Below are positions 1-64,000 of a stretch of DNA of 64,000 bases, piece by piece (the stretch's first letter is position 1; every line of letters starts with the position of its first letter). Both the position numbers and the translations under genes were made by a program. The stretch is from the NCBI RefSeq assembly GCF_002813455.1, contig NZ_PHHE01000001.1, forward strand, positions 6,789,001 through 6,853,000. The letters are read 5' to 3'. This DNA comes from Pseudomonas baetica (GTDB lineage Bacteria; Pseudomonadota; Gammaproteobacteria; Pseudomonadales; Pseudomonadaceae). The notes under the pieces were generated by a model. It did not search any database. It was not told the origin of the DNA and worked only from the letters and a program-made list of their open reading frames with translations.

Positions 1-63
1 AACCGTGAGTTCTGTCATGAAGTGAGATGACTAGAGGGAGAGTCAAGAAAATCGGGTCTGATT

Positions 64-102
64 AAACGGGGGGCATGAGAAATGCCTTCCCGTTTAGTTT
101 TT
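64..102 (+). terminator. Rho-independent terminator of an upstream gene
   Basis: The arm AAACGGG (64-70) pairs with CCCGTTT (89-95) and the inner arm GGCAT (72-76) with ATGCC (82-86), around a GAGAA loop. A T-rich tail follows at 98-102. It probably ends a gene that lies before the window, since no coding region is visible in the first 200 bases. Confidence 0.7.
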
Positions 103-190
103 CAACGTCGCAGATTTTCCTTTCAGCAGTTAAGGATTAGTCCTACAGAAAAGCGAGAATTTGGTCTGTAGTCTTCCGGCCATTCTGGGG

Positions 191-232
191 GAGGAAACTT
201 TAATGGGAACCCCCCCAAGTTATCCTTGTTGA
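191..232 (+). promoter_or_regulatory. Strong RBS, short leader ORF and poly-C tract ahead of the autotransporter
   Basis: GAGGAA at 191-196 sits six bases before ATG 203. That ATG opens a nine-codon frame ending at TGA 230-232, interrupted at 210-216 by seven consecutive C. Gaining one C would fuse this start to the long autotransporter frame. It may be a slipped-strand switch, a leader peptide, or a sequencing miscount. Confidence 0.5.
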
Positions 233-255
233 TTTATTTTTGGGTGGTAATTCTT

Positions 256-2661
256 ATGCCTTTGCATTGTTTTGACAAAAAGCTGATGGCGGGTCGTGCA
301 GGAAAATTTTGGTTTCTCGCTTTTTCCGTATTGTCCACATCGATGGCTCATGCTCGCGCCATCGTCACCGATGAAACGATCAATAATGGTGCGCCAGTGG
401 AGGACTTTATTATTGGTCGCGGTGCTACGTTGACTTTGAATAATGCTGAGACATTGAATGTTTCTTCGAGTGCATCAAAGCTGGTTGTTAATACGGGTGT
501 TTTGCAAGACATTCGAGCAACTAACGGCTCGACAGTGACACTTGATCGTGCCACTGTCACGGCGCGTGCAAATCAGCCGGCTGTCACCATTACCAACTCA
601 ACCGCTGTCATCACAAACAGCACAATTACCAGTGATACCACCGGGTTGCAGGTTGGACGTATCGTTAACGCACCTCGTGAGACAGTGGTGTCCCTGACTG
701 GAACTACGGTTACCGGCGGCACAGAAGCAGCGGTCGTCAGTGCGCAAACTACACTCAACCTGGCCCGCTCTGATCTGGTTTCCAATAGCGCCAATGGTTA
801 CGGTTTACGCTTGGCCAGCGGAGATGTCTTCGCACAAGGCGGCAGCATCGTCGGTGGGATGAATGGCATCTTGTTGAGCGGTGATAATTTTATCGATCGT
901 GCCAATACCCTGGTGCTGGATGGCACACGCGTGTCGGGTGGCAGCGGAGCCGCTATTGCGGTCGACAGTGCAGGGCGTTCGATTGCCACTAACGTACACG
1001 TTCGCAATGGTGCCAGTCTGGTTAGCGGCAATGGCAATTTAATAGAGGTTGGCAACGGGGGGCGCGTCAACCTCACTGTTGATAACAGCGAGCTGACTGG
1101 CAACGTCGAAGTTGCAAGCGGCGCATCTGCCAATATTACGTTGCAGAATGATAGTTCATTGGCCGGTAATCTTCACAATGCGGCAGCAGTTAATGTGAAT
1201 AACCGAAGTTTTCTCAAGGGGGACATTGTTAATGATCTGCCTGGCGGTGCTTCTGTAGTTATCGATACTGCGTCTGTAGTCCAGGGGAATATTTACAACT
1301 CCACGAGTGTCGATGTGAATAACGGAGCTCAGTGGAAAATGACCGGAAATAACCTGGTCAGTAAACTGCACCTTAATGGCGGTACTGTTGATTTGACTAG
1401 CGGCGATGCGTTTAATCGTGTTGATATCGTCAATCTGTCGGGCGCTGGTGTTTTTGCGATGAGAGCAGATCTTGCCGCTGATAAAAGTGATTTTTTGAAT
1501 GTTTCCGGTACGGCTACCGGGCGCCATCAGTTATTGATAGCCGCCAGTGCCAACGATCCAGCCTCAGGTAACCCTTTGAAAATCGGCAACATTGCGACTG
1601 GCGATGCCGCTTTCTCTTTGCTAAATGGTTCTGTGGATGCGGGTGCATTCACTTATAAACTGTTAAAGGAAGGGGAGGAGTTGTACCTTGCTCCGAACAA
1701 AGAGACGGTCAGCACAGGTACCAATGCGGCCCTGGCAATTGCTGCAACCACGCCGACGATTCTCCATGCAGAAATGACTACCTTGAATAGTCGACACGGT
1801 GATCGACGTTTGAATGGCGCTGAGCCGAGTGTCAGCGCCCAGTCTACAGGGCAATCACAAGCCGGGATCTGGATCAGAACCTATGGCAATCAATACAATG
1901 TTGCCAATGCCTATGGTGACGGTTATTCGCAAAGCCAGACAGGTGTATCGGTGGGAGCAGACGCACCTTTACCGATAGGAGATGGCCAATGGCAGGCGGG
2001 TGGCTTTGTCGGCTATAGCGAAACCAAGATGGATCTGAAACGAGGTAGCAATGCGACTATCAACAGCAGATATCTTGGGGGCTATTTGACTTGGTACGAT
2101 GCGGCGAGGGGTTTTTACGTTGATACGGTCACCAAAATCAACCAGTTCGACAACAGTGCCAAAGTCACAATGAGTGATGGAACGCGAACCAAAGGTGACT
2201 ATGAAAATCTGGCACTCAGTGGTTCGGTCGAGGTTGGCAAACATATCGCTTTTGAAAATGGCGTGTTCCTCGAACCCTTTACCCAAGTCGCGGCTGCCAT
2301 CGCTCAGGGCAAAGACTACACGCTTGATAATGGCTTGCGCGTCAGTAATGATCACACCCGCTCACTGGTCGGTAAGGTCGGCACTACCATCGGCAGTGAA
2401 ATGGCTTTTGCCAATGGTGGGAAACTGCAACCCCGATTAAAAGTCGCACTTTCACAAGAGTTTATAAGAAATAACAAGATCACTGTGAATGACACTCAAT
2501 TTAATGACGATCTGTCGGCTACTGCTGTGGAATTGGGCGCAGGAATAAACTGGACGCCGACGAAAAAAGCCTGGCAGATATACAGTGAGTTCAATACAAG
2601 TACGAGTAAAACCGTGAGCCAGGATTACAGCATTAGCGCTGGACTTAGTTATAACTTTTAA
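256..2661 (+). CDS. Autotransporter (type Va) with pertactin-like passenger and C-terminal beta-barrel
   Basis: Outer-membrane autotransporter of about 800 residues. A signal peptide (ending near AHA-RA) is followed by a roughly 450-residue passenger full of short N/T/S/G-rich repeats predicting a right-handed beta-helix. A pertactin-like region (HLNGGTVDLTS, then ADKSDFLNVSG) comes next. The last ~270 residues have alternating hydrophobic beta strands and end in YNF, as expected for the translocator barrel. No protease triad or cleavage motif was recognised, so an adhesin-like role is inferred. The start is uncertain: the ATG at 256 has only a weak GGTGG before it. The best ribosome-binding site (GAGGAA, 191-196) precedes an ATG at 203 that is out of frame by one base because of a seven-C run (210-216). 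With eight C the two frames would join. Confidence 0.85.
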   Translation: MPLHCFDKKLMAGRAGKFWFLAFSVLSTSMAHARAIVTDETINNGAPVEDFIIGRGATLTLNNAETLNVSSSASKLVVNTGVLQDIRATNGSTVTLDRATVTARANQPAVTITNSTAVITNSTITSDTTGLQVGRIVNAPRETVVSLTGTTVTGGTEAAVVSAQTTLNLARSDLVSNSANGYGLRLASGDVFAQGGSIVGGMNGILLSGDNFIDRANTLVLDGTRVSGGSGAAIAVDSAGRSIATNVHVRNGASLVSGNGNLIEVGNGGRVNLTVDNSELTGNVEVASGASANITLQNDSSLAGNLHNAAAVNVNNRSFLKGDIVNDLPGGASVVIDTASVVQGNIYNSTSVDVNNGAQWKMTGNNLVSKLHLNGGTVDLTSGDAFNRVDIVNLSGAGVFAMRADLAADKSDFLNVSGTATGRHQLLIAASANDPASGNPLKIGNIATGDAAFSLLNGSVDAGAFTYKLLKEGEELYLAPNKETVSTGTNAALAIAATTPTILHAEMTTLNSRHGDRRLNGAEPSVSAQSTGQSQAGIWIRTYGNQYNVANAYGDGYSQSQTGVSVGADAPLPIGDGQWQAGGFVGYSETKMDLKRGSNATINSRYLGGYLTWYDAARGFYVDTVTKINQFDNSAKVTMSDGTRTKGDYENLALSGSVEVGKHIAFENGVFLEPFTQVAAAIAQGKDYTLDNGLRVSNDHTRSLVGKVGTTIGSEMAFANGGKLQPRLKVALSQEFIRNNKITVNDTQFNDDLSATAVELGAGINWTPTKKAWQIYSEFNTSTSKTVSQDYSISAGLSYNF

Positions 2662-2684
2662 TGCTTGTATAAGAGCTATAAAAT

Positions 2685-2709
2685 AAAAAGGAAGCCGGGC
2701 TTCCTTTTT
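2685..2709. terminator. Bidirectional terminator between convergent genes
   Basis: A perfect 12-base inverted repeat (AAAAAGGAAGCC and GGCTTCCTTTTT) around one base lies 24 bases after the autotransporter stop and 15 bases from the end of the facing hypothetical gene. It has an A run before and a T run after, so it can work on both strands. Confidence 0.85.
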
Positions 2710-2724
2710 ATCGTTCGCTACTTC

Positions 2725-3192
2725 TCAAATGATTGCGGTGTCGTAACTTAATTGACCGGAAATTTTGAATGAGCCGCCGTCGGTGTCTTCAACGGTTATA
2801 TCAAAATTTCCATCAATCTGGTTTATTTCATCACCTTTGCGTATAAAGGCCAAAAATACTGTGCCTTGGAAGGCAGAATGTATACAAGGCTCGGCATCAG
2901 CCGTGTCGATGTAGTCAATTTTGAGTCCCTTGGTTGCTGCGGGAATGAAAAAAGTTCCACCTTCAGTCTCTTCAGGGAAAATCAGGGTAATCGTCTTCGT
3001 GTCGATTCGGGTTTCATCTATTCTAACAATGTGCTCGGCTGTGAATACCCATTGTTTGCCACCCAATTCCGGGTAGTCTTCCCGTTTCAGATTGAAGTAA
3101 TTGGCGTTAAAGCTTTCTACGGTGTTATTGCGCAAGATTTTTGCAGTGAATGAGTTTGTGGCTTGGATGGTTGCATTTAGCGGCGCATTCAT
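2725..3192 (-). CDS. Hypothetical protein, 155 aa
   Basis: A small acidic protein without a signal peptide or membrane segment. It looks like a mostly beta protein with alternating polar and hydrophobic stretches, and I do not recognise a family. It faces the autotransporter across a shared terminator, so it is a separate transcription unit. The start ATG at 3192 is preceded by GGAGAACATTC on the coding strand, a good ribosome-binding site. The 295 bases upstream (3193-3487) are comparatively AT-rich and hold no recognisable gene, so its promoter should lie there. It may be soluble or a small secreted beta-sandwich; nothing in the sequence settles its role. Confidence 0.6.
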   Translation of the reverse strand: MNAPLNATIQATNSFTAKILRNNTVESFNANYFNLKREDYPELGGKQWVFTAEHIVRIDETRIDTKTITLIFPEETEGGTFFIPAATKGLKIDYIDTADAEPCIHSAFQGTVFLAFIRKGDEINQIDGNFDITVEDTDGGSFKISGQLSYDTAII

Positions 3193-3487
3193 GAATGTTC
3201 TCCGAATTTAGTTAGGTACCTATCCATAAGCCAGATCCAGCTTAATGCATGGATGTCACATATAAACGTGTGTGCACAACTTTGTATACTGTCAGAGTTG
3301 ACAGGTGTACAGACGGGTAAATTTATGCTTCTGCAGAGCATGTAGATGTTTTATATGCAATGCGGTTTTTATACTTTAAAGAGTGGTGCCCTGATTTTCC
3401 ATCCATGAAAACCTATCAAATCGTCATTCGCTGGTTTGTTTGGCGATCTAATGGCAGGCGGTAATCCTGAAAAGTTTCGCGCCGCCG

Positions 3488-4129
3488 TCAGCCAAACAGC
3501 CCCGCCGCGATATTGATCGAAAATCCTAGAATCGCCGTGTTGAAAACAAACCCGATCAGCGACTGTGCCAATACGATTTTGCGGATGCCCCTCGTCGCCA
3601 CGCCAACATCAGCCGTTTGCACCGCCACGCCGATGGTGAACGAGAAGTACAAGAAGTCCCAATAGTTGGGCGTGGTCAGCCCTTCGGCAAAGCGCAACGC
3701 CGGTTCCTTGCCATCCCACGTGTAATACAGCCTTGCGTAATGCACGCAGAAAATCACCCCGATCAACAACCATGAGCCGATGACGGTCAGCGCGGTGAAG
3801 CCGTAGTGCATGAGTTTGCGTGTGGTATCCAGATCCTTACTGCCGGCCAGTTCGAAAGTGATGGTCGCTAGACTGGTCAGCGCGGCAATGCACACTACAA
3901 ACAGCACCAGGCCGGCGTTTTCGTCCTCGACTTCGGCAATGCGTTTGACGTCCGGCGCCTTGGATCGCGCAGTGAGCCAGAGCATCAGGATCAGGTAGGT
4001 CCAGACGCCGGCGTTCCAGCCGATGAGGATTTTGCTGACGATGGACTCGGCCGGGACCAACAAGCCAGTGGCCAGGCCAAACAGGGCAGCGGCAGAGAGG
4101 CGAGGGTGGGTGCGGGCGAGGAGGCGCAT
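3488..4129 (-). CDS. DUF1345 family inner-membrane protein
   Basis: 213 residues with about five hydrophobic spans (roughly 10-30, 35-52, 70-92, 110-132 and 185-210). The motif [20 protein letters not shown] near residues 152-171 is the conserved signature of the DUF1345 family. The function of the family is not established; the spacing of the spans resembles small channel-like proteins. It is monocistronic: its upstream side abuts a large palindromic repeat, and the RND operon beyond that runs in the same direction but is separated by the repeat. Confidence 0.8.
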
Positions 4130-4183
4130 GGGGACTCACATCAGTGATCGATCCCTGCACCATAGCGCACGCCACCGGGCTTT

Positions 4184-4296
4184 TGTAGGAGCTGCCGCAG
4201 GCTCGGGTCGCGATCGGACGATCTTTTGATCTTGTTTTTTAAAAGCAAAGTCAAAAGATCGTCCGATCGCGGCCCGAGCCTGCGGCAGCTCCTACA
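4184..4296. repeat. Large palindromic intergenic repeat (~46-bp arms)
   Basis: TGTAGGAGCTGCCGCAGGCT at 4184 onward is mirrored by its reverse complement ending at 4296. The arms extend through GATCGGACGATCTTTTGA with one mismatch around a short AT-rich centre. This is one of the common Pseudomonas extragenic palindromes. It lies just after the RND permease stop and could stop transcription on either strand. Confidence 0.85.
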
Positions 4297-4303
4297 GTTT
4301 GGA

Positions 4304-7300
4304 TCAGTGGGGTTTGGTGAATTTCTTTACGAGCTTCATGACGACGACGAAGAACACGGGGACGAAGATAACTGCCAACGTCGCGGTGATCATTCCGCCG
4401 ATCACTCCGGTGCCGATCGCTTGCTGGCTCGCCGAGCTGGCGCCGGTGGCGATGGCCAGTGGCACCACGCCAAGGATAAACGCCAGCGACGTCATCACGA
4501 TCGGGCGCAGACGCAGGCGTGCGGCTTGCAGGGTGGCGTCGATCAAATCGTGGCCTTCGTCGTACAGGCTCTTGGCGAACTCGATGATCAGGATCGCGTT
4601 CTTCGCCGACAGGCCGATGATGGTGATGAGCCCGACCTTGAAGAACACGTCGTTGGGCATGCCGCGCAGAGTCACCGCCAATACCGCACCGAGAACGCCC
4701 AACGGCACCACCAGCAACACCGAAGTTGGAATCGACCAACTCTCGTACAACGCCGCCAGACACAGGAACACGATCAGCAGCGACAGGCCGAGCAGAATCG
4801 GCGCCTGACTGCCGGACAAACGCTCCTGCAGCGACAGGCCGGTCCATTCCTGGCCCAGACCTTTGGGCCCTTGAGCCACTAGCCGTTCGATCTCCGCCAT
4901 CGCTTCACCGGTGCTGTGGCCGGGCTTCGGCTCGCCGGAAATCGAAACCGCCGGATAGCCGTTGTATCGCGTCAACTGCGCCGGGCCCTGGATCCATCTG
5001 GCTTGTACGAACGCTGACAGTGGGACCATTTTTCCGGCATTGTTGCGCACATGCATTTTCAGCAAGTCATCGACCTGGCTGCGCTGATCACCTTCGGCTT
5101 GCACCACCACGCGCTGCATCCGGCCCTGATTGGGGAAGTCGTTGATGTAGGCGGAGCCCACCGCCGTGGACAGCACGTTACCGATGTCGGCAAACGATAC
5201 ACCCAGGGCATTGGCTTGCTTGCGGTCCACTTCCAGCTGTACCTGCGGTGCTTCGGCCAGTGCGCTTTCACGCACGTTCATCAGCACCGGACTTTTCTCG
5301 GCGGCCGCCAGCAACTCGGTACGCGCCTGCATCAATGTCGCGTGACCCAGGCCACCACGGTCCTGCAAACGGAATTCGAAACCGCTGGAAGTACCAAGCC
5401 CATCCACGGGTGGTGGCAGAACCGAGAACGCCATGGCGTCCTTGATCTGGCTCAGGGCGATATTCGCGCGGTCGGCAATCGAACTGGCCGAGTCATCGCT
5501 GCCGCGTTGCGACCAATCCTTCAGCGTCGAAAACGCCAACGCTGCGTTCTGGCCGCTACCGGAGAAGCTGAAGCCGAGAATCACCACGCTGTCGCTGATA
5601 CCCGGCTCACCGGCGTTATGCGCTTCAAGCTGCTCGGCCACTTGCACCGTACGGTTCTTGGTGGCGCCAGGCGGCAGTTGAATATCGGTGATGGTGTAAC
5701 CCTGATCTTCGACCGGCAGGAACGAAGAGGGCAGGCGCATGAAACAAACGCCCAGGCCGACCAGCAGCACGACGTAGATCAGCAGGTAGCGTCCGGTGCG
5801 CTTCAATGCAAAACCGACCCAACGCTGATAGCGATCGGTCAGTCGCTCGAAGCGGCGGTTGAACCAGCCGAAGAACCCGCTTTTTTCGTGATGTTCGCCT
5901 TTGGCAATCGGTTTGAGCAGTGTCGCGCACAAGGCCGGGGTCAAGGTCAGGGCGAGGAATGCCGAGAACAGGATCGACGTCGCCATCGACAGCGAGAACT
6001 GCTGATAGATCACTCCGACCGAACCCTGCATGAACGCCATCGGGATGAACACCGCCACCAGCACCAGCGTGATACCGATGATCGCGCCGGTGATCTGCGT
6101 CATCGCCTTGCGTGTGGCGTCCTTGGGCGAAAGCCCTTCGGTGGCCATGATCCTTTCGACGTTCTCCACCACGACGATGGCGTCGTCGACCAGAATGCCG
6201 ATAGCCAGCACCATGCCGAACATGGTCAGCACGTTGATCGAGAACCCCAGCGCGAGCATGGTGGCAAGGGTGCCCATCAACGCGACCGGGACCACCAGCG
6301 TCGGGATCAGCGTGTAGCGAATGTTTTGCAGGAACAGGAACATCACCGCAAACACCAGCAGCATCGCTTCGCCGAGGGTGTAAATCACTTTGGTGATCGA
6401 GACCTTGACGAACGGCGAAGTGTCGTACGGAATCTTGTATTCCACGCCCGCCGGGAAGTAGCGCGACAGTTCGTCCATCTTCGCCCGGATCAGGGTGGCG
6501 GTCGCGAGGGCGTTGGCCCCCGGTGCCAGTTGCACGCCGACGGCGGTGGACGGTTTGCCGTTGAGGCGCGTGCCGAACTGGTACTCCTGGCTGCCGATCT
6601 CGACCCGCGCTACATCGCCGATACGCACGGTGGAGCCGTCCGGGTTGGCCTTGAGCACGATGTCGGCGAATTCCTGCGGCGTCGATAACTGGCCCTTGAC
6701 CAGAATGGTCGCGGTGATTTCCTGGGTCGAAGGGTTTGGCAGGTCGCCGATGCTGCCGGCGGGGACCTGGGCGTTCTGGGCGATGATGGCCGCGTTGACA
6801 TCGGCCGGGCTCAGGTTGAAACCGATCAGCTTCTGCGGGTCGATCCAGATGCGCATGGCTCGTTCGGCGCCATACAACTGAGCCTTGCCGACACCGTCCA
6901 GGCGCTTGATCTCGTTCATCACGTTGCGCGCCAGGTAATCGCTGAGCGCCACGTCGTCGAGGTTGCCGTCGCTGGATGTCAGGGTGATCAGTAACAGAAA
7001 ACCGGCGGAGACTTTCTCCACCTGCAAACCCTGCTGGTTGACAGCTTGCGGCAAGCGCGACTCGACCACTTTCAGGCGGTTTTGCACATCGACCTGCGCC
7101 AGTTCCGGGTTGGTGCCCGGCTGGAACGTGGCTTTGATCGTGGCATTGCCCAGGCTGCTCTGCGATTCGAAATACAGCAGGTGATCGGCGCCGTTGAGCT
7201 CTTCCTCGATCAGGCTGACCACGCTTTCATCGACGGTCTGCGCCGAAGCGCCCGGATACACGGCATAGATTTCGATCTGCGGCGGTGCAACGTCGGGGTA

Positions 7301-7402
7301 CTGCGCCACCGGCAACTGCGGGATGGCCAGCGCGCCGGCCAACAGGATGAACAGGGCGACGACCCAGGCGAACACCGGGCGGTCGATAAAAAACTGCGGC
7401 AT
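4304..7402 (-). CDS. RND multidrug efflux permease (HAE1 family, MexY/MexD-like)
   Basis: Proton-driven inner-membrane pump of a tripartite efflux system. The 1032 residues start with the classical FFIDRPVFAWV helix. The proton-relay pair is in GILVDDAIVVVENVER, and two large periplasmic loops and the twelve-helix layout are present. The length is normal for the family. It follows its membrane-fusion partner by 15 bases, with AGGA before ATG 7402. No outer-membrane factor gene adjoins it, so it probably borrows an OprM-type channel encoded elsewhere. The ParRS/RstAB-like two-component system divergent from the operon suggests inducible control; ParRS of P. aeruginosa is known to control MexXY. 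The substrate cannot be read from sequence. Confidence 0.92.
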   Translation of the reverse strand: MPQFFIDRPVFAWVVALFILLAGALAIPQLPVAQYPDVAPPQIEIYAVYPGASAQTVDESVVSLIEEELNGADHLLYFESQSSLGNATIKATFQPGTNPELAQVDVQNRLKVVESRLPQAVNQQGLQVEKVSAGFLLLITLTSSDGNLDDVALSDYLARNVMNEIKRLDGVGKAQLYGAERAMRIWIDPQKLIGFNLSPADVNAAIIAQNAQVPAGSIGDLPNPSTQEITATILVKGQLSTPQEFADIVLKANPDGSTVRIGDVARVEIGSQEYQFGTRLNGKPSTAVGVQLAPGANALATATLIRAKMDELSRYFPAGVEYKIPYDTSPFVKVSITKVIYTLGEAMLLVFAVMFLFLQNIRYTLIPTLVVPVALMGTLATMLALGFSINVLTMFGMVLAIGILVDDAIVVVENVERIMATEGLSPKDATRKAMTQITGAIIGITLVLVAVFIPMAFMQGSVGVIYQQFSLSMATSILFSAFLALTLTPALCATLLKPIAKGEHHEKSGFFGWFNRRFERLTDRYQRWVGFALKRTGRYLLIYVVLLVGLGVCFMRLPSSFLPVEDQGYTITDIQLPPGATKNRTVQVAEQLEAHNAGEPGISDSVVILGFSFSGSGQNAALAFSTLKDWSQRGSDDSASSIADRANIALSQIKDAMAFSVLPPPVDGLGTSSGFEFRLQDRGGLGHATLMQARTELLAAAEKSPVLMNVRESALAEAPQVQLEVDRKQANALGVSFADIGNVLSTAVGSAYINDFPNQGRMQRVVVQAEGDQRSQVDDLLKMHVRNNAGKMVPLSAFVQARWIQGPAQLTRYNGYPAVSISGEPKPGHSTGEAMAEIERLVAQGPKGLGQEWTGLSLQERLSGSQAPILLGLSLLIVFLCLAALYESWSIPTSVLLVVPLGVLGAVLAVTLRGMPNDVFFKVGLITIIGLSAKNAILIIEFAKSLYDEGHDLIDATLQAARLRLRPIVMTSLAFILGVVPLAIATGASSASQQAIGTGVIGGMITATLAVIFVPVFFVVVMKLVKKFTKPH

Positions 7403-7417
7403 ATAAAAGCGTCCTGC

Positions 7418-8575
7418 TTACTGACCAGAGGTCTGGGCAAGTGGAAGAGGGGTGTCGTCGATTTGCACTTTCTCGCCGGGGCGCGCGTGTTGCAGGCCTT
7501 CGATGACAATGCGGTCGCCGGGTTTAAGGCCGCCGGTGACGATCCAGCGATTGTTCTGTACCGCGCCCAGTTGCACGGGTTGCTCGGCCACGCGCATTTG
7601 TTCGTCGACGGTCAGCACCTGGGCGATACCGGCACTGTCACGCTGCACAGCGCGCTGCGGCACGGTGATGCCGTTCTGGATCGTGGCCTGTTCGAGGCGC
7701 ACGCGGATAAAGCTGCCCGGCAGCAGGTCGAGGTCTGGATTGGGGAATTCGCTGCGCAGAATGATCTGGCCAGTGCCCGGATCGACGGTGATGTCGCTGA
7801 ACAGCAGCTTGCCGGGCAGCGGATAAAGGCTGCCGTCATCCTGAATCAATGTGGCTTTGGCCTGATCCTGACCGACTTGCTGCAACTGCCCCGAGCGAAA
7901 CGCGCGGCGCAGCTCATTGAGTTCACGGGTCGACTGGGTCAGGTCGGCGTAAATCGGGTTGAGCTGCTGAATCAGCGCCAGTGGCGTGGTTTCGTTCTGC
8001 CCCACCAGTGCACCTTCGGTGACCAGCGCCCGGCCGATGCGCCCGGAGATCGGCGCGGTGACGGTGGCATAACCGAGGTTGAGTTTCGCGCGTTCCACCG
8101 CGGCCTTGTTGGCGGCGACATCGGCGGCGGTCTGCCGGGCGTTGGCGCGGGCGTTGTCGTAGTCCTGAGCGCTGATGGCCTTGTCATCGATCAATTGCGC
8201 GTAGCGCTGTTCCTGCAGTCTGGCCTGGAAGGCGTTGGCCTCGGCTTTGCGCAGGGCGGCTTCGGCACTGTCGAGGTCAGCCTTGAACGGTGCCGGGTCG
8301 ATACGGAACAACACATCGCCCTTTTTCACGTCACTGCCTTCGCGGTACGTGCGTTGCAACACTACGCCGGCGACCCGGGCGCGTACCTCGGCAATGCGCG
8401 GCGCGGCGATGCGCCCGCTGAGTTCGCTGCTGATCGACAGGGGGCGGGCTTCCAGGGTTTCGATGCGCACGGTAGCCGGTGGTGCCTGTTCCTCGGCGTT
8501 CGAGGACGAATCACAGGCGCTCAGCGTCAGCGCTGCGGCGATGAGGCCGAGCCCGGCCAGCAGATTTTTGAACAT
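7418..8575 (-). CDS. RND efflux periplasmic adaptor (membrane-fusion) lipoprotein
   Basis: 385 residues. The lipobox LSAC puts the acylated cysteine at position 21. It has the split lipoyl/biotinyl-like domain (REGSDVKKGDVLFRIDP near 78-94), a coiled-coil alpha-hairpin rich in A, E, K and Q (about 100-165), the second lipoyl half (VTAPISGRIGR) and a beta-barrel region. It links the permease encoded immediately downstream to an outer-membrane channel. A GGGGTGG ribosome-binding site precedes ATG 8575. The 291-base gap to the divergent response regulator contains a palindromic pair and should carry both promoters. Confidence 0.92.
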   Translation of the reverse strand: MFKNLLAGLGLIAAALTLSACDSSSNAEEQAPPATVRIETLEARPLSISSELSGRIAAPRIAEVRARVAGVVLQRTYREGSDVKKGDVLFRIDPAPFKADLDSAEAALRKAEANAFQARLQEQRYAQLIDDKAISAQDYDNARANARQTAADVAANKAAVERAKLNLGYATVTAPISGRIGRALVTEGALVGQNETTPLALIQQLNPIYADLTQSTRELNELRRAFRSGQLQQVGQDQAKATLIQDDGSLYPLPGKLLFSDITVDPGTGQIILRSEFPNPDLDLLPGSFIRVRLEQATIQNGITVPQRAVQRDSAGIAQVLTVDEQMRVAEQPVQLGAVQNNRWIVTGGLKPGDRIVIEGLQHARPGEKVQIDDTPLPLAQTSGQ

Positions 8576-8737
8576 GTACCACCCCCAATATTGATGCCCG
8601 CATCCTACGGGCAGTCGCCGAGAGTAGCGGTGAAGCTTTGTAGGCGCTGTGTGAAATTGTGTAAGGGTTTTACTCAGAGACGGGTGAGGGCGTATATCCT
8701 TCAGCCCTTGAAATTTATTGCGACAGATAAACCGCTA

Positions 8738-8826
8738 TCGCGGGCAAGCCCGCTCCCACAGTGGTTGGTGGTGTTCACAAAATCCGTGTTCACATCCAAT
8801 CCCGGTGGGAGCGGGCTTGCCCGCGA
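8738..8826. repeat. REP-type palindrome pair
   Basis: TCGCGGGCAAGCCCGCTCCC (8738 on) and its reverse complement (8805-8826) face each other around about 45 bases, in the divergent gap between the adaptor gene and the response regulator. Confidence 0.85.
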
Positions 8827-8866
8827 TGAGGCCCGACCCGTCGCCACAGCACTTTCTGGATCACCC

Positions 8867-9568
8867 ATGCCCAACATCCTTCTGGTCGAAGACGACACCG
8901 CCCTCGCCGAACTGATTTCCAGCTACCTTGAGCGCAATGGTTATTCCGTCAACGTGATTGGCCGTGGCGACCACGTGCGCGAGCGGGCGCGAGTCAGCCC
9001 GCCGGATCTGGTGATTCTCGATCTGATGCTGCCGGGCCTCGACGGTCTGCAAGTCTGTCGCCTGCTGCGCGCCGACTCGGCGACGCTGCCGATCCTGATG
9101 CTCACTGCCCGCGATGACAGCCACGATCAAGTGCTGGGCCTGGAGATGGGCGCCGACGATTACGTCACCAAACCCTGCGAGCCGCGGGTGTTGCTGGCCC
9201 GGGTGCGGACCCTCTTACGGCGCAGCAGCCTGGGTGAACCACTGACCGTCAATGACCGCATCGTCATGGGCAATCTGTGCATCGATCTGTCCGAGCGCAC
9301 CGTGACCTGGCGTGAGCAACCGGTTGAGCTATCCAGTGGCGAATACAATTTGCTGGTGGTGCTGGCCCGGCATGCCGGTGAAGTGCTGAGCCGCGATCAG
9401 ATTCTGCAGCGCCTGCGCGGTATCGAGTTCAATGGCACCGACCGCTCGGTGGACGTGGCGATCTCCAAGTTGCGGCGCAAGTTCGACGACCACGCCGGCG
9501 AAGCACGCAAGATCAAAACCGTGTGGGGCAAGGGTTATCTGTTCAGCCGTTCCGAGTGGGAATGCTGA
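8867..9568 (+). CDS. OmpR-family response regulator (RstA/ParR-like)
   Basis: 233 residues. The receiver domain has the acidic pair ED at 8-9, the phospho-acceptor D52 in LVILDLMLPG, the conserved T in LTARDD and the K in DDYVTKPCEP. A winged-helix DNA-binding domain follows (SSGEYNLLVVLARHAGEVLS to the VWGKGYLF wing). The frame is open far upstream, antisense to the efflux genes; ATG 8867 was chosen because the receiver domain begins there. It is followed after four bases by the sensor kinase. It probably activates the divergent RND operon, by analogy with ParR. Confidence 0.9.
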   Translation: MPNILLVEDDTALAELISSYLERNGYSVNVIGRGDHVRERARVSPPDLVILDLMLPGLDGLQVCRLLRADSATLPILMLTARDDSHDQVLGLEMGADDYVTKPCEPRVLLARVRTLLRRSSLGEPLTVNDRIVMGNLCIDLSERTVTWREQPVELSSGEYNLLVVLARHAGEVLSRDQILQRLRGIEFNGTDRSVDVAISKLRRKFDDHAGEARKIKTVWGKGYLFSRSEWEC

Positions 9569-9572
9569 GTCG

Positions 9573-10874
9573 ATGTTCAGAATCCTTTTTCGCCTGTACC
9601 TGGTCACGATTGTTTCCTACAGCGCGGCCATTTACCTGGTGCCGGACCTGGTGGTCATGGCGTTCAGGGATCGCTTCATTACCTATAACCTCGATTACTC
9701 GCGCGGCCTGCAATCGCTGATCACCCGGCAGTTTCATGCCGCGCCGCGAGAGCAATGGCCAGCATTGGCGGAGTCGATGGACAAGGACTTCCAGCCGCTG
9801 CACATCGTCCTGGCGCGGATTGACGATGCCGAGTTCACCCCGGCCGAACAACAGCGGCTGCGGCGCGGCGAAAATGTCGTGCGTATCGGCGACTGGGGTT
9901 GGCGAACGCTGGCGGTGGCACCGCTGAACGATGACATGGCCGTGCAAATGGTCGTGCCACCGGACCCGATGGACGTCAATTTGTTGTACTGGAGCATCAA
10001 CGTGCTGATCGGCGCGACCATGCTCGCCTGCCTGCTGCTATGGATCCGTCCGCACTGGCGCGATCTGGAACGCCTCAAAGGGACTGCCGAACGCTTTGGC
10101 AAAGGCCATTTGAGCGAACGCACGAAAATCGCCCCGAGCTCGAACATCGGCAGTCTGGCCAATGTCTTCGACACCATGGCGGGTGACATCGAGAGCCTGT
10201 TGAATCAACAGCGCGACCTGCTCAATGCGGTTTCGCACGAACTGCGCACGCCGCTGACACGTCTGGATTTTGGCCTGGCTCTGGCCTTGTCCGACGACCT
10301 GCCGGCGGCCAGTCGCGAGCGTTTGCAGGGCCTGGTCGCGCACATTCGCGAGCTCGATGAACTGGTGCTGGAGCTGCTGTCGTACAGCCGCTTGCAGAAC
10401 CCGGCGCAACTGCCGGAGCAAGTCGACGTCTCGCTGGACGAGTTCATCGACAGCATTCTGGGTAGCGTTGATGAAGAGCTGGAGTCGCCGGATATCGTCA
10501 TCGACGTGTTGCTGCACGGCCAACTCGAACGCTTTGCACTGGACCCACGCCTGACCGCCCGCGCGATTCAGAACCTGCTGCGCAATGCCATGCGCTATTG
10601 CGAAAAACGCATTCAGATTGGTGTGCAGGTCAATGCCGACGGCTGTGAAATCTGGGTCGACGATGATGGCATCGGCATTCCTGATGATGAACGCGAGCGG
10701 ATCTTCGAACCGTTTTATCGGCTGGATCGCAGCCGTGACCGGGCTACGGGTGGTTTTGGCTTGGGGTTGGCGATCAGTCGACGGGCGCTGGAGGCACAGG
10801 GTGGGACGTTGACGGTTGAAGCGTCGCCGCTGGGGGGCGCACGTTTCAGGCTGTGGTTGCCGACCGCCGCCTGA
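9573..10874 (+). CDS. Sensor histidine kinase (RstB/ParS-like)
   Basis: 433 residues. Transmembrane helices lie at about 5-25 and 135-158 and flank a periplasmic sensor domain. A HAMP segment follows, then a dimerisation/phosphoacceptor helix with H222 in AVSHELRTPL. The HATPase domain has an N box (NLLRNAMRY), a G1 box (DDGIGIPDD) and a G2 box (GGFGLGLAI). It is the cognate kinase of the regulator four bases upstream. Family knowledge suggests RstB/ParS-type kinases sense envelope stress or cationic peptides, but the ligand here is unknown. Confidence 0.9.
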   Translation: MFRILFRLYLVTIVSYSAAIYLVPDLVVMAFRDRFITYNLDYSRGLQSLITRQFHAAPREQWPALAESMDKDFQPLHIVLARIDDAEFTPAEQQRLRRGENVVRIGDWGWRTLAVAPLNDDMAVQMVVPPDPMDVNLLYWSINVLIGATMLACLLLWIRPHWRDLERLKGTAERFGKGHLSERTKIAPSSNIGSLANVFDTMAGDIESLLNQQRDLLNAVSHELRTPLTRLDFGLALALSDDLPAASRERLQGLVAHIRELDELVLELLSYSRLQNPAQLPEQVDVSLDEFIDSILGSVDEELESPDIVIDVLLHGQLERFALDPRLTARAIQNLLRNAMRYCEKRIQIGVQVNADGCEIWVDDDGIGIPDDERERIFEPFYRLDRSRDRATGGFGLGLAISRRALEAQGGTLTVEASPLGGARFRLWLPTAA

Positions 10875-10884
10875 GAATCCAACC

Positions 10885-10960
10885 CTTGCAGGCGCTGCGG
10901 CACGTTGTGATCTTAAAATCAGGATCAAAAATTCGCAGCGTGCCGCAGCTCCTGCGCAAG
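10885..10960. repeat. Palindromic intergenic repeat
   Basis: CTTGCAGGCGCTGCGGCACG is mirrored by CGTGCCGCAGCTCCTGCGCA around an AT-rich centre, between the convergent kinase and nicotinamidase genes. It is an imperfect relative of the 4184-4296 palindrome and could serve as a bidirectional terminator. Confidence 0.75.
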
Positions 10961-10969
10961 GAGGCTGCT

Positions 10970-11596
10970 TCAGATCAGTTCGGAAGATTGAATCAAACCG
11001 ACGCCGGCCCCTTGCATTCGATCAATTGCTGCGGCCCACGAGCCGTCGAGATCAATCGCCCGGCACGCATCCAGCACGACGAATGCATTGAATCCCGCCG
11101 CCCGCGCGTCCAGCGCCGAGTACATCACGCAGAAATCCAGCGCCAGGCCCACCATGTAAACCGTGTCGATGCCACGCTCGCTCAGATAACCGGCCAGCCC
11201 GGTGGTGGTCTGGCGGTCGGCTTCGAGGAAGGCCGAATAGCTGTCGATGTCCGGGTTGCAACCCTTGCGGATGACCAGTTGCGCGTGGGGCAGGTCCAGT
11301 TCGGGGTGAAATTCGGCGCCGGCGGTGGCTTGCACGCAGTGGTCGGGCCAGAGTATCTGCTCGCCGTAGGGCAGTTGAATGAAGTCGTAGGGTTGCCGGC
11401 CGGGATGGCTGGAGGCGAACGAGGCATGACCTTTCGGGTGCCAGTCCTGGGCAATGACGACCTGTTTGAACTGGCGGGCGAGGCGGTTGATCAATGGCAC
11501 AATCAAGTCGCCCTCAGGCACCGGCAATTGGCCGCCGGGGATGAAGTCGTTTTGAACATCGATGACCAGTAATGCAGCGCGGGACGAAATAGGCAT
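10970..11596 (-). CDS. pncA: Nicotinamidase/pyrazinamidase
   Basis: Hydrolyses nicotinamide to nicotinate for NAD salvage in the cytoplasm. 208 residues with the isochorismatase-like fold. The catalytic Asp is in LLVIDVQNDF, the metal ligands in DWHP and SFASSHPG, the catalytic Lys in VIRKG and the nucleophilic Cys in ALDFCVMYSALDA. ATG 11596 was preferred to a TTG at 11605 because GGAGG (11607-11611) is ten bases from the ATG but only one base from the TTG. Single gene, convergent with the sensor kinase. Confidence 0.93.
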   Translation of the reverse strand: MPISSRAALLVIDVQNDFIPGGQLPVPEGDLIVPLINRLARQFKQVVIAQDWHPKGHASFASSHPGRQPYDFIQLPYGEQILWPDHCVQATAGAEFHPELDLPHAQLVIRKGCNPDIDSYSAFLEADRQTTTGLAGYLSERGIDTVYMVGLALDFCVMYSALDARAAGFNAFVVLDACRAIDLDGSWAAAIDRMQGAGVGLIQSSELI

Positions 11597-11648
11597 CGCA
11601 GGCAAACCTCCTTGGAAAAGTCACATGGCCAGAATAGAGGCGTTTTTT

Positions 11649-12407
11649 TCATGCGGTTAAACGACTTCTCAACAATTTCGCTTTGGCTTCCAGCTCCACG
11701 GCGGCGTCATGCCCGATCAGCATCCATGCATGTTCGCGTTCGGTCCAATACACCACGTTCATCTCATGGCGCTGCTCATGGGTCAACGGCCGACTGCCAC
11801 TGTTGGAACGGGTCACGCACAGCGCCAATGGCCCATGTCTGGCATCCAGGTAAACAATCTGCGCGATCGGCACGCCGTCGTACTCGAGCATCTGTGCGCG
11901 TTTGAGTTCGGCACCGGGCAGTTTCAGACCGGCAGGTGACAGGTTTAACCCCAGGCGTGCATCGATGGTGCGCAGTTGGGCCCGATGGGCAGCCTCGTCG
12001 GTGGGCAAATGCTCAAGCGTCTGCGGTACATAGAGCGCCATGTAATCGCCGACCAGAGCGCGCCAGTTATGTGCTTGCTGCGCCTGCCAGCGGAGGAACA
12101 AACGGTCGGCCAGCACGCCGCCGGCCACCAGCGCTGCCGCTGCGCCGCCGATGAACCAGCGTCGGCTCAGGCCCGGACGCTCGGGTGAAGGCACCGCATC
12201 GAGGCGCGCTTGCAGGCGATCAAGCGGTGCTTGTTGTGCCAGTTCGTCATAGGCCTTGCGGAACGGCAGGCTGCTGCGGCGCAGCCACTGCACGCGCAGG
12301 CTGAGTAGCGGATCGTCGGCGATGGCGCTGTCGATCTGCTGGCGTTGCTCCACGGCCAGTTCGTCGTCCAGATACGCAACCAGTTGTTCGTCCGAAGGCG
12401 TGTTCAT
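11649..12407 (-). CDS. Anti-sigma factor, membrane-anchored
   Basis: 252 residues. The N-terminal zinc-finger-like anti-sigma segment (DEQLVAYLDDELAVEQRQQI) lacks the usual HxxxCxxC ligands. One membrane span follows at about 87-105 (FIGGAAAALVAGGVLA), then a periplasmic domain of unknown fold. It is translationally coupled to the sigma gene: the sigma stop TGA (12404-12406) overlaps this ATG (12405-12407). It most likely sequesters the ECF sigma factor until an envelope signal arrives; the signal is unknown. Confidence 0.82.
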   Translation of the reverse strand: MNTPSDEQLVAYLDDELAVEQRQQIDSAIADDPLLSLRVQWLRRSSLPFRKAYDELAQQAPLDRLQARLDAVPSPERPGLSRRWFIGGAAAALVAGGVLADRLFLRWQAQQAHNWRALVGDYMALYVPQTLEHLPTDEAAHRAQLRTIDARLGLNLSPAGLKLPGAELKRAQMLEYDGVPIAQIVYLDARHGPLALCVTRSNSGSRPLTHEQRHEMNVVYWTEREHAWMLIGHDAAVELEAKAKLLRSRLTA

Positions 12408-12931
12408 GGACGGTCACCTCCGGTGGTTTTCGGGACGGCTTGCAAGGGGGGATATTCGGCAAGTTTCAGGCGCGCCGTGGCCAGACGACTCATCACCGTG
12501 CCGATCGGCACTTGCAGGATTTCGGCGACTTCGCGGTAGGACAGGCCTTCGACATAAGCCAGGTACACGGTTTCGCGCTGGGTTTCAGGCAGCGCGTCGA
12601 CCCTGCGAATCACCTGCGCAGCCATGACATGCGTCTGCGCAGCATATTCACCGTCGAACATCAGTGGGCCGTCGGCATCGACCTGGCCCGAGCCGTGACG
12701 CACCCGACGCGCACGTACCTCGTTGAGCCAGATCGAATGCAAAATACTCAACAGCCAGCGGTCAATGCGCGTGCCGGCGATGTATTGAGCTGAACGTTCC
12801 AGCGCACGCACGCACGTCGCCTGCACCAGATCCTCGGCCACGTGCCGATTGCGCGATAGCAGCAGACCGTAGCGCCACAAACGCGCCAGGTGCTGTGCCA
12901 GTTCTGCTCTGAATGCCTGCTCGCTAACGAT
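12404..12931 (-). CDS. ECF RNA polymerase sigma factor without a conventional start codon
   Basis: A sigma-70 family ECF factor. Region 2 (SRNRHVAEDLVQATCVRALE) and region 4 with its helix-turn-helix (LSYREVAEILQVPIGTVMSR) are intact. The first strong start in frame is TTG 12880 (protein MWRYG...), but conserved-looking coding sequence continues upstream (SEQAFRAELAQHLARLWRYG) to near 12931. There a perfect GGAGG (12937-12941) is followed after five bases by ATC, not ATG. No ATG, GTG or TTG exists in frame between the upstream gene's stop (12950) and 12880. It may use a rare AUC or internal UUG start, or an ATG may have mutated. It sits between a broken TPR gene and its anti-sigma gene in one operon. 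Confidence 0.75.
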   Translation of the reverse strand: MVSEQAFRAELAQHLARLWRYGLLLSRNRHVAEDLVQATCVRALERSAQYIAGTRIDRWLLSILHSIWLNEVRARRVRHGSGQVDADGPLMFDGEYAAQTHVMAAQVIRRVDALPETQRETVYLAYVEGLSYREVAEILQVPIGTVMSRLATARLKLAEYPPLQAVPKTTGGDRP

Positions 12932-12949
12932 GATGGCCTCCGTTGATGG

Positions 12950-13475
12950 TCAGGTTTTCGATGAATCGTTGATGGCTTCGGCCAGGTCCTGGTATTCCTC
13001 GCAGGCGGTGCCGCAAATCGATTTGATTTTCAGCAACTGTTCCTGCGCCAGGTCGACGCGGCCTTTGATCACATAGGCCTCGCCGAGGTATTTACGCACT
13101 TGCGCGTACTGCGGATCGAGTTTCACCGATTGCAGGTAATAGCCGATGCCCTCGTCGGCACGCCCCAGTTTGCGCGTGGCATAACCGCGATAATTGAGGG
13201 CCTTGGCGGTGTTCGGCTGGTGCAGCGTGTCGAGCAGGGCCAGCGCTTCTTCGTAGCGACCGGCCTTGGCCAAGCGGTAGGCGTAGTCGGTGCGGTCGGC
13301 ATCGGGCAACTGACTGCTGGTTTGCAGCACGCATTTTTGCGATTTGCTGTCCCAGACCTGGCCCTTCGGGTTTCTGCACCGGCGCGTCTTCATCGCCATT
13401 GGCGAAGGCCAGGTGACTGGACATGGCGACCACCAGCAACAACGGGGCGGCGAACATAACGGAACGGGTAGTCAT
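12950..13475 (-). pseudogene. Exported TPR-repeat protein, frameshifted
   Basis: From ATG 13475 (GGAG just upstream) one frame encodes a signal peptide (MTTRSVMFAAPLLLVVAMSS) and continues to DAPVQKP. A second frame, open to the stop at 12950, encodes CRNPKGQVWDSKSQKC and then TPR units (AYRLAKAGRYEEALALLD and following). Each frame is plausible only on its side of 13361-13373, a stretch with CCC and GGG runs, so a one- or two-base indel there breaks the gene. It is the first gene of the sigma/anti-sigma operon, 18 bases before the sigma start. Either a real pseudogene or a read error in a homopolymer. Confidence 0.75.
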
Positions 13476-13753
13476 GGGCAAGGCTCCAGAGTGAATGTCG
13501 CGTATCAGTCCCAATCACGCCACGGCAACATGCAGCGCTTTGTATTGCTAACACCACAGACTGAACATTTATTCATTGCTCTTTTCAGAGACTGCTCAAG
13601 GTAAGCGTAAATTCCACGGCGATGCCGGTGATCGTCCGCCGCCTCTCTCCCCAATCACGCAACTTTAAGTCAGTCCTGCTTTTGGCCGAACCACCGCCGT
13701 GCTGCCTTGTTATAGTTCGGGCCTCATTTCAAGCCCGGTAAAGGATCACTGCC

Positions 13754-14566
13754 ATGTCCCAATACACTGCCTTCAGCGTCGAACTGGTCGACAACATCGC
13801 TCATGTGCAGATCAATCGCCCGGAAAAGATCAACTCGATGAACGCCGCGTTCTGGAGCGAGATCGTCGAGATTTTCCAGTGGATCGACGACACCGATGCG
13901 GTGCGGGTGGTGGTACTGAGCGGCAACGGTAAACACTTTTCCTCCGGCATCGACCTGATGATGCTCGCCGGCGTGGCCAATGAGCTGGGCAAGGATGTCG
14001 GCCGCAACGCGTGCCTGCTGCGCAAAAAGATCCTGACCCTGCAAGCCTCGTTCAACGCCGTCGACCATTGCCGCAAACCGGTCATCGCCGCCATTCAGGG
14101 TTACTGCCTGGGCGGCGCTATCGACCTGATCGCGGCCTGTGACATGCGCTATGCCGCCGAAGACGCGCAGTTCTCGATCAAGGAAATCGATATCGGCATG
14201 GCCGCCGATGTTGGCACTTTGCAACGGTTGCCACGGATCATCGGTGACGGCATGCTGCGTGAACTGGCTTACACCGGTCGCACCTTCGGCGCTGAAGAAG
14301 CGCGCAGCATCGGCCTGGTCAATCGTGTCTACAGCGACAAGGACGCACTGCTCGAAGGCGTGCTGGACATTGCTCGCGACATCGCCTCGAAGTCGCCGAT
14401 TGCGGTCACCGGTACCAAGGAAATGATCAGCTACATGCGCGACCATCGCATCGACGACGGCCTCGAATATGTTGCCACCTGGAACGCCGCCATGTTGCAA
14501 TCCACCGACTTGCGCGTGGCCATGGCCGCCCATATGAGCAAACAGAAACCCGAATTTCTGGATTGA
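13754..14566 (+). CDS. Crotonase/enoyl-CoA hydratase family protein (dienoyl-CoA isomerase-like)
   Basis: 270 residues with the crotonase fold. The oxyanion-hole segments are HFSSGIDLMML and IQGYCLGGAIDLIAACD. Acidic residues at EIDIGMAADVGTLQRL fit the dienoyl-CoA isomerase (ECH1) subgroup, which shifts double bonds during unsaturated fatty acid oxidation. Its stop is six bases before nudC, so the two are probably co-transcribed, although no pathway link is evident. The precise substrate is uncertain. Confidence 0.85.
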   Translation: MSQYTAFSVELVDNIAHVQINRPEKINSMNAAFWSEIVEIFQWIDDTDAVRVVVLSGNGKHFSSGIDLMMLAGVANELGKDVGRNACLLRKKILTLQASFNAVDHCRKPVIAAIQGYCLGGAIDLIAACDMRYAAEDAQFSIKEIDIGMAADVGTLQRLPRIIGDGMLRELAYTGRTFGAEEARSIGLVNRVYSDKDALLEGVLDIARDIASKSPIAVTGTKEMISYMRDHRIDDGLEYVATWNAAMLQSTDLRVAMAAHMSKQKPEFLD

Positions 14567-14572
14567 GAAACC

Positions 14573-15403
14573 ATGACATCTCGCTGGACCACTGCAGTAC
14601 TGGACACCGATCAACCCGGCCGCTGGGCCGTGGCGCGCAGCCCCGAAGGCTTTCTGTTCGATGACAACGGCGCGCTGTTCCCGCGCGAATGGCTCAAGCG
14701 CCAGGACTTGTCAGTCCTGGCCGAGCACGGCATCGGCCATCTTGATGGTGAACCGGTGTACCTGCTGGAGTTGCGCAGTTCCAGCGACGTGCCGGGCTGC
14801 AACTGGAAAGGCTTGCGGGCGTTCATGCTCGATGGCGATCAGACGATCTACAAAGTGCTGGGTTACGCCGCGCAGATTGGCACCTGGGCTCGCGAGCACC
14901 GCTTCTGCGGTAATTGCGGCCAGGCCATGACGCAGGTGCCGCGCGAGCGGGCGATGTATTGCCAGCCGTGCGACATGCGCAGTTATCCGCGCATTTCGCC
15001 GAGCATGATCGTGCTGATTACCCGTGGCGACGAAATCTTGCTGGCGCGCTCACCGCGCTTCGTCACTGGCGTCTATAGCACGCTGGCCGGGTTCGCCGAG
15101 CCGGGCGAGTCGGCGGAGGATTGCCTGATTCGTGAAGTGCGCGAGGAAGTGCAGATCGAGGTGAAGAACATTCAGTACCTGGGCAGCCAGTGCTGGCCGT
15201 TCCCGCATTCGATGATGCTGGGCTTCCATGCCGAATACGCCGGCGGCGAGATTGTCTGTCAGGAAGACGAGATCGAAGACGCCCAGTGGTTCAACGTGCA
15301 CGATCTGCCGCCGTTGCCGGCGGCAAAATCGATTGCCCGTTACCTGATCGACGTCTACGTGGCGCGGCGCTTAGGCCACGCTGAACCAGTGTTGCCAGGC
15401 TAG
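14573..15403 (+). CDS. nudC: NAD+ diphosphatase / NADH pyrophosphatase
   Basis: 276 residues. A zinc ribbon (CGNCG at about 110, CQPCD at about 129) precedes the Nudix box [21 protein letters not shown] (GX5EX7REVxEE). The SQPWPFPxS-like motif that defines NudC appears as [11 protein letters not shown]. NudC hydrolyses NAD(H) to NMN(H) and AMP and removes NAD caps from RNA. Its 3' end overlaps the 3' end of the convergent TSUP permease gene by 33 bases. Confidence 0.93.
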
Positions 15404-16150
15404 GCGCACGGTCAGCCCCAGCACCACAGTGATGAACACCGGGCGTATGAACTTGGCGCCGCCGCTGATTGCGGTGCGCGCCCCGAAGAATGCGCCGACC
15501 ATTACCGACAGGCCCATGCTCAGGCCGATGATCCAGTCCACTTGCCCGGAAAACACGAACACCGACAGCGCCGCAATGTTGCTGACGAAGTTCATGCTGC
15601 GCGCCACGCCGCTGGCCTTGACCAGATCGATCGGGTAGAGCAGCAGGCTGCTGACGGTCCAGAACGCGCCCGTGCCGGGGCCGGCCACGCCGTCGTAGAA
15701 ACCGAGGCTGAAGCCTTGGGTCGATTGCCATTTCTTTTTGATCGGAGCGTCGCTGTCCAACGGCGCTTTTGGCGTGCCACCGAACAGCAGGTACAGGCCA
15801 CAGGCGAAGACGATCACCGGGAGCATTTTGTTCAGCCATTCTGCTGGTAGATAGTGCGCGACGATGGCACCGGTGAGTGCGCCGACCAGCGTGCCGACGA
15901 TCGCGTGAACCCACTGCCGGGGATGGAACAGCTTGCGCCGGTAGAAGGTGAAACTGGCGGTCGCCGAGCCGAAGGTCGAACTGAGTTTGTTGGTGCCCAG
16001 CACCAGATGCGGCGGCAGGCCGGCCGTCAGCAGGGCCGGGGTGGTCAACAGACCGCCACCGCCAGCGATGGCGTCGATGAAACCGGCAACGAACGCTACA
16101 AGGGCCAGAATGGCCAGGGTGGTGAGGTCAACGCTGAGTTCGAAAGGCAT
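15371..16150 (-). CDS. TSUP (TauE/SafE) family permease, YfcA-like
   Basis: 259 residues, almost all hydrophobic, with about eight membrane spans in two halves. The first loop has the family motif [18 protein letters not shown] near residues 24-41, followed by NKLSSTFGS; the second half repeats the pattern around [12 protein letters not shown] proteins move sulfite or other small sulfur or organic anions, but the substrate is not predictable here. Monocistronic, tail-to-tail with nudC. Confidence 0.88.
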
Positions 16151-16242
16151 GGAATCGGCTTATTCGGCAGGGCGCAGAACATGAGCTGCGGGGAGGGCGG
16201 TCATGTTACTCATTTCCAAGTGTTGCGGCGACCCGTCTGATG

Positions 16243-16337
16243 CCATCGCTGGCAAGCCCGCTCCCACAAGGCGTTGCAGTGAACGCAGATGTTGCGATCA
16301 GTACGAAAACCTGTGGGCGCTGGCTTGCCAGCGATGG
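16243..16337. repeat. REP-type palindrome pair
   Basis: CCATCGCTGGCAAGCCCGCT (16243 on) and its near reverse complement (16312-16337) are separated by about 43 bases. The 477-base gap 16151-16627 holds this pair, a ten-base C run near 16370 and the next pair, and no gene. Confidence 0.85.
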
Positions 16338-16522
16338 GGCCCGCTCAGGCACCAACAATCAACTGTTGCCCCCCCCCCAACACCCAGCCGACAAAACACC
16401 CTCCAGCAAAGCACCCTGATTACCCTGAAAATCAATAAAACCGGGCCTTGCCCGTGATACCGAAGAAGAGGCAAGCGCGTGTTGCCGCTCGTTTGCGAAC
16501 TTGAGGCTGAAACACTATCCAC

Positions 16523-16611
16523 TGTGGGAGCGGGCTTGCTCGCGAAAGTGGTGTGACAGTGACATAAAGGTTAGCTGACACGACGCCTTCGCGAGCAAGC
16601 CCGCTCCCACA
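16523..16611. repeat. REP-type palindrome pair
   Basis: TGTGGGAGCGGGCTTGCTCG (16523 on) with the reverse complement at 16588-16611, just beyond the stop of the DUF1348 gene. Confidence 0.85.
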
Positions 16612-16627
16612 ATAGGATCTGTGTTGG

Positions 16628-17107
16628 CTACAAGCCCAGGTCAGACAGGCTTGGGTGATCATCCGGACGCCGGCCCAGCGGCCAGTGGAACTTGCGTTCG
16701 CTTTCCTTGATTGGCATATCGTTGATGCACGCATAGCGCTGGAACATCAGGCCGTTTTCGTCGAACTCCCAGTTTTCGTTGCCGTAGGAACGGAACCAGT
16801 TGCCTGAATCGTCATGCCATTCATAGGCGTAACGCACGGCAATGCGTGTGTCGGAATACGCCCAGAGTTCCTTGATCAAACGGTAATCCAGCTCCTTGGC
16901 CCATTTACGGGTCAGAAAGGCTTTGGCTTCTTCGCGGTTACTGGCGAATTCGGCGCGGTTGCGCCACTGGGTGTCGAGGGTGTAAGCCAGCGACACCCTT
17001 TCCGGGTCGCGAGAGTTCCAGCCGTCTTCGGCCAAGCGAACTTTCTCGATCGCCGATTCACGGTTGAAGGGTGGTAATGGCGGACGTGCCTGGGCTGCAG
17101 CAGACAT
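16628..17107 (-). CDS. DUF1348 / NTF2-like family protein
   Basis: 159 residues, cytoplasmic, no signal peptide. The motifs [25 protein letters not shown] and [19 protein letters not shown] are characteristic of the DUF1348 proteins, which have a nuclear-transport-factor-2 fold. Their function is unknown. ATG 17107 was preferred to an upstream in-frame start at 17134 because GGGAGA precedes it at normal spacing. The TetR-type gene upstream runs in the same direction 56 bases away and may regulate it or be co-transcribed with it. Confidence 0.85.
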
Positions 17108-17163
17108 GTTCAGTCTCCCGATAAAATTCAACATTTAAACAACGGGTCAGGCTTATTAGGGCG

Positions 17164-17727
17164 TTACAGGTCCAATAACTTACGCGCCATGCATTGCGCA
17201 TTATCAGCGGCACTGTGGTCACCCATCACAAGCGCTACGGTAATGGCACCATCAATCAGAATCAGCAACTGTTTGGCCAGCAGTTGCGGGTCCTCGGCGC
17301 CATGTTCGGTACTCAGCTCGCACACGTAGTCGAGCAGTTTCTGTTTGTGGTCTTTGGCGACCTGGCGCACCGGGTCCTGTGGATCGCCGGTTTCGCCGCT
17401 GGTGTTGATGAAGGCACAGCCACGGAAACCCTCCGAAGCGAACCAGCCCTTGAGTACGGTAAACAGGTTGAGCAGGCGATCGGCCGGGGTTTCGGCCTGA
17501 TCGACGGCGTTGCGGTACCAGTGCATCCAGCGGATGTCGCGGCGTTGCAGGGCGGCGGCGACCAGTTGGTCTTTATCCGCAAAATAACGGTAAATGCTTT
17601 TTCTCGAGACGCCGGCGGTTTTCACCAGGAGATCCATACTGGTGGCAGCGATGCCACTTTTGTAGATCAGTTTTTCGGTGACATCGAGGATGATGTCGCG
17701 TGTGTCGTTGCTAGTGATTTCGTTCAT
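17164..17727 (-). CDS. TetR family transcriptional regulator
   Basis: 187 residues. The N-terminal helix-turn-helix is GIAATSMDLLVKTAGVSRKSIYRYFADKDQLVAAAL (about 27-62), followed by an alpha-helical ligand-binding domain. An open frame extends upstream through a REP element, so ATG 17727 (MNEITSNDTRD) was taken as the start. An inverted repeat AGAACGATTGTTCT at 17740-17753, only 13 bases ahead, is a likely autoregulatory operator. The downstream DUF1348 gene is the obvious candidate target. Confidence 0.9.
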   Translation of the reverse strand: MNEITSNDTRDIILDVTEKLIYKSGIAATSMDLLVKTAGVSRKSIYRYFADKDQLVAAALQRRDIRWMHWYRNAVDQAETPADRLLNLFTVLKGWFASEGFRGCAFINTSGETGDPQDPVRQVAKDHKQKLLDYVCELSTEHGAEDPQLLAKQLLILIDGAITVALVMGDHSAADNAQCMARKLLDL

Positions 17728-17739
17728 GGGTGAAAAAGT

Positions 17740-17753
17740 AGAACGATTGTTCT
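17740..17753. promoter_or_regulatory. Candidate TetR operator
   Basis: AGAAC-GATT-GTTCT inverted repeat directly before the TetR start codon, in the position expected for self-repression. Confidence 0.5.
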
Positions 17754-17782
17754 CCTTGGTCAAGCATTGATTTCGAAATGGC

Positions 17783-17848
17783 TTTCGCGAGCAGGCTCGC
17801 TCCCACAGGAAAACGCATTTCAAATGTGGGAGCGGGCTTGCTCGCGAA
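17783..17848. repeat. REP-type palindrome pair
   Basis: TTCGCGAGCAGGCTCGCTCC (17784 on) and TGTGGGAGCGGGCTTGCTCG (to 17848), with a short spacer, between the divergent TetR and pssA genes. Confidence 0.85.
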
Positions 17849-17933
17849 GGGGGCTTTACAGACACTAACAAGACCCGAAGGATGCGATGGTGTAAGCTCT
17901 CGGGTTCTTCGGATTCGACCCATTGCGAGCCCT

Positions 17934-19277
17934 ATGCCGTTGCTTTTCAAACGTTCTCTGCTGCCCAAACTGCGCAGCTTTCCGCTGACCGCCGAGGCCG
18001 TGACCATTCTGTCCGGCGCCGCCGAGTTCCGTCGTAGCCTGCTGGAGAAAATCGCCACGGCGACCCAGCGCATCTACATCGTTGCGCTCTATTTGCAGCA
18101 AGACGAAGCCGGTCAGGAAATTCTCGATGCCTTGCACGCCGCCAAACTCAAGCGTCCCGAGCTTGAAATCGCTGTGGTGGTCGACTGGTTGCGTGCCCAG
18201 CGCGGTCTGATCGGCGCCGGCAAGCAGCCGGGCAACTCGGCGTGGTATCAGGAAATGACCCGCACTCACGAGAGCGAAGTGCCGGTGTACGGCGTACCGG
18301 TGCAGACCCGTGAATTGTTCGGCGTTCTGCATTTGAAGGGATTCGTGATCGACAATTGCGTGGTCTACAGCGGCGCGAGCCTGAACAACGTCTATCTGCA
18401 CAAGTTCGACAAATACCGGTTCGACCGCTATCACGTGCTGCACAGCCCTGAGCTGGCGGACTCGATGCATCACCTGGTCAAGCATGGTCTGATCGAATCG
18501 AAAGCGGTGCACCGCCTCGATCTGCCTAATCTGCCGACCACGCGCAGCCTGCGTAACGACATCGGCGATCTGCGCAGCCGTCTCAAATACGCGACCTATG
18601 ACACCAGCGCCGGCACCACCGCCCGAGAAGGTTTGTCGGTCAGCCCATTATTGGGTGTGGGCAAGAACAACCCGTTGAACCGGGCAATTCTTGAATTGAT
18701 CGCCAGTGCGCAAACGCAGCTGACCATCTGCACGCCGTACTTCAACCTGCCGCTGGGGGTGATCCGCGAGATCAACCGCGCCCTGGCCCGTGGGGTGAAG
18801 ATCGACATCGTGGTCGGCGACAAGACCGCCAACGACTTCTACATCCCGCCGAGTGAGCCGTTCAAGGTGATCGCCGCGCTGCCGTACTTGTACGAGATCA
18901 GTCTGCGCCGTTTCGCCAAGCGGCATCAGCGCAACATCGACAGCGGTCAGTTGAACCTGCATCTGTGGCGTGATGGCGACAACACCTATCACCTCAAGGG
19001 CATGTGGGTCGATCAGCGCTATACCTTGCTGACCGGCAACAACCTCAATCCACGGGCGTTCCGTCTCGATCTGGAAAACGCACTGTTGATTGATGACCCG
19101 AAGGGAGAATGGCTGGAACCTCGGGCCAAGGAGCTGGAGGAGATCTTCCGCCATACCCTGCGGATCGACAGTTTCAACAGCCTGGAGACGCTGCCGGAAT
19201 ACCCGAGCGGGGTGGCGAAGTTTCTCAAGCGCGTGAGTCGGGTGCGGATCGAGCGGTTGCTGTACCGAATTCTCTAA
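17934..19277 (+). CDS. pssA: CDP-diacylglycerol-serine O-phosphatidyltransferase
   Basis: Makes phosphatidylserine, the precursor of phosphatidylethanolamine. 447 residues of the phospholipase-D superfamily type I enzyme, with two HKD-like motifs: LHLKGFVIDNCVVYSGASLN (about 131-150) and HLKGMWVDQRYTLLTGNNLN (about 349-368). The frame is open 52 codons further upstream through the palindromic repeat; ATG 17934 (MPLLFKRSLLPKL) matches the family start. A peripheral cytoplasmic-membrane enzyme in its own transcription unit. Confidence 0.92.
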   Translation: MPLLFKRSLLPKLRSFPLTAEAVTILSGAAEFRRSLLEKIATATQRIYIVALYLQQDEAGQEILDALHAAKLKRPELEIAVVVDWLRAQRGLIGAGKQPGNSAWYQEMTRTHESEVPVYGVPVQTRELFGVLHLKGFVIDNCVVYSGASLNNVYLHKFDKYRFDRYHVLHSPELADSMHHLVKHGLIESKAVHRLDLPNLPTTRSLRNDIGDLRSRLKYATYDTSAGTTAREGLSVSPLLGVGKNNPLNRAILELIASAQTQLTICTPYFNLPLGVIREINRALARGVKIDIVVGDKTANDFYIPPSEPFKVIAALPYLYEISLRRFAKRHQRNIDSGQLNLHLWRDGDNTYHLKGMWVDQRYTLLTGNNLNPRAFRLDLENALLIDDPKGEWLEPRAKELEEIFRHTLRIDSFNSLETLPEYPSGVAKFLKRVSRVRIERLLYRIL

Positions 19278-19306
19278 ATCAGAATTATGTATTGCGGCTG
19301 ATAAGG

Positions 19307-19375
19307 CCTTCGCGAGCAAGCCCGCTCCCACAGTTGGAATGCATTTCCATGTGGGAGCGGGCTTGCTCGCGAAGG
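19307..19375. repeat. REP-type palindrome pair
   Basis: CCTTCGCGAGCAAGCCCGCT (19307 on) and its exact reverse complement (19350-19375), with 26-base arms around a 17-base loop, between the convergent pssA and efe genes. It may terminate both. Confidence 0.88.
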
Positions 19376-19399
19376 GGCCCGCCTGGATGCTACACAGTC

Positions 19400-20224
19400 T
19401 TAGTTCAGCCCCAACTTGCCACGCAACGTGGACAAGTCTTCCGCCAACGTATTCACCGGCCCAACCAGCGCCTTGCGGTCGTTATCCTTGACCTTGTCAT
19501 ACGTTTCAAAGCCACCGTCCTTGGTCTTGTACTTGGCCAAAACCTTGTTCACCGTGGCGAAGTTTTTGTCGACCTTCGCTACAAACGCCTTGTCCTGCTG
19601 CTCGATCTGCGGGCGGAACAAATCAACGATTTTCTTCGCGCCGTCGATGTTGCCCTGGAAGTCGTAGAGGTCGGTGTGGCTGTAGCGATCTTCCTCGCCG
19701 GAGATCTTGGTCGCGGCGACTTCTTCCAGCAGCGCAGCAGCGCCGCCCACCACTTTCTCCGGCGGGAAGGTCAGGCCGGAGACGCGGGTTTGCAGGTCTT
19801 TGACGTCTTTGTTCAAGCCATCTGCCAGTGCGTCCAGGCCTTGGGTACTCTTTTCCGAGAACAGCGAATATTCGATGCGGTGAAAACCGGTGAAGTCTTC
19901 AGCTTTCACGCCTTTTTCGTGGTCGTCGACACGGGAGTCGATGGACGCATCGAGATCACTGAACAGCTCGGCAATCGGCTCGATCGACTCGTAAAAGACG
20001 CGGGTCGGCGCGTAGAGCTTTTGCGCGGTGGCCAGATCGCCTTTCTTCACCGCGTCGGTGAACTGCTGGGTGTGGCTGGCCAGTTCATCGAGCTGTTCGG
20101 TGACATAGATCTTGTAGTCCGACACCGGCCCGACCAGATCCAGCGGCGCGGTCGCAGCGAATGCCGACAGCGGGGTATTGAGCAAGCCAAGGGTCAGCAG
20201 TAACGCGAGTGGCGTCTTTTTCAT
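19400..20224 (-). CDS. EfeO-type M75 (imelysin-like) periplasmic protein
   Basis: 274 residues. A signal peptide (MKKTPLALLLTLGLL, cleavage after AFA) is followed by a single M75 domain with the HxxE motif in GFHRIEYSLF. It lacks the N-terminal cupredoxin domain seen in the efeO gene two positions upstream, so it is the short EfeM-like form. It is last in the efeU-efeO-efeB operon, 27 bases after efeB, and probably binds iron (or another metal) in the periplasm for the EfeU permease. Confidence 0.88.
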   Translation of the reverse strand: MKKTPLALLLTLGLLNTPLSAFAATAPLDLVGPVSDYKIYVTEQLDELASHTQQFTDAVKKGDLATAQKLYAPTRVFYESIEPIAELFSDLDASIDSRVDDHEKGVKAEDFTGFHRIEYSLFSEKSTQGLDALADGLNKDVKDLQTRVSGLTFPPEKVVGGAAALLEEVAATKISGEEDRYSHTDLYDFQGNIDGAKKIVDLFRPQIEQQDKAFVAKVDKNFATVNKVLAKYKTKDGGFETYDKVKDNDRKALVGPVNTLAEDLSTLRGKLGLN

Positions 20225-20251
20225 AGGGGTGGCTCCAGAGTCGGGATTGTT

Positions 20252-21550
20252 TTATGCCGTTGTTTTCGGTGGTGTGGCGTTGAGCAGCGAGCGACCGATG
20301 AAGTCCTTGTCGCCCGTGACCCCCGGAAGGGTGAAGAAGTAACCACCGCCGACCGGTTTGAGGTATTCCTCAAGCGGTTCGCCGTTGAGGCGGTTCTGCA
20401 CGGTGATGAAGCCTTTTTCCAGGTCGGCCTGGTAACAGATGAACAGCAGGCCCATGTCGAGCTGGCCGTTCTTGTTGACGCCGTTGGAGTAGTTGAACGG
20501 CCGACGCAGGATCAGGTTGGCCTGGCTCGCGGCAGTACGCGGATTGGCCAGGCGGATGTGTGCATCGAGTTTGGTCAGCTTGCCTTCAGGGTCTTTGCTG
20601 TAATCCGGCACTTCGCTTTCGTGACTGCCACCCATCGGTGCGCCGGTAGTTTTGACCCGGCCGAGGATGCTTTCCTGCTCTTGCAGTGGCGTGCGATCCC
20701 AGCGCTCGACGAAGTTGCGGATGATCCGCACCGCTTGATAACTGCCGTGCGCGGCCCAGGCCGGTTCGTCGCTGCCCGGTTGTACCCAGACCAGACGATC
20801 CATGGCCTTGGCGTCGTTGGAATCCGGGTTTGCCGAACCATCACGGAAACCGAGGAAGTTGCGCGCCGACTGCGCCGGCACACCGGGTTTTGTCGGGGCC
20901 TGCGGCGGTACGCTGCCTTCCTGTTTCCAACGCACCAACAGCAAGTCCGGCAGGTTTTTCACGATGTCGCGCAGGGCATGAATGTTGGTGTCGGCGGTGT
21001 TGGAGCAGAACTGCAAACTCAGGTCGCCGTGGCAGCAATCGGCATCCAGCGCATCGTTGGGGAAACCGACCATACGGATCAGGCGCTTGGGTTTGGCATC
21101 GGCCAGACCGAAACGCTCATCGAACAACGACTCGCCCACCGATACGGTGATGGTCAGGTTGTCCGGGGTGACCAGCGGGCCGAGGATGCCGGAGTCCGGC
21201 GGCGGCAGCTTCGGATCGATCTGTGCGACCGGACCACCCTTCATCAGGAACGCGATGCGCTCGTTGAGCGTGCGGAACAGCCGCTCCAGGTCTTCGCGAT
21301 CACTGGCCAGTACGTCGAACGACACCAGCATGCCCGACGCCGGGCGCGGGGTGACGATGCCGGTTTGATGCACGCCGTGGAAGTCGTGGCGGTCTTCGGT
21401 TTTGTCGCTGCTTGGCGCTTCGGTGACTTGCGCCTTTGCGGCGGCCATGGCCGGGCAGCTCAGGGCTGATCCGGCCAGTGCCATACCGGCAGCACCCATG
21501 CCCATCAGCACGCGGCGACGTTGCAAGTTGAGTTGTTCTGAATCGTTCAT
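20252..21550 (-). CDS. efeB: Deferrochelatase/peroxidase EfeB (DyP-type heme peroxidase)
   Basis: 432 residues. The Tat signal ([19 protein letters not shown]) exports the folded heme protein to the periplasm. The dye-decolorising peroxidase signature GFRDGSANP carries the catalytic Asp, and the proximal-heme region is [10 protein letters not shown]. EfeB supports ferrous iron use by EfeUO and can strip iron from heme in E. coli. It lies 17 bases after efeO and 27 before the extra M75 gene. Confidence 0.93.
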
Positions 21551-21567
21551 CGGTACTCGTCTTCTGC

Positions 21568-22767
21568 TTACAGGCCGGAGAGGCCGAGGGCTGGGTCGAT
21601 TCCATCAAGCGCATTCGCCAGGGCCTGGGCCTTGTCGGCGATCTGCTTGCGTTGTTCGCCGCTGACGCTGTCGTAGCTGGCGTAGCCGTCCTTGACCTTG
21701 AAGCTGTTCAGTCGGGTGTCGAAGTCTGCCAACGCCTGATCGATTGACGGCAACAGCTCGGCGGCGGATTTGCTCAGCATCGGTCTGAGCAGATCGACAA
21801 CTTTGTGCGCGGTTTGCAGGTTGGCGGCGAAACCGTTGAGGTCGCTGTGGCTGTAGCGTTCTTCTTCACCGCTGGCAGCGCGGACGTCGGCGAGGGTGTT
21901 GAGGTTGCGCACGACGATGTTGACCAGTTGCTCCGGAGGCAGCGATTGGGCGAGCAATTGCTGTTTAAGTGTGGTGACGTCGGTCAGCAGGCGCTGAGAC
22001 GCGGGCGCGAGATCGTCGAGTTTGCGTTGCTGGAACAGCGCGTATTCGATCCGGTGGAAGCCGACAAAGGCTGGATCCTGCTCGCGTTTTTCGAAGTAAT
22101 CGGCGCGGGCATTGATGCTGTTATCCAGTTCAGCCAGACGCTGCGCCGCCGGGGCCAGACGCTGATAGGCCGCACGCGCCGGCAGGTACGCCGCCTGCGC
22201 CTGGCTCAAGTCGCCGCTGGCGATCGCCAGATCAAGCGCGGTCACGGCTTTGATCAGCACGCTGCCCTGGCTGGCCAGGTACACACGGAACTCCGACAAC
22301 GGCCCGACGAAGGCGACCATCGACGGTTTGGCCTTGGCTGCAGCGTCGGAGGCCGCCGTCGGTGTCACGTGCAAAGTGCCGCGCGGATTACTCAGCAGGC
22401 CGCACGTGATCGCATAGTCGCCGGGTTGCAGGTTGGCGTTGATCACCTGGCTCAGGCCCGGCGCAATATTCTCGCGCTCTTCGACCACCAGCACACCATC
22501 GAGGATTTCCCATTCCACCGCGCGCTCGGAACGGTTGACGATGCGGAAACTGGCGCGGCCAGCGGGTACGGTCAGTGCATTGGGCTCGCAACTGCCCGGA
22601 TGAATGTTGACCACCACTTCGTCGCGGTTGTGCTGACGTTTGGCCGCGGCCAGTTGCGAGGCGTAGTAGAACAGGCCACCGGCGGCGATCATCACGACCA
22701 CCGAGCCGGCCACCGCCCAGCGCAAGGCGCGGGGAGGCGAGGCCTGAGGGGTATTAGGCTTTGACAT
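21568..22767 (-). CDS. efeO: Iron uptake protein EfeO (cupredoxin + M75 domains)
   Basis: 399 residues. One N-terminal hydrophobic span (about 15-37) is followed by a cupredoxin-like domain ([18 protein letters not shown] to [15 protein letters not shown], about 48-130) with cysteines that could bind copper or iron. An M75 domain with the HxxE motif [10 protein letters not shown] follows. A longer frame exists upstream inside efeU, but ATG 22767 (MSKPNTPQ), eight bases after the efeU stop, gives the expected N-terminus. It delivers iron to the EfeU permease. Confidence 0.92.
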
Positions 22768-22775
22768 GGGTGCCC

Positions 22776-23621
22776 TTATTGGCTGGAAACGGAATTCGAT
22801 TGCGCGGCGGGTTTGGCCACTGGCGCCGGGAGGAAAAACATCACCAGTGCCACCACCAGGTAGATCAGATACGCGCCGAGGGTGCTGACGGTTGGCGCAT
22901 CCTGGTAACCGAACATGCCGGCCAGCACCGAGCCTAGCGGGCCATCCATCGGCAGCGTCGCGCTGACGTCGAACAGCACGGTTTGCAGGTGATTCCACAG
23001 CCCGGCTTCATGCAGTGCCTGCACCGAGTTGGCGAGAATCCCGGCAGCCACGACCAGAATGAACAGCCCGGTCCACTTGAAAAAGGCCGAAAGGTTCAGG
23101 CGCATGCTGCCGGTGTAGATCAGGAAGCCGACGACGATGGCCAGAATCAGGCCGAGCAGGGCACCGATCGGCGCACCCGGGCCTTCGCTTTGCTGAAACA
23201 CTGCGAGCAGGAAGAACACCGTTTCCAGGCCTTCGCGAGCAACGGCGAAGAACACCATGGCGATCAGCGCGATAACCTGGTGTCTGGAAGAGGTCAGGGC
23301 TTCGTCCAGCGAGGCGTGTAGCGAATGCTTGATCGAGCGTGCGACCTTGCGCATCCAGAACACCATCGAGCTGAGAATCCCCACGGCCACCAGCCCGACG
23401 ATACCTTCGAACAGTTCCTGCTGTTTTTGCGGGAACTCGGCACTGACCAGTTCCAGACCGCCACCGACCAGCAGCGCCAGTGCTGCGGCGAGAAATACAC
23501 CGATCCACACGGCTGGCATCCATTGGCCTCGGCCGGTCTGTTGCAGGTAGCTGGCGATAATGCCAACGATCAGCGCGGCTTCAATGCCTTCGCGCAGCAT
23601 GATCAGAAAGGGAACGAGCAT
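22776..23621 (-). CDS. efeU: Ferrous iron permease EfeU (FTR1 family)
   Basis: 281 residues with seven predicted membrane spans. The REGxE iron-binding motifs are REGIEAALIVG (about 10-20) and REGLETVFFL (about 138-147). First gene of the efeU-efeO-efeB-M75 operon. A Fur-box-like palindrome lies 41 bases upstream of its ATG (23662-23680), so repression by iron-loaded Fur is expected. Confidence 0.93.
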   Translation of the reverse strand: MLVPFLIMLREGIEAALIVGIIASYLQQTGRGQWMPAVWIGVFLAAALALLVGGGLELVSAEFPQKQQELFEGIVGLVAVGILSSMVFWMRKVARSIKHSLHASLDEALTSSRHQVIALIAMVFFAVAREGLETVFFLLAVFQQSEGPGAPIGALLGLILAIVVGFLIYTGSMRLNLSAFFKWTGLFILVVAAGILANSVQALHEAGLWNHLQTVLFDVSATLPMDGPLGSVLAGMFGYQDAPTVSTLGAYLIYLVVALVMFFLPAPVAKPAAQSNSVSSQ

Positions 23622-23661
23622 TCGGCATCCAGTAGGTCATTTGCAGAGTTACAAGTTGTAA

Positions 23662-23680
23662 CATAATGAAAGTCATTCTC
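23662..23680 (-). promoter_or_regulatory. Fur box upstream of efeU
   Basis: Read toward efeU, the 19-mer GAGAATGACTTTCATTATG matches the consensus GATAATGATAATCATTATC at 14 of 19 positions. A second, weaker AATGATTGTCAT half-site array follows upstream (23682-23700). Confidence 0.75.
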
Positions 23681-23748
23681 ACATGACAATCATTGACATA
23701 AACCTGAACGCAAGCTGAACAACCTGTTTTTTGCCCCGCACAGATACC

Positions 23749-23837
23749 TGTGGGAGCGAGCCTGCTCGCGAAGGCGGCGTATCAGGTGACATCTCTTTGC
23801 CTGTGCCACTGTTTTCGCGAGCAGGCTCGCTCCCACA
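23749..23837. repeat. REP-type palindrome pair
   Basis: TGTGGGAGCGAGCCTGCTCG (23749 on) and its reverse complement (23814-23837), in the divergent gap between efeU and the AraC-type regulator. Confidence 0.88.
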
Positions 23838-23903
23838 AGGGAACTGTGTCGGGTTTGGGGTAAGATGCCTGCCACTCAAAAACAACAGGAATCACCGAGT
23901 TCC

Positions 23904-24920
23904 ATGTCGGAAAAAGACACCATCGCCGTGCAACTGGTGCGTGAAGCGCTGCTGCAAAGTTGTGCCCCGGGCGTGGCAATGGAAGAAGTCTTGGGTAAGG
24001 TCGGGATTGATCCGGCGTTGTTGCAAACCGAGGACGCCCGCGTACCGGCGTCGCAGTACGCCAAACTCTGGCGTTTGCTGGCCCGACGCAGCGATGACGA
24101 GTTTTTCGGCATGGACCCGCGCAAGCTCAAGTCGGGCAGCCTTGAGTTCCTCTGCCGCAGTGCCATGGCGCAACCGACGCTGGCGACGGGTTTGAGCACT
24201 GGCCTGAGCTTCCTGTCATTGATGCTCGAACGCCTGCCGGCGCAACTGGTGCGCCAGCAAAGTCTGGCGGAAATCGTCCTGCTGGAGGACGACTCCGAAC
24301 CTCGACGCGCCTTTACCTATTTTACGTACTGGATGATCGTCCACGGCGTCGCCTGTTGGCTGGCGGGGCGGCGGATTCCGATTCTGGCCATTGAGTTGCG
24401 CTGTCCGGAACCGGACTTCACCGATGATTACCGGGTGATGTTCTCGGAAAACCTGCGGTTCGACCGACCGCGCACGCGGATGATCTTCGCCGCCGATGTG
24501 CTGGATCTGCCGATCAAGCGCACTGCCGAGGAATTGAAACGCTTTCTGGCCCATGCGCCGGCCAACATTCTGGTCAAGTACCGCGACCCGCAAAGCCTTG
24601 CCAGCCGGATCAAACAGGATTTGCGTCAGTTACCCGCGGAGCAGTGGCCGGAAACGGAGGCGCTGGCGCAGCAACTGTGCATGTCGGCCTCGACGTTGCG
24701 CCGACGTTTGGCGGAGGAAGGGCAGACGTATCAAGGGCTCAAGGACAGTGTGCGCAAGGAATTGGCAATTATCTGGCTGGCGGAGCCTTCGATCAGTTTC
24801 GTCGAGATTGCCAGTCGGCTGGGATTTGCCGATGCCAGTTCGTTCTATAAGGCGTTCCGCAAATGGTCAGGGTCCAATCCCGGCCACTATCGGACGCTGA
24901 TTTTGAATGAGGTTGTCTGA
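23904..24920 (+). CDS. AraC family transcriptional regulator
   Basis: 338 residues. The N-terminal 'arabinose-binding' type domain of the OruR/MmsR-like subgroup spans about 10-200. A C-terminal double helix-turn-helix ends in FVEIASRLGFADASSFYKAFRKWSGSNPGHYR. An in-frame ATG at 23865 would add 13 residues; 23904 was chosen from the domain start, and the choice is uncertain. It is immediately upstream of, and in the same direction as, the acyl-CoA catabolic cluster, which it likely activates in response to a pathway intermediate. Confidence 0.85.
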   Translation: MSEKDTIAVQLVREALLQSCAPGVAMEEVLGKVGIDPALLQTEDARVPASQYAKLWRLLARRSDDEFFGMDPRKLKSGSLEFLCRSAMAQPTLATGLSTGLSFLSLMLERLPAQLVRQQSLAEIVLLEDDSEPRRAFTYFTYWMIVHGVACWLAGRRIPILAIELRCPEPDFTDDYRVMFSENLRFDRPRTRMIFAADVLDLPIKRTAEELKRFLAHAPANILVKYRDPQSLASRIKQDLRQLPAEQWPETEALAQQLCMSASTLRRRLAEEGQTYQGLKDSVRKELAIIWLAEPSISFVEIASRLGFADASSFYKAFRKWSGSNPGHYRTLILNEVV

Positions 24921-24978
24921 ACTGACGCCTTCGCGAGCAAGCCCGCTCCCACATTTTGGAATGCATTCCCCCTGTGAT

Positions 24979-25090
24979 GATCGTTCCCACGCTCCGCGTG
25001 GGAATGCCTCTAGGGACGCTCCGCGTTCCGGTTCTGAAGTGGACGCAGAGCGTCCGCGGCTGCATTCCCACGCAGAGCGTGGGAACGATC
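24979..25090. repeat. Nested palindromic repeat of a second family
   Basis: GATCGTTCCCACGCTCCGCG (24979 on) is a hairpin in itself and is also mirrored by GCAGAGCGTGGGAACGATC ending at 25090; the centre holds GACGCTCCGCGT and GACGCAGAGCGTCC. A half REP (24931-24955) precedes it. The 304-base gap 24921-25224 therefore contains repeats plus the promoter region of the catabolic operon. Confidence 0.8.
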
Positions 25091-25224
25091 GGTGTGGCAG
25101 AGCTTGGCCAAACCAGTCAGCCACTTTGATGGCTTTGACCATTGCCCCAAACCCCGCTCAGCGCGACTATCCCTCTGTTGTTTACGGTTCCCCAACCTAA
25201 TAAAAACACAGAGGGATTCTGGCA

Positions 25225-26889
25225 ATGCGCGATTACTTGTCTGCCACCGCACAGTTCAACTATCAGCACACCGTGGATGCCGCACTCAGCGGTACGCTTG
25301 AAGCGCTCAACGCCTGCGTCGAATGTTGCGACCGCCATGCATTGCCGGGGCGCATCGCGCTGTTCTGGGAAGGGCGCGATGGCGCCAGTGCCTCGTACAC
25401 CTTCAATGAATTGCAGGACAAAACCGCGCGTTTCGCCAATTTCCTCCTCGCTCAGGGCGTGCAGAAGGGCGACAAGGTCGCCGGCCTGCTGCCGCGCAAC
25501 ATCGAATTGCTCATCACCGTGTTCGCCACCTGGCGCATCGGCGCGGTGTATCAACCGCTGTTCACCGCGTTCGGCCCCAAGGCACTCGAACATCGCCTGA
25601 ACAGTTCCGGCGCCAAAGTGGTGGTGACCGACGCGGTCAACCGGCCCAAACTTGCTGAGGTCGCCAACTGCCCGACACTGGTCACCGTCGGCGGCGCCAA
25701 GGGCCAGGGCATTGTCCGGGGCGATTTCAGTTTCTGGGCCGAACTGGCCAATTATTCCAATGCCTGCGAACCGGTGCTGCTGACCGGCGAAGACCCGTTC
25801 CTGCTGATGTTCACCTCGGGCACCACCGGTCCGTCGAAAGCGCTGTCGGTGCCGCTCAAAGCCATCGTCGCGTTCCAGAGCTACACCCGCGATGCCGTTG
25901 ATCTACGCCCGCAAGATGCTTTCTGGAATGTCGCCGATCCGGGCTGGGCCTACGGCATCTATTTCGGCGTGACCGGCCCGTTGTCGATGGGCCACCCGAT
26001 CACCTTCTACGATGGCCCGTTTACCCTCGAAAGCACCTGCCGGGTGATCAACAAATATGGCATCACCAACCTCACCGGTTCGCCGACTGCTTACCGTCTG
26101 CTGATTGCCGGCGGTGACGAGTTCGCCAAATCGATCAAGGGCAAGCTGCGCATCGTCAGCAGCGCCGGCGAGCCGCTGAACCCGGAAGTGATCCGCTGGT
26201 TCGCCGACAACCTCGATGTGGTCATTCACGACCATTACGGCCAGACCGAACTGGGCATGGTTCTGTGCAACCACCACGGCATCGACCACCCGGTTCACAT
26301 CGGCGCCGCCGGTTTCGCTTCGCCGGGCCATCGCATCGTCGTACTCGATGACCAATACAACGAACTCGGTGTCGGCCAGCCCGGCATCCTCGCCATCGAC
26401 CGGCCGAAGTCGCCGATGTGCTGGTTCGGTGGTTACGAAGGCGCGCCGACCAAAGCCTTCGTCGGCGACTATTACCTGAGCGGCGACACTGTGGAATGGA
26501 ACCCGGACGGCAGCATCAGCTTCGTCGGCCGCAGCGACGATGTGATCACCACATCCGGCTATCGCGTCGGCCCGTTCGACGTCGAAAGCGCGCTGATTGA
26601 GCACCCGGCCGTGGTCGAGGCGGCAGTGGTCGGCAAACCGGACCCGGAACGCACCGAACTGGTCAAAGCCTTCGTCGTGCTCAGCGCGCAGTACCGCGCT
26701 TCGCCGGAACTGGCCGAAGAACTGCGCCAGCACGTGCGCAAGCGTCTCGCCGCGCATTCTTACCCGCGTGAAATCGAATTTGTCAGCGAATTGCCCAAAA
26801 CCCCAAGTGGCAAATTGCAGCGCTTTATCTTGCGCAACCAGGAAATCGCCAAGGCTCAAGAGGCCGCGGCGCATAACGTTTCAGCGTGA
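25225..26889 (+). CDS. AMP-dependent acyl-CoA synthetase (FadDx-like)
   Basis: Activates a short or branched acyl chain to its CoA thioester. 554 residues. The ATP-binding motif is [11 protein letters not shown] (about 193-203), the adenylate motif DHYGQTELG, the hinge [13 protein letters not shown] and the catalytic Lys in TPSGKLQRF. It heads the operon with the order ligase, SDR, thiolase, acyl-CoA dehydrogenase, enoyl-CoA hydratase, the same order as PP_2213-PP_2217 of P. putida (fadDx, fadB2x, fadAx and following). The substrate is most likely 2-methylbutyrate or a similar short acid, inferred from neighbours. Confidence 0.85.
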
Positions 26890-26905
26890 ACCCAAGGAAA
26901 CCGTC

Positions 26906-27667
26906 ATGCAGATCGAGAACAAGGTTTTTATCGTCACCGGCGGCGCCTCCGGCCTCGGTGCGGCCACCGCTGAATTGCTGGCGAATGCCGGCGCCAAAGT
27001 GATGCTGGTGGACATGAACGCCGAAGCGGTGGCCGCTCAGGCCCAGCGTCTGGGCGCGCAAAGCGTCGTCGCCGACATCAGCAACGAAGCCGCCGCCGAA
27101 GCCGCTGTGCAAGCGACTGTCCAGGCGTTCGGTAGCCTCAACGGTCTGGTCAACTGCGCCGGCATCGTCCGTGGCGAAAAAATCCTCGGCAAAAACGGCC
27201 CGCACGCACTGGCCAGTTTTGCTCAGGTGATCAACGTCAACCTCATTGGCAGCTTCAACATGCTGCGTCTGGCCGCTGCGGCCATCGCCGAAAGCGAAGC
27301 CAATGCCGACGGCGAGCGCGGCGTGATCATCAACACCGCCTCGGTGGCGGCGTTCGACGGTCAGATTGGCCAGGCAGCCTACTCGGCGTCGAAAGGTGCC
27401 ATCGCCAGCCTGACCCTGCCGGCCGCCCGTGAGCTGGCACGTTTCGGCATCCGCGTAATGACCATCGCCCCGGGCATTTTCGAAACCCCGATGATGGCCG
27501 GCATGACCCCGGAAGTGCGCGACTCGCTGGCGGCCGGCGTACCGTTCCCGCCGCGCCTGGGCAAGCCTGCCGAATACGCTGCGCTGGTTCGGCATATCAT
27601 CGAAAACAGCATGCTCAACGGTGAGGTGATCCGTCTCGACGGTGCCTTGCGCATGGCCGCCAAGTAA
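26906..27667 (+). CDS. Short-chain dehydrogenase, 2-methyl-3-hydroxybutyryl-CoA dehydrogenase-like
   Basis: 253 residues. The NAD-binding motif is [10 protein letters not shown] (about 12-21), followed by NCAG and the catalytic S...YSASKGA. It resembles type-II 3-hydroxyacyl-CoA dehydrogenases (FadB2x), which oxidise 2-methyl-3-hydroxybutyryl-CoA in isoleucine breakdown. AAGGAAA precedes ATG 26906, and the next gene starts 12 bases after its stop, so it is mid-operon. Confidence 0.88.
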
Positions 27668-27679
27668 GGAGGATTTGTC

Positions 27680-28873
27680 ATGACTATTTCCAACGATCCG
27701 ATTGTCATCGTCAGCGCCGTTCGCACGCCGATGGGCGGCTTTCAGGGCGAACTGAAAAGCCTCACCGCGCCTCAGCTTGGCGCTGCCGCCATCAAAGCGG
27801 CGGTTGAACGCGCCGGTGTTGCCAGCGATTCGGTTGATGAAGTGCTGTTCGGTTGTGTACTACCCGCTGGCCTTGGTCAGGCGCCGGCACGGCAAGCGGC
27901 CCTGGGCGCCGGTCTGGATAAATCGACGCGCTGCACCACGGTCAACAAGATGTGCGGCTCGGGCATGGAAACCACCATTCTGGCCCACGACATGCTGATC
28001 GCCGGCAGCGCCGACGTGGTGATCGCCGGTGGTATGGAAAGCATGTCCAACTCACCGTATCTGCTGGATCGTGCCCGCGCCGGCTATCGCATGGGCCACG
28101 GCCGTGTGCTCGATTCGATGTTCCTCGACGGCCTCGAAGACGCCTACGACAAGGGTCGGCTGATGGGCACTTTCGCCGAAGATTGCGCCGAAACCAACCA
28201 TTTCAGCCGCGAAGCGCAGGACGCGTTTGCCATCGCCTCGACCACCCGCGCTCAGCAGGCGATCAAGGACGGTAGCTTCAAGGACGAAATCGTCCCGCTG
28301 ACCGTGACCGTCGGTAAAGAGCAGGTACTGATCAGCCATGATGAACAGCCGCCGAAAGCCAAACTGGACAAGATTGCCTCGCTGAAACCGGCGTTCCGCG
28401 AAGGTGGCACGGTGACGGCGGCGAACTCCAGTTCGATCTCCGACGGCGCAGCGGCGCTGGTGCTGATGCGTCAGTCGCAGGCGCAAAAACTCGGTCTGAA
28501 ACCACTGGCGGTGATCCATGGCCACGCCGCGTTTGCAGATACCCCGGGCCTGTTCCCGGTGGCGCCAATTGGTGCGATCAAGAAGCTGATCAAGAAAACC
28601 GGTTGGTCGCTGGGCGACGTTGATCTGTTCGAGGTTAACGAAGCGTTTGCTGTGGTCGGTATGGCGGCGATGACTCACCTGGAAATTCCTCACGACAAGC
28701 TCAATGTGCACGGCGGCGCTTGTGCCTTGGGCCATCCGATCGGCGCCTCGGGCGCAAGGATTGTGGTGACACTGCTCTCGGCCCTGCGCCAAAGAAAGAT
28801 GAAACGCGGGATTGCGGCGATCTGCATTGGCGGCGGTGAGGCAACGGCCATGGCCGTGGAATGCCTCTACTGA
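27680..28873 (+). CDS. Acetyl-CoA C-acyltransferase (thiolase, FadAx-like)
   Basis: 397 residues, a standard degradative thiolase. The nucleophilic Cys is in NKMCGSGM (near 92), the His in [14 protein letters not shown] (near 353) and the proton-donating Cys in CIGGGEA (near 383). It cleaves 2-methylacetoacetyl-CoA to acetyl-CoA and propionyl-CoA if the pathway assignment is right. AGGAGG precedes the ATG. Confidence 0.92.
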
Positions 28874-28888
28874 ACACGCTCTGATCCC

Positions 28889-28977
28889 TGTGGGAGGGGG
28901 CTTGCTCCCGAAGAGGCCGTGTCAGTCACATTACTTCTGAATGACACACCGCTTTCGGGAGCAAGCCCCCTCCCATA
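28889..28977. repeat. REP-type palindrome pair inside the operon
   Basis: TGTGGGAGGGGGCTTGCTCC (28889 on) and its reverse complement (28954-28977) between the thiolase and acyl-CoA dehydrogenase genes. Such a structure could reduce or stabilise distal expression. Confidence 0.85.
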
Positions 28978-29013
28978 GAGGATTGTGTTGTAACCCGGAT
29001 TTAAGGATTCACC

Positions 29014-30141
29014 ATGATTCCCAACGAAGACCAAACCCAGATCCGCGACATGGCCCGGCAGTTTGCCGAGGAACGCCTGAAGCCGTTCGCCGCCGAGTGG
29101 GATCGCGAGCACCGCTTCCCGAAAGAGGCCATCGGCGAGATGGCCGAGCTGGGCTTCTTCGGCATGCTCGTGCCGGAGCAGTGGGGCGGGTGTGACACCG
29201 GCTACCTGGCCTACGCCATGGCCCTGGAAGAAATTGCCGCTGGCGACGGCGCTTGCTCGACGATCATGAGCGTGCATAACTCGGTAGGTTGCGTGCCGAT
29301 CCTCAAGTTCGGCAATGACGACCAACGTGAGCGCTTTCTCAAGCCGCTGGCCAGCGGCGCGATGCTCGGCGCGTTTGCCCTCACCGAACCACAAGCCGGT
29401 TCCGATGCCAGCAGCCTGAAAACCCGCGCACGTCTTGAAGGCGATCACTACGTGCTCAATGGCTGCAAACAGTTCATCACCTCCGGGCAAAACGCCGGGA
29501 TCGTGATCGTATTTGCCGTGACCGACCCGAGTGCCGGCAAACGCGGGATCAGCGCGTTTATCGTGCCGACCGATTCGCCGGGTTACAAAGTCGCTCGCGT
29601 CGAAGACAAACTCGGCCAGCACGCCTCGGACACCTGCCAGATCCTCTTCGAAGACGTCAAAGTCCCGGTGGCCAACCGATTGGGCGAGGAGGGCGAAGGT
29701 TACAAGATTGCACTGGCCAACCTCGAAGGCGGGCGCGTCGGCATCGCCTCGCAAGCGGTGGGCATGGCCCGCGCCGCGTTTGAAGCGGCGCGTGACTACG
29801 CCCGCGAGCGCGACACCTTTGGCAAGCCGATCATTGAGCACCAGGCTGTGGCTTTTCGTTTGGCCGACATGGCCACGCAAATCGCCGTCGCCCGGCAGAT
29901 GGTGCATTACGCAGCGGCCCTGCGTGACAGCGGCCAACCGGCGTTGGTCGAGGCTTCCATGGCCAAGCTGTTTGCCTCGGAAATGGCCGAGAAGGTCTGC
30001 TCGATGGCGTTGCAGACCCTTGGCGGTTACGGTTACCTCAACGACTTCCCGCTGGAGCGCATCTACCGCGACGTGCGTGTCTGCCAGATCTATGAAGGCA
30101 CCAGTGATATTCAGCGCATGGTTATTTCGCGCAATCTTTGA
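29014..30141 (+). CDS. Short/branched-chain acyl-CoA dehydrogenase
   Basis: FAD-dependent enzyme, 375 residues. The family signatures are [13 protein letters not shown] (about 123-135) and [20 protein letters not shown]. The probable catalytic Glu is in [13 protein letters not shown] near the C-terminus. It would oxidise 2-methylbutyryl-CoA to tiglyl-CoA, passing electrons to ETF. AAGGA precedes ATG 29014, and it is followed after 15 bases by the enoyl-CoA hydratase. Confidence 0.9.
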
Positions 30142-30156
30142 GAAGGAATTTTGTTC

Positions 30157-30930
30157 ATGACTTACGAAACGATTCTGCTGGAAACCCACGGCCGTGTTGG
30201 CCTGATCACCCTCAACCGGCCGCAGGCGCTGAACGCCCTGAATGCGCAACTGGTCAGCGAAGTGAACGCCGCGCTTGATGGTCTGGAGGCCGATGCGAAT
30301 ATCGGTTGCATCGTCATCACCGGTTCAAAAAAAGCCTTCGCTGCCGGTGCCGACATCAAGGAAATGGCCGACCTGACTTACCCGCAGATCTACATGGATG
30401 ATCTGTTCAGCGACAGCGATCGTGTGGCCAACCGCCGTAAGCCGATCATCGCTGCAGTCAACGGCTTCGCCCTGGGGGGCGGCTGTGAGCTGGCGTTGAT
30501 GTGCGACTTCATTCTGGCCGGCGACAACGCCAAATTCGGCCAGCCGGAAATCAACCTCGGCGTCTTGCCGGGCATGGGCGGCACCCAGCGCCTGACCCGT
30601 GCGGTGGGCAAGGCCAAGGCCATGGAAATGTGCCTGAGCGGGCGCTTGATTGATGCGGTGGAAGCCGAACGTTGTGGCATCGTCGCGCGGATCGTGCCGA
30701 GTGATGAATTGCTCGATGAAGCGCTGAAGGTGGCCGCAGTAATCGCCAGCAAGTCGCTGCCGATTGCGATGATGGTCAAGGAAAGTGTGAACCGTGCGTT
30801 TGAGGTCAATTTGACGGAAGGCGTGCGCTTCGAGCGCCGGGTGTTCCATGCGGCGTTTGCCACGCAGGATCAGAAGGAAGGCATGGCGGCGTTTGTGGCC
30901 AAGCGTGCGCCGGAGTTTACCGGTAAGTGA
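30157..30930 (+). CDS. Enoyl-CoA hydratase
   Basis: 257 residues. The crotonase oxyanion-hole motifs are [11 protein letters not shown] and [16 protein letters not shown], with the catalytic glutamates in [15 protein letters not shown]. It hydrates tiglyl-CoA or related short enoyl-CoA esters. A TTG two codons earlier is possible, but ATG 30157 follows GAAGGAA at better distance. Last gene of the operon; a REP pair follows. Confidence 0.9.
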
Positions 30931-30949
30931 TGCGTCGCCCCGGCTGACG

Positions 30950-31027
30950 CCTTCGCGAGCAGGCTCGCTCCCACATTGGTTCTGCGTTGTACGCAAATCT
31001 CCTGTGGGAGCGAGCCTGCTCGCGAAG
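30950..31027. repeat. REP-type palindrome pair
   Basis: CTTCGCGAGCAGGCTCGCTC and its reverse complement (31003-31027) between convergent operons; likely a shared terminator. Confidence 0.85.
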
Positions 31028-31084
31028 CTTTTGAGGCCAGATCAAAAGATCATAGCCTCGTTCCACTCGACAGCTCCTTCAGGG

Positions 31085-32236
31085 TTAGAGTTGGTAGTTT
31101 TTCAGTTCGCGGGCAATCACCATCCGCTGAATCTCGCTCGACCCTTCATAGATCTGGGTAATCCGCGCATCGCGGTAGTATTTCTCGACCGGATAGTCCT
31201 CCAGATACCCATACCCGCCATGAATCTGAATCGCTGACGAACAGACCTTTTCGGCCATTTCCGAGGCGAACAATTTGGCCTGCGAAGCCTCCGACAAACA
31301 CGGCTTGCCCGCCGTGCGCAGCCGCGCCGCATGCAGAATCATCAGCCGCGCCGCGTTCAATTGCATGTGCATGTCGGCCAGCAGATTGGCGATGCTCTGA
31401 TGTTCGTTGATCGGCTTGCAGAACTGCACCCGATCACGGGAATACGCCAGCGCCGCTTCAAACGCCGCACGGGCGATGCCCAACGCTTGCGCGGCAATGC
31501 CGATGCGTCCGCCTTCAAGGTTGGACAGGGCAATGGCCAAGCCTTTGCCGCGTTCACCCAGCAGGTTGGCCTCGGGAATGCTGCAGTTGTTCAGCGTCAC
31601 CGCGCAGGTGTCGGAGGCGCGGATGCCCATCTTGTGTTCGGTGCGATCAACGATGAAACCTGGGGTGTTGGTCGGCACCAGAAACGCGGAAATGCCTTTC
31701 TTGCCCAGATCCGGATCGGTCACCGCAAACACGATCGCCAGTTTCGCTCGTTTGCCGTTGCTGACAAATTGCTTGGCGCCGTTGATCACCCATTGGCCGT
31801 CACGCAGTTCGGCGCGGGTGCGCAGGTTGTGTGCTTCGGAGCCGGCCTGGGGTTCGGTCAGGCAAAAGCAACCGATGGTTTGGCCGCTGGCCAGATCCGC
31901 CAGCCAGGTTTGTTTCTGTGCTTCACTGCCGTAGTTGAGCACCGGGCCGCAGCCAACGGAGTTGTGGATGCTCATGAACGCACCGGTCGCACCATCACCG
32001 GCGGAAATCTCTTCCACCGCCAGCGCATAGGCTACGTAGTCGACGTAAGTGCCGCCCCATTCTTCAGGGACGACCATGCCCAGCAGACCCAGTTCACCCA
32101 TCTTTGACACCAGGGCGTCATCGATCCACCCGGCCTTTTCCCAGGCTTGCGCATGGGGCGCGATTTCGCCACGGGCAAAGTCCCGGGCCATGTCGCGGAT
32201 CATCACTTGCTCTTCAGTCAGTTCGAGATCGTGCAT
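31085..32236 (-). CDS. Acyl-CoA dehydrogenase (isobutyryl-CoA dehydrogenase-like)
   Basis: 383 residues with [13 protein letters not shown], the mid-chain FAD-contact segment [19 protein letters not shown] and the catalytic region [15 protein letters not shown]. It is three bases after the hydrolase gene (32240) and probably co-transcribed with it. The pairing with a 3-hydroxyisobutyryl-CoA hydrolase points to valine degradation (isobutyryl-CoA to methacrylyl-CoA). Confidence 0.88.
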
Positions 32237-32239
32237 GGC

Positions 32240-33346
32240 TCAGCTCCCGCTCTCATCAAACCCGTGGAAGAAACTCGCGACGTGGCTTGCGTCCAGTGCA
32301 GCAAGGGTGGGCGGGTTCCAGCGAGGTGTCTTGTCTTTGTCGATCAGCAGGGCGCGCACGCCTTCGATCAAATCGCCACGGGCGAACCATTGGAGATCCA
32401 GGTGCAGCTCCAGAGCGAAGCAATGTTCCAGGCTCAGATGCCGGCCACGACGGAGCATTTCCAGGGTCACGGCCATGGCTAATGGCGAACGGGTTTGCAG
32501 CAGGTCAGCGGTGCTGGTCGCCCATAGGTGGCTGTCGGCAACGGTCACCTCGCGCAGTTGTTCGACCATGCTCGGCACGTCCGGCAGCGCGAAGAAATGG
32601 TCGATGGCCGGGCGCAAGGCTTGGAGCGGCGCATCGGGCAGCGTTTGTACCGCGTGTTTGGCCAGCAGGTTTTGCAAGGTCTTGAGCGGCGTGTCCTGCC
32701 ATTCCATCTGGTCGAGTTTTTCATCGAGCAGTGCCAACTTACTGCTGTCCAGATACCAGTCAGCCAGTCCGCAATACAGCGCATCGGCGGCGCGAATCTG
32801 CACACCGCTGACGCCCAGATAAATCCCCAGCTCACCGGGAATGCGCGGCAGGAAATAGCTGCCGCCGACGTCCGGGAAATAACCGATGGCCACTTCCGGC
32901 ATCGCCAGACGGCTTTTCTCGGTGACCACGCGCAGATCGGCGCCTTGCACCAGCCCCATGCCGCCGCCGAGGACAAAGCCGTCCATCAAGGCCAGCACCG
33001 GTTTGCGGTAGTGGTGAATCGTCAGGTCGAGGGCGTATTCCTCGACGAAAAAATCTTCGTGCAGCGTGTCGCCGCTCTTGTAACTGTCGTAGAGCGAACG
33101 AATGTCGCCGCCAGCGCAAAAGGCTTTTTCACCGGCACCGCGCAGCACCACTGCGTGGACATGGGTGTCGGTAGCCCAGGCGTCGAGCTGCTGTTGCAGC
33201 AGGCGAACCATGTCGAGGGTAATGGCGTTGAGGCCGGTGGGGCGGTTGAGGGTCAGGTGACCGATGTGGTTGCGAACCTCGGCCAGCACTTCGTGTTGCG
33301 TGGCATCCATGGACTGAGTCCCCGGGGATGAAGCCTGAGCAGTCAT
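32240..33346 (-). CDS. 3-hydroxyisobutyryl-CoA hydrolase
   Basis: 368 residues. A crotonase superfamily member of the HIBCH type: AFCAGGDIRSLYD, DGFVLGGGMGLVQGAD and PEVAIGYFPDVGGSYFLPRI, plus a long C-terminal extension typical of hydrolases rather than hydratases. It releases 3-hydroxyisobutyrate from its CoA ester in valine catabolism. The coding strand has GGAG before ATG 33346; a GTG one codon earlier is the only nearby alternative. Confidence 0.9.
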   Translation of the reverse strand: MTAQASSPGTQSMDATQHEVLAEVRNHIGHLTLNRPTGLNAITLDMVRLLQQQLDAWATDTHVHAVVLRGAGEKAFCAGGDIRSLYDSYKSGDTLHEDFFVEEYALDLTIHHYRKPVLALMDGFVLGGGMGLVQGADLRVVTEKSRLAMPEVAIGYFPDVGGSYFLPRIPGELGIYLGVSGVQIRAADALYCGLADWYLDSSKLALLDEKLDQMEWQDTPLKTLQNLLAKHAVQTLPDAPLQALRPAIDHFFALPDVPSMVEQLREVTVADSHLWATSTADLLQTRSPLAMAVTLEMLRRGRHLSLEHCFALELHLDLQWFARGDLIEGVRALLIDKDKTPRWNPPTLAALDASHVASFFHGFDESGS

Positions 33347-33501
33347 CACTAACTCCCTGCTTTTATTGTCTTTATTCGAGAAGCTCGCGCGCGAGCGTTA
33401 GCCGATCGTAGCAGTGCAAATTTGCCGTGTACAACCGGGATATTCGCAGGGGGAGTTTGCGTTTTTACCTTGGTCGAAAATGTGTGCGCTCCTACACGGG
33501 T

Positions 33502-34188
33502 TCAGGTGAAGGTTTGGGTAATGCTGCGCCGTTTTGCGTGCCGTTCGCTGGCGTGGATCAGTTGTTCGAGGTCTTCGGGAGTGACGTCGATGAAGGCTTC
33601 CATGTCGGCCAGGGCCCGTTTCAGGTCTTCGGCGGTGATAGCCTGAGTGTCGACCGGGGCAACCGCCGGCGCAGGTTCGGCGGGACGTTTTGGATAGCGA
33701 ATGCGCGTCAGGTTGTTGTAGGCCAGCGCGCTGGCAAGCATGCACGCGGCGCCGAGCATCACCGGCGCCATGGCTTGCCAGTCCAGGGCGATGGTTGCGG
33801 GGTCGGCGAGAACCAACGTCAATGCCAAAGCTCCCGCCGGCGGGTGCAGACAACGCAGCCAGCACATCAGGATCAAGGCCATGCCCGCCGCCAGACAGGC
33901 GCTGCCGAGGGTTCGGCCGAGCACATGGGCGACCAGCAACGCCATGACGCCGGCACACAGATAACCACCGAGAATCGACCATGGCTGGGCGAGGGCGCCG
34001 GAGGACACGGCAAACAGCAACACTGCCGATGCACCCAGCGGCCCGATCAGGTGATAAGCCACCTCGTGACCAAACACCTGAGCGCACAGCCACACACTGA
34101 ACAACGTGCCCAATGCCATGCCGATTGCGGCGCGGCTCCATTCGGTGGGGCGAGTGTTGATGGCGGCGGGCAACCAGCGAGCGAGCAT
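33502..34188 (-). CDS. HPP family membrane protein
   Basis: 228 residues with four to five membrane spans in the first 165 residues, then a soluble acidic tail (EDLKRALADMEAFID). The naming motif is HPPAGALALT (about 114-123), with GPLGASAVLLFA before it. HPP proteins are related to a plant/cyanobacterial nitrite transporter, but bacterial members are mostly uncharacterised. Some relatives carry a CBS pair after the membrane domain; this one has only a short tail. Separate transcription unit. Confidence 0.82.
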   Translation of the reverse strand: MLARWLPAAINTRPTEWSRAAIGMALGTLFSVWLCAQVFGHEVAYHLIGPLGASAVLLFAVSSGALAQPWSILGGYLCAGVMALLVAHVLGRTLGSACLAAGMALILMCWLRCLHPPAGALALTLVLADPATIALDWQAMAPVMLGAACMLASALAYNNLTRIRYPKRPAEPAPAVAPVDTQAITAEDLKRALADMEAFIDVTPEDLEQLIHASERHAKRRSITQTFT

Positions 34189-34215
34189 GTAAAAACGATC
34201 CTGTAAAAAATGGCG

Positions 34216-34254
34216 GGCAAAAAAAAGGACTTGTCCGGCAATCCGGAAAGCCCT
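34216..34254 (-). terminator. Terminator after the MFS gene
   Basis: On the coding strand GGGCTTTCCGG-ATTG-CCGGACAAGTCC forms an imperfect stem followed by a run of T (34216-34226). It lies about 90 bases beyond the MFS stop. Confidence 0.55.
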
Positions 34255-34344
34255 CGAAACGTTCCAACTATTGGGGGAGGAACGCGCACAGTGTGCCGAT
34301 CTATCTCGATGCTGACAAATTCATATTAATGCAGTTTGAGTGCA

Positions 34345-35523
34345 TTATTTTTGAATTGAAGCAACCCTTCGTCCGCTGACGAAACACAAGTACCCGCCTA
34401 ATGCGGCGAGCGCACTCAGGGCATAAAACATGCTCGGCGCCGGTGTGTGCATCAGTAGAAACCCACACATCACCGGGCTCGCTGCACCGCCCAGCGCCGC
34501 CAGGTTCTGCGCGCCGTAATAACTGCCACGCAGTTCCTCCGGGGCGAGGGTGTCAACGAAAAGGAAATCCGCCGGGTAAATGATCATCTCGCCGAGGGTG
34601 AAGATAAACATCGCCACACACCAGCCAATCAGGCTGTCGGCGAAGCTGAAGCCGATCAGCCCGACGATGAACAGCGCCGTGCCCCCGGCAATCCAGTGTC
34701 GCAGGTGCTCGCGCTTGAGCAAGCGGCCGATCTGGTACTGCAGCAAAATCACCGTGATCGCGTTGCAGGCAAGCAGCGCGGCCATGGTGTCCAGTGTTTG
34801 TTGCTGGGTGTGCGTCACTAGCAGGTATTGCGACAGGTACAAAGTGAAGCGTCCGTGCACCAGTGTGCTGAGCAGGCAACCGAGGACGAACAGGATCATC
34901 GTGCGGTCGTTTTTCAGGATGATCAGCGTCTTCAGAAAGCTTTGCGGTTGGCCGACCGTGCTTATCGGGCGCACCTCTCTGGTAGCGCCGAGCAGCAGGA
35001 AAATGCTGCCGATGGCAATCGCCCCGGCGACGATAAAAGGGGCTGACGGTTGCACCCCGGCAATCACCACGCCAATCATCGGGCCGACGGCGTAACCGAT
35101 GTTGGTCAGCGTGTAATTCAGGGAAAACGCCTTGACCCGTTGGCCCAATGGCAGATTTTCGCTGAGGATCGCCTTGGAGCAGATCAGGAACAGCGCCGAC
35201 GCGGTTTCGCTGATGATCAGCACCAGCGTGACCAGGTACAGGTCCTGCGCGAAGGTCAGGAGGATCAGACCGATGCCGCTCGACAGCATGGTCAGAATCA
35301 GCAACCGGCGTTTATCCAGCTTATCGATGATGTAGCCACCATACAGCGACAGCAGCGTCGCGTTGAACACCGCAACGCCCAACAACAGGCCGACATCCTG
35401 TGGGTCAAGTCCGAGTTTGTTGCTGAGGAACAAGGTCAGCAGCGGGCTGATCAGGGCGCGGCTGATGACGACGGTCAGCGAGCTGATCATCAACCGGCGA
35501 ATGAGGCGCGAATAGGTGGCCAC
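34345..35523 (-). CDS. MFS transporter
   Basis: 392 residues with twelve predicted spans. The loop 2-3 motif is GGYIIDKLDKRRLL (about 62-75). It has the layout of small-molecule or drug exporters of the MdtH/YdeE kind, but the substrate is unknown. The start is a GTG (35523) preceded at distance by AAGGA; an internal ATG 11 codons later (MISSLTVV) is possible but would trim the first helix region. Single gene. Confidence 0.85.
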   Translation of the reverse strand: MATYSRLIRRLMISSLTVVISRALISPLLTLFLSNKLGLDPQDVGLLLGVAVFNATLLSLYGGYIIDKLDKRRLLILTMLSSGIGLILLTFAQDLYLVTLVLIISETASALFLICSKAILSENLPLGQRVKAFSLNYTLTNIGYAVGPMIGVVIAGVQPSAPFIVAGAIAIGSIFLLLGATREVRPISTVGQPQSFLKTLIILKNDRTMILFVLGCLLSTLVHGRFTLYLSQYLLVTHTQQQTLDTMAALLACNAITVILLQYQIGRLLKREHLRHWIAGGTALFIVGLIGFSFADSLIGWCVAMFIFTLGEMIIYPADFLFVDTLAPEELRGSYYGAQNLAALGGAASPVMCGFLLMHTPAPSMFYALSALAALGGYLCFVSGRRVASIQK

Positions 35524-35624
35524 GAAGAGGTCAATGTCCTTATTTCAAAATGCGCGAGCGGGCGTGGTCAGTGTCACGGCGCGCAACAGTCTGCTACGCG
35601 CGAATTCAACGGCCACTGATACAG

Positions 35625-36680
35625 TCAGAGCCCTTGTTGCAAAGCCGGATCATCAGGATTCATCTGCTCCAGCTGGGCCAACAGAATCTGCACGTTCTGC
35701 AATTGCCCGCTTTCCTTCCAATAGTTGATCAGCAACACCCGCGCCTTGCGATCGGCGGGATGGCGCTGAACGATCTCCTGCAATTGCTTCTGCGCCGCTT
35801 CCAGCTCTTCGGCGCCGTGCAGGGTGGTGGCAAGGTCGTAGCGGTAATCCTTGTTGTCCGGCTCCAGCTCCACGGCTTTGGACAAACCGAGCAGGGCATA
35901 TTCGCGTTGCCCGTGATGCAGCAGCCACAAACCCAGAGCATGTTGCAGATAAGCAGAGTCTGGCTGCGCTTTAAGCTGTTGCGCGAGCAACTGTCGGGCG
36001 GCATCGCTCTGACCCTGGCGATCAAGCACATCGATCTGCATCACCAGCGCCGGCAAGTTGCCGGGTTCCAGACGCAGGGTATTGTCCAGCGCAGTCTGCG
36101 CCTCTTTGAGTTCGGCGTTATGCAGATGCAGACGGGCCAATTGCGCGTAGGTGGCGGCGCTTTCGGGTTCGCCTTTAAGCGCCTGTTCCCAGCCATCGAT
36201 CGCTTGCTGCAACGGTGCGAAATACAGGCCCAGCTCATCTGGCGTCAGGCCGAGTAATGCGTTGATCGCGGCGAAGCGCACGGTTTGCTCTTCGTCGTCG
36301 AGCAACGGCCCGAGCAACAGGCTGCGTTGCCCGCCCGGTACCAATCCGACAATGCTTTTGATGGCTGCCAGGCGCACTTCGGGGGCTTCGTTGAGCAGGT
36401 CGGCGTCGGCCAGTTTCAGGGCTTGCGGGCTCGGATAATTAAGCAGTTCGGCATGCAGCCAGATCCGCCGTTTGACCGACAGGTCGGGACGGCCCAATTG
36501 CTGATACAACTGACGCGCCGCGCCCGGTTGTCCGGCACGAGCGGCGGCCAGCGCTTCGCTGTAGCCGTGTTTGATCGCCTCGGGCACCACGGGCGCGGTG
36601 CTGCGCAGGGACAACCAGCCGATGAGTATGACGAGTACGAGGCCAAGGCTGATAAACAGATAGCGGCGCGATTGAGGCAT
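35625..36680 (-). CDS. TPR-repeat protein with N-terminal membrane anchor
   Basis: 351 residues. One hydrophobic helix (YLFISLGLVLVILIGWLSL, about 7-25) anchors a periplasm-facing helical domain. HEAT-like segments (VRLAAIKSIVGLVPGG, VRFAAINALLGL) are followed by at least four tetratricopeptide units. The frame stays open far upstream, but ATG 36680 has GGAAATC before it and begins the membrane helix. It is divergent from the FUSC exporter operon. Role unknown; probably a scaffold. Confidence 0.82.
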   Translation of the reverse strand: MPQSRRYLFISLGLVLVILIGWLSLRSTAPVVPEAIKHGYSEALAAARAGQPGAARQLYQQLGRPDLSVKRRIWLHAELLNYPSPQALKLADADLLNEAPEVRLAAIKSIVGLVPGGQRSLLLGPLLDDEEQTVRFAAINALLGLTPDELGLYFAPLQQAIDGWEQALKGEPESAATYAQLARLHLHNAELKEAQTALDNTLRLEPGNLPALVMQIDVLDRQGQSDAARQLLAQQLKAQPDSAYLQHALGLWLLHHGQREYALLGLSKAVELEPDNKDYRYDLATTLHGAEELEAAQKQLQEIVQRHPADRKARVLLINYWKESGQLQNVQILLAQLEQMNPDDPALQQGL

Positions 36681-36851
36681 GCAGATTTCCGGAAGCTTTC
36701 GTACTGGAGCAGAGCAGCAAGCTTCGGTCAGCTCGGGCCGTGAGTCAAACCCTGTGCATGCGAAACGCCCTACAAACTGCGTCGACTCTGTGAACCTCCA
36801 TGCGTCGATGCAGTGTCTACGCTTGGTGAAGTTGTTTCGACGAGTGCGCCC

Positions 36852-38987
36852 ATGCAAGCCCTGTTGATTTATTTCAAGGCAGTGACTCATCCCGGTCAGG
36901 CCATCCTGCTGTTTGCCCTGCGTACCATTGTGGCGGGGTTGCTGACCCTGTACCTGGCGTTTGTGTTCGATCTTGATCAGCCCAAGTGGTCGATCATGGC
37001 CGTCGTCATTGTCAGTCAGCCGCTCGCAGGGATGGCACTGGCGCGCAGTTTTGGTCAGGTGATCGGCACTACCCTGGGCGCGGCGGTAGCGGTATTGATC
37101 ATGTCGATATTTCCCCAGGCACCTTTGCCGTTCATTACCACGCTGGCACTGTGGCTGGCGCTGTGCACGGCCGGCGGTACGTTGCTGCGCTACACCAGCT
37201 CTCAAGCGTTTGTGCTCAGCGGGTATACGGCGGTGGTAGTGGCATTACTGGCAGTTCCCGATCAGGACGGCACGTTTCTGCTGGCCGTCACCCGTGTTAC
37301 CGAAACCTTGCTGGCCGTGGCGTGTGTCTGCGTGGTCAGCCTGCTTACGGCGCGCCCGCAAGCCGTTGCCACGGGTTACTTCGCCAAAGTCGATCAGGTG
37401 ATCAAACTGGCAGCCAGCCATGCCGCTGCGGTGCTGCGCACGGAGGAAAGTGAAGACGATTTCCAGCGTCGACAAATGCGCTTGCTCGCTGAAATCAGTG
37501 CTCTGGAGGGTTTACGTCGGCATTTGTACTTCGATGCGCCACGTTTGCGCAGCGCCAATAACCTGGTGCTGTTGTTGGGTAATCAACTGATGCTGCTGAC
37601 CTCGCGCCTGACCGCCTTACGGCATCAGCGTGAACTGCTGACTGAGCGCTGGGAGGGCGATCTGCCGCTGGACATCCAGCGTCTGCGGGCCGAGGAACTG
37701 GCACTGTTCGACCAGTTGGCGGAGCAGGGCAGGTCGCTGCCTGCGGCGTCGCGCCATCAATTTTTCACGCTGCAGCAGCAGTTCGAGGCGCTGGCTTACG
37801 AGGCCGAGCAACTGACCGAAGACATGAGCGCCACCCTGCGTTCACTGGCCTGGGCGTTGCGCTGGGAACAGGCGCGGCTGTTACAGCAATTCGAACAGAT
37901 TCTGGAATTGAGCGAGGCCATACAGGAAGGGCGCGAGGCCAGTTGCCTTTACCGAGGGCAGTCCAATCCTTTGCATCTGGATTTCACGCTGGCCTCGATG
38001 AACGCAATCCGCGCCTTTACCGCGTTGCTGGTTGCCGGCTTGATCTGGATCGAAACCGCTTGGGACGGTGCACGGGGCGGCATGATTTTGGTGGGGATTC
38101 TCTGTTCGCTCATGGCGACCTTCCCGCGACCGTTGATGGCCGCGCAGAGTTACGCTCGCGGGTTGGGGCTGGCCCTCGTGGTATCGGCGTTCTATCAGTT
38201 CATGCTGGTGCCGGCGATCAGTGATTTCGAGCTATTGGCCTTGCTTCTTGCACCGTTGCTCTATGTGATCGCGGTCGGCATCGCGAGCCCGGCTACAGCG
38301 GGAATCGGCATGGGGCTGGGGTTGTCGAGTTTTCTCCTGCTCGGCCCGCAGAATGTCGGCACTGGACAGAACACCGCGATTCAATGGTTCGAGTTCGCCG
38401 GTGCGTATGTCAGCGCGGCGATGCTGGCGCTGATGGTCTATGCGTGGATTTTTCCGTTCCGGCCGGCATGGCGCATTCGTCGTCTCTATAACGAAGCGCG
38501 GGAGCAGGTCTACCAACTGACCAAGGCGCCGGCCACCGATGAACAACAATTTGCCTTCGAAAGCCGCATGGTCGATCGCCTGACCAGCATGCTGGGCTTG
38601 CTGCCTGCCGTGGATGACCGCCCCACGCAGCAACTGTATGAAGTCAGTCTGGCCTGCGTGGCACTGGGTGTGGCAATGCACCAGCTCAGGCAACAGGCGC
38701 AGAACAATGCGCTGTTGACGGACGCTTACAGTCAACGCTTGTCCTCGGCGTTACGCAGGACCGGACGCCTTGTGGCAGGGCGTCAGGGCGCGCAACTGGC
38801 GCCGGTGCTCGCGGCCCTTAATACACTGGGCGATGAGCTGGATGATCTGCACGTCGCCAGCCATGAACATCTATGGGCGGTGTTTCGCATGCGTGTGGCC
38901 CTGCTGATTGTCGTGTCATTCCTCGAACGCCACGGCGAACACCTGCAACACAATACCCCCGTAGGAGAACCGGCCCTTGCCCATTGA
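36852..38987 (+). CDS. FUSC family efflux protein (AaeB/YccS-like)
   Basis: 711 residues. Two blocks of about six membrane spans (20-180 and 395-560) are each followed by a cytoplasmic helical region, the layout of FUSC/aromatic-acid exporters. ATG 36852 was chosen over an upstream GTG at 36813 because the first helix starts here. The DUF1656 gene overlaps its end by 11 bases and an adaptor follows, giving a complete B-X-A exporter operon like E. coli aaeXAB in a different order. Aromatic carboxylic acids are the known substrates of AaeB; the substrate here is not shown. Confidence 0.85.
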   Translation: MQALLIYFKAVTHPGQAILLFALRTIVAGLLTLYLAFVFDLDQPKWSIMAVVIVSQPLAGMALARSFGQVIGTTLGAAVAVLIMSIFPQAPLPFITTLALWLALCTAGGTLLRYTSSQAFVLSGYTAVVVALLAVPDQDGTFLLAVTRVTETLLAVACVCVVSLLTARPQAVATGYFAKVDQVIKLAASHAAAVLRTEESEDDFQRRQMRLLAEISALEGLRRHLYFDAPRLRSANNLVLLLGNQLMLLTSRLTALRHQRELLTERWEGDLPLDIQRLRAEELALFDQLAEQGRSLPAASRHQFFTLQQQFEALAYEAEQLTEDMSATLRSLAWALRWEQARLLQQFEQILELSEAIQEGREASCLYRGQSNPLHLDFTLASMNAIRAFTALLVAGLIWIETAWDGARGGMILVGILCSLMATFPRPLMAAQSYARGLGLALVVSAFYQFMLVPAISDFELLALLLAPLLYVIAVGIASPATAGIGMGLGLSSFLLLGPQNVGTGQNTAIQWFEFAGAYVSAAMLALMVYAWIFPFRPAWRIRRLYNEAREQVYQLTKAPATDEQQFAFESRMVDRLTSMLGLLPAVDDRPTQQLYEVSLACVALGVAMHQLRQQAQNNALLTDAYSQRLSSALRRTGRLVAGRQGAQLAPVLAALNTLGDELDDLHVASHEHLWAVFRMRVALLIVVSFLERHGEHLQHNTPVGEPALAH

Positions 38988-39177
38988 TTTCGAGATTGGT
39001 GGCGTTTATCTGCCGCCCATTGCCCAGGCCTTGCTGCTGGCCATACCGATTTTCATGCTGTTGGACGGGTGCTTGCGGCGCTTGGGTGTATTGCGTCTGG
39101 TCTGGCACGAAGCGCTGTTCGAAGGCGCGCTGTATGCCTGCGTCTGTGCCGCGCTGATTTTGTTGATGGGAGCCTGA
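38977..39177 (+). CDS. DUF1656 small membrane protein (AaeX-like)
   Basis: 66 residues with two hydrophobic helices separated by a short charged loop, typical of DUF1656/AaeX. It starts at TTG 38977 with GGAG about ten bases before, and overlaps the end of the exporter gene. Part of the exporter operon. Confidence 0.85.
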   Translation: MPIDFEIGGVYLPPIAQALLLAIPIFMLLDGCLRRLGVLRLVWHEALFEGALYACVCAALILLMGA

Positions 39178-39181
39178 TGCC

Positions 39182-40147
39182 TTGAAAGTGTTAATCGCTC
39201 GATCGATGACCCTGGCAGTGGTGCTGCTGGCCCTCGTGCTCGGCTGGTTTGCCTGGGAGCATTACACCCGTGCACCGTGGACTCGAGACGCTCGGATCAG
39301 GGCGGATGTGGTGACGCTGTCGGCGGATGTTTCGGGGCGCATCGTCAGCCTCGCGGTGCAGGACAACCAGCATGTCGACAAGGGCCAGTTGCTGATGGAG
39401 ATCGACCCGGCGCGCTACCAATTGGCGGTAGAGCATTCGCGGCGCTCGGTTGAGGTGGCGAAGGCGACGCTGGGGCAGTCGCAAGCCGCGATCGTTGCCA
39501 GTGAAGCTCTGCTTAAGCAGCGCCAGAGCGAAGAGCGGCGCCGGCGTACGCTCAAGCAGGGGTTTGCGATCTCCGGCGAAGAATGGGAGAAATCCAGTAC
39601 CGACGTGGCTGTGGCTCAGGCGGATCTGTTGCGCAATCAAGCCAACCTCGGACTGGCCGAGGCCAATGTGCAATTGGCGATTGCCGCACTGACCCAGGCT
39701 GAACTGGATCTGCAGCGTACCCGCGTCGAATCCCCGGTCAGTGGCTACGTGACCAATCTGCTGACACGCCAGGGCGATTACGCCGTGGCCGGTGGCGCCT
39801 TGTTGGCACTGGTGGACAGCGATTCGTTCTACGTCAGTGGCTATTTTGAAGAAACCAAGTTGCCGCGCATCGAGGAGGGCGATCGAGTGCGCATTCAATT
39901 GATGAGCGGGGAAACCTTCGGCGGCACGGTACAGAGCATCGCCTTCGCTATTGCTGACCGGGAGAACGCACAGGGCAGTCGACTGCTGGCGAACATCAAC
40001 CCGAGCTACACCTGGGTGAAACTGGCGCAGCGGGTGCCGGTGCGGATCGAGATTGACAAGGACTACGCCGGCAAAAACCGCCTGCGCGCCGGTACAACCG
40101 CCACCGTCAGTGTTCTGGAGGCACAAAAAAGCCCCGCGACCGAATGA
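39182..40147 (+). CDS. HlyD/EmrA-type membrane-fusion protein (AaeA-like)
   Basis: 321 residues. One N-terminal membrane helix (about 8-25) is followed by a lipoyl half (VSLAVQDNQHVDKGQLLMEIDP-like region), a coiled-coil hairpin and RVESPVSGYVTNLLTRQGDY, the second lipoyl half. Without a lipobox it stays anchored in the inner membrane and joins the FUSC permease to an outer channel. It starts at TTG four bases after the DUF1656 stop; an ATG at 39206 would cut into the helix. Confidence 0.88.
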   Translation: MKVLIARSMTLAVVLLALVLGWFAWEHYTRAPWTRDARIRADVVTLSADVSGRIVSLAVQDNQHVDKGQLLMEIDPARYQLAVEHSRRSVEVAKATLGQSQAAIVASEALLKQRQSEERRRRTLKQGFAISGEEWEKSSTDVAVAQADLLRNQANLGLAEANVQLAIAALTQAELDLQRTRVESPVSGYVTNLLTRQGDYAVAGGALLALVDSDSFYVSGYFEETKLPRIEEGDRVRIQLMSGETFGGTVQSIAFAIADRENAQGSRLLANINPSYTWVKLAQRVPVRIEIDKDYAGKNRLRAGTTATVSVLEAQKSPATE

Positions 40148-40160
40148 TACGCGGGGCAAA
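40128..40160 (-). terminator. oprN: Terminator of the mexEF-oprN operon
   Basis: GCCCCGCG and CGCGGGGC pair around 11 bases, and on the minus strand a T run follows. It overlaps the 3' end of the facing adaptor gene, and A/T runs on both sides allow bidirectional action. A second hairpin (TTGGTTGG/CCAACCAA) follows at 40163-40184. Confidence 0.85.
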
Positions 40161-40204
40161 AAATTGGTTGGTTGCGGCCAACCAAAGGAGCTCTTTAACA
40201 ACCT

Positions 40205-41626
40205 TTACTGACTGGCGACCTGCTCCGGTTGCCAGCCACCACCCAGGGCCTTGTAGATTGCGACAACGCCGCGATACAGATCGACTTCGGCCTGGGCCTG
40301 ACTGTCTTCGGCGTTCAACCGTTCACGCTGCGCGTCGAGCAATACGAGGAAGTCCGTGGTGCCTTCGCGATAGCGAATCTCGGCCAGATCGGCAGCCTTG
40401 CGGCTCGATTCACTCTGACGGATCAGCGAGATCAACCGTTGCTGCCGTTTGCCGTAGTCGCTGAAGGCGTTTTCCGACTCTTCCAGTGCCAGCAGCACTT
40501 GTTGCTCGTAGGTCGCCAGCGCGCCCTCGGCGTCCGCATCGGCACCGCGCAAACGCGCCCGCACGCTGCCAAGGTCGAACGCCGCCCAGGTGATGCTCGG
40601 GCCCAGTGCCCAGGCATTGGCTGCCGATGAACCGATCTGCGAACCACGTCCGGCGGTCCAGCCCAGAAAACCACTGAGACTGACCCGAGGGAACAGGTCC
40701 GCTTTGGCCACACCAATACGTGCCGTGGCAGAGGCCAGTTGGCGTTCGGCACTGAGGATGTCCGGCCGACGTTGCAACAGTTCGCCCGGATTACCGATAG
40801 GCAGAGCCTTGGCAATCGCCGGCAAGTCTTTAGGACTCAGGTCCACCGTCAGCTTGTCCGGGCGTTCACCCAGCAGGGTGGCGATGCGGTTTTTCTGCCG
40901 AACCTGCTCTGCCTGCAATTGCGGCACGCTGGCTTCAACCGACGCCAGGCGCGCGTCGGCACGTTCGACATCGAGCTGATCGCCAACGCCGGCATCACGC
41001 AGGCTGATGGTGATCTTGCGCGACTCCTGCTGGTTGTTCAGGTTGGCCACGGCGATCTTCTCGCGCAGTTGCGCACCACGCAGTTGACCGTAAGCGTCCA
41101 CCAGTTCGGCAATCATGGTGACTTGCAGTTGGTAAAGATCAGCTTCGGCGGCCTGCTGGTCGGCGTCGCTGGCTTCCAGATTGCGCTGGATACGGCCAAA
41201 CAAGTCCAGTTCCCAGGCCATGTCCAGACCCAGGTCATAGCGTTCGCTATTGACCCGGTTGGTGGTCTGGCCGGGGATCTGGCCCTTGGCCAGATCACTG
41301 CTGGCGCGGCTGGTGATGGTCGGCATCGCATCGTTGCTGGCGTCGTCGCGGATGGCGCGGGCGGCTTTCCAGCGGGCGAACGCAACACGCAGTTCACGGT
41401 TGCCTTGCAGCGATTGCGTCACCAACTGGCTGAGGGTCGGATCATCAAATTGCTGCCACCAGATGCCTTCGAACTTCGACCGGTCAAAGTTCTTCTGTCC
41501 GTTGGCACCGTCGGTGGCGGTCGTGATGTTGGCCGCCTCCGTCGCTGGGGTCTTGTAGTCGGGGCCGACGGCGCAGGCACTCAGGGCCAGCACCAGCAGA
41601 CTCGGCAGGAAGACTTTCAGACTCAT
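40205..41626 (-). CDS. oprN: Outer-membrane efflux channel OprN (NodT/OprM family)
   Basis: 473 residues. A lipoprotein signal ends LSAC with Cys18, and two OEP repeats provide the periplasmic helical tunnel (ESSRKAADLAEIRYREGTTD is the typical second-repeat helix). It forms the exit duct of the MexEF pump. Its ATG overlaps the mexF stop (ATGA at 41623-41626), so the operon order is mexE, mexF, oprN. Confidence 0.92.
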   Translation of the reverse strand: MSLKVFLPSLLVLALSACAVGPDYKTPATEAANITTATDGANGQKNFDRSKFEGIWWQQFDDPTLSQLVTQSLQGNRELRVAFARWKAARAIRDDASNDAMPTITSRASSDLAKGQIPGQTTNRVNSERYDLGLDMAWELDLFGRIQRNLEASDADQQAAEADLYQLQVTMIAELVDAYGQLRGAQLREKIAVANLNNQQESRKITISLRDAGVGDQLDVERADARLASVEASVPQLQAEQVRQKNRIATLLGERPDKLTVDLSPKDLPAIAKALPIGNPGELLQRRPDILSAERQLASATARIGVAKADLFPRVSLSGFLGWTAGRGSQIGSSAANAWALGPSITWAAFDLGSVRARLRGADADAEGALATYEQQVLLALEESENAFSDYGKRQQRLISLIRQSESSRKAADLAEIRYREGTTDFLVLLDAQRERLNAEDSQAQAEVDLYRGVVAIYKALGGGWQPEQVASQ

Positions 41627-44600
41627 TGTTGCGCCTCCAGTTTCAGGGCTTTTGCCGCTTTGCGGGCTTCACCGCGTTCGACAAAGTTACGGATCAGTAC
41701 GTAGAACACTGGCGTCAACAGCAGACCGAAGAAGGTCACCCCGAGCATCCCGGAGAACACCGCCACACCCATGGCGTGACGCATCTCGGCACCGGCACCG
41801 CTGGAGAACACCAGTGGCACCACACCCATGATGAACGCGAAGGAGGTCATCAGGATCGGCCGCAGACGCAGACGGCAGGCTTCCAGCACCGCAGCGAGCG
41901 GGTCGAGGCCTTCTTCCTGTTTATCCTTGGCGAATTCGACGATCAGAATCGCGTTCTTACACGCAAGCCCCACCAGTACGATCAAACCGATCTGGGTGAA
42001 GATGTTGTTGTCACCGCCCGAGATGATCACTCCGGTGATGGCCGACAGCAGGGTCATCGGTACGATCAGGATTACCGCCAGTGGCAGGCTCCAGCTTTCG
42101 TATTGAGCAGCGAGTACCAGGAACGCCAGCAGTACGCACAGAGGGAACACGAACAGCGCGGTGTTGCCGGACAGAATCTGCTGGTACGTCAGGTCGGTCC
42201 ACTCGTAGGTCATGCCGTTCGGAAGTTCTTCCTTGAGCAGTTTCTCGATGGCTTTTTCCGCCTGGCCGGAGCTGTAGCCGGGGGCTGCTGCACCGTTGAT
42301 TTCTGCGGTGATAAAACCGTTGTAGTGCATGACGCGATCGGGGCCCGAGGTGTCGCTGACCTTGATGAAGGTCGCCAGCGGGATCATTTCGCCTTTGTTG
42401 TTGCGCACTTTCAGCTGGCCGATCTGGTCGGATTCGAGGCGGAACTGTTGCTCGGCCTGAACGTTGACCTGATAGGTACGGCCGAAACGGTTGAAGTCGT
42501 TGGCATACAGCGAACCCAGATAGATCTGCAGGGTGTCGAAGATGTCACTGACGGCCACGCCATGGGTCTTGGCTTTTTCCCGGTCGATAGCGGCATCGAC
42601 CTGCGGCACGTTCACGGTGTAGCTGGTGAACAGGCCGGCCAGTTCCGGTACGTTGTGGCTTTTGTTGATGATGTTCATGGTTTCTTTGTACAGCTCGTCG
42701 TAGCCCAGGTTGCCCCGGTCTTCGATTTGCAGACGGAAACCACCAATGGTGCCCAGCCCTTGTACCGGCGGGGGCGGGAAGATCGCCATGTACGCTTCTT
42801 GAATGTTCGCGTACTGGCCGTTCAGGGCGCCGGCAATCGCACCGGCGGACATGCTCGGATCTTTACGTTCGTCGAACGGTTTCAGGGTCACGAACACGAT
42901 GCCGGCGTTCGGGCTGTTGGTGAAGCCGTTAATCGACAGGCCCGGGAACGCGACGGCACTTTCCACGCCTGGTTGTTTCAGGGCGAGGTCGGACATGCGC
43001 TTGATCACATCTTCGGTGCGATCCAGGCTCGAAGCGTCCGGCAATTGCGCGAAGGCCACCAGGTATTGCTTGTCCTGGCCGGGGACGAAACCGGTCGGGG
43101 TGCTGGAGAAACCGAAGAAGGTCAGTACCATCAGCCCTGCATACAGCAGCAGAGCAATGCCGCTGCTGCGGATAACCCGGCGCACGGTGCCGACGTAGCC
43201 ATGGCTGGCCCGATCAAAGAAGCGGTTGAACGGACGGAACAACCAGCCACCGAAGAGCTTGTCGAGCACCTTGGAGAAGCGGTCTTTTGGCGCGTCATGG
43301 CTTCTCAGCAACACAGCGGCCAGTGCTGGCGACAGAGTCAGCGAGTTGAACGCCGAGATCACCGTCGAGATGGCAATCGTCAGTGCGAACTGCTTGTAGA
43401 ACTGGCCGGTGAGACCGGAAATGAATGCCGCCGGAATAAATACCGCACACAGCACCAGTGCCGTGGCAACGATCGGGCCGGTCACTTCACGCATGGCGCG
43501 CTTGGTGGCTTCGACCGGTGTCAAACCGAGTTCGATGTTCCGTTCGACGTTCTCCACCACCACGATGGCGTCGTCCACCACAATACCGATGGCCAACACC
43601 AGGCCGAACAGTGACAAGGCGTTGAGCGAGAAGCCGAACAGGTGCATGACTGCAAACGTACCGATCAACGATACCGGCACCGCCACCAATGGAATGATCG
43701 AGGCACGCCAGGTCTGCAGGAACAGGATCACCACCAGCACCACGAGGATCAAGGCTTCGAAGAGGGTGTGAACCACTGCCTCGATCGAGCCGCGTACAAA
43801 GATCGTCGGGTCATAGACGATGCTGTAGTCCATGCCTTGCGGGAAGCCTTTCTTCAACTCGTCCATCTTCGCCCGGACTTCGTTCGAGATGTCGATGGCG
43901 TTGGAGCCTGGACGCTGGAAGATCGGGATCGCTACAGCGGGCTGGTTGTTCAGTAACGAGCGCAGGGCGTATTGACTGGAGCCCAGTTCAACGCGAGCAA
44001 TGTCTTTGAGGCGAGTGATTTCACCGTTGTCGCCTGCGCGAATGATGATGTTCTCGAACTCTTCCTCGGTAACCAGACGCCCCTGAGTGTTGACCGACAG
44101 CTGGAAGCTCTGGGCATTCGGGGCAGGGGGCGCACCGAGTTGGCCGGCAGCGACTTGACGGTTCTGTTCACGAATCGCGGTGACCACATCAGTGGCGGTC
44201 AGGTTGCGCGAAGCGGTCTTGTTCGGGTCGAGCCAGACACGCAGCGAGTAGTCGCCCATGCCGAACAGCTGCACGTCACCGACACCGCCCAGACGAGCGA
44301 GCTCATCCTTGATGTTGAGGATCGCGTAGTTGGACAAGTACAGCATGTCGTAGCGCTTGTCCGGCGAGGTCAAGTGCACAACCATGGTCAGGTCGGGAGA
44401 AGCCTTGTCGACAGTGATACCGATGCGCGTCACTTCTTCTGGAAGCTTCGGCTCGGTACGGGTCACCCGGTTTTGCACCTGCACCTGCGCGTTGTCCAGG
44501 TCAGTGCCCAGCGCGAAGGTGATGGTCAGGGTGATCTTGCCGTCAGCGGTGGATTGCGAGGACATGTACAGCATGTTCTCGACGCCGGTGATGGCTTGCT

Positions 44601-44802
44601 CCAGCGGAGCGGCCACGGTTTCACCGATGACTTTAGGGTTGGCACCCGGGAAGTTGGCTCGTACCACCACGGTCGGTGGCACGACTTCCGGGTATTCACT
44701 GATCGGCAGCTGGAACAGCGAGATTGCACCGGCGATCAGGATCAGCAGCGACAGCACCGCTGCGAAGATCGGCCGTGAAATGAAGAATTGGGAAAAATTC
44801 AT
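41623..44802 (-). CDS. mexF: RND efflux permease MexF
   Basis: 1059 residues, closely resembling MexF from its first line (FFISRPIFAAVLSLLILIAG) through NRVTRTEPKLPEEVTRIG, and with the proton-relay pair in GIVVDDAIVVVENVERN. In P. aeruginosa MexEF-OprN exports chloramphenicol, fluoroquinolones, trimethoprim and quorum-sensing precursors; the same class is expected here. It follows mexE by 15 bases. Confidence 0.95.
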   Translation of the reverse strand: MNFSQFFISRPIFAAVLSLLILIAGAISLFQLPISEYPEVVPPTVVVRANFPGANPKVIGETVAAPLEQAITGVENMLYMSSQSTADGKITLTITFALGTDLDNAQVQVQNRVTRTEPKLPEEVTRIGITVDKASPDLTMVVHLTSPDKRYDMLYLSNYAILNIKDELARLGGVGDVQLFGMGDYSLRVWLDPNKTASRNLTATDVVTAIREQNRQVAAGQLGAPPAPNAQSFQLSVNTQGRLVTEEEFENIIIRAGDNGEITRLKDIARVELGSSQYALRSLLNNQPAVAIPIFQRPGSNAIDISNEVRAKMDELKKGFPQGMDYSIVYDPTIFVRGSIEAVVHTLFEALILVVLVVILFLQTWRASIIPLVAVPVSLIGTFAVMHLFGFSLNALSLFGLVLAIGIVVDDAIVVVENVERNIELGLTPVEATKRAMREVTGPIVATALVLCAVFIPAAFISGLTGQFYKQFALTIAISTVISAFNSLTLSPALAAVLLRSHDAPKDRFSKVLDKLFGGWLFRPFNRFFDRASHGYVGTVRRVIRSSGIALLLYAGLMVLTFFGFSSTPTGFVPGQDKQYLVAFAQLPDASSLDRTEDVIKRMSDLALKQPGVESAVAFPGLSINGFTNSPNAGIVFVTLKPFDERKDPSMSAGAIAGALNGQYANIQEAYMAIFPPPPVQGLGTIGGFRLQIEDRGNLGYDELYKETMNIINKSHNVPELAGLFTSYTVNVPQVDAAIDREKAKTHGVAVSDIFDTLQIYLGSLYANDFNRFGRTYQVNVQAEQQFRLESDQIGQLKVRNNKGEMIPLATFIKVSDTSGPDRVMHYNGFITAEINGAAAPGYSSGQAEKAIEKLLKEELPNGMTYEWTDLTYQQILSGNTALFVFPLCVLLAFLVLAAQYESWSLPLAVILIVPMTLLSAITGVIISGGDNNIFTQIGLIVLVGLACKNAILIVEFAKDKQEEGLDPLAAVLEACRLRLRPILMTSFAFIMGVVPLVFSSGAGAEMRHAMGVAVFSGMLGVTFFGLLLTPVFYVLIRNFVERGEARKAAKALKLEAQQ

Positions 44803-44817
44803 CGGAGTTGTCGTCCC

Positions 44818-46071
44818 TTAACCGCGTGGGGGCGTAGCAGCCAGCTTCACAACCGCACCGGACGCACCTTTGGCGGGGGCGACTTTGGGCAGGTTGCTGG
44901 CTTCCAGCGCTTGACGTTGTTGAGCGAGAGCCGCGATGGTTTGTTCGCTGGCCATCGGCACCACTTCAGGGGTGACCGGTGAGCCAGGACGAACCCGTTG
45001 CAGACCCTTGACGATGATCGTGTCGTCCTTGTTCAGGCCGGTGCGCACGATGCGCAGGCCTTCGATCTTCGGACCGAGTTCGACGGGGCGATAAGCGGTT
45101 TTGTTGTCTGCGTCCATCACCAGCACGAACTTCTTGCCCAAGTCGGTACCGACGGCTTCGTCATTGATCAGCATGGCGTTGTAGGTGCCGCTGCCGACCA
45201 GTTTCAGCCGTGCGTACAGACCCGGTGTGTAGGTGCCATCGCTGTTGTCGAACACCGCGCGACCACGGATGGTGCCGGTTTTCGGGTTGACCTGGTTGTC
45301 GACGAAGTTCATCTGGCCCAGGTGCGTGTTACCGTCTTCATTGGACAGCCCCATGTACACCGGGGTTGTAGCGCCGCGCTGACCCTGACGAGCGAGCTGG
45401 GTATATTTGAGGAATACACGTTCGTCAGCGTCGAAGTAGGCGTAGACCTTGTCAGTGGAGACCACGCTGGTGAGCGCGGTGGTGTCGGCGGTCACCAGGT
45501 TGCCGGCGGTGATTTCCGCGCGGCTGACACGGCCGCTGATCGGCGAAGTGACGCGGGTGAAGCTCAGATTCAGTTTGGCCAGATCCAGTTGCGCTTGCAG
45601 GGCGCCCACGGCGGCGCGGGCTTCCTGTGCGGCGCTAGTGCGCGAGTCGGCCAGTTCGGCGGAAATGGCGTTGCTGGCACGCAGACGTTCGCCACGACCG
45701 GCTTCGTTTTCACTGCGAGTGGCGTTGGCGCGCGATTGTGCGACCAGGGCTTCGAGGCGGCGCACCTCAGCCTGGAACGGACGCGGATCGATCTGGAACA
45801 GCAGGTCACCTTTCTTCACCAGCGCGCCTTCAGTGAAGGCCACCTGGTCGATCTGACCGGAGACCCGAGGACGGATTTCAACGGTTTCCGGCGCTTCGAG
45901 GCGCCCGGTAAATTCGTCCCACTCGTTGACCGGTTGTTCGAGCACTTTGGCCACGCTGACTTTCGCAGCGGGCAGGGTGGCGGCAGTCTCCGGAGTCTTG
46001 CCGCAGGCGCTCATCACCAGTACGGCCAACAGGGCCAACGGGAAGCGCAAATGTTTGAGTGACTGTTCCAT
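44818..46071 (-). CDS. mexE: RND periplasmic adaptor MexE
   Basis: 417 residues. The lipobox MSAC gives Cys23; lipoyl halves (FTEGALVKKGDLLFQIDP, VTSPISGRVSRAE), an alpha-hairpin and a barrel domain follow in the usual order. ATG 46071 was chosen over an upstream start 30 codons earlier because it begins the lipoprotein signal. Its upstream region has no mexT-like gene, but carries a perfect 8-base-arm palindrome at 46156-46172, 84 bases before the start, as candidate operator. Confidence 0.93.
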   Translation of the reverse strand: MEQSLKHLRFPLALLAVLVMSACGKTPETAATLPAAKVSVAKVLEQPVNEWDEFTGRLEAPETVEIRPRVSGQIDQVAFTEGALVKKGDLLFQIDPRPFQAEVRRLEALVAQSRANATRSENEAGRGERLRASNAISAELADSRTSAAQEARAAVGALQAQLDLAKLNLSFTRVTSPISGRVSRAEITAGNLVTADTTALTSVVSTDKVYAYFDADERVFLKYTQLARQGQRGATTPVYMGLSNEDGNTHLGQMNFVDNQVNPKTGTIRGRAVFDNSDGTYTPGLYARLKLVGSGTYNAMLINDEAVGTDLGKKFVLVMDADNKTAYRPVELGPKIEGLRIVRTGLNKDDTIIVKGLQRVRPGSPVTPEVVPMASEQTIAALAQQRQALEASNLPKVAPAKGASGAVVKLAATPPRG

Positions 46072-46155
46072 GGATGCATCCGCCAATGTATTGAAGATGG
46101 GCGGATGATGCTCGGCAGGGGTGGTATGGCACGAATCGAATGAAGCAAAGGTAAC

Positions 46156-46172
46156 TATCATTCGGAATGATA
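46156..46172. promoter_or_regulatory. Perfect palindrome upstream of mexE
   Basis: TATCATTC-G-GAATGATA, 8-base arms around one base. It is not the Fur pattern (half-sites inverted) and does not fit the MexT-box as I know it. Likely a dimeric regulator site for mexEF-oprN. Confidence 0.5.
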
Positions 46173-46304
46173 TAAGACCGATGCCAGCCCTCTAGAATGC
46201 GCCTTTCGTTAGGGTGCTATCAATATCCTTAATGAAAGTTTCATGCGTGAGGGCCTGTCGTCACGTGGCGCACCCATAAGAGCGCGCGCCACTTCCAGAA
46301 CGAA

Positions 46305-46436
46305 TCAGAAGTTGTACTTGACGCTCGTCATGATATTGCGCGGTGCGCCGAAAACGCCGTACAGACCGGACTGGCTGAATGACTCGCGATCAAACACATC
46401 GTTCAGGATTGCGGCTATTGCGAGAGAAAACAGGGT
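46305..46436 (-). pseudogene. 3' remnant of a TonB-dependent receptor gene
   Basis: On the minus strand an open stretch encodes about 44 residues ending at TGA 46305-46307: ILNDVFDRESFSQSG, LYGVFGAPRN and a terminal SVKYNF. This is the hallmark C-terminal strand set of TonB-dependent siderophore receptors (N-x-F-D-R/K, G-x-P-R-N, final aromatic). Nothing of the plug or the rest of the barrel is present upstream, where the accessory cassette begins, so the receptor gene was deleted or replaced at this junction. Confidence 0.7.
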
Positions 46437-46551
46437 TGATTTGTGGCAACATGCCATTATTGTTGGCTGCTATTTCTCCTCAATGTCTTCGAGGTCGTCA
46501 AGCGTCTCGCTGCGGTTATCCAATACTCTGATTCATTACAAGGACCGTTAT

Positions 46552-48021
46552 ATGAACCAAGCCGTGAACGAACGGCAGTTTGCCCATCTGTCGCTGGACG
46601 TGGAGGGCATAACCGTTGCTTCCACGAACCTGGAAAACGTATTCAACGCCAGGAAGATTCTGTCCAGCGACGGCAGCTGTATATTCGGCAACCTGCGTTT
46701 GCCTGAATATCAACGACCCTATCGCTGGAGCGAAGAACAGCTCGGACGGTTGCTGGATGATTTACGGGATTTCTTCGGCACCGATGCACCGGGCCACGAT
46801 TTCTACCTCGGCAGCCTCATCCTGCACCAGCAGGGTGGCGACGGCCGTGAGCGGGGCACTCTGAATATCATCGACGGCCAACAGCGCATCACCAGTCTGG
46901 CGTTGCTGCATTGCCTGCAGAAAGGTGACAAGGGTGCACCAGCGTTGGAATTCAACTCGCCAGAAAGCTACCGGCGTATCCAGCACAATCTTCGTTGGCT
47001 AAAGCAGCAGACGTTGCCGCGGATTGACTTTTCACGCATCAACGTAACGCTGGTCGTCACGCGTCGAGAAGACGATGCCTATCGCTTTTTCGAGACTCAG
47101 AACACTTCCGGTGTTCGTCTGGGCGGCGCGGACATCATCAAGGCTTATCATTTGCGCAGCGTGACGGCGGCCACGCAGAATGATTTCGCGCGGACCTGGG
47201 AGCGCCTCGGCGATCTCAAGCCACTGGTAGCAACGTTGATGAAATCCCGGCATTGGCAAAGCTTGCGCTGGCGAGATGTTGCCAGTGATCGTGACCCGCT
47301 GCTCGAACGCAAGCAGATCGTCACGGAGCTCGCCGAGCGAACGCTGGCCAATACCCCCGACATTGCCTATCGGCCCTTGCAGGTGCACCGCGACGCCTGG
47401 GGCAAGGACATGCATAGCGTTCAGCCGGGGTACGCCATGCGACAACCCTTGGGTTGCGGGGTTAACACGATGCATTACGTCGCCTATTTCCATGGTCTGC
47501 GCCAAGCCTTGCTCGATGTCGGTGATGCGCCGCTCAAGGGCTCGTTCGCCTACTACTACAAACGTTTGTCCAGGGACGCGTGCGGCAGCATATTCCTGAG
47601 CAGGGCATACGAATGCGCTGTGCTGATGTACGCCAGCCAGTTCGGTACCGCCCGGTTGCTCGAAGTCAGCCTGTGGATGTTCCGGGTGATCTTTTCGCTG
47701 CGCCTGATCAACGACGTGAGCGTGCGGGAAAGCGGGGTTCAGGCGCACATCAGGGACAATCCATTGATGGACTGGATCGCCAGCAGCCATAGCGAAGATG
47801 AGCTATTGGATTATTTGCGCCGCTATAAATACAAGCCAACCGGCAAGGGACTCGATAAACACAGTATCAAGAAGCGCTTCGTAGAATCGGTTTCCGTCAC
47901 GCTTCACTTGAATCTGCCGTGGCCCGATCCGACCCATGTTGCCGCTGAATACGATGCCGAGCTGTGTGCCGCCATCAAACGCGTCAGCCTTGCTGACATT
48001 GCCCGTCAAGGAGGCAAATGA
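46552..48021 (+). CDS. DUF262 family protein (first of pair)
   Basis: 489 residues. The DUF262 (ParB/Srx-like nucleotide-handling) domain is N-terminal: LPEYQRPYRW at 50-59, FYLGSLIL near 84-91 and the signature IDGQQRITSL at 107-116. A second conserved element, FETQNTSGVRLGGADIIKAY, follows. The C-terminal half is helical and shows no DUF1524/HNH nuclease motif. The frame is open 103 codons upstream through the receptor remnant; ATG 46552 with AAGGA before it was chosen. The next DUF262 gene overlaps by four bases. In GmrSD and SspE systems DUF262 couples NTP hydrolysis to modified-DNA recognition. Here a sensor/regulatory partner role is inferred. Confidence 0.85.
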   Translation: MNQAVNERQFAHLSLDVEGITVASTNLENVFNARKILSSDGSCIFGNLRLPEYQRPYRWSEEQLGRLLDDLRDFFGTDAPGHDFYLGSLILHQQGGDGRERGTLNIIDGQQRITSLALLHCLQKGDKGAPALEFNSPESYRRIQHNLRWLKQQTLPRIDFSRINVTLVVTRREDDAYRFFETQNTSGVRLGGADIIKAYHLRSVTAATQNDFARTWERLGDLKPLVATLMKSRHWQSLRWRDVASDRDPLLERKQIVTELAERTLANTPDIAYRPLQVHRDAWGKDMHSVQPGYAMRQPLGCGVNTMHYVAYFHGLRQALLDVGDAPLKGSFAYYYKRLSRDACGSIFLSRAYECAVLMYASQFGTARLLEVSLWMFRVIFSLRLINDVSVRESGVQAHIRDNPLMDWIASSHSEDELLDYLRRYKYKPTGKGLDKHSIKKRFVESVSVTLHLNLPWPDPTHVAAEYDAELCAAIKRVSLADIARQGGK

Positions 48022-49985
48022 TGAGTGCTCAAGTCCAGTCCTGTGTACAGACGGCCGCGACGCTGTGCGAGCAAGGTATATCGCTGACTATTCCCTGCTA
48101 TCAACGTCCGTATGTCTGGCCCAGCAGCGACGTCAATGACCTGCTGGAGCAGATCATCCTGGCGAGCGAGCGTGATGGCGACGATCAACCCGCGCAAGCG
48201 CATTACTTTTTCGGCACGGTGCTGACCAGCGAAGTGCTCCCAGGCTCCAATTCTGATGCTGCCATCGTCTATGAAATCATCGATGGCCAACAACGAATGA
48301 CGACATTGATGGTGCTGGCGCTTGCTCTCTGTTCGTTGCTGCCATCGTCACCGCTGCGCGCACTGGTGGTCCTGGGCAAGGCGCCGAGACTTACCTTCAA
48401 TATTCGTGAAGAAGTCCAGGCCCGGTTGAGTGCATGGGCGGATTTGACGGCGGAGCCTGAGCCGGATGAAAAGGAGGCTGCCAATCCCTACCTCATACAC
48501 CTGAGCGCTGCCCGAAAAGTAGCCTGCGACCGATTCAAGCGGTTGCAGGCCGAGGGGGGCGAGCAAGCCCTTGAGCGCGTCGGGGAGTACTTGTTCAACC
48601 GCGTGACCTGGGTCAACAATGTCATGCCCGCGGGCATGGACCTGAACAAGCTGTTCGCGACGCTGAACACCAGCGGCCTCCAGCTTGAACAGACAGATAT
48701 CCTCAAAGCTCGGTTGATGAAGAGCATCAAGCAGAACCGTGCCACGTACGAAGGCATCTGGCAGGCCTGCGAAGACATGGGAAATTACTTCGAGAAAAAC
48801 CTGCGCGACGTCTTCGCGGGCACCCGTTGGGGGGCCTTGAGGTTCACCGATCTTGCGGATCACTCCATCGAGCATTTTTCGCTGGAGCGCCCTGCAGACG
48901 GCTACCCGAAAGGCCGCACGATCAGCGAAATACTTTCGATGAAGGTGCAGGACGAGGCGGTTGAAGAGCCCCGCGAGAAGGATGAGGCACGTTATCAGTC
49001 AGTGATCAGCTTTGGTTTGTTGTTGATGCATGCCTATCGAATCTATCGGCACTCTCAGAACAGGTCTGATATCGGCTCCAGGCTCAACGACAGCAACCTC
49101 AATGAGTGTTTCGCAAGCTTTGTCGAAACCGCCACTGCGGGGCACGCCAAGGCGTTCATGGAATGCCTCTGGAATGTGCGCTTTCAGTTCGACCGCTGGG
49201 TCGTCAAGTGGGTGCGTCTGGGTGAAGAAGATGAACGCACCTTGCGCCTGAGCACCATCAACAATCGAAGCAAAGGCAATGGTCCCGATTGGCGCACACC
49301 CACTCAGGATGCCTGCGACTTGAGCCAACTGCAGAGCATGCGTTACCTCACCGGTGAGCGCAGTGCCCAGTATTGGCTGACACCGTTTCTGGGCAGGCTG
49401 GTCGACTCGCCTGATATGAAGGAACATCAAGTACTGGCAATGCTCGAACAGATCGATAACCAGCTCTCGCTCACCGAAATGACCCAGAAGGAAGCGAGCT
49501 ATCGGCTGTTGTCCAGCGACACCGCCGAGCCTGTGTCCATCGCAACGACCGTGGCTTATCTCAAGGAAGCCAATGGCACCAGTTTCGAGCACTACTGGTT
49601 CCAGAAACTGGAATACATTCTGTGGCGCGAACGCCGCGCGTTCAAATGGCTTGACCTTGAAAAGTTGCTCCAGTACAGGATTACCTCGAAGAACTCGGTC
49701 GAGCATGTGCATCCGCAAAACGAAGAGTTCCGCAAGACATTGCCTGACGAGCTGCTACACGGATTCGGCAATCTGGTTCTGCTCAGCCCGGGTGAAAACT
49801 CCTCGTATAGCAACCTGGCGGTCATCAAGAAACAAGCGGCTTTCCGCGCCAAACCGAAGTACGACTCGTTGAAGCTTGCGCACATGTTTCATGTGCTGGG
49901 CAAGGGCGACAAATGGGGCCATGAGCAGATCGACAAGCATGCGAAAGCGATGCTGTTGCTCATCGAGGCACACTACGACAGATAA
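48018..49985 (+). CDS. DUF262 + DUF1524 (HNH) protein, GmrSD/SspE-like nuclease
   Basis: 655 residues. The N-terminal DUF262 has IPCYQRPYVW (25-34), YFFGTVL and YEIIDGQQRMTTL (85-97), then FATLNTSGLQLEQTDILKA. The C-terminal DUF1524 has SVEHVHPQ (560-567, probable catalytic H563), GFGNLVLLSPGENSSYSN (582-599) and the second Asn/His set expected for the His-Me finger fold. Together these are the parts of a type IV, modification-dependent restriction enzyme. It starts at ATG 48018 (or 48021), overlapping the previous stop, so the two DUF262 proteins are translationally coupled and probably interact. Confidence 0.85.
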   Translation: MMSAQVQSCVQTAATLCEQGISLTIPCYQRPYVWPSSDVNDLLEQIILASERDGDDQPAQAHYFFGTVLTSEVLPGSNSDAAIVYEIIDGQQRMTTLMVLALALCSLLPSSPLRALVVLGKAPRLTFNIREEVQARLSAWADLTAEPEPDEKEAANPYLIHLSAARKVACDRFKRLQAEGGEQALERVGEYLFNRVTWVNNVMPAGMDLNKLFATLNTSGLQLEQTDILKARLMKSIKQNRATYEGIWQACEDMGNYFEKNLRDVFAGTRWGALRFTDLADHSIEHFSLERPADGYPKGRTISEILSMKVQDEAVEEPREKDEARYQSVISFGLLLMHAYRIYRHSQNRSDIGSRLNDSNLNECFASFVETATAGHAKAFMECLWNVRFQFDRWVVKWVRLGEEDERTLRLSTINNRSKGNGPDWRTPTQDACDLSQLQSMRYLTGERSAQYWLTPFLGRLVDSPDMKEHQVLAMLEQIDNQLSLTEMTQKEASYRLLSSDTAEPVSIATTVAYLKEANGTSFEHYWFQKLEYILWRERRAFKWLDLEKLLQYRITSKNSVEHVHPQNEEFRKTLPDELLHGFGNLVLLSPGENSSYSNLAVIKKQAAFRAKPKYDSLKLAHMFHVLGKGDKWGHEQIDKHAKAMLLLIEAHYDR

Positions 49986-50005
49986 TCGTCAGACCATGAC
50001 GAGTT

Positions 50006-50043
50006 GCATTCATTTCGCGTCAGTTTCGACGCGAAATGAATGC
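50006..50043. repeat. Perfect 16-bp hairpin between the two halves of the cassette
   Basis: GCATTCATTTCGCGTC (50006-50021), a six-base loop AGTTTC, then the exact reverse complement (50028-50043), 21 bases after the DUF262-DUF1524 stop. No T tail follows, so it is not a textbook terminator. It could stall transcription, form a structured RNA, or be a protein-binding site. Confidence 0.8.
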
Positions 50044-50116
50044 TGCGGACACGACGACCGATTGTTAATCGGGGGCATTGGTATGACACCTGCGCCCGGT
50101 TTCTCCGGAAATAAAT

Positions 50117-50142
50117 CTGTCCCGTTTACCTGTCCCGTTTAC
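50117..50142 (+). repeat. Tandem 13-bp direct repeat
   Basis: CTGTCCCGTTTAC occurs twice back to back, about 125 bases before the ATPase start. Confidence 0.75.
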
Positions 50143-50265
50143 CCTTGGATTGATGCAGTGATTGCCCAGGTAATTGGTGGATGAACCTGTGCTATAACGC
50201 GATTTGTGCTTCAAAGACGAGACTTTCAGCTTCCTGTCCTCCCTCCTTTTATGATCGGGTTTTCG

Positions 50266-52317
50266 ATGATTATTGTTGATCGACATAGCGTGCCGCCGCC
50301 CCCGGATTTGCTTGATTACCATCGCCGTGAAATAGAGCGGTTGAGGCCGATTTTTGAGGCGGCGGATGGCGAGTATTCACAAAAAGCCATTGATTTCCGG
50401 ATGCCACGAGCCCTGCAGGAGCAGGTGCGTAAAACGCTCATCAAACTGTTTAGAGGCAAATGCGCATTTTGCGAACGTGACGCTAAGGAAATGGAGCGTT
50501 TTCGCCCCCGTTGGCGTGCCGCTCGAGCTGATGGCAGCATCGACCTGCAACACTATTGGTGGTTGGCAAATGACTGGGAAAACCTATACCTGTGCTGTCC
50601 TAGATGTAATGCCAGGAAGATGAACCTGTTTCCTGTGTTGGGGCCGGTTGCTTCTCCCCTAGGCGATAGGCAGTCCCTGATAGACGAACAACCACTGTTG
50701 TTAGACCCGTGTCAGGACAATCCACAAGAACATCTGAAGTTTCTCAGCGACGGCCAGGTAATCGCCCTCACCGAACGGGGGGCGGCAACGATCAAGGTAT
50801 TTCAGCTAAATGAAGAGGGCCTGGTAAAGGCCCGTCTCACGCGCGCTTCGCGGATCATCGAAAGATGTGAGACGTTGTTGTCACTGGAATATCTGCCGCG
50901 AATCGACGAGACGGCGATTGCTCGTTTCTTTTCTCCCAATATGCCGCTCTCCGCCATCACACCCGCCGTACTCGAGGCGTTTTTCTCATCAGGATCTGCG
51001 GTGCCTGTGATGCCTCCAGAACCACCGGTAGCACCGCCAGAGGCGATGAAAGCAATACCCGATGCCATCTGGCTTGAGGCCATTGAAATCCACAACTTCA
51101 AGGTGATCAGTGACCTCAAGATAGAATTTCCTCCATTGCAGAGTAACGGTGAACACACTATCCAGCCCTGGCTTATGGTGCTTGGTGAGAATGGCGTCGG
51201 AAAGAGCAGCCTGCTCCAGGCCATCGCTTTGACCATGAGGCCTGCAAAGGAGCTTGAGGAAGAGGACGCAAGCACTTGGCTGCGCAAGGGTAGGGGGATT
51301 AAAGATGGCTTTGTTCGCCTGACGTTTTCGGACGGCAGTCAGCGAGAGTTGACCTTCAAAAAAAACAGCAAGAAGTTTGGCATCACAGGTGACGTGCCAG
51401 ATTTGCCGGTTCTGGCCTATGGTTCCACTCGGCTGCTGCCCGATGCCGATGCTGCCGCACCTGTCGCGCCGCGCCGTGTTAGTGTCCTGAACTTGTTCAA
51501 CCATATCCACCCGCTTGTTCAGGTTGAACGGTATCTCTGCAGCAAGAAGATCAGCGAGGCGCAATTCACGCTGTTGGCCACCAGTCTGAAGGATCTATTG
51601 CCGGTCAGTTCGGATGCCTCGCTCATTCGCAAGCGGCGACACATAGAAAGCAAAATCGACGGCAGTGCGGTGTCGCTGAGTGAGTTGAGTGACGGGTACA
51701 AGTCCGTCCTGGCTTTGGCGATGGACATTATGTTCCATTTGACCAGCAGCTCATTTGACATGGAGTCTGCACAAGGCGTGGTCATGATTGATGAACTTGA
51801 ACTTCATCTTCATCCGCGCTGGAAAATTCAGCTCGTCGACCGCTTGCGTCAGTTGTTCCCTCGCGTGCGCTTTATTGTCAGCACCCACGATCCGTTGTGT
51901 GTTCAGGGTTTGAAAAATGGCGAGTTGTGGGTCATGGCCAAGCACCCCGAAGACAAGCGCTTCATTTTCGAGCCGATCGATGTCCCGCCCGGTACCCGGG
52001 CAGATGAGATCCTCACCGGCCCGTGGTTCGGCCTTCAATCGACGATTGATACAGAAACGTTGATGCTCATGTCTGAGCACAGCGTGCTCTTGCAGAAGAA
52101 TGAGCCAGAGTCGAAACGCCTCGCTGAACTGGAAGCCACGCTTCGTCAGCGCATGGTTTCGTTCGGGAGTACGCGTGCCCAGCGTGCGGCACTGGCGGCT
52201 GCTGCAGTGCTCGATGTCGGTATGTCGGAATCTCAGGCGAATCAGTTGATCAGGCATCGTCTGAAAAACATCCAGAAAGGCGATTCGGATCAGCGACAGG
52301 GGCGCGAAGATGCTTAA
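50266..52317 (+). CDS. SMC/ABC-like ATPase with degenerate N-terminal HNH module (PtuA-like)
   Basis: 683 residues from ATG 50266 (MIIVDRHSVPPP); an in-frame ATG at 50251 and GTG at 50206 are alternatives, none with a good ribosome-binding site. N-terminal zinc/HNH-type module: CAFC (66-69), MERFRP (76-81) and DWENLYLCCPRCNARK (103-118). The His normally in the E-H-x-x-P step is Arg78, so cleavage by this module is doubtful. The ATPase has Walker A GENGVGKSS (307-315), the signature-like LSELSDGYKS (471-480), Walker B VVMIDELELHLHPRW (505-519) and a switch His in VSTHDP (541). The next gene overlaps by eight bases. PtuA-type ATPases control an HNH effector in Septu. Confidence 0.85.
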   Translation: MIIVDRHSVPPPPDLLDYHRREIERLRPIFEAADGEYSQKAIDFRMPRALQEQVRKTLIKLFRGKCAFCERDAKEMERFRPRWRAARADGSIDLQHYWWLANDWENLYLCCPRCNARKMNLFPVLGPVASPLGDRQSLIDEQPLLLDPCQDNPQEHLKFLSDGQVIALTERGAATIKVFQLNEEGLVKARLTRASRIIERCETLLSLEYLPRIDETAIARFFSPNMPLSAITPAVLEAFFSSGSAVPVMPPEPPVAPPEAMKAIPDAIWLEAIEIHNFKVISDLKIEFPPLQSNGEHTIQPWLMVLGENGVGKSSLLQAIALTMRPAKELEEEDASTWLRKGRGIKDGFVRLTFSDGSQRELTFKKNSKKFGITGDVPDLPVLAYGSTRLLPDADAAAPVAPRRVSVLNLFNHIHPLVQVERYLCSKKISEAQFTLLATSLKDLLPVSSDASLIRKRRHIESKIDGSAVSLSELSDGYKSVLALAMDIMFHLTSSSFDMESAQGVVMIDELELHLHPRWKIQLVDRLRQLFPRVRFIVSTHDPLCVQGLKNGELWVMAKHPEDKRFIFEPIDVPPGTRADEILTGPWFGLQSTIDTETLMLMSEHSVLLQKNEPESKRLAELEATLRQRMVSFGSTRAQRAALAAAAVLDVGMSESQANQLIRHRLKNIQKGDSDQRQGREDA

Positions 52318-53161
52318 GCTCGTACGTCCACCGATAGCCGCGAATTTCGGAACGAAGACCCAATCAACAAAAAAGGCCGTCGCCAAGGCAGTGGCGAATG
52401 GGGCGGCTGTCACTTTCTCGAACCTGTGGTCGAGTTACAAAAGAGATTTCAGCCAGGCGCAGTACGGCAGATGCGGATACTGCGAAGGCCAGGTATTAGG
52501 CCTTCAATATGGTGACGTCGAGCATATCCAGCCGAAAGCAGAGGTTCATACACTGGTAGACGAGCCAGAGGACTGGGGCAAAGAGGTTCCCTGGAGCTCG
52601 TCGGTGGAGGGACGCAAGAGAAAAAGTAACGTCATCAAGCCAGGGTATTGGTGGCTAGCTTATAGTTGGGACAATTATTTACTCAGCTGTCAGATCTGCA
52701 ATCAGCAGTGGAAGGCTAATTTCTATCCGGTTAAAGGCGTGCACAAGGTATCCCCCACGCAAACCTGCACACCGTTACTGCTGTCACCGTTTGATAAGCA
52801 TTTTCAGGCGCAGATGCACTTCACCTATGGCCGGCTGGGTGAAATCCGCGCGCTCACTGATGAAGGCAAGGCGACGATTGCCACCTGTGGGTTGGACCGC
52901 CCCAGCCTTCGACTGGCGCGCTATAAAATCGCGCGGGCTACCCATGAGCATCTTGATGAGATTGCACGCGATGTCACTGAACGAGATGTCCTGCGAGTGC
53001 TGGAGTACATTGCCCACGACGGTGCTGAGTACAGCCCCTACTGCGGAATGGTGAGGGTGATTTTCTTTCAGCGTACAGAGATGCAATGGGATGATTTGTA
53101 CGATTTGATCGCCCGTCTGAAGGTGAGTGGCCATGCTGATCGTTCATTGTGCGACTGCTGA
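52310..53161 (+). CDS. HNH endonuclease (PtuB-like)
   Basis: 283 residues. Intact HNH/zinc fold: CGYC (55-58), DVEHIQPK (69-76) with the general-base His72, WDNYLLSCQICNQQWK (120-135) with the second Cys pair and Asn residues. The C-terminal half is helical without a known domain. It starts at ATG 52310 inside the end of the ATPase gene and should be translated together with it. It is the likely toxic effector of the ATPase-HNH pair. No other gene follows before sotB. Confidence 0.85.
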   Translation: MLKLVRPPIAANFGTKTQSTKKAVAKAVANGAAVTFSNLWSSYKRDFSQAQYGRCGYCEGQVLGLQYGDVEHIQPKAEVHTLVDEPEDWGKEVPWSSSVEGRKRKSNVIKPGYWWLAYSWDNYLLSCQICNQQWKANFYPVKGVHKVSPTQTCTPLLLSPFDKHFQAQMHFTYGRLGEIRALTDEGKATIATCGLDRPSLRLARYKIARATHEHLDEIARDVTERDVLRVLEYIAHDGAEYSPYCGMVRVIFFQRTEMQWDDLYDLIARLKVSGHADRSLCDC

Positions 53162-53434
53162 TATTGGGTCGCAGGTCACTGCTTTTAGTCGGCATTCTCT
53201 TCAAGGTTTTTCGGTCAGACTTTGACTGAACCAGAACAACAGCCAAGGGACGCGGCAAATACATCGAGCGCTTCGCCCCTACTGGGCAAGTCACCATTTT
53301 TTTATAGTAGAGTCGCCATCGAACCACCTGTCGTCTGGAGCTTTTCGGCAATTGGTGTACAAAAAACGACAGATGGGCACAGATTGCGTGCGGACAAGTA
53401 CGCGCAATCGTTGACAGAGTAATACGACTTTTAA

Positions 53435-54619
53435 ATGAGCAATCCTACCGCTACAACCAATGGCAGTTGGTACCCGGTCATTGCGCTGGCACTGGCCGCG
53501 TTTGTGTTCAACACCACCGAGTTTGTGCCTGTCGGCCTGTTGAGTTCGATCGGCAACAGCTTCGACATGTCGTCGGCTCAGGTCGGATTGATGCTGACCA
53601 TCTATGCGTGGGTGGTGTCGCTGACGTCGCTGCCGATCATGTTGCTGACGCGTAACGTCGAGCGGCGCAAGCTGTTGATCGTGCTGTTCGGGATGTTCAT
53701 CGTCAGTCACATCATGTCGAGTCTGGCGACAAGCTTCGCCATCTTGCTGGTGAGCCGGATCGGTGTGGCGCTATCCCATGCGCTGTTCTGGTCGATCACG
53801 GCCTCGCTGGCAGTGCGCCTGGCGCCACCGGGCAAACAGGTTCAGGCCTTGGGCTTGCTGGCAACCGGTACTTCTCTGGCGATGGTACTGGGCATTCCCC
53901 TCGGTCGGTTATTGGGCGAGGCCATGGGCTGGCGTACAACGTTCATCGTGATCGCAGGCTTGGCGGCGACGCTGGTGTTGTGTCTGGCGAAGGTTCTGCC
54001 GTTGCTGCCCAGCCAGAACTCCGGCTCGCTCAAAAGTCTACCTGTGTTGTTGAAACGGCCTGCGCTGGTGGCGATCTATATCCTGACAGCTCTGGTCGTG
54101 ACGTCACAGTTCACGGCCTACAGCTACATCGAGCCCTTCGTCCTGACCGTGGCGGGCATGAGCGGCGATGTGGTGACGCTGCTTCTGTTGTTATTCGGCG
54201 GCGCCGGCATTTTCGGCTCGCTGCTGTTCAGCTACCTGCACAGTCATAACCCGCAGCGCTTTCTGATTGTCTGCGTGTCGTTGCTCATCCTGTGTCTGGC
54301 TTTGCTGTTGCCTTTGAGCGGTCAGGTGTCGTACCTGGGCGTGGTGAGTGTGTTCTGGGGGATGGCAATCATGGGGTTCGGGCTGGCGCTGCAATCGAAA
54401 GTGCTGGTGCTGGCGCCGGACGCCACCGACGTGGCGATGGCGCTATTTTCCGGGATCTACAACATCGGCATCGGCGGCGGAGCACTGGTGGGTAGCTGGG
54501 TAGGCATTCAGTTCGGCTTCGCTTACATCGGAGTCGTTGGCGGGATGCTGGCGGCGGCGGCACTGTCGTTTTACTGCCTGTCGATTTATCGCAGCACTCG
54601 GCCCGGGGCTTCGGTTTGA
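53435..54619 (+). CDS. sotB: Sugar efflux transporter SotB (MFS)
   Basis: 394 residues, twelve spans, with strong resemblance to E. coli SotB/Yde[54 protein letters not shown] and [20 protein letters not shown]. It exports arabinose and related sugars or IPTG in E. coli. The 273-base gap before it (53162-53434) shows no gene and should hold its promoter; the cassette ends within this gap. Convergent with the LysR-type gene. Confidence 0.9.
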
Positions 54620-54645
54620 GCCTACGGGCTATTCGATGAGTGGAA

Positions 54646-54663
54646 GGGCTGACACGTCAGCCC
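54646..54663. terminator. Hairpin between convergent sotB and LysR genes
   Basis: GGGCTGAC and GTCAGCCC form a short stem with a tiny centre, just outside the LysR stop. No strong T run, so weak. Confidence 0.35.
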
Positions 54664-54665
54664 GA

Positions 54666-55580
54666 TCAAAGACTGTCCGGATCCCCAAAAAACATCTGAA
54701 TTCGCGACCGTAACCAACGCTCACCCGGATCATTATCCTGCGAGCCACGCCACGCCATGTGCAGCTCAAACGTGCGCGTGGGCAGCGGCGGATCTTCCGC
54801 CCGGACCCCGCCAGCCGCCGTTAACGCTTCCGCCGTGTAATCCGGCACGGTTGCAACGATGTCGGTGCCGGCGAGCAACGTGCTCAAGCCGTTAAACTGC
54901 GGCACAGCCAACACCACGTGCCGTTTGCGCCCGAGTTTTTCCAGTTCCTCATCGATAAAGCCACTGAGGTCGCCGGCGAACGACACCAGCGCATGCGGGC
55001 GGGCGCAGTAGTCGTCGAGGCTGAGCGGGCCTGGCACGGTGTCGGCGCGCAGCAGCTTTGGCGCACTGCGGCGCAAGACCTTGCGCTTGGCGTTGGCCGG
55101 CAGATCGGTGGTGTAGCTGACGCCAATCGAGATTTCGCCGGAGGCCAGAAGGCCTGGCATCAGGATGTAATTGACCCGACGTACGACCAGCACAATGCCT
55201 GGCGACTCAGCGCGCAGGCGTTTGAGCAGCATCGGCAGCAGGGCGAATTCGACATCGTCGGACAAACCGATGCGGAACACCGAGGTGCTGGTGGCTGGGT
55301 CGAATTCCGCCGCACGGCTGACGGCGGTGGAAATCGAGTCGAGGGCAGGCGAGAGCAGGGCGAAGATTTCCACCGCGCGGGCGGACGGTTCCATGCTGCG
55401 CCCGGTGCGTACGAACAGAGGATCATCGAACAGGCTGCGCAGACGCGAGAGCGCCGCACTGATCGCCGGCTGGCCGAGGAACAATTTCTCGGCGGCACGG
55501 GTCACACTGCGTTCGTGCATCAATGTTTCGAATACGATCAACAGGTTCAGGTCGACACGACGCAGGTCATTACGATTCAT
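54666..55580 (-). CDS. LysR family transcriptional regulator
   Basis: 304 residues. The N-terminal winged helix (DLNLLIVFETLMHERSVTRAAEKLFLGQPAISAALSRLR, about 9-48) is followed by a two-lobed substrate-binding domain. ATG 55580 has AGGA before it; a longer frame begins 21 codons upstream but would add a hydrophobic leader foreign to the family. It is divergent from the zinc-less alcohol dehydrogenase/quinone reductase gene, the classic arrangement of a LysR regulator with its target. Confidence 0.9.
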   Translation of the reverse strand: MNRNDLRRVDLNLLIVFETLMHERSVTRAAEKLFLGQPAISAALSRLRSLFDDPLFVRTGRSMEPSARAVEIFALLSPALDSISTAVSRAAEFDPATSTSVFRIGLSDDVEFALLPMLLKRLRAESPGIVLVVRRVNYILMPGLLASGEISIGVSYTTDLPANAKRKVLRRSAPKLLRADTVPGPLSLDDYCARPHALVSFAGDLSGFIDEELEKLGRKRHVVLAVPQFNGLSTLLAGTDIVATVPDYTAEALTAAGGVRAEDPPLPTRTFELHMAWRGSQDNDPGERWLRSRIQMFFGDPDSL

Positions 55581-55767
55581 CTGGAGTCCTGGCAGAGTCA
55601 TCAAGCTTGACGAGGGCGACCATATGATAACAATGGCCGGCATGAATCTTACGGGGAAAGGCTGGTACTCTGCACCGGAAAATTCAGCTTTACTGCGACG
55701 GTGGCAGCAGTTTTTTCAAGGATTGTCCCGATACCGCCCATACCGCGGAATCAATGACAGGCATGTC

Positions 55768-55791
55768 GACTATTAATAGCCACTGATAGTC
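55768..55791. promoter_or_regulatory. Candidate LysR-type operator
   Basis: GACTAT and ATAGTC lie 12 bases apart and include the perfect palindrome CTATTAATAG (55770-55779), in the divergent gap between the LysR and oxidoreductase genes. Confidence 0.35.
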
Positions 55792-55850
55792 TTGGGTCAA
55801 AAGCCCAGATAGAGTTCAGGGCATTAGAGGTTACTTTGACGAGGTTTGCG

Positions 55851-56873
55851 ATGTCCCGCACGATCCGTTTTCACAAGTTTGGTCCGGCCGAGGTGCTCAA
55901 ATGCGAAGAGCATGCGGCCGCTCAGCCAGGTCCTGGCGAAGTGCAGGTGCGTGTCGAAGCCATCGGCATCAGCTGGTATGACATTCTCTGGCGTCAGAAC
56001 CTGGCCTCGTCCCAGGCACGTCTGCCATCGGGCCTTGGCCATGAAATGGCGGGTGTGGTCACAGCGGTCGGCGACGGCGTCGATGATCTGTCGGTTGGCG
56101 ACAAGGTTGCCAGTTTTCCTGCCGAGAGCCCGAACGACTATCCGGTTTATGGCGAGCAGATCGTTCTGCCACGTACCGCGTTGACCCGTTATCCGGACGT
56201 CCTGAGCCCGATCGAAGCCAGCGTGCATTACACGCCGTTGCTGATTGCCTATTTTGCCTATGCCGATCTGGCGCGGGTCAAACCCGGGCAATTTGCCTTG
56301 GTGACAGACGCCAGCCATTGCGCCGGCCCATCGTTTGTTCAGTTGGGCAAGGCATTGGGTGTCCGGGTGATTGCCGCGACCAAAACCGCCGACGAGCGCG
56401 AGTATCTTCTGTCTCTGGGGGCTGAGAAGGTCATCGTCACGGAGGAGGAGGATCTGCTGATGCGGATCAACAAGATCACCGATAACCGTGGCGTCGATGT
56501 CGTCTTCGACGGCCTTGGCGGTCCACAGATGTCGCTGCTCGGTGACGTCCTCGCCCCACGCGGAAGTCTGGTGTTGTACGGTCTGCAAGGTGGTAATCAG
56601 ACGCCGTTCCCGGCCTGCGCAGCGTTTCAGAAGAACATTCAGTTCTTTGTGCACTGCATCGGCAATTTCACCGGCAAGCCGGAACTGGGCATTACTCAGG
56701 ATCACGTCGCGCTGCAACGAGCCCTGCGTGATATCAACCAGTTGACCGCCGATCGTGTGTTGCTACCGCTCAAGACCCGGGTCTTCCCGTTCAACGAGTT
56801 TGTCGAGGCGCACCGCTACATGGATGAATGTCCGTGTCGCGAACGGGTTGCGCTGCAAGTCGAACTGGCCTGA
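55851..56873 (+). CDS. Zinc-independent medium-chain dehydrogenase/quinone oxidoreductase-like protein
   Basis: 340 residues of the MDR superfamily. GroES-like half: FGPAEVLKCEE, GEVQVRVEAIGIS, LGHEMAGVVTAVGDGV, DKVASF. Rossmann half: GQFALVTDASHCAGPSFVQLGKALG and GVDVVFDGLGGPQM. The structural four-Cys zinc lobe is absent, as in quinone oxidoreductases. ATG 55851 follows GAGG; a TTG at 55836 is an unlikely alternative. Probably reduces an electrophilic carbonyl or quinone under control of the divergent LysR regulator; substrate unknown. Confidence 0.85.
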   Translation: MSRTIRFHKFGPAEVLKCEEHAAAQPGPGEVQVRVEAIGISWYDILWRQNLASSQARLPSGLGHEMAGVVTAVGDGVDDLSVGDKVASFPAESPNDYPVYGEQIVLPRTALTRYPDVLSPIEASVHYTPLLIAYFAYADLARVKPGQFALVTDASHCAGPSFVQLGKALGVRVIAATKTADEREYLLSLGAEKVIVTEEEDLLMRINKITDNRGVDVVFDGLGGPQMSLLGDVLAPRGSLVLYGLQGGNQTPFPACAAFQKNIQFFVHCIGNFTGKPELGITQDHVALQRALRDINQLTADRVLLPLKTRVFPFNEFVEAHRYMDECPCRERVALQVELA

Positions 56874-56885
56874 TCCTGAATTTAC

Positions 56886-56909
56886 AGAGTCCGTGGTCTC
56901 ACGGACTCT
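56886..56909 (+). terminator. Terminator-like hairpin after the oxidoreductase gene
   Basis: AGAGTCCGTG-GTCT-CACGGACTCT, a perfect 10-base stem starting 13 bases after the stop, followed by a pyrimidine-rich tail rather than a clean T run. Confidence 0.6.
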
Positions 56910-57059
56910 CCTGTCTGCCTTTCCAAAAACGAGTGCTCTCTGGGTAAATTGCCCGGGGCCGGTCAGCAACTGAACCGGTTTTTGCCCTCGTTCTGTATCT
57001 TCCAATCGCCCACCAAGCCCTGATAATTGAATGATTACTTTCATCTCAAGGAATGAGCT

Positions 57060-57287
57060 ATGGCTGTGCATTCTATTTGTTGTGTTCGATATAAATCGGT
57101 CGTTAATTCGGGTGGCGATAACTTCTGTTTAAGTGTTGTAGGCATGTTCCGAAACTGCGTCTCTTTTTTTTGTACTCACTTGGCGTCGGACTGTGTCGGA
57201 AGTTTCCTAGGAGCATTTATTTGCTCGAAAAAACTCAGTAAAGACAAGGCCTTGCGTGGCAGTCTGTGGGTGTCTGAGAGCGCGTGA
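57060..57287 (+). CDS. Possible small Cys-rich protein, 75 aa
   Basis: An open frame with AAGGAATGAGCT ahead of its ATG, a good ribosome-binding site. It encodes seven cysteines and a weakly hydrophobic middle (NFCLSVVGMFRNCVSFFC). It lies alone in a 548-base gap (56874-57421) between the oxidoreductase and the unrecognised 486-residue gene. No family recognised; it may be a chance frame. Confidence 0.3.
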   Translation: MAVHSICCVRYKSVVNSGGDNFCLSVVGMFRNCVSFFCTHLASDCVGSFLGAFICSKKLSKDKALRGSLWVSESA

Positions 57288-57327
57288 CAGCTTAAGTGTT
57301 TCAAATAACTACGCATTTGTAAGTGTT
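57130..57327 (+). promoter_or_regulatory. Three TAAGTGTT direct repeats, candidate MocR-type operator
   Basis: TAAGTGTT at 57130-57137, 57293-57300 and 57320-57327 (the last two 27 bases apart), upstream of the gene pair that ends with a MocR-type regulator. Members of that family such as GabR bind direct repeats. Confidence 0.35.
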
Positions 57328-57421
57328 AGCATTCGAGCGTCTATCTATTACTAATGAATTTTTGCGTAACTGCTGTCTCGGGTTACGTAATATGAACATT
57401 TCGATACCGGGTGAAGTACCG

Positions 57422-58882
57422 ATGAGCACAATCCATGACCAGGCAATGAACTATGTCTACCAGCAAGTACTACAAAGGCTGATGAGTTTTTTCTCTCGCG
57501 CCGAGCGCACGGCATTGCAGTTATTGATTCATCGACTGGTGGTGGCGGCTGGCGGAATGGAGCGCATCGGTGATTTCAAAGTGATGGTGGTCCAGTCCGG
57601 CTCACGAGACTGCTGTTACACCCTTGCGCTGCTGCGCGCCGCACAGTTGACCATTGCCGGACGGGCGCCGGCGACATTCCAGCTGCGGGTGGCGACATTG
57701 CGCTGGAATGGCACCGAGGTTTCGGCTCTGCAAAATCTGCATCGCAGTTACAGCGCATTGTTTTTGTATGACGATCCGCGGGTCGAATTGCTGATGGTCG
57801 ATCATCGCGAAGTCTTGCCGTTCGATCACGAGGTGCCGGTCAGCGAGGCGGCTCGCGAGGCGAACCGACTCAACCTGATGATGATCGGGCACCGTCGTAA
57901 TCGCACGGAGAAGCTGGAGTTGTGGGACGACCTCTACCTGGCGACCGCCGAATTCTATGGTCAGGTTGCTCGCTGGAATAACGGCGTCGACGCGATGATC
58001 AGCAGCGAGCCTGCGCGGCGGCAGAAGCAGTTCCTTGACGGCCTGGATCGTGCGCTGCAAAAAGCCGGCATCGGCGGGTTGCCACCCAACTCAGGCTCAT
58101 TCGAAGAGTTGTTCCCTTTGCTTGACGGACTGGGAGGCGACCTCTATCGAGAGCTCTACAGCGAGACCGAACTGACACCCTGGCGCCCCGAAGGTACGTT
58201 CGAAGCCTGTCGACGTACCTGTTTTGTCGATATTCATGACATGGTGGTCGGCAACCTGGTGGAGCATTGGCCGCTACTCAGTGACTTCCTCGGGTTTCAG
58301 GCCAGTGAGCTGATCTGCCAACAGAGCGCAAGCCATTCTGCCGACCCGTTGGTAATCGCCCATCTGGAAGGGATGCAGGCGAATTTCATCGAGGGTCGCA
58401 CCTATGAGGCAGGCGTTGGCGATTACCTTCAGCGCAACCTGGTGTTGATGCAAGACAAACAGATACCCGCGCCGATTTGTGAGCAGTGGCTGGCGACCTT
58501 CGACAATCCTGCCGACCTCGAACAGCGGCGTAATCAAGCAGCAGCGGCGTTGCAGAACACCTTCGAACTGAATGAAACCCAGTTGATCTGTCTGTTGTTC
58601 GGCCCCTTTATCGACAGCGGTGCCGGGCTTGAACATTTCCTGCGCAGTTGCCATCCGGGCATGCTGGTGGCGCTGCCAGAACTGCACCGGGCGATGCAGG
58701 GGCTGCACGCTCCGGAACAAGTGCTGAAGTGGATGACCGATGTCAGTGGCCTGCCGGTACGGTTGATTGTTCAGCTTTATTCGATGGGGCCCTTCAAGTT
58801 GCGGGTAACGGCCAATGCTGCCGAGCAGGGCAACACGCCCCGTAAAAGCACGGTCCCGGGCGACCGCTCGGCGGAAGGTTGA
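57422..58882 (+). CDS. Unrecognised protein, 486 aa
   Basis: Soluble, helix-rich and without a signal peptide or membrane span; I recognise no family. Notable stretches are a basic N-terminal helix (VLQRLMSFFSRAERTALQLLI-like), a mixed alpha/beta part (VMVVQSGSRDCCYTLALLRA), and a C-terminal part with ALPELHRAMQGLHAPEQVLKW. ATG 57422 follows GGGTGAAG; an ATG at 57392 is possible. The MocR-type regulator starts 49 bases after its stop, so the pair is probably one transcript. A role linked to what that regulator senses is inference. Confidence 0.65.
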   Translation: MSTIHDQAMNYVYQQVLQRLMSFFSRAERTALQLLIHRLVVAAGGMERIGDFKVMVVQSGSRDCCYTLALLRAAQLTIAGRAPATFQLRVATLRWNGTEVSALQNLHRSYSALFLYDDPRVELLMVDHREVLPFDHEVPVSEAAREANRLNLMMIGHRRNRTEKLELWDDLYLATAEFYGQVARWNNGVDAMISSEPARRQKQFLDGLDRALQKAGIGGLPPNSGSFEELFPLLDGLGGDLYRELYSETELTPWRPEGTFEACRRTCFVDIHDMVVGNLVEHWPLLSDFLGFQASELICQQSASHSADPLVIAHLEGMQANFIEGRTYEAGVGDYLQRNLVLMQDKQIPAPICEQWLATFDNPADLEQRRNQAAAALQNTFELNETQLICLLFGPFIDSGAGLEHFLRSCHPGMLVALPELHRAMQGLHAPEQVLKWMTDVSGLPVRLIVQLYSMGPFKLRVTANAAEQGNTPRKSTVPGDRSAEG

Positions 58883-58931
58883 TCGTGAGCTTGCACTCGG
58901 CAAACGCCGCAATCATTGCAGGTGTGGCCGG

Positions 58932-60332
58932 ATGAAAATCTTGCGCGACACCGATTTCGCCTATCAGGCGGTTTATCGCTATCTGACCCAACTGATCAGC
59001 GAGCCGGGAAGCCGTGGAACAGTGCGATTGCCGTCTCTGCGGCAACTGGCCGATCGACTTGGCGTTTCGATATCGACCATTCAATACGCTTACTCATTGC
59101 TGGAGAAGGAAGGGCGGGTGTATTCGGTTGCAAAGTCGGGGTATTACGCCCAGGCAACGGCGCTACCGATGACACCCGGCAGCGGCAAGGATCTGCTCGA
59201 AACGCTGTGTGTGCATGCCAGGCATCCGGACATGCGAGTGTTGAGCGCAGATGATCCGGCATCAGTACAGCCATTGGACAGCCCACTGCTGATGCTTGAG
59301 CGAGAATTGCTACGTCAGTATCCGCGACAACCGCATGCACCGGTGCAACCTTGCGGTGAGCTCGAATTGCGTACGGCACTTGCCGCCCGTTACACAACCT
59401 CGGCCACACGCTGCTGGCATGCGGACGATGTTTATATCGGTGCGGATTTACGCGGTGTGCTGGAAATACTGATTGGCGTGCTCGACCTGCGTCGCGCAAC
59501 CGTGATAGTCGAGTCGCCTTGTGACTGGATGATCCTGCGGCTGCTGGAAGCGAATGAAGTGAGGGTTATTGAATGGCCCTTGCAGGAGGATGGGACGCTC
59601 GATCCGCACCAGTTGGAGACCTTGTTAAAAAACGAGGACGTACGTCTGATCCTGTTGTCCTCAGTGCTGAACATGCCTCACGGCAGCCGGATTTGCGAGG
59701 ATAACCGCGGTGTTATCGCAAATCTGCTCGGGCAGCAGGGCACGTGGGTGCTGGAAAATGACTGCTACAGCGAGCTGGACGAGCAGACTGACGGTCAGCG
59801 TTTGCGAAACCTGCTCGATCCCGATCGGCTGCTGGTGTTTTCCAGTCTGGAAAAGGTCATCGGCGCCGAAGCGCCTTATGGCTTTGTACTCTCGCGCATG
59901 TGGCGTAACGAGTTGCATCGACACTTCCTGTTGCGCGCGTTCCGCTTGTCGACGATCCGCCAGAAAGCCATTGCCCGGCTCTACAGCGGCGGGCGCATCG
60001 ACCACCATCTGCAGGTCTTGCGTCATTTGCTCAGGGACCGTCGCACGCAGTTGATCCGCCTGTTACGCGAGCGACTGGGCGAAACATTGCAGATCGTCGA
60101 ACCACAAGGCGGAGCGACGGTGTGGCTGCGCTCATCGCGAGCCGTGGACATGAGTGAAGTTTTTCAGCGTCTGCTCAAGCAGCAAGTGGTGATTGCCCCG
60201 GGTGAACTGTTCAGTCTGCAGCGATTGCATGCACACCATTTACGCCTGAGCCCAGTGGGCCATGGCGATCATGAGCTTGCCTGTGTGGTCGGGCTGCTGG
60301 GTGATGCCCTGCGCCTGGCGCCCGAGGCCTGA
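58932..60332 (+). CDS. MocR-type (GntR + aminotransferase-like) transcriptional regulator
   Basis: 466 residues. The N-terminal GntR winged helix (RLPSLRQLADRLGVSISTIQYAYSLLEKEGRVYS, about 37-70) is fused to a fold-type I aminotransferase-like domain. Recognisable cofactor elements are the Asp in VLENDCYSEL and Lys308 in SLEKVIGAEAPYG. Compared with the usual SKxLxPGLRLGY, the phosphate-contacting Arg position is Pro, so PLP binding may be weak or lost. ATG 58932 was chosen from the domain start; the frame is open further into the previous gene. Likely regulates its own small operon. Confidence 0.85.
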   Translation: MKILRDTDFAYQAVYRYLTQLISEPGSRGTVRLPSLRQLADRLGVSISTIQYAYSLLEKEGRVYSVAKSGYYAQATALPMTPGSGKDLLETLCVHARHPDMRVLSADDPASVQPLDSPLLMLERELLRQYPRQPHAPVQPCGELELRTALAARYTTSATRCWHADDVYIGADLRGVLEILIGVLDLRRATVIVESPCDWMILRLLEANEVRVIEWPLQEDGTLDPHQLETLLKNEDVRLILLSSVLNMPHGSRICEDNRGVIANLLGQQGTWVLENDCYSELDEQTDGQRLRNLLDPDRLLVFSSLEKVIGAEAPYGFVLSRMWRNELHRHFLLRAFRLSTIRQKAIARLYSGGRIDHHLQVLRHLLRDRRTQLIRLLRERLGETLQIVEPQGGATVWLRSSRAVDMSEVFQRLLKQQVVIAPGELFSLQRLHAHHLRLSPVGHGDHELACVVGLLGDALRLAPEA

Positions 60333-60438
60333 TGTTAAAAAACATCTGCAGACTGCCGGATACATCCCATCGCACTGCGGTCAAACTGCCAGTAAACTGC
60401 GCGGTATTTCCTGAACCACTCTATATCAGAGGTTTTGC

Positions 60439-62085
60439 ATGACACTCAGTCCTTTTGCGGGTAAACCGGCACCGGCAGAATTGTTGGTCGACATCCCGCG
60501 ACTGGTAACGGCCTATTACACCGGCCAACCTGATGCATCGGTTTCCACCCAGCGAGTCGCCTTCGGCACATCCGGGCACCGTGGCAGCTCCTTCGATTTG
60601 AGTTTCAATGAGTGGCATGTTCTGGCCATCAGTCAGGCTATCTGCCTCTACCGTGAAGCCCAGGGCATCACCGGCCCTTTGTTCGTCGGCATCGACACCC
60701 ACGCACTCTCGACCCCGGCGGGTGCCAGCGCGCTGGAAGTGCTGGCCGCCAACGGCGTGACCGTGATGATCGCCGAGGGTGACGAATACACGCCGACGCC
60801 GGCCATTTCGCATGCAATTCTTTGCTACAACCGTGGCCGCACCTCCGGTCTGGCCGATGGTGTAGTCATTACGCCGTCGCACAACCCGCCCCAAAGCGGT
60901 GGCTACAAATACAACCCCACCAACGGCGGCCCGGCCGACACCCACATCACCAAGTGGATCGAAGCCAAGGCCAACGAACTGCTGGCCAACAAACTCGCTG
61001 GTGTGAAACGCATCAGCTACGAGCAGGCGCTCAAAGCCAGCACCACTCATCGTCACGACTACCTCAACACCTACGTGGCCGACCTGATCAACGTGATCGA
61101 CTTCGATGCCATTCGTGACGCCAAACTGCGTCTGGGTGTCGATCCGCTGGGCGGAGCAGGGGTGCGCTACTGGTCAGCGATCGCAGAGCACTACCGTCTG
61201 GACCTGGACGTCGTGAACAAACAGGTCGATTCGACGTTCCGCTTCATGACTGTCGACTGGGATGGCCAGATTCGTATGGACCCATCGTCCAGCCACGCGA
61301 TGCAGGGTTTGATCGGGCTCAAAGAGCGTTTCGACGTCGCGTTTGCCTGCGACCCGGATCACGATCGCCACGGTATCGTCACGCCTTCCGGCGGGTTGCT
61401 CGCGCCGAACAACTATCTGGCAGTCTCCATCGATTACCTGTTTCAGAATCGTGCGCAATGGCGTGCCGACGCGGCCGTGGGCAAGACCGTGGTCAGCAGT
61501 GGCTTGATCGACCGCGTTGCCAAGCGTCTGGGTCGTCGTCTGTACGAAGTGCCAGTCGGTTTCAAATGGTTTGCGGACGGGCTCTTCGACGGCTCGCTGG
61601 GTTTTGGCGGCGAGGAGAGCGCCGGCGCTTCCTTCCTGCGCAAGGACGGCGGCGTATGGAGCACCGACAAGGACGGTCTGATCCCGGCGTTGCTGGCCGC
61701 CGAAATGACTGCCCGTACCGGTCGTGACCCGAGCCAGGCTTATAAAGCCCTGACCGATGAACTGGGTGAACCGTTCTCGGTGCGCGTAGACGCCAAGGCC
61801 AATCCGGACCAGAAAGCGTTGCTGAGCAAGCTGTCGCCAGCGCAGGTCACGTCTACTGAACTGGCGGGAGAGAAGATCCAGAGCATTCTCAGTCATGCAC
61901 CGGGTAACGATCAGGCCATTGGTGGCTTGAAAGTAATGACCGAAAACGGTTGGTTCGCGGCTCGCCCGTCGGGCACCGAAGACATCTACAAGATCTACGC
62001 TGAAAGCTTCATCAGCGATGACCACCTCAAGCAGTTGGTGGATGAGGCGCAGACCTTGGTGGATGGTGCAATTTCCAGCAAGTGA
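60439..62085 (+). CDS. pgm: Phosphoglucomutase (alpha-D-glucose-specific)
   Basis: Interconverts glucose-1-phosphate and glucose-6-phosphate. 548 residues, the usual length. The substrate-site motif [12 protein letters not shown], the phosphoserine loop [17 protein letters not shown], the metal loop CDPDHDRHG, the sugar-binding [15 protein letters not shown] and the phosphate-binding [17 protein letters not shown] appear in order. AGAGG precedes the ATG. Its native downstream region is interrupted by an IS3-family element that begins 17 bases after the stop. Confidence 0.95.
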
Positions 62086-62139
62086 TGTTCCTGGAATACG
62101 CGTGTCTAGTCCTGAAATAGGTTTACACCTGTTTCAACC

Positions 62140-62937
62140 TCAAAACGCCCGATGCACCGCATCGGGCGTTTTGTATTTCAGCGACAGATGAGGCCGCTCG
62201 TTGTTATAGATCTGCACCGACTCGTCCACCATCCGGATGGCATCTGCAAAATCTTTGGGCCGATGCAGCATTAACTCGTTTTTCAAAATTCCATTCACAC
62301 GCTCAGCCAATGCATTTTGGTAGCAGTCGTAGCCATCGGTCATTGAGCAGGTGATGCCGTACTTGGCATGCAGCCGCTGATAAAGCTCGGAGCAGTATTG
62401 AACGCCTCTGTCCGAGTGGTGCACCAAGTGTTGTTCCGTTGTCCGCTGCTTCAGGGCTTTGTTGAACGCCTGGATCACCGATTCGGTGTGCAAGCTTTCA
62501 TGGACATGGTGACCCACGATTTTTCGAGAGTACGCATCGGTGATCAAACTCAGATAAGCCACACCCGTTTGCGTTGGTAAGTAGGTGATGTCCGCAACCC
62601 ATACTTGCTCTGGTGCCTTGGCGACTACCTGAATCGGCCCATCTTTGAGCAGGTTTGGATGCCGGCGAAAGCGATGATGACTGTCTGTTGTTTTGTGATA
62701 GGCCCGCCTGCGAGGAACCAGTTCGCGCCGATCTCGCAAGATATTGAATAAACGGTCTCGACCAACCTTTACGGACATTTCTGGCTCAGTGCGCATTAGA
62801 TTGTGAAGTTTTCGGGTGCCAAGGCGCGGTTGCCTGAGTCGCTTTTCCCTCACGAATCCCATCACTTCCTGAGCATGACGGGCCCGGGCATCACACGCCC
62901 GGTTGCGCTTGTAATAAGCCTGACGGGAAATCCCCAT
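62140..62937 (-). CDS. IS3-family transposase OrfB (DDE catalytic part)
   Basis: 265 residues from the first ATG. The integrase core has the DDE triad in VADITYLP, HHSDRGVQYC and ALAERVNGILKNE, with the usual K/R seven residues after the Glu region. It is normally made as an OrfAB fusion by -1 frameshifting at the A6G site at 63003-63009: after slippage the frame reads KKAIRQVLSQEQIQGLSISR and runs into MGISRQAYY. Confidence 0.92.
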   Translation of the reverse strand: MGISRQAYYKRNRACDARARHAQEVMGFVREKRLRQPRLGTRKLHNLMRTEPEMSVKVGRDRLFNILRDRRELVPRRRAYHKTTDSHHRFRRHPNLLKDGPIQVVAKAPEQVWVADITYLPTQTGVAYLSLITDAYSRKIVGHHVHESLHTESVIQAFNKALKQRTTEQHLVHHSDRGVQYCSELYQRLHAKYGITCSMTDGYDCYQNALAERVNGILKNELMLHRPKDFADAIRMVDESVQIYNNERPHLSLKYKTPDAVHRAF

Positions 62938-62960
62938 GAATTGGCAAGCCCGACTAATGC

Positions 62961-63362
62961 TCAGGCCTTGGATCTGCTCTTGGGAGAGGACTTGCCGGAT
63001 CGCTTTTTTACGACAGAAACACCGAAGTCGTTCTTCAAAACATCAACGACGGCTTCGAAAAACTGAGCTTTCTGGTTGGCTTGGGCAAGCTTTTCTTCAA
63101 GCTCTTTGATTCGCTGTTCGGGTGTCAGCGGTTTATCGGGCTTATCCATGGAACGGGGTCTCTTGGAGCGAATGGACGCGCCTTGACTCCAGTCCTGCCG
63201 ACCATGCCTGCGTAACCAGTTCAGTACGGTCGTTTTACCCTGAATGCCATAACGCTCTTGAGCCTCTTTATAACTCAGCTCACCTTTTTCGACTTGATCG
63301 ACGACCGACAATTTAAAGGTCAGCGTGTAATCACGCTGACTGCGCCTTTCTCCCGTATTCAT
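62961..63362 (-). CDS. IS3-family transposase OrfA (DNA-binding part)
   Basis: 133 residues. A helix-turn-helix (LSYKEAQERYGIQGKTTVLNWLRRHG, about 29-54) and a leucine-zipper-like coil (IKELEEKLAQANQKAQFFEAV). Its ATG has GGAGGGAG upstream. The A6G heptamer near its 3' end, on the coding strand of 63003-63009, is the programmed frameshift site leading into OrfB. Confidence 0.92.
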   Translation of the reverse strand: MNTGERRSQRDYTLTFKLSVVDQVEKGELSYKEAQERYGIQGKTTVLNWLRRHGRQDWSQGASIRSKRPRSMDKPDKPLTPEQRIKELEEKLAQANQKAQFFEAVVDVLKNDFGVSVVKKRSGKSSPKSRSKA

Positions 63363-63494
63363 TACTCCCTCCTGAGAATGGGTCAGAAGGTGTAAACCTT
63401 ATTCAGGACGGGACAGCGGCATAAAAAAGGGCAACCCTGACGGTTAATGCCGATCAGTTAAGCCCTTTTGCTTGACCTTTGGCCGCAAGAAATC

Positions 63495-63529
63495 AAAATC
63501 CGATGCCTGAATAGGCATCGGATTTTTTT
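63495..63529 (+). terminator. Hairpin with T tail at the IS4 left end
   Basis: AAAATCCGATGCC-TGAATA-GGCATCGGATTTT, 13-base arms followed by T, ending exactly at the transposase ATG (63530). It looks like a terminator that blocks read-through from outside into the transposase, a common safeguard of insertion sequences. Confidence 0.75.
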
Positions 63530-64000
63530 ATGCGTCTGGCTCGGGCACTGGAACTCACCCACAACTTCGTCTCGACTCCCAACTCCCTCGAAGGGTTGGA
63601 CTCGTTGCTTGATCCATCTCTGGTCGAACAGGCATTGGAGCAGGCCGGTGTAGCCACTTTGCGCAGGCGACGCTTACCTTTGGAAATGATGCTTTGGTGC
63701 GTCATCTCCATGGCGTTTTTTCGACGCATGTCGGCGTGGGATGTGGTCAGTCGCATGAACATCATGCTGCCTGGGCAACGTCCGCTGGTCGCGCCCAGCG
63801 CCGTAGTCCAAGCCCGTCAGCGGCTGGGCAGCGAGGCCGTACGACAAGTCTTCGATCTGACTCAGAAAAGCTGGCATGAAGCGGCCAGTCATCCGACCTG
63901 GGCCGGGTTGCGCTTGCTGGGTGTCGACGGCGTCGTCTGGCGTACGCCCGATACACCGGAAAACCGTGCGCGTTACGACTCCGCCAGCAACCAGCATGGC
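63530..64000 (+). CDS. IS4-family transposase, 5' part
   Basis: 157 codons, open to the window edge. The N-terminal domain of IS4 transposases (ALEQAGVATLRRRRLPLEMM, VVSRMNIMLPGQRPLVAPSA, ARQRLGSEAVRQVFDLT) leads into the first catalytic Asp region LRLLGVDGVVWRTPDTPEN. The start ATG lies directly in the T tail of the hairpin, so translation from outside transcripts is probably poor. Confidence 0.85.
   Translation, partial: MRLARALELTHNFVSTPNSLEGLDSLLDPSLVEQALEQAGVATLRRRRLPLEMMLWCVISMAFFRRMSAWDVVSRMNIMLPGQRPLVAPSAVVQARQRLGSEAVRQVFDLTQKSWHEAASHPTWAGLRLLGVDGVVWRTPDTPENRARYDSASNQHG

Follow-up and report, generated by a model that had tools for sequence, protein, structure and literature searches.

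A TgvAB-like and a Septu-like gene pair side by side in the variable mexT–mexE interval of Pseudomonas baetica

We analyzed a window of 64,000 nucleotides (the whole stretch of DNA considered here; contig NZ_PHHE01000001.1, positions 6,789,001 to 6,853,000) from the 6.9-Mb single-contig genome of Pseudomonas baetica, in which the list of open reading frames places four genes in one orientation on the + strand. These genes very probably represent two independent anti-phage systems lying side by side in the variable interval between mexT and mexE: a predicted TgvAB-like, GmrSD-family type IV restriction pair (genes 1 and 2) and, judging from its sequence, a Septu variant (genes 3 and 4), in which a degenerate HNH domain on the ATPase is accompanied by a separate HNH protein with an intact motif. 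The analysis shows the domain content, the conserved motifs, where module 1 (genes 1 and 2) ends on the DNA, the independent distribution of the two pairs in the sample and the dead/live asymmetry of the HNH domains; the antiphage activity, the substrates, the contacts between subunits and whatever part the dead HNH plays are inferred. The genes and their flanks are as follows:

44821–46161, − strand: left flank, mexE (NCBIfam NF045904, 752.8 bits; cut-off 714)
46552–48021, + strand: gene 1, TgvA-like, DUF262/GmrSD_N plus DUF7834 (Pfam; the ORF opens at 46243, the ATG is at 46552)
48018–49985, + strand: gene 2, TgvB-like, DUF262/GmrSD_N plus DUF1524/GmrSD_C nuclease (Pfam)
50266–52317, + strand: gene 3, PtuA ATPase with an N-terminal degenerate HNH (AAA_21, PADLOC, homologue alignment and fold; the ORF opens with a GTG at 50206)
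52310–53161, + strand: gene 4, PtuB-like HNH with an intact E71-H72-xx-P75-K76 (PADLOC PDLC00339 and motif)
54669–55643, − strand: right flank, mexT, LysR family (PDB 6l33, ‘MexT protein’, E 3.1e-114)

The four same-strand genes claimed in the initial annotation are all present and have high-scoring domain matches in Pfam and PADLOC. Gene 1 (ORF 46243–48021), for which the ATG at 46552 chosen earlier was kept, matched GmrSD_N/DUF262 at 100.8 bits and DUF7834 at 105.3 bits, with no nuclease domain found by Pfam, and gene 2, which overlaps it by 4 bases, matched GmrSD_N at 89.8 bits and GmrSD_C/DUF1524 at 66.7 bits; the proposed DUF262 pair with a DUF1524 nuclease in its second member only is thus borne out by Pfam. 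Gene 3 (ORF 50206–52317) matched AAA_21 at 61.8 bits and the PADLOC PtuA model PDLC00292 at 528.5 bits, its N-terminal part matches PtuB models in PADLOC, and its probable start is the ATG at 50266 because homologues open with MI.V.R. Gene 4, overlapping gene 3 by 8 bases, had no match in Pfam and matched the PADLOC PtuB model PDLC00339 at 136 bits. These domain scores are too high to be chance. The suggestion of a Septu-style pair of ATPase and HNH nuclease holds as regards the PtuA and PtuB matches in PADLOC, with one correction for the HNH of gene 3, whose sequence at the place of the catalytic EHxxP is ERFRP. The gap between the two pairs measures 220 bp to the gene 3 ORF start and 280 bp to the ATG at 50266.

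In both sequence and fold, the ATPase of gene 3 matches the PtuA proteins found in Septu and in the retrons Ec78 and Ec83, and its GENGxGKS, IDELxxHLHP and HDP stretches (Walker A, Walker B and H-loop) are kept, while gene 4 has H72, N122 and N131, making it a separate PtuB HNH with the catalytic His and Asn. Septu type I (PtuAB), as described in two reports (PMC8565338, PMC13096335), likewise consists of a PtuA ATPase and a separate EHxxPK PtuB HNH encoded by overlapping genes, with no reverse transcriptase. Compared with the PtuA of Septu type I, the gene 3 product, at ~680 aa, has a degenerate HNH added at its N terminus; nine short PtuA proteins (442–474 aa) from the same genus lack an N-terminal HNH. 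Because PADLOC PtuA models of 726–773 aa span the HNH-PtuA architecture, the fusion is already catalogued, even if its dead site is undescribed. A scan of genome contigs and a search of phage records (E ≤ 1e-15) returned nothing for gene 3, and 311 other genomes of the class (E ≤ 1e-40, three candidates per genome) yielded one match, to the ATPase part and with 2 internal stops.

We compared the two kinds of HNH domain across 38 loci. Thirty of them belong to the genus; the remaining 8, taken from 26 plasmid records that matched, come from Gluconobacter, Klebsiella, Priestia, Rhizobium (two), Paracoccus, Roseovarius and Janthinobacterium. A fused HNH-PtuA was found in 28 of these 38 loci, and a separate HNH gene was present in the same locus in all 28. 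In gene 3, Arg98 (ORF numbering) occupies the column of the catalytic His, and Asn126 and the C86/C89 and C131/C134 pairs are kept. Across the 28 fused domains, this column holds R in 19, Q in 4, L in 2 and H in 3, with a His one residue earlier in 4 others; EHxxPK is absent from every one, and the Pro and Asn columns are kept throughout. The four zinc-binding Cys do not vary. Among the separate HNH domains (39 rows picked by phmmer, less L169, which is a 5’ fragment of a fused gene that has been disrupted), EHxxPK and the first Asn occur in 38/38 and the last Asn in 37/38. Since EHxxPK is absent in 28/28 fused domains in which Pro and Asn are kept, and since, in an E. coli Septu that cleaves tRNA-Tyr, substitution of PtuB H75 or N91 abolishes immunity (PMC13096335), the fused HNH is probably a pseudo-nuclease under constraint, and that of gene 3 is probably not an active nuclease.

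Alternatively, the PtuA-fused HNH could be active through another residue, in which case module 2 (genes 3 and 4) would comprise two working nucleases. The retention of Pro and Asn in 28/28 together with the invariant zinc Cys, and the finding that 7 of the 28 have a His either in the catalytic column or in the position preceding it, speak for such activity; the distribution of EHxxPK, found in none of the fused but all of the separate domains, and the loss of immunity upon PtuB substitution in an E. coli Septu both weigh against it, and we regard it as unlikely, although less so than the other alternatives considered below. Returning to an inactive fused domain, the sequences suggest a dead/live nuclease pairing in a Septu-like pair. 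The PtuA with its degenerate HNH would hold and gate one live HNH, that of gene 4, which, upon sensing of an infection, would cut either DNA or tRNA. Nicked DNA is the reported target of another Septu PtuAB (PMC11555353). It is conceivable, at a little short of an even chance, that the fused-HNH Septu forms a distinct subtype with obligate dead/live pairing, in which the inactive HNH on every PtuA would give the one active PtuB a docking site, a means of binding substrate or a safety device. The dead/live HNH pairing is new, with no description of a dead fused HNH on PtuA found in the open-licence literature, covered in part by titles or abstract openings, and the coexistence of a live, separate HNH with a degenerate one carried by the ATPase is relevant to the control of PtuB by PtuA.

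The probably inactive HNH, together with its zinc-binding Cys and its Asn, is retained not just in Pseudomonadota but also on at least one plasmid of the Bacillota. In a weakly resolved HNH tree (95 columns, 29 fused rows), most fused domains grouped together and five fell among the separate ones. A single origin of the fused HNH was considered and set aside, as the tree needs 3 changes and a single origin appears in 0% of the bootstrap trees, although the well-supported branches are compatible with one. Because the fused domains form no single group in this weakly resolved tree, the fused-HNH arrangement may have arisen more than once. The structural model of gene 3 is poor (mean pLDDT 63.8), and nothing here rests on its HNH geometry. 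On the Priestia megaterium plasmid, the fused-HNH Septu pair (4010–8163 of L164) is followed closely, on the opposite strand, by a gene for a retron-type reverse transcriptase.

In the other pair, 22 aligned rows of gene 1 show no variation at Q54-R55, D108GQQR112 or F180xxxN184, and in gene 2 the same holds across 9 rows for Q29-R30, D89GQQR93, F213xxxN217, H563, N585 and N594. Both DUF262 domains therefore have complete QR, DGQQR and FxxxN motifs, and gene 2 additionally has the H...N...H/N His-Me motif. The solved relatives of genes 1 and 2 found by profile are SspE and a DndI entry, along with a weak match of gene 1 to 7p9k, which we take to be BrxU. The model of gene 1 (mean pLDDT 80.9) gave six Foldseek matches at E ≤ 0.001, all to SspE or the DndI entry and with low TM-scores. 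SspE, DndI and BrxU are single-chain DUF262-DUF1524 proteins; genes 1 and 2 contain the same domains but distribute them over two proteins, one without DUF1524.

That two-protein layout is also the one of TgvAB from Vibrio cholerae VPI-2, a member of the GmrSD family, in which a DUF262 protein is followed by a DUF262-DUF1524 protein in adjacent genes, QR, DGQQR and FxxxN are found in both and H...N...N in the second, and both proteins and both DGQQR motifs are required (PMC11411939). Unlike TgvAB, genes 1 and 2 do not lie inside a type I restriction operon, and gene 1 has a named DUF7834 tail; the likeness to VC1767/VC1766 is one of layout and motifs. No description of TgvAB together with Pseudomonas was found in the open-licence papers searched.

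A different specificity would follow if genes 1 and 2 sensed phosphorothioate marks, as SspE and DndI do, rather than the sugar- or methyl-modified cytosines of TgvAB and BrxU. The nearest solved structures, by profile and by fold, are indeed SspE and the DndI entry, but these are simply the relatives for which structures have been solved, the two-gene layout is that of TgvAB, and no Ssp or Dnd modification genes lie within the mexE–mexT interval, so that phosphorothioate sensing seems distinctly improbable. As a TgvAB-like pair, the two DUF262 subunits would sense modified DNA and jointly turn over NTP, and cutting would fall to gene 2 alone, via its DUF1524 His-Me domain. Against plasmid records (E ≤ 1e-40), gene 2 had one match. 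In G217 (L037/L050), a TAG interrupts the gene 2 homologue, which is present as two pieces.

The initial annotation had left the choice between a new four-gene composite and two adjacent systems, and had proposed checking co-occurrence across the genus. We scanned 298 genus genomes (E ≤ 1e-20) with 3–4 candidates scored per genome, such that the counts are lower bounds: gene-3-like matches occurred in at least 27 genomes and gene-2-like matches in at least 19, and the one genome with both was that of P. baetica itself, compared with 1.72 expected by chance (P(≤1) = 0.47). As far as sampled, the pairs thus coincide nowhere else, the outcome that the initial annotation had named as refuting its proposal; a weak association between them is still compatible with a sample of 298 genomes, which is small for rare genes. 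In the same genomes, a gene-1-like match lay upstream of gene 2 in 19/19. Scanning named genomes with the gene 2 alignment, we found a DUF262 partner upstream in 79 of the best 80 of 390 relatives, the exception being L161, which has no such partner; L095 has a 2.5-kb gap. The median length of the stretches around these 80 loci is 21.7 kb, with 9 of them shorter than 8 kb, and none contained a gene-3- or gene-4-like match; with 16 PtuA seeds, no PtuA-like match was detected within the fetched stretches of 90 gene-2 loci (the 80 named and 10 from the genus). In the reverse direction, neither gene 1 nor gene 2 had a match (E ≤ 1e-5) in the 10 larger Septu stretches (L061–L070), and G199 carries another fused-HNH Septu at the same mexT–mexE site without genes 1 and 2.

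The limits of the DNA segments that make up the interval were derived from comparisons with relatives:

46534–50041, no strand: module 1 as a DNA unit, genes 1 and 2 plus most of the palindrome (90.6% identity to L051 in G256)
50006–50043, no strand: 16-bp palindrome with a 6-base loop, after gene 2 (RNA fold z −7.4)
50042–53282, no strand: stretch bound to hold module 2, from module 1 to the MFS cargo (blastn against L051, L072 and L073)
53283–54622, + strand: third cargo, an MFS transporter gene (53435–54619) with its upstream stretch (82% identity to L072 in G011 and L073 in G029)

Because the copy in G256 spans 46534–50041 and nothing beyond, with nothing else of 44000–57000 aligning in blastn within the 19 kb fetched there, genes 1 and 2 behave as a self-contained unit, a TgvAB-like pair that in Pseudomonas moves as a segment with sharp borders. 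The right limit of module 1 falls 2 bases short of the end of the palindrome, which is perfect here; its copy in G256 has diverged yet folds (z −4.4 versus −7.4, two sequences only), which suggests a possible, kept transcript end of module 1. Genes 3 and 4 must lie within 50042–53282, since module 1 ends to the left and the MFS stretch starts to the right. As module 2 lacks a close relative (the best in the genus has 34% identity), its DNA limits are bounded from outside only. The G011 and G029 stretches had no match to genes 1–4. In relatives sharing the flanks, identity ends at 46223–46245 on the mexE side and returns at 54668–54670 at mexT, and three cargos appear to be stacked in between. 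Within the gap separating the pairs, positions 50109–50145 read AAATAAATCTGTCCC followed by a doubled CTGTCCCGTTTAC, and the doubled form occurs once in the genome. A search of the 220-bp gap against the P. baetica genome returned the gap itself, the palindrome within it in reverse and a single 18-base stretch at another place; a repeat element between the pairs was dismissed, as these matches support no repeat family. No separate promoter for module 2 was detected in the gap, the scan of 46000–53600 giving 3 promoter-like sites where 3.8 were expected.

Co-occurrence and DNA limits together decide against a composite four-gene defense, in which the DUF262 pair would sense modified DNA and the PtuA/HNH pair would complete or amplify the response. 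The shared orientation, the spacing of 220–280 bp and the lack of any gene in between would suit one operon, but the arrangement does not recur (1/298 genus genomes, its own), none of the 90 other gene-2 loci has a PtuA-like match, and genes 1 and 2 stand alone in G256 at 90.6% DNA identity; we reject the composite on these grounds, with very little probability left to it. The four-gene system, put forward as possibly new and as having no described counterpart for the whole set, was a false lead that is now removed, and each pair has its own described relative, TgvAB (PMC11411939) and Septu (PMC8565338); two adjacent systems is the part of the earlier proposal that stands. Even less probable is that genes 3 and 4 belong to a retron (Retron I-A, or Septu type II) with a reverse transcriptase, since despite the PtuA fold and HNH partner in common with Ec78 and Ec83, no reverse transcriptase is encoded between mexE and mexT, no Rfam match falls in 44000–58000, and both proteins score below the curated retron cut-offs of NCBIfam (PtuA 121.8 of 500, PtuB 25.5 of 150).

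The two independent pairs occupy an interval that varies widely among relatives. A close mexE (E ≤ 1e-240) was identified in 95 genomes, of which we kept the 86 with mexT on the same contig and dropped 9 with it on another; the mexT–mexE gap is 209–325 bp in 17 of the 86, 0.87–30.2 kb in 52 and > 31 kb in 17, compared with 8,507 bp here (interval 46224–54669). The interval from the efflux operon to the neighbouring LysR gene is thus a variable insertion site. Beyond mexT lies a divergent zinc-type dehydrogenase gene, which would fit mexS.

This mexT–mexE insertion site is new, with no account of it as an insertion hotspot or genomic island found among the listed titles or abstract openings of the open-licence literature. 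It resembles cDHS1 and cDHS2 of P. aeruginosa, which also consist of conserved core genes around variable cargo including defense systems (PMC10250203). Those loci have other flanking genes and are located elsewhere, with mexT and mexE mentioned 0 times in the main text of that paper, and, in contrast to them, much of the cargo at mexT–mexE is not recognized as defense: 10 large proteins from 7 other such intervals had weak PADLOC hits (best 28.5 bits), and two cargo proteins of G019 had none and one of 17.7 bits. A ‘pure defense hotspot’ was rejected, given these weak matches and the non-defense cargo elsewhere. Nevertheless, the gap holds defense systems in several strains and is a simple place to seek more.

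At the same site, G199 carries Hachiman (HamA 871.5 bits, HamB 835.1 bits; L066, 8441–15549) beside a different fused-HNH Septu pair, G002 carries JetA and JetC of Wadjet II with a GajB-like helicase (L075, 3067–15187), and the cargo of G021 includes HipA. In G072 (L052, 3564–11823), a gene 1–2 pair of 75% identity and a PDC-S06 protein (1131 bits) lie beside mexT, the mexE side being outside the view. Elsewhere in the window, a low-GC stretch at its start contains an autotransporter with a pertactin domain (226–2661), an integrase-core (rve) gene lies near its end (62140–62937), and a 519-aa ORF (57323–58882) without a match in Pfam, NCBIfam or PADLOC lies ahead of a gene for a MocR-like regulator, both being kept in relatives.
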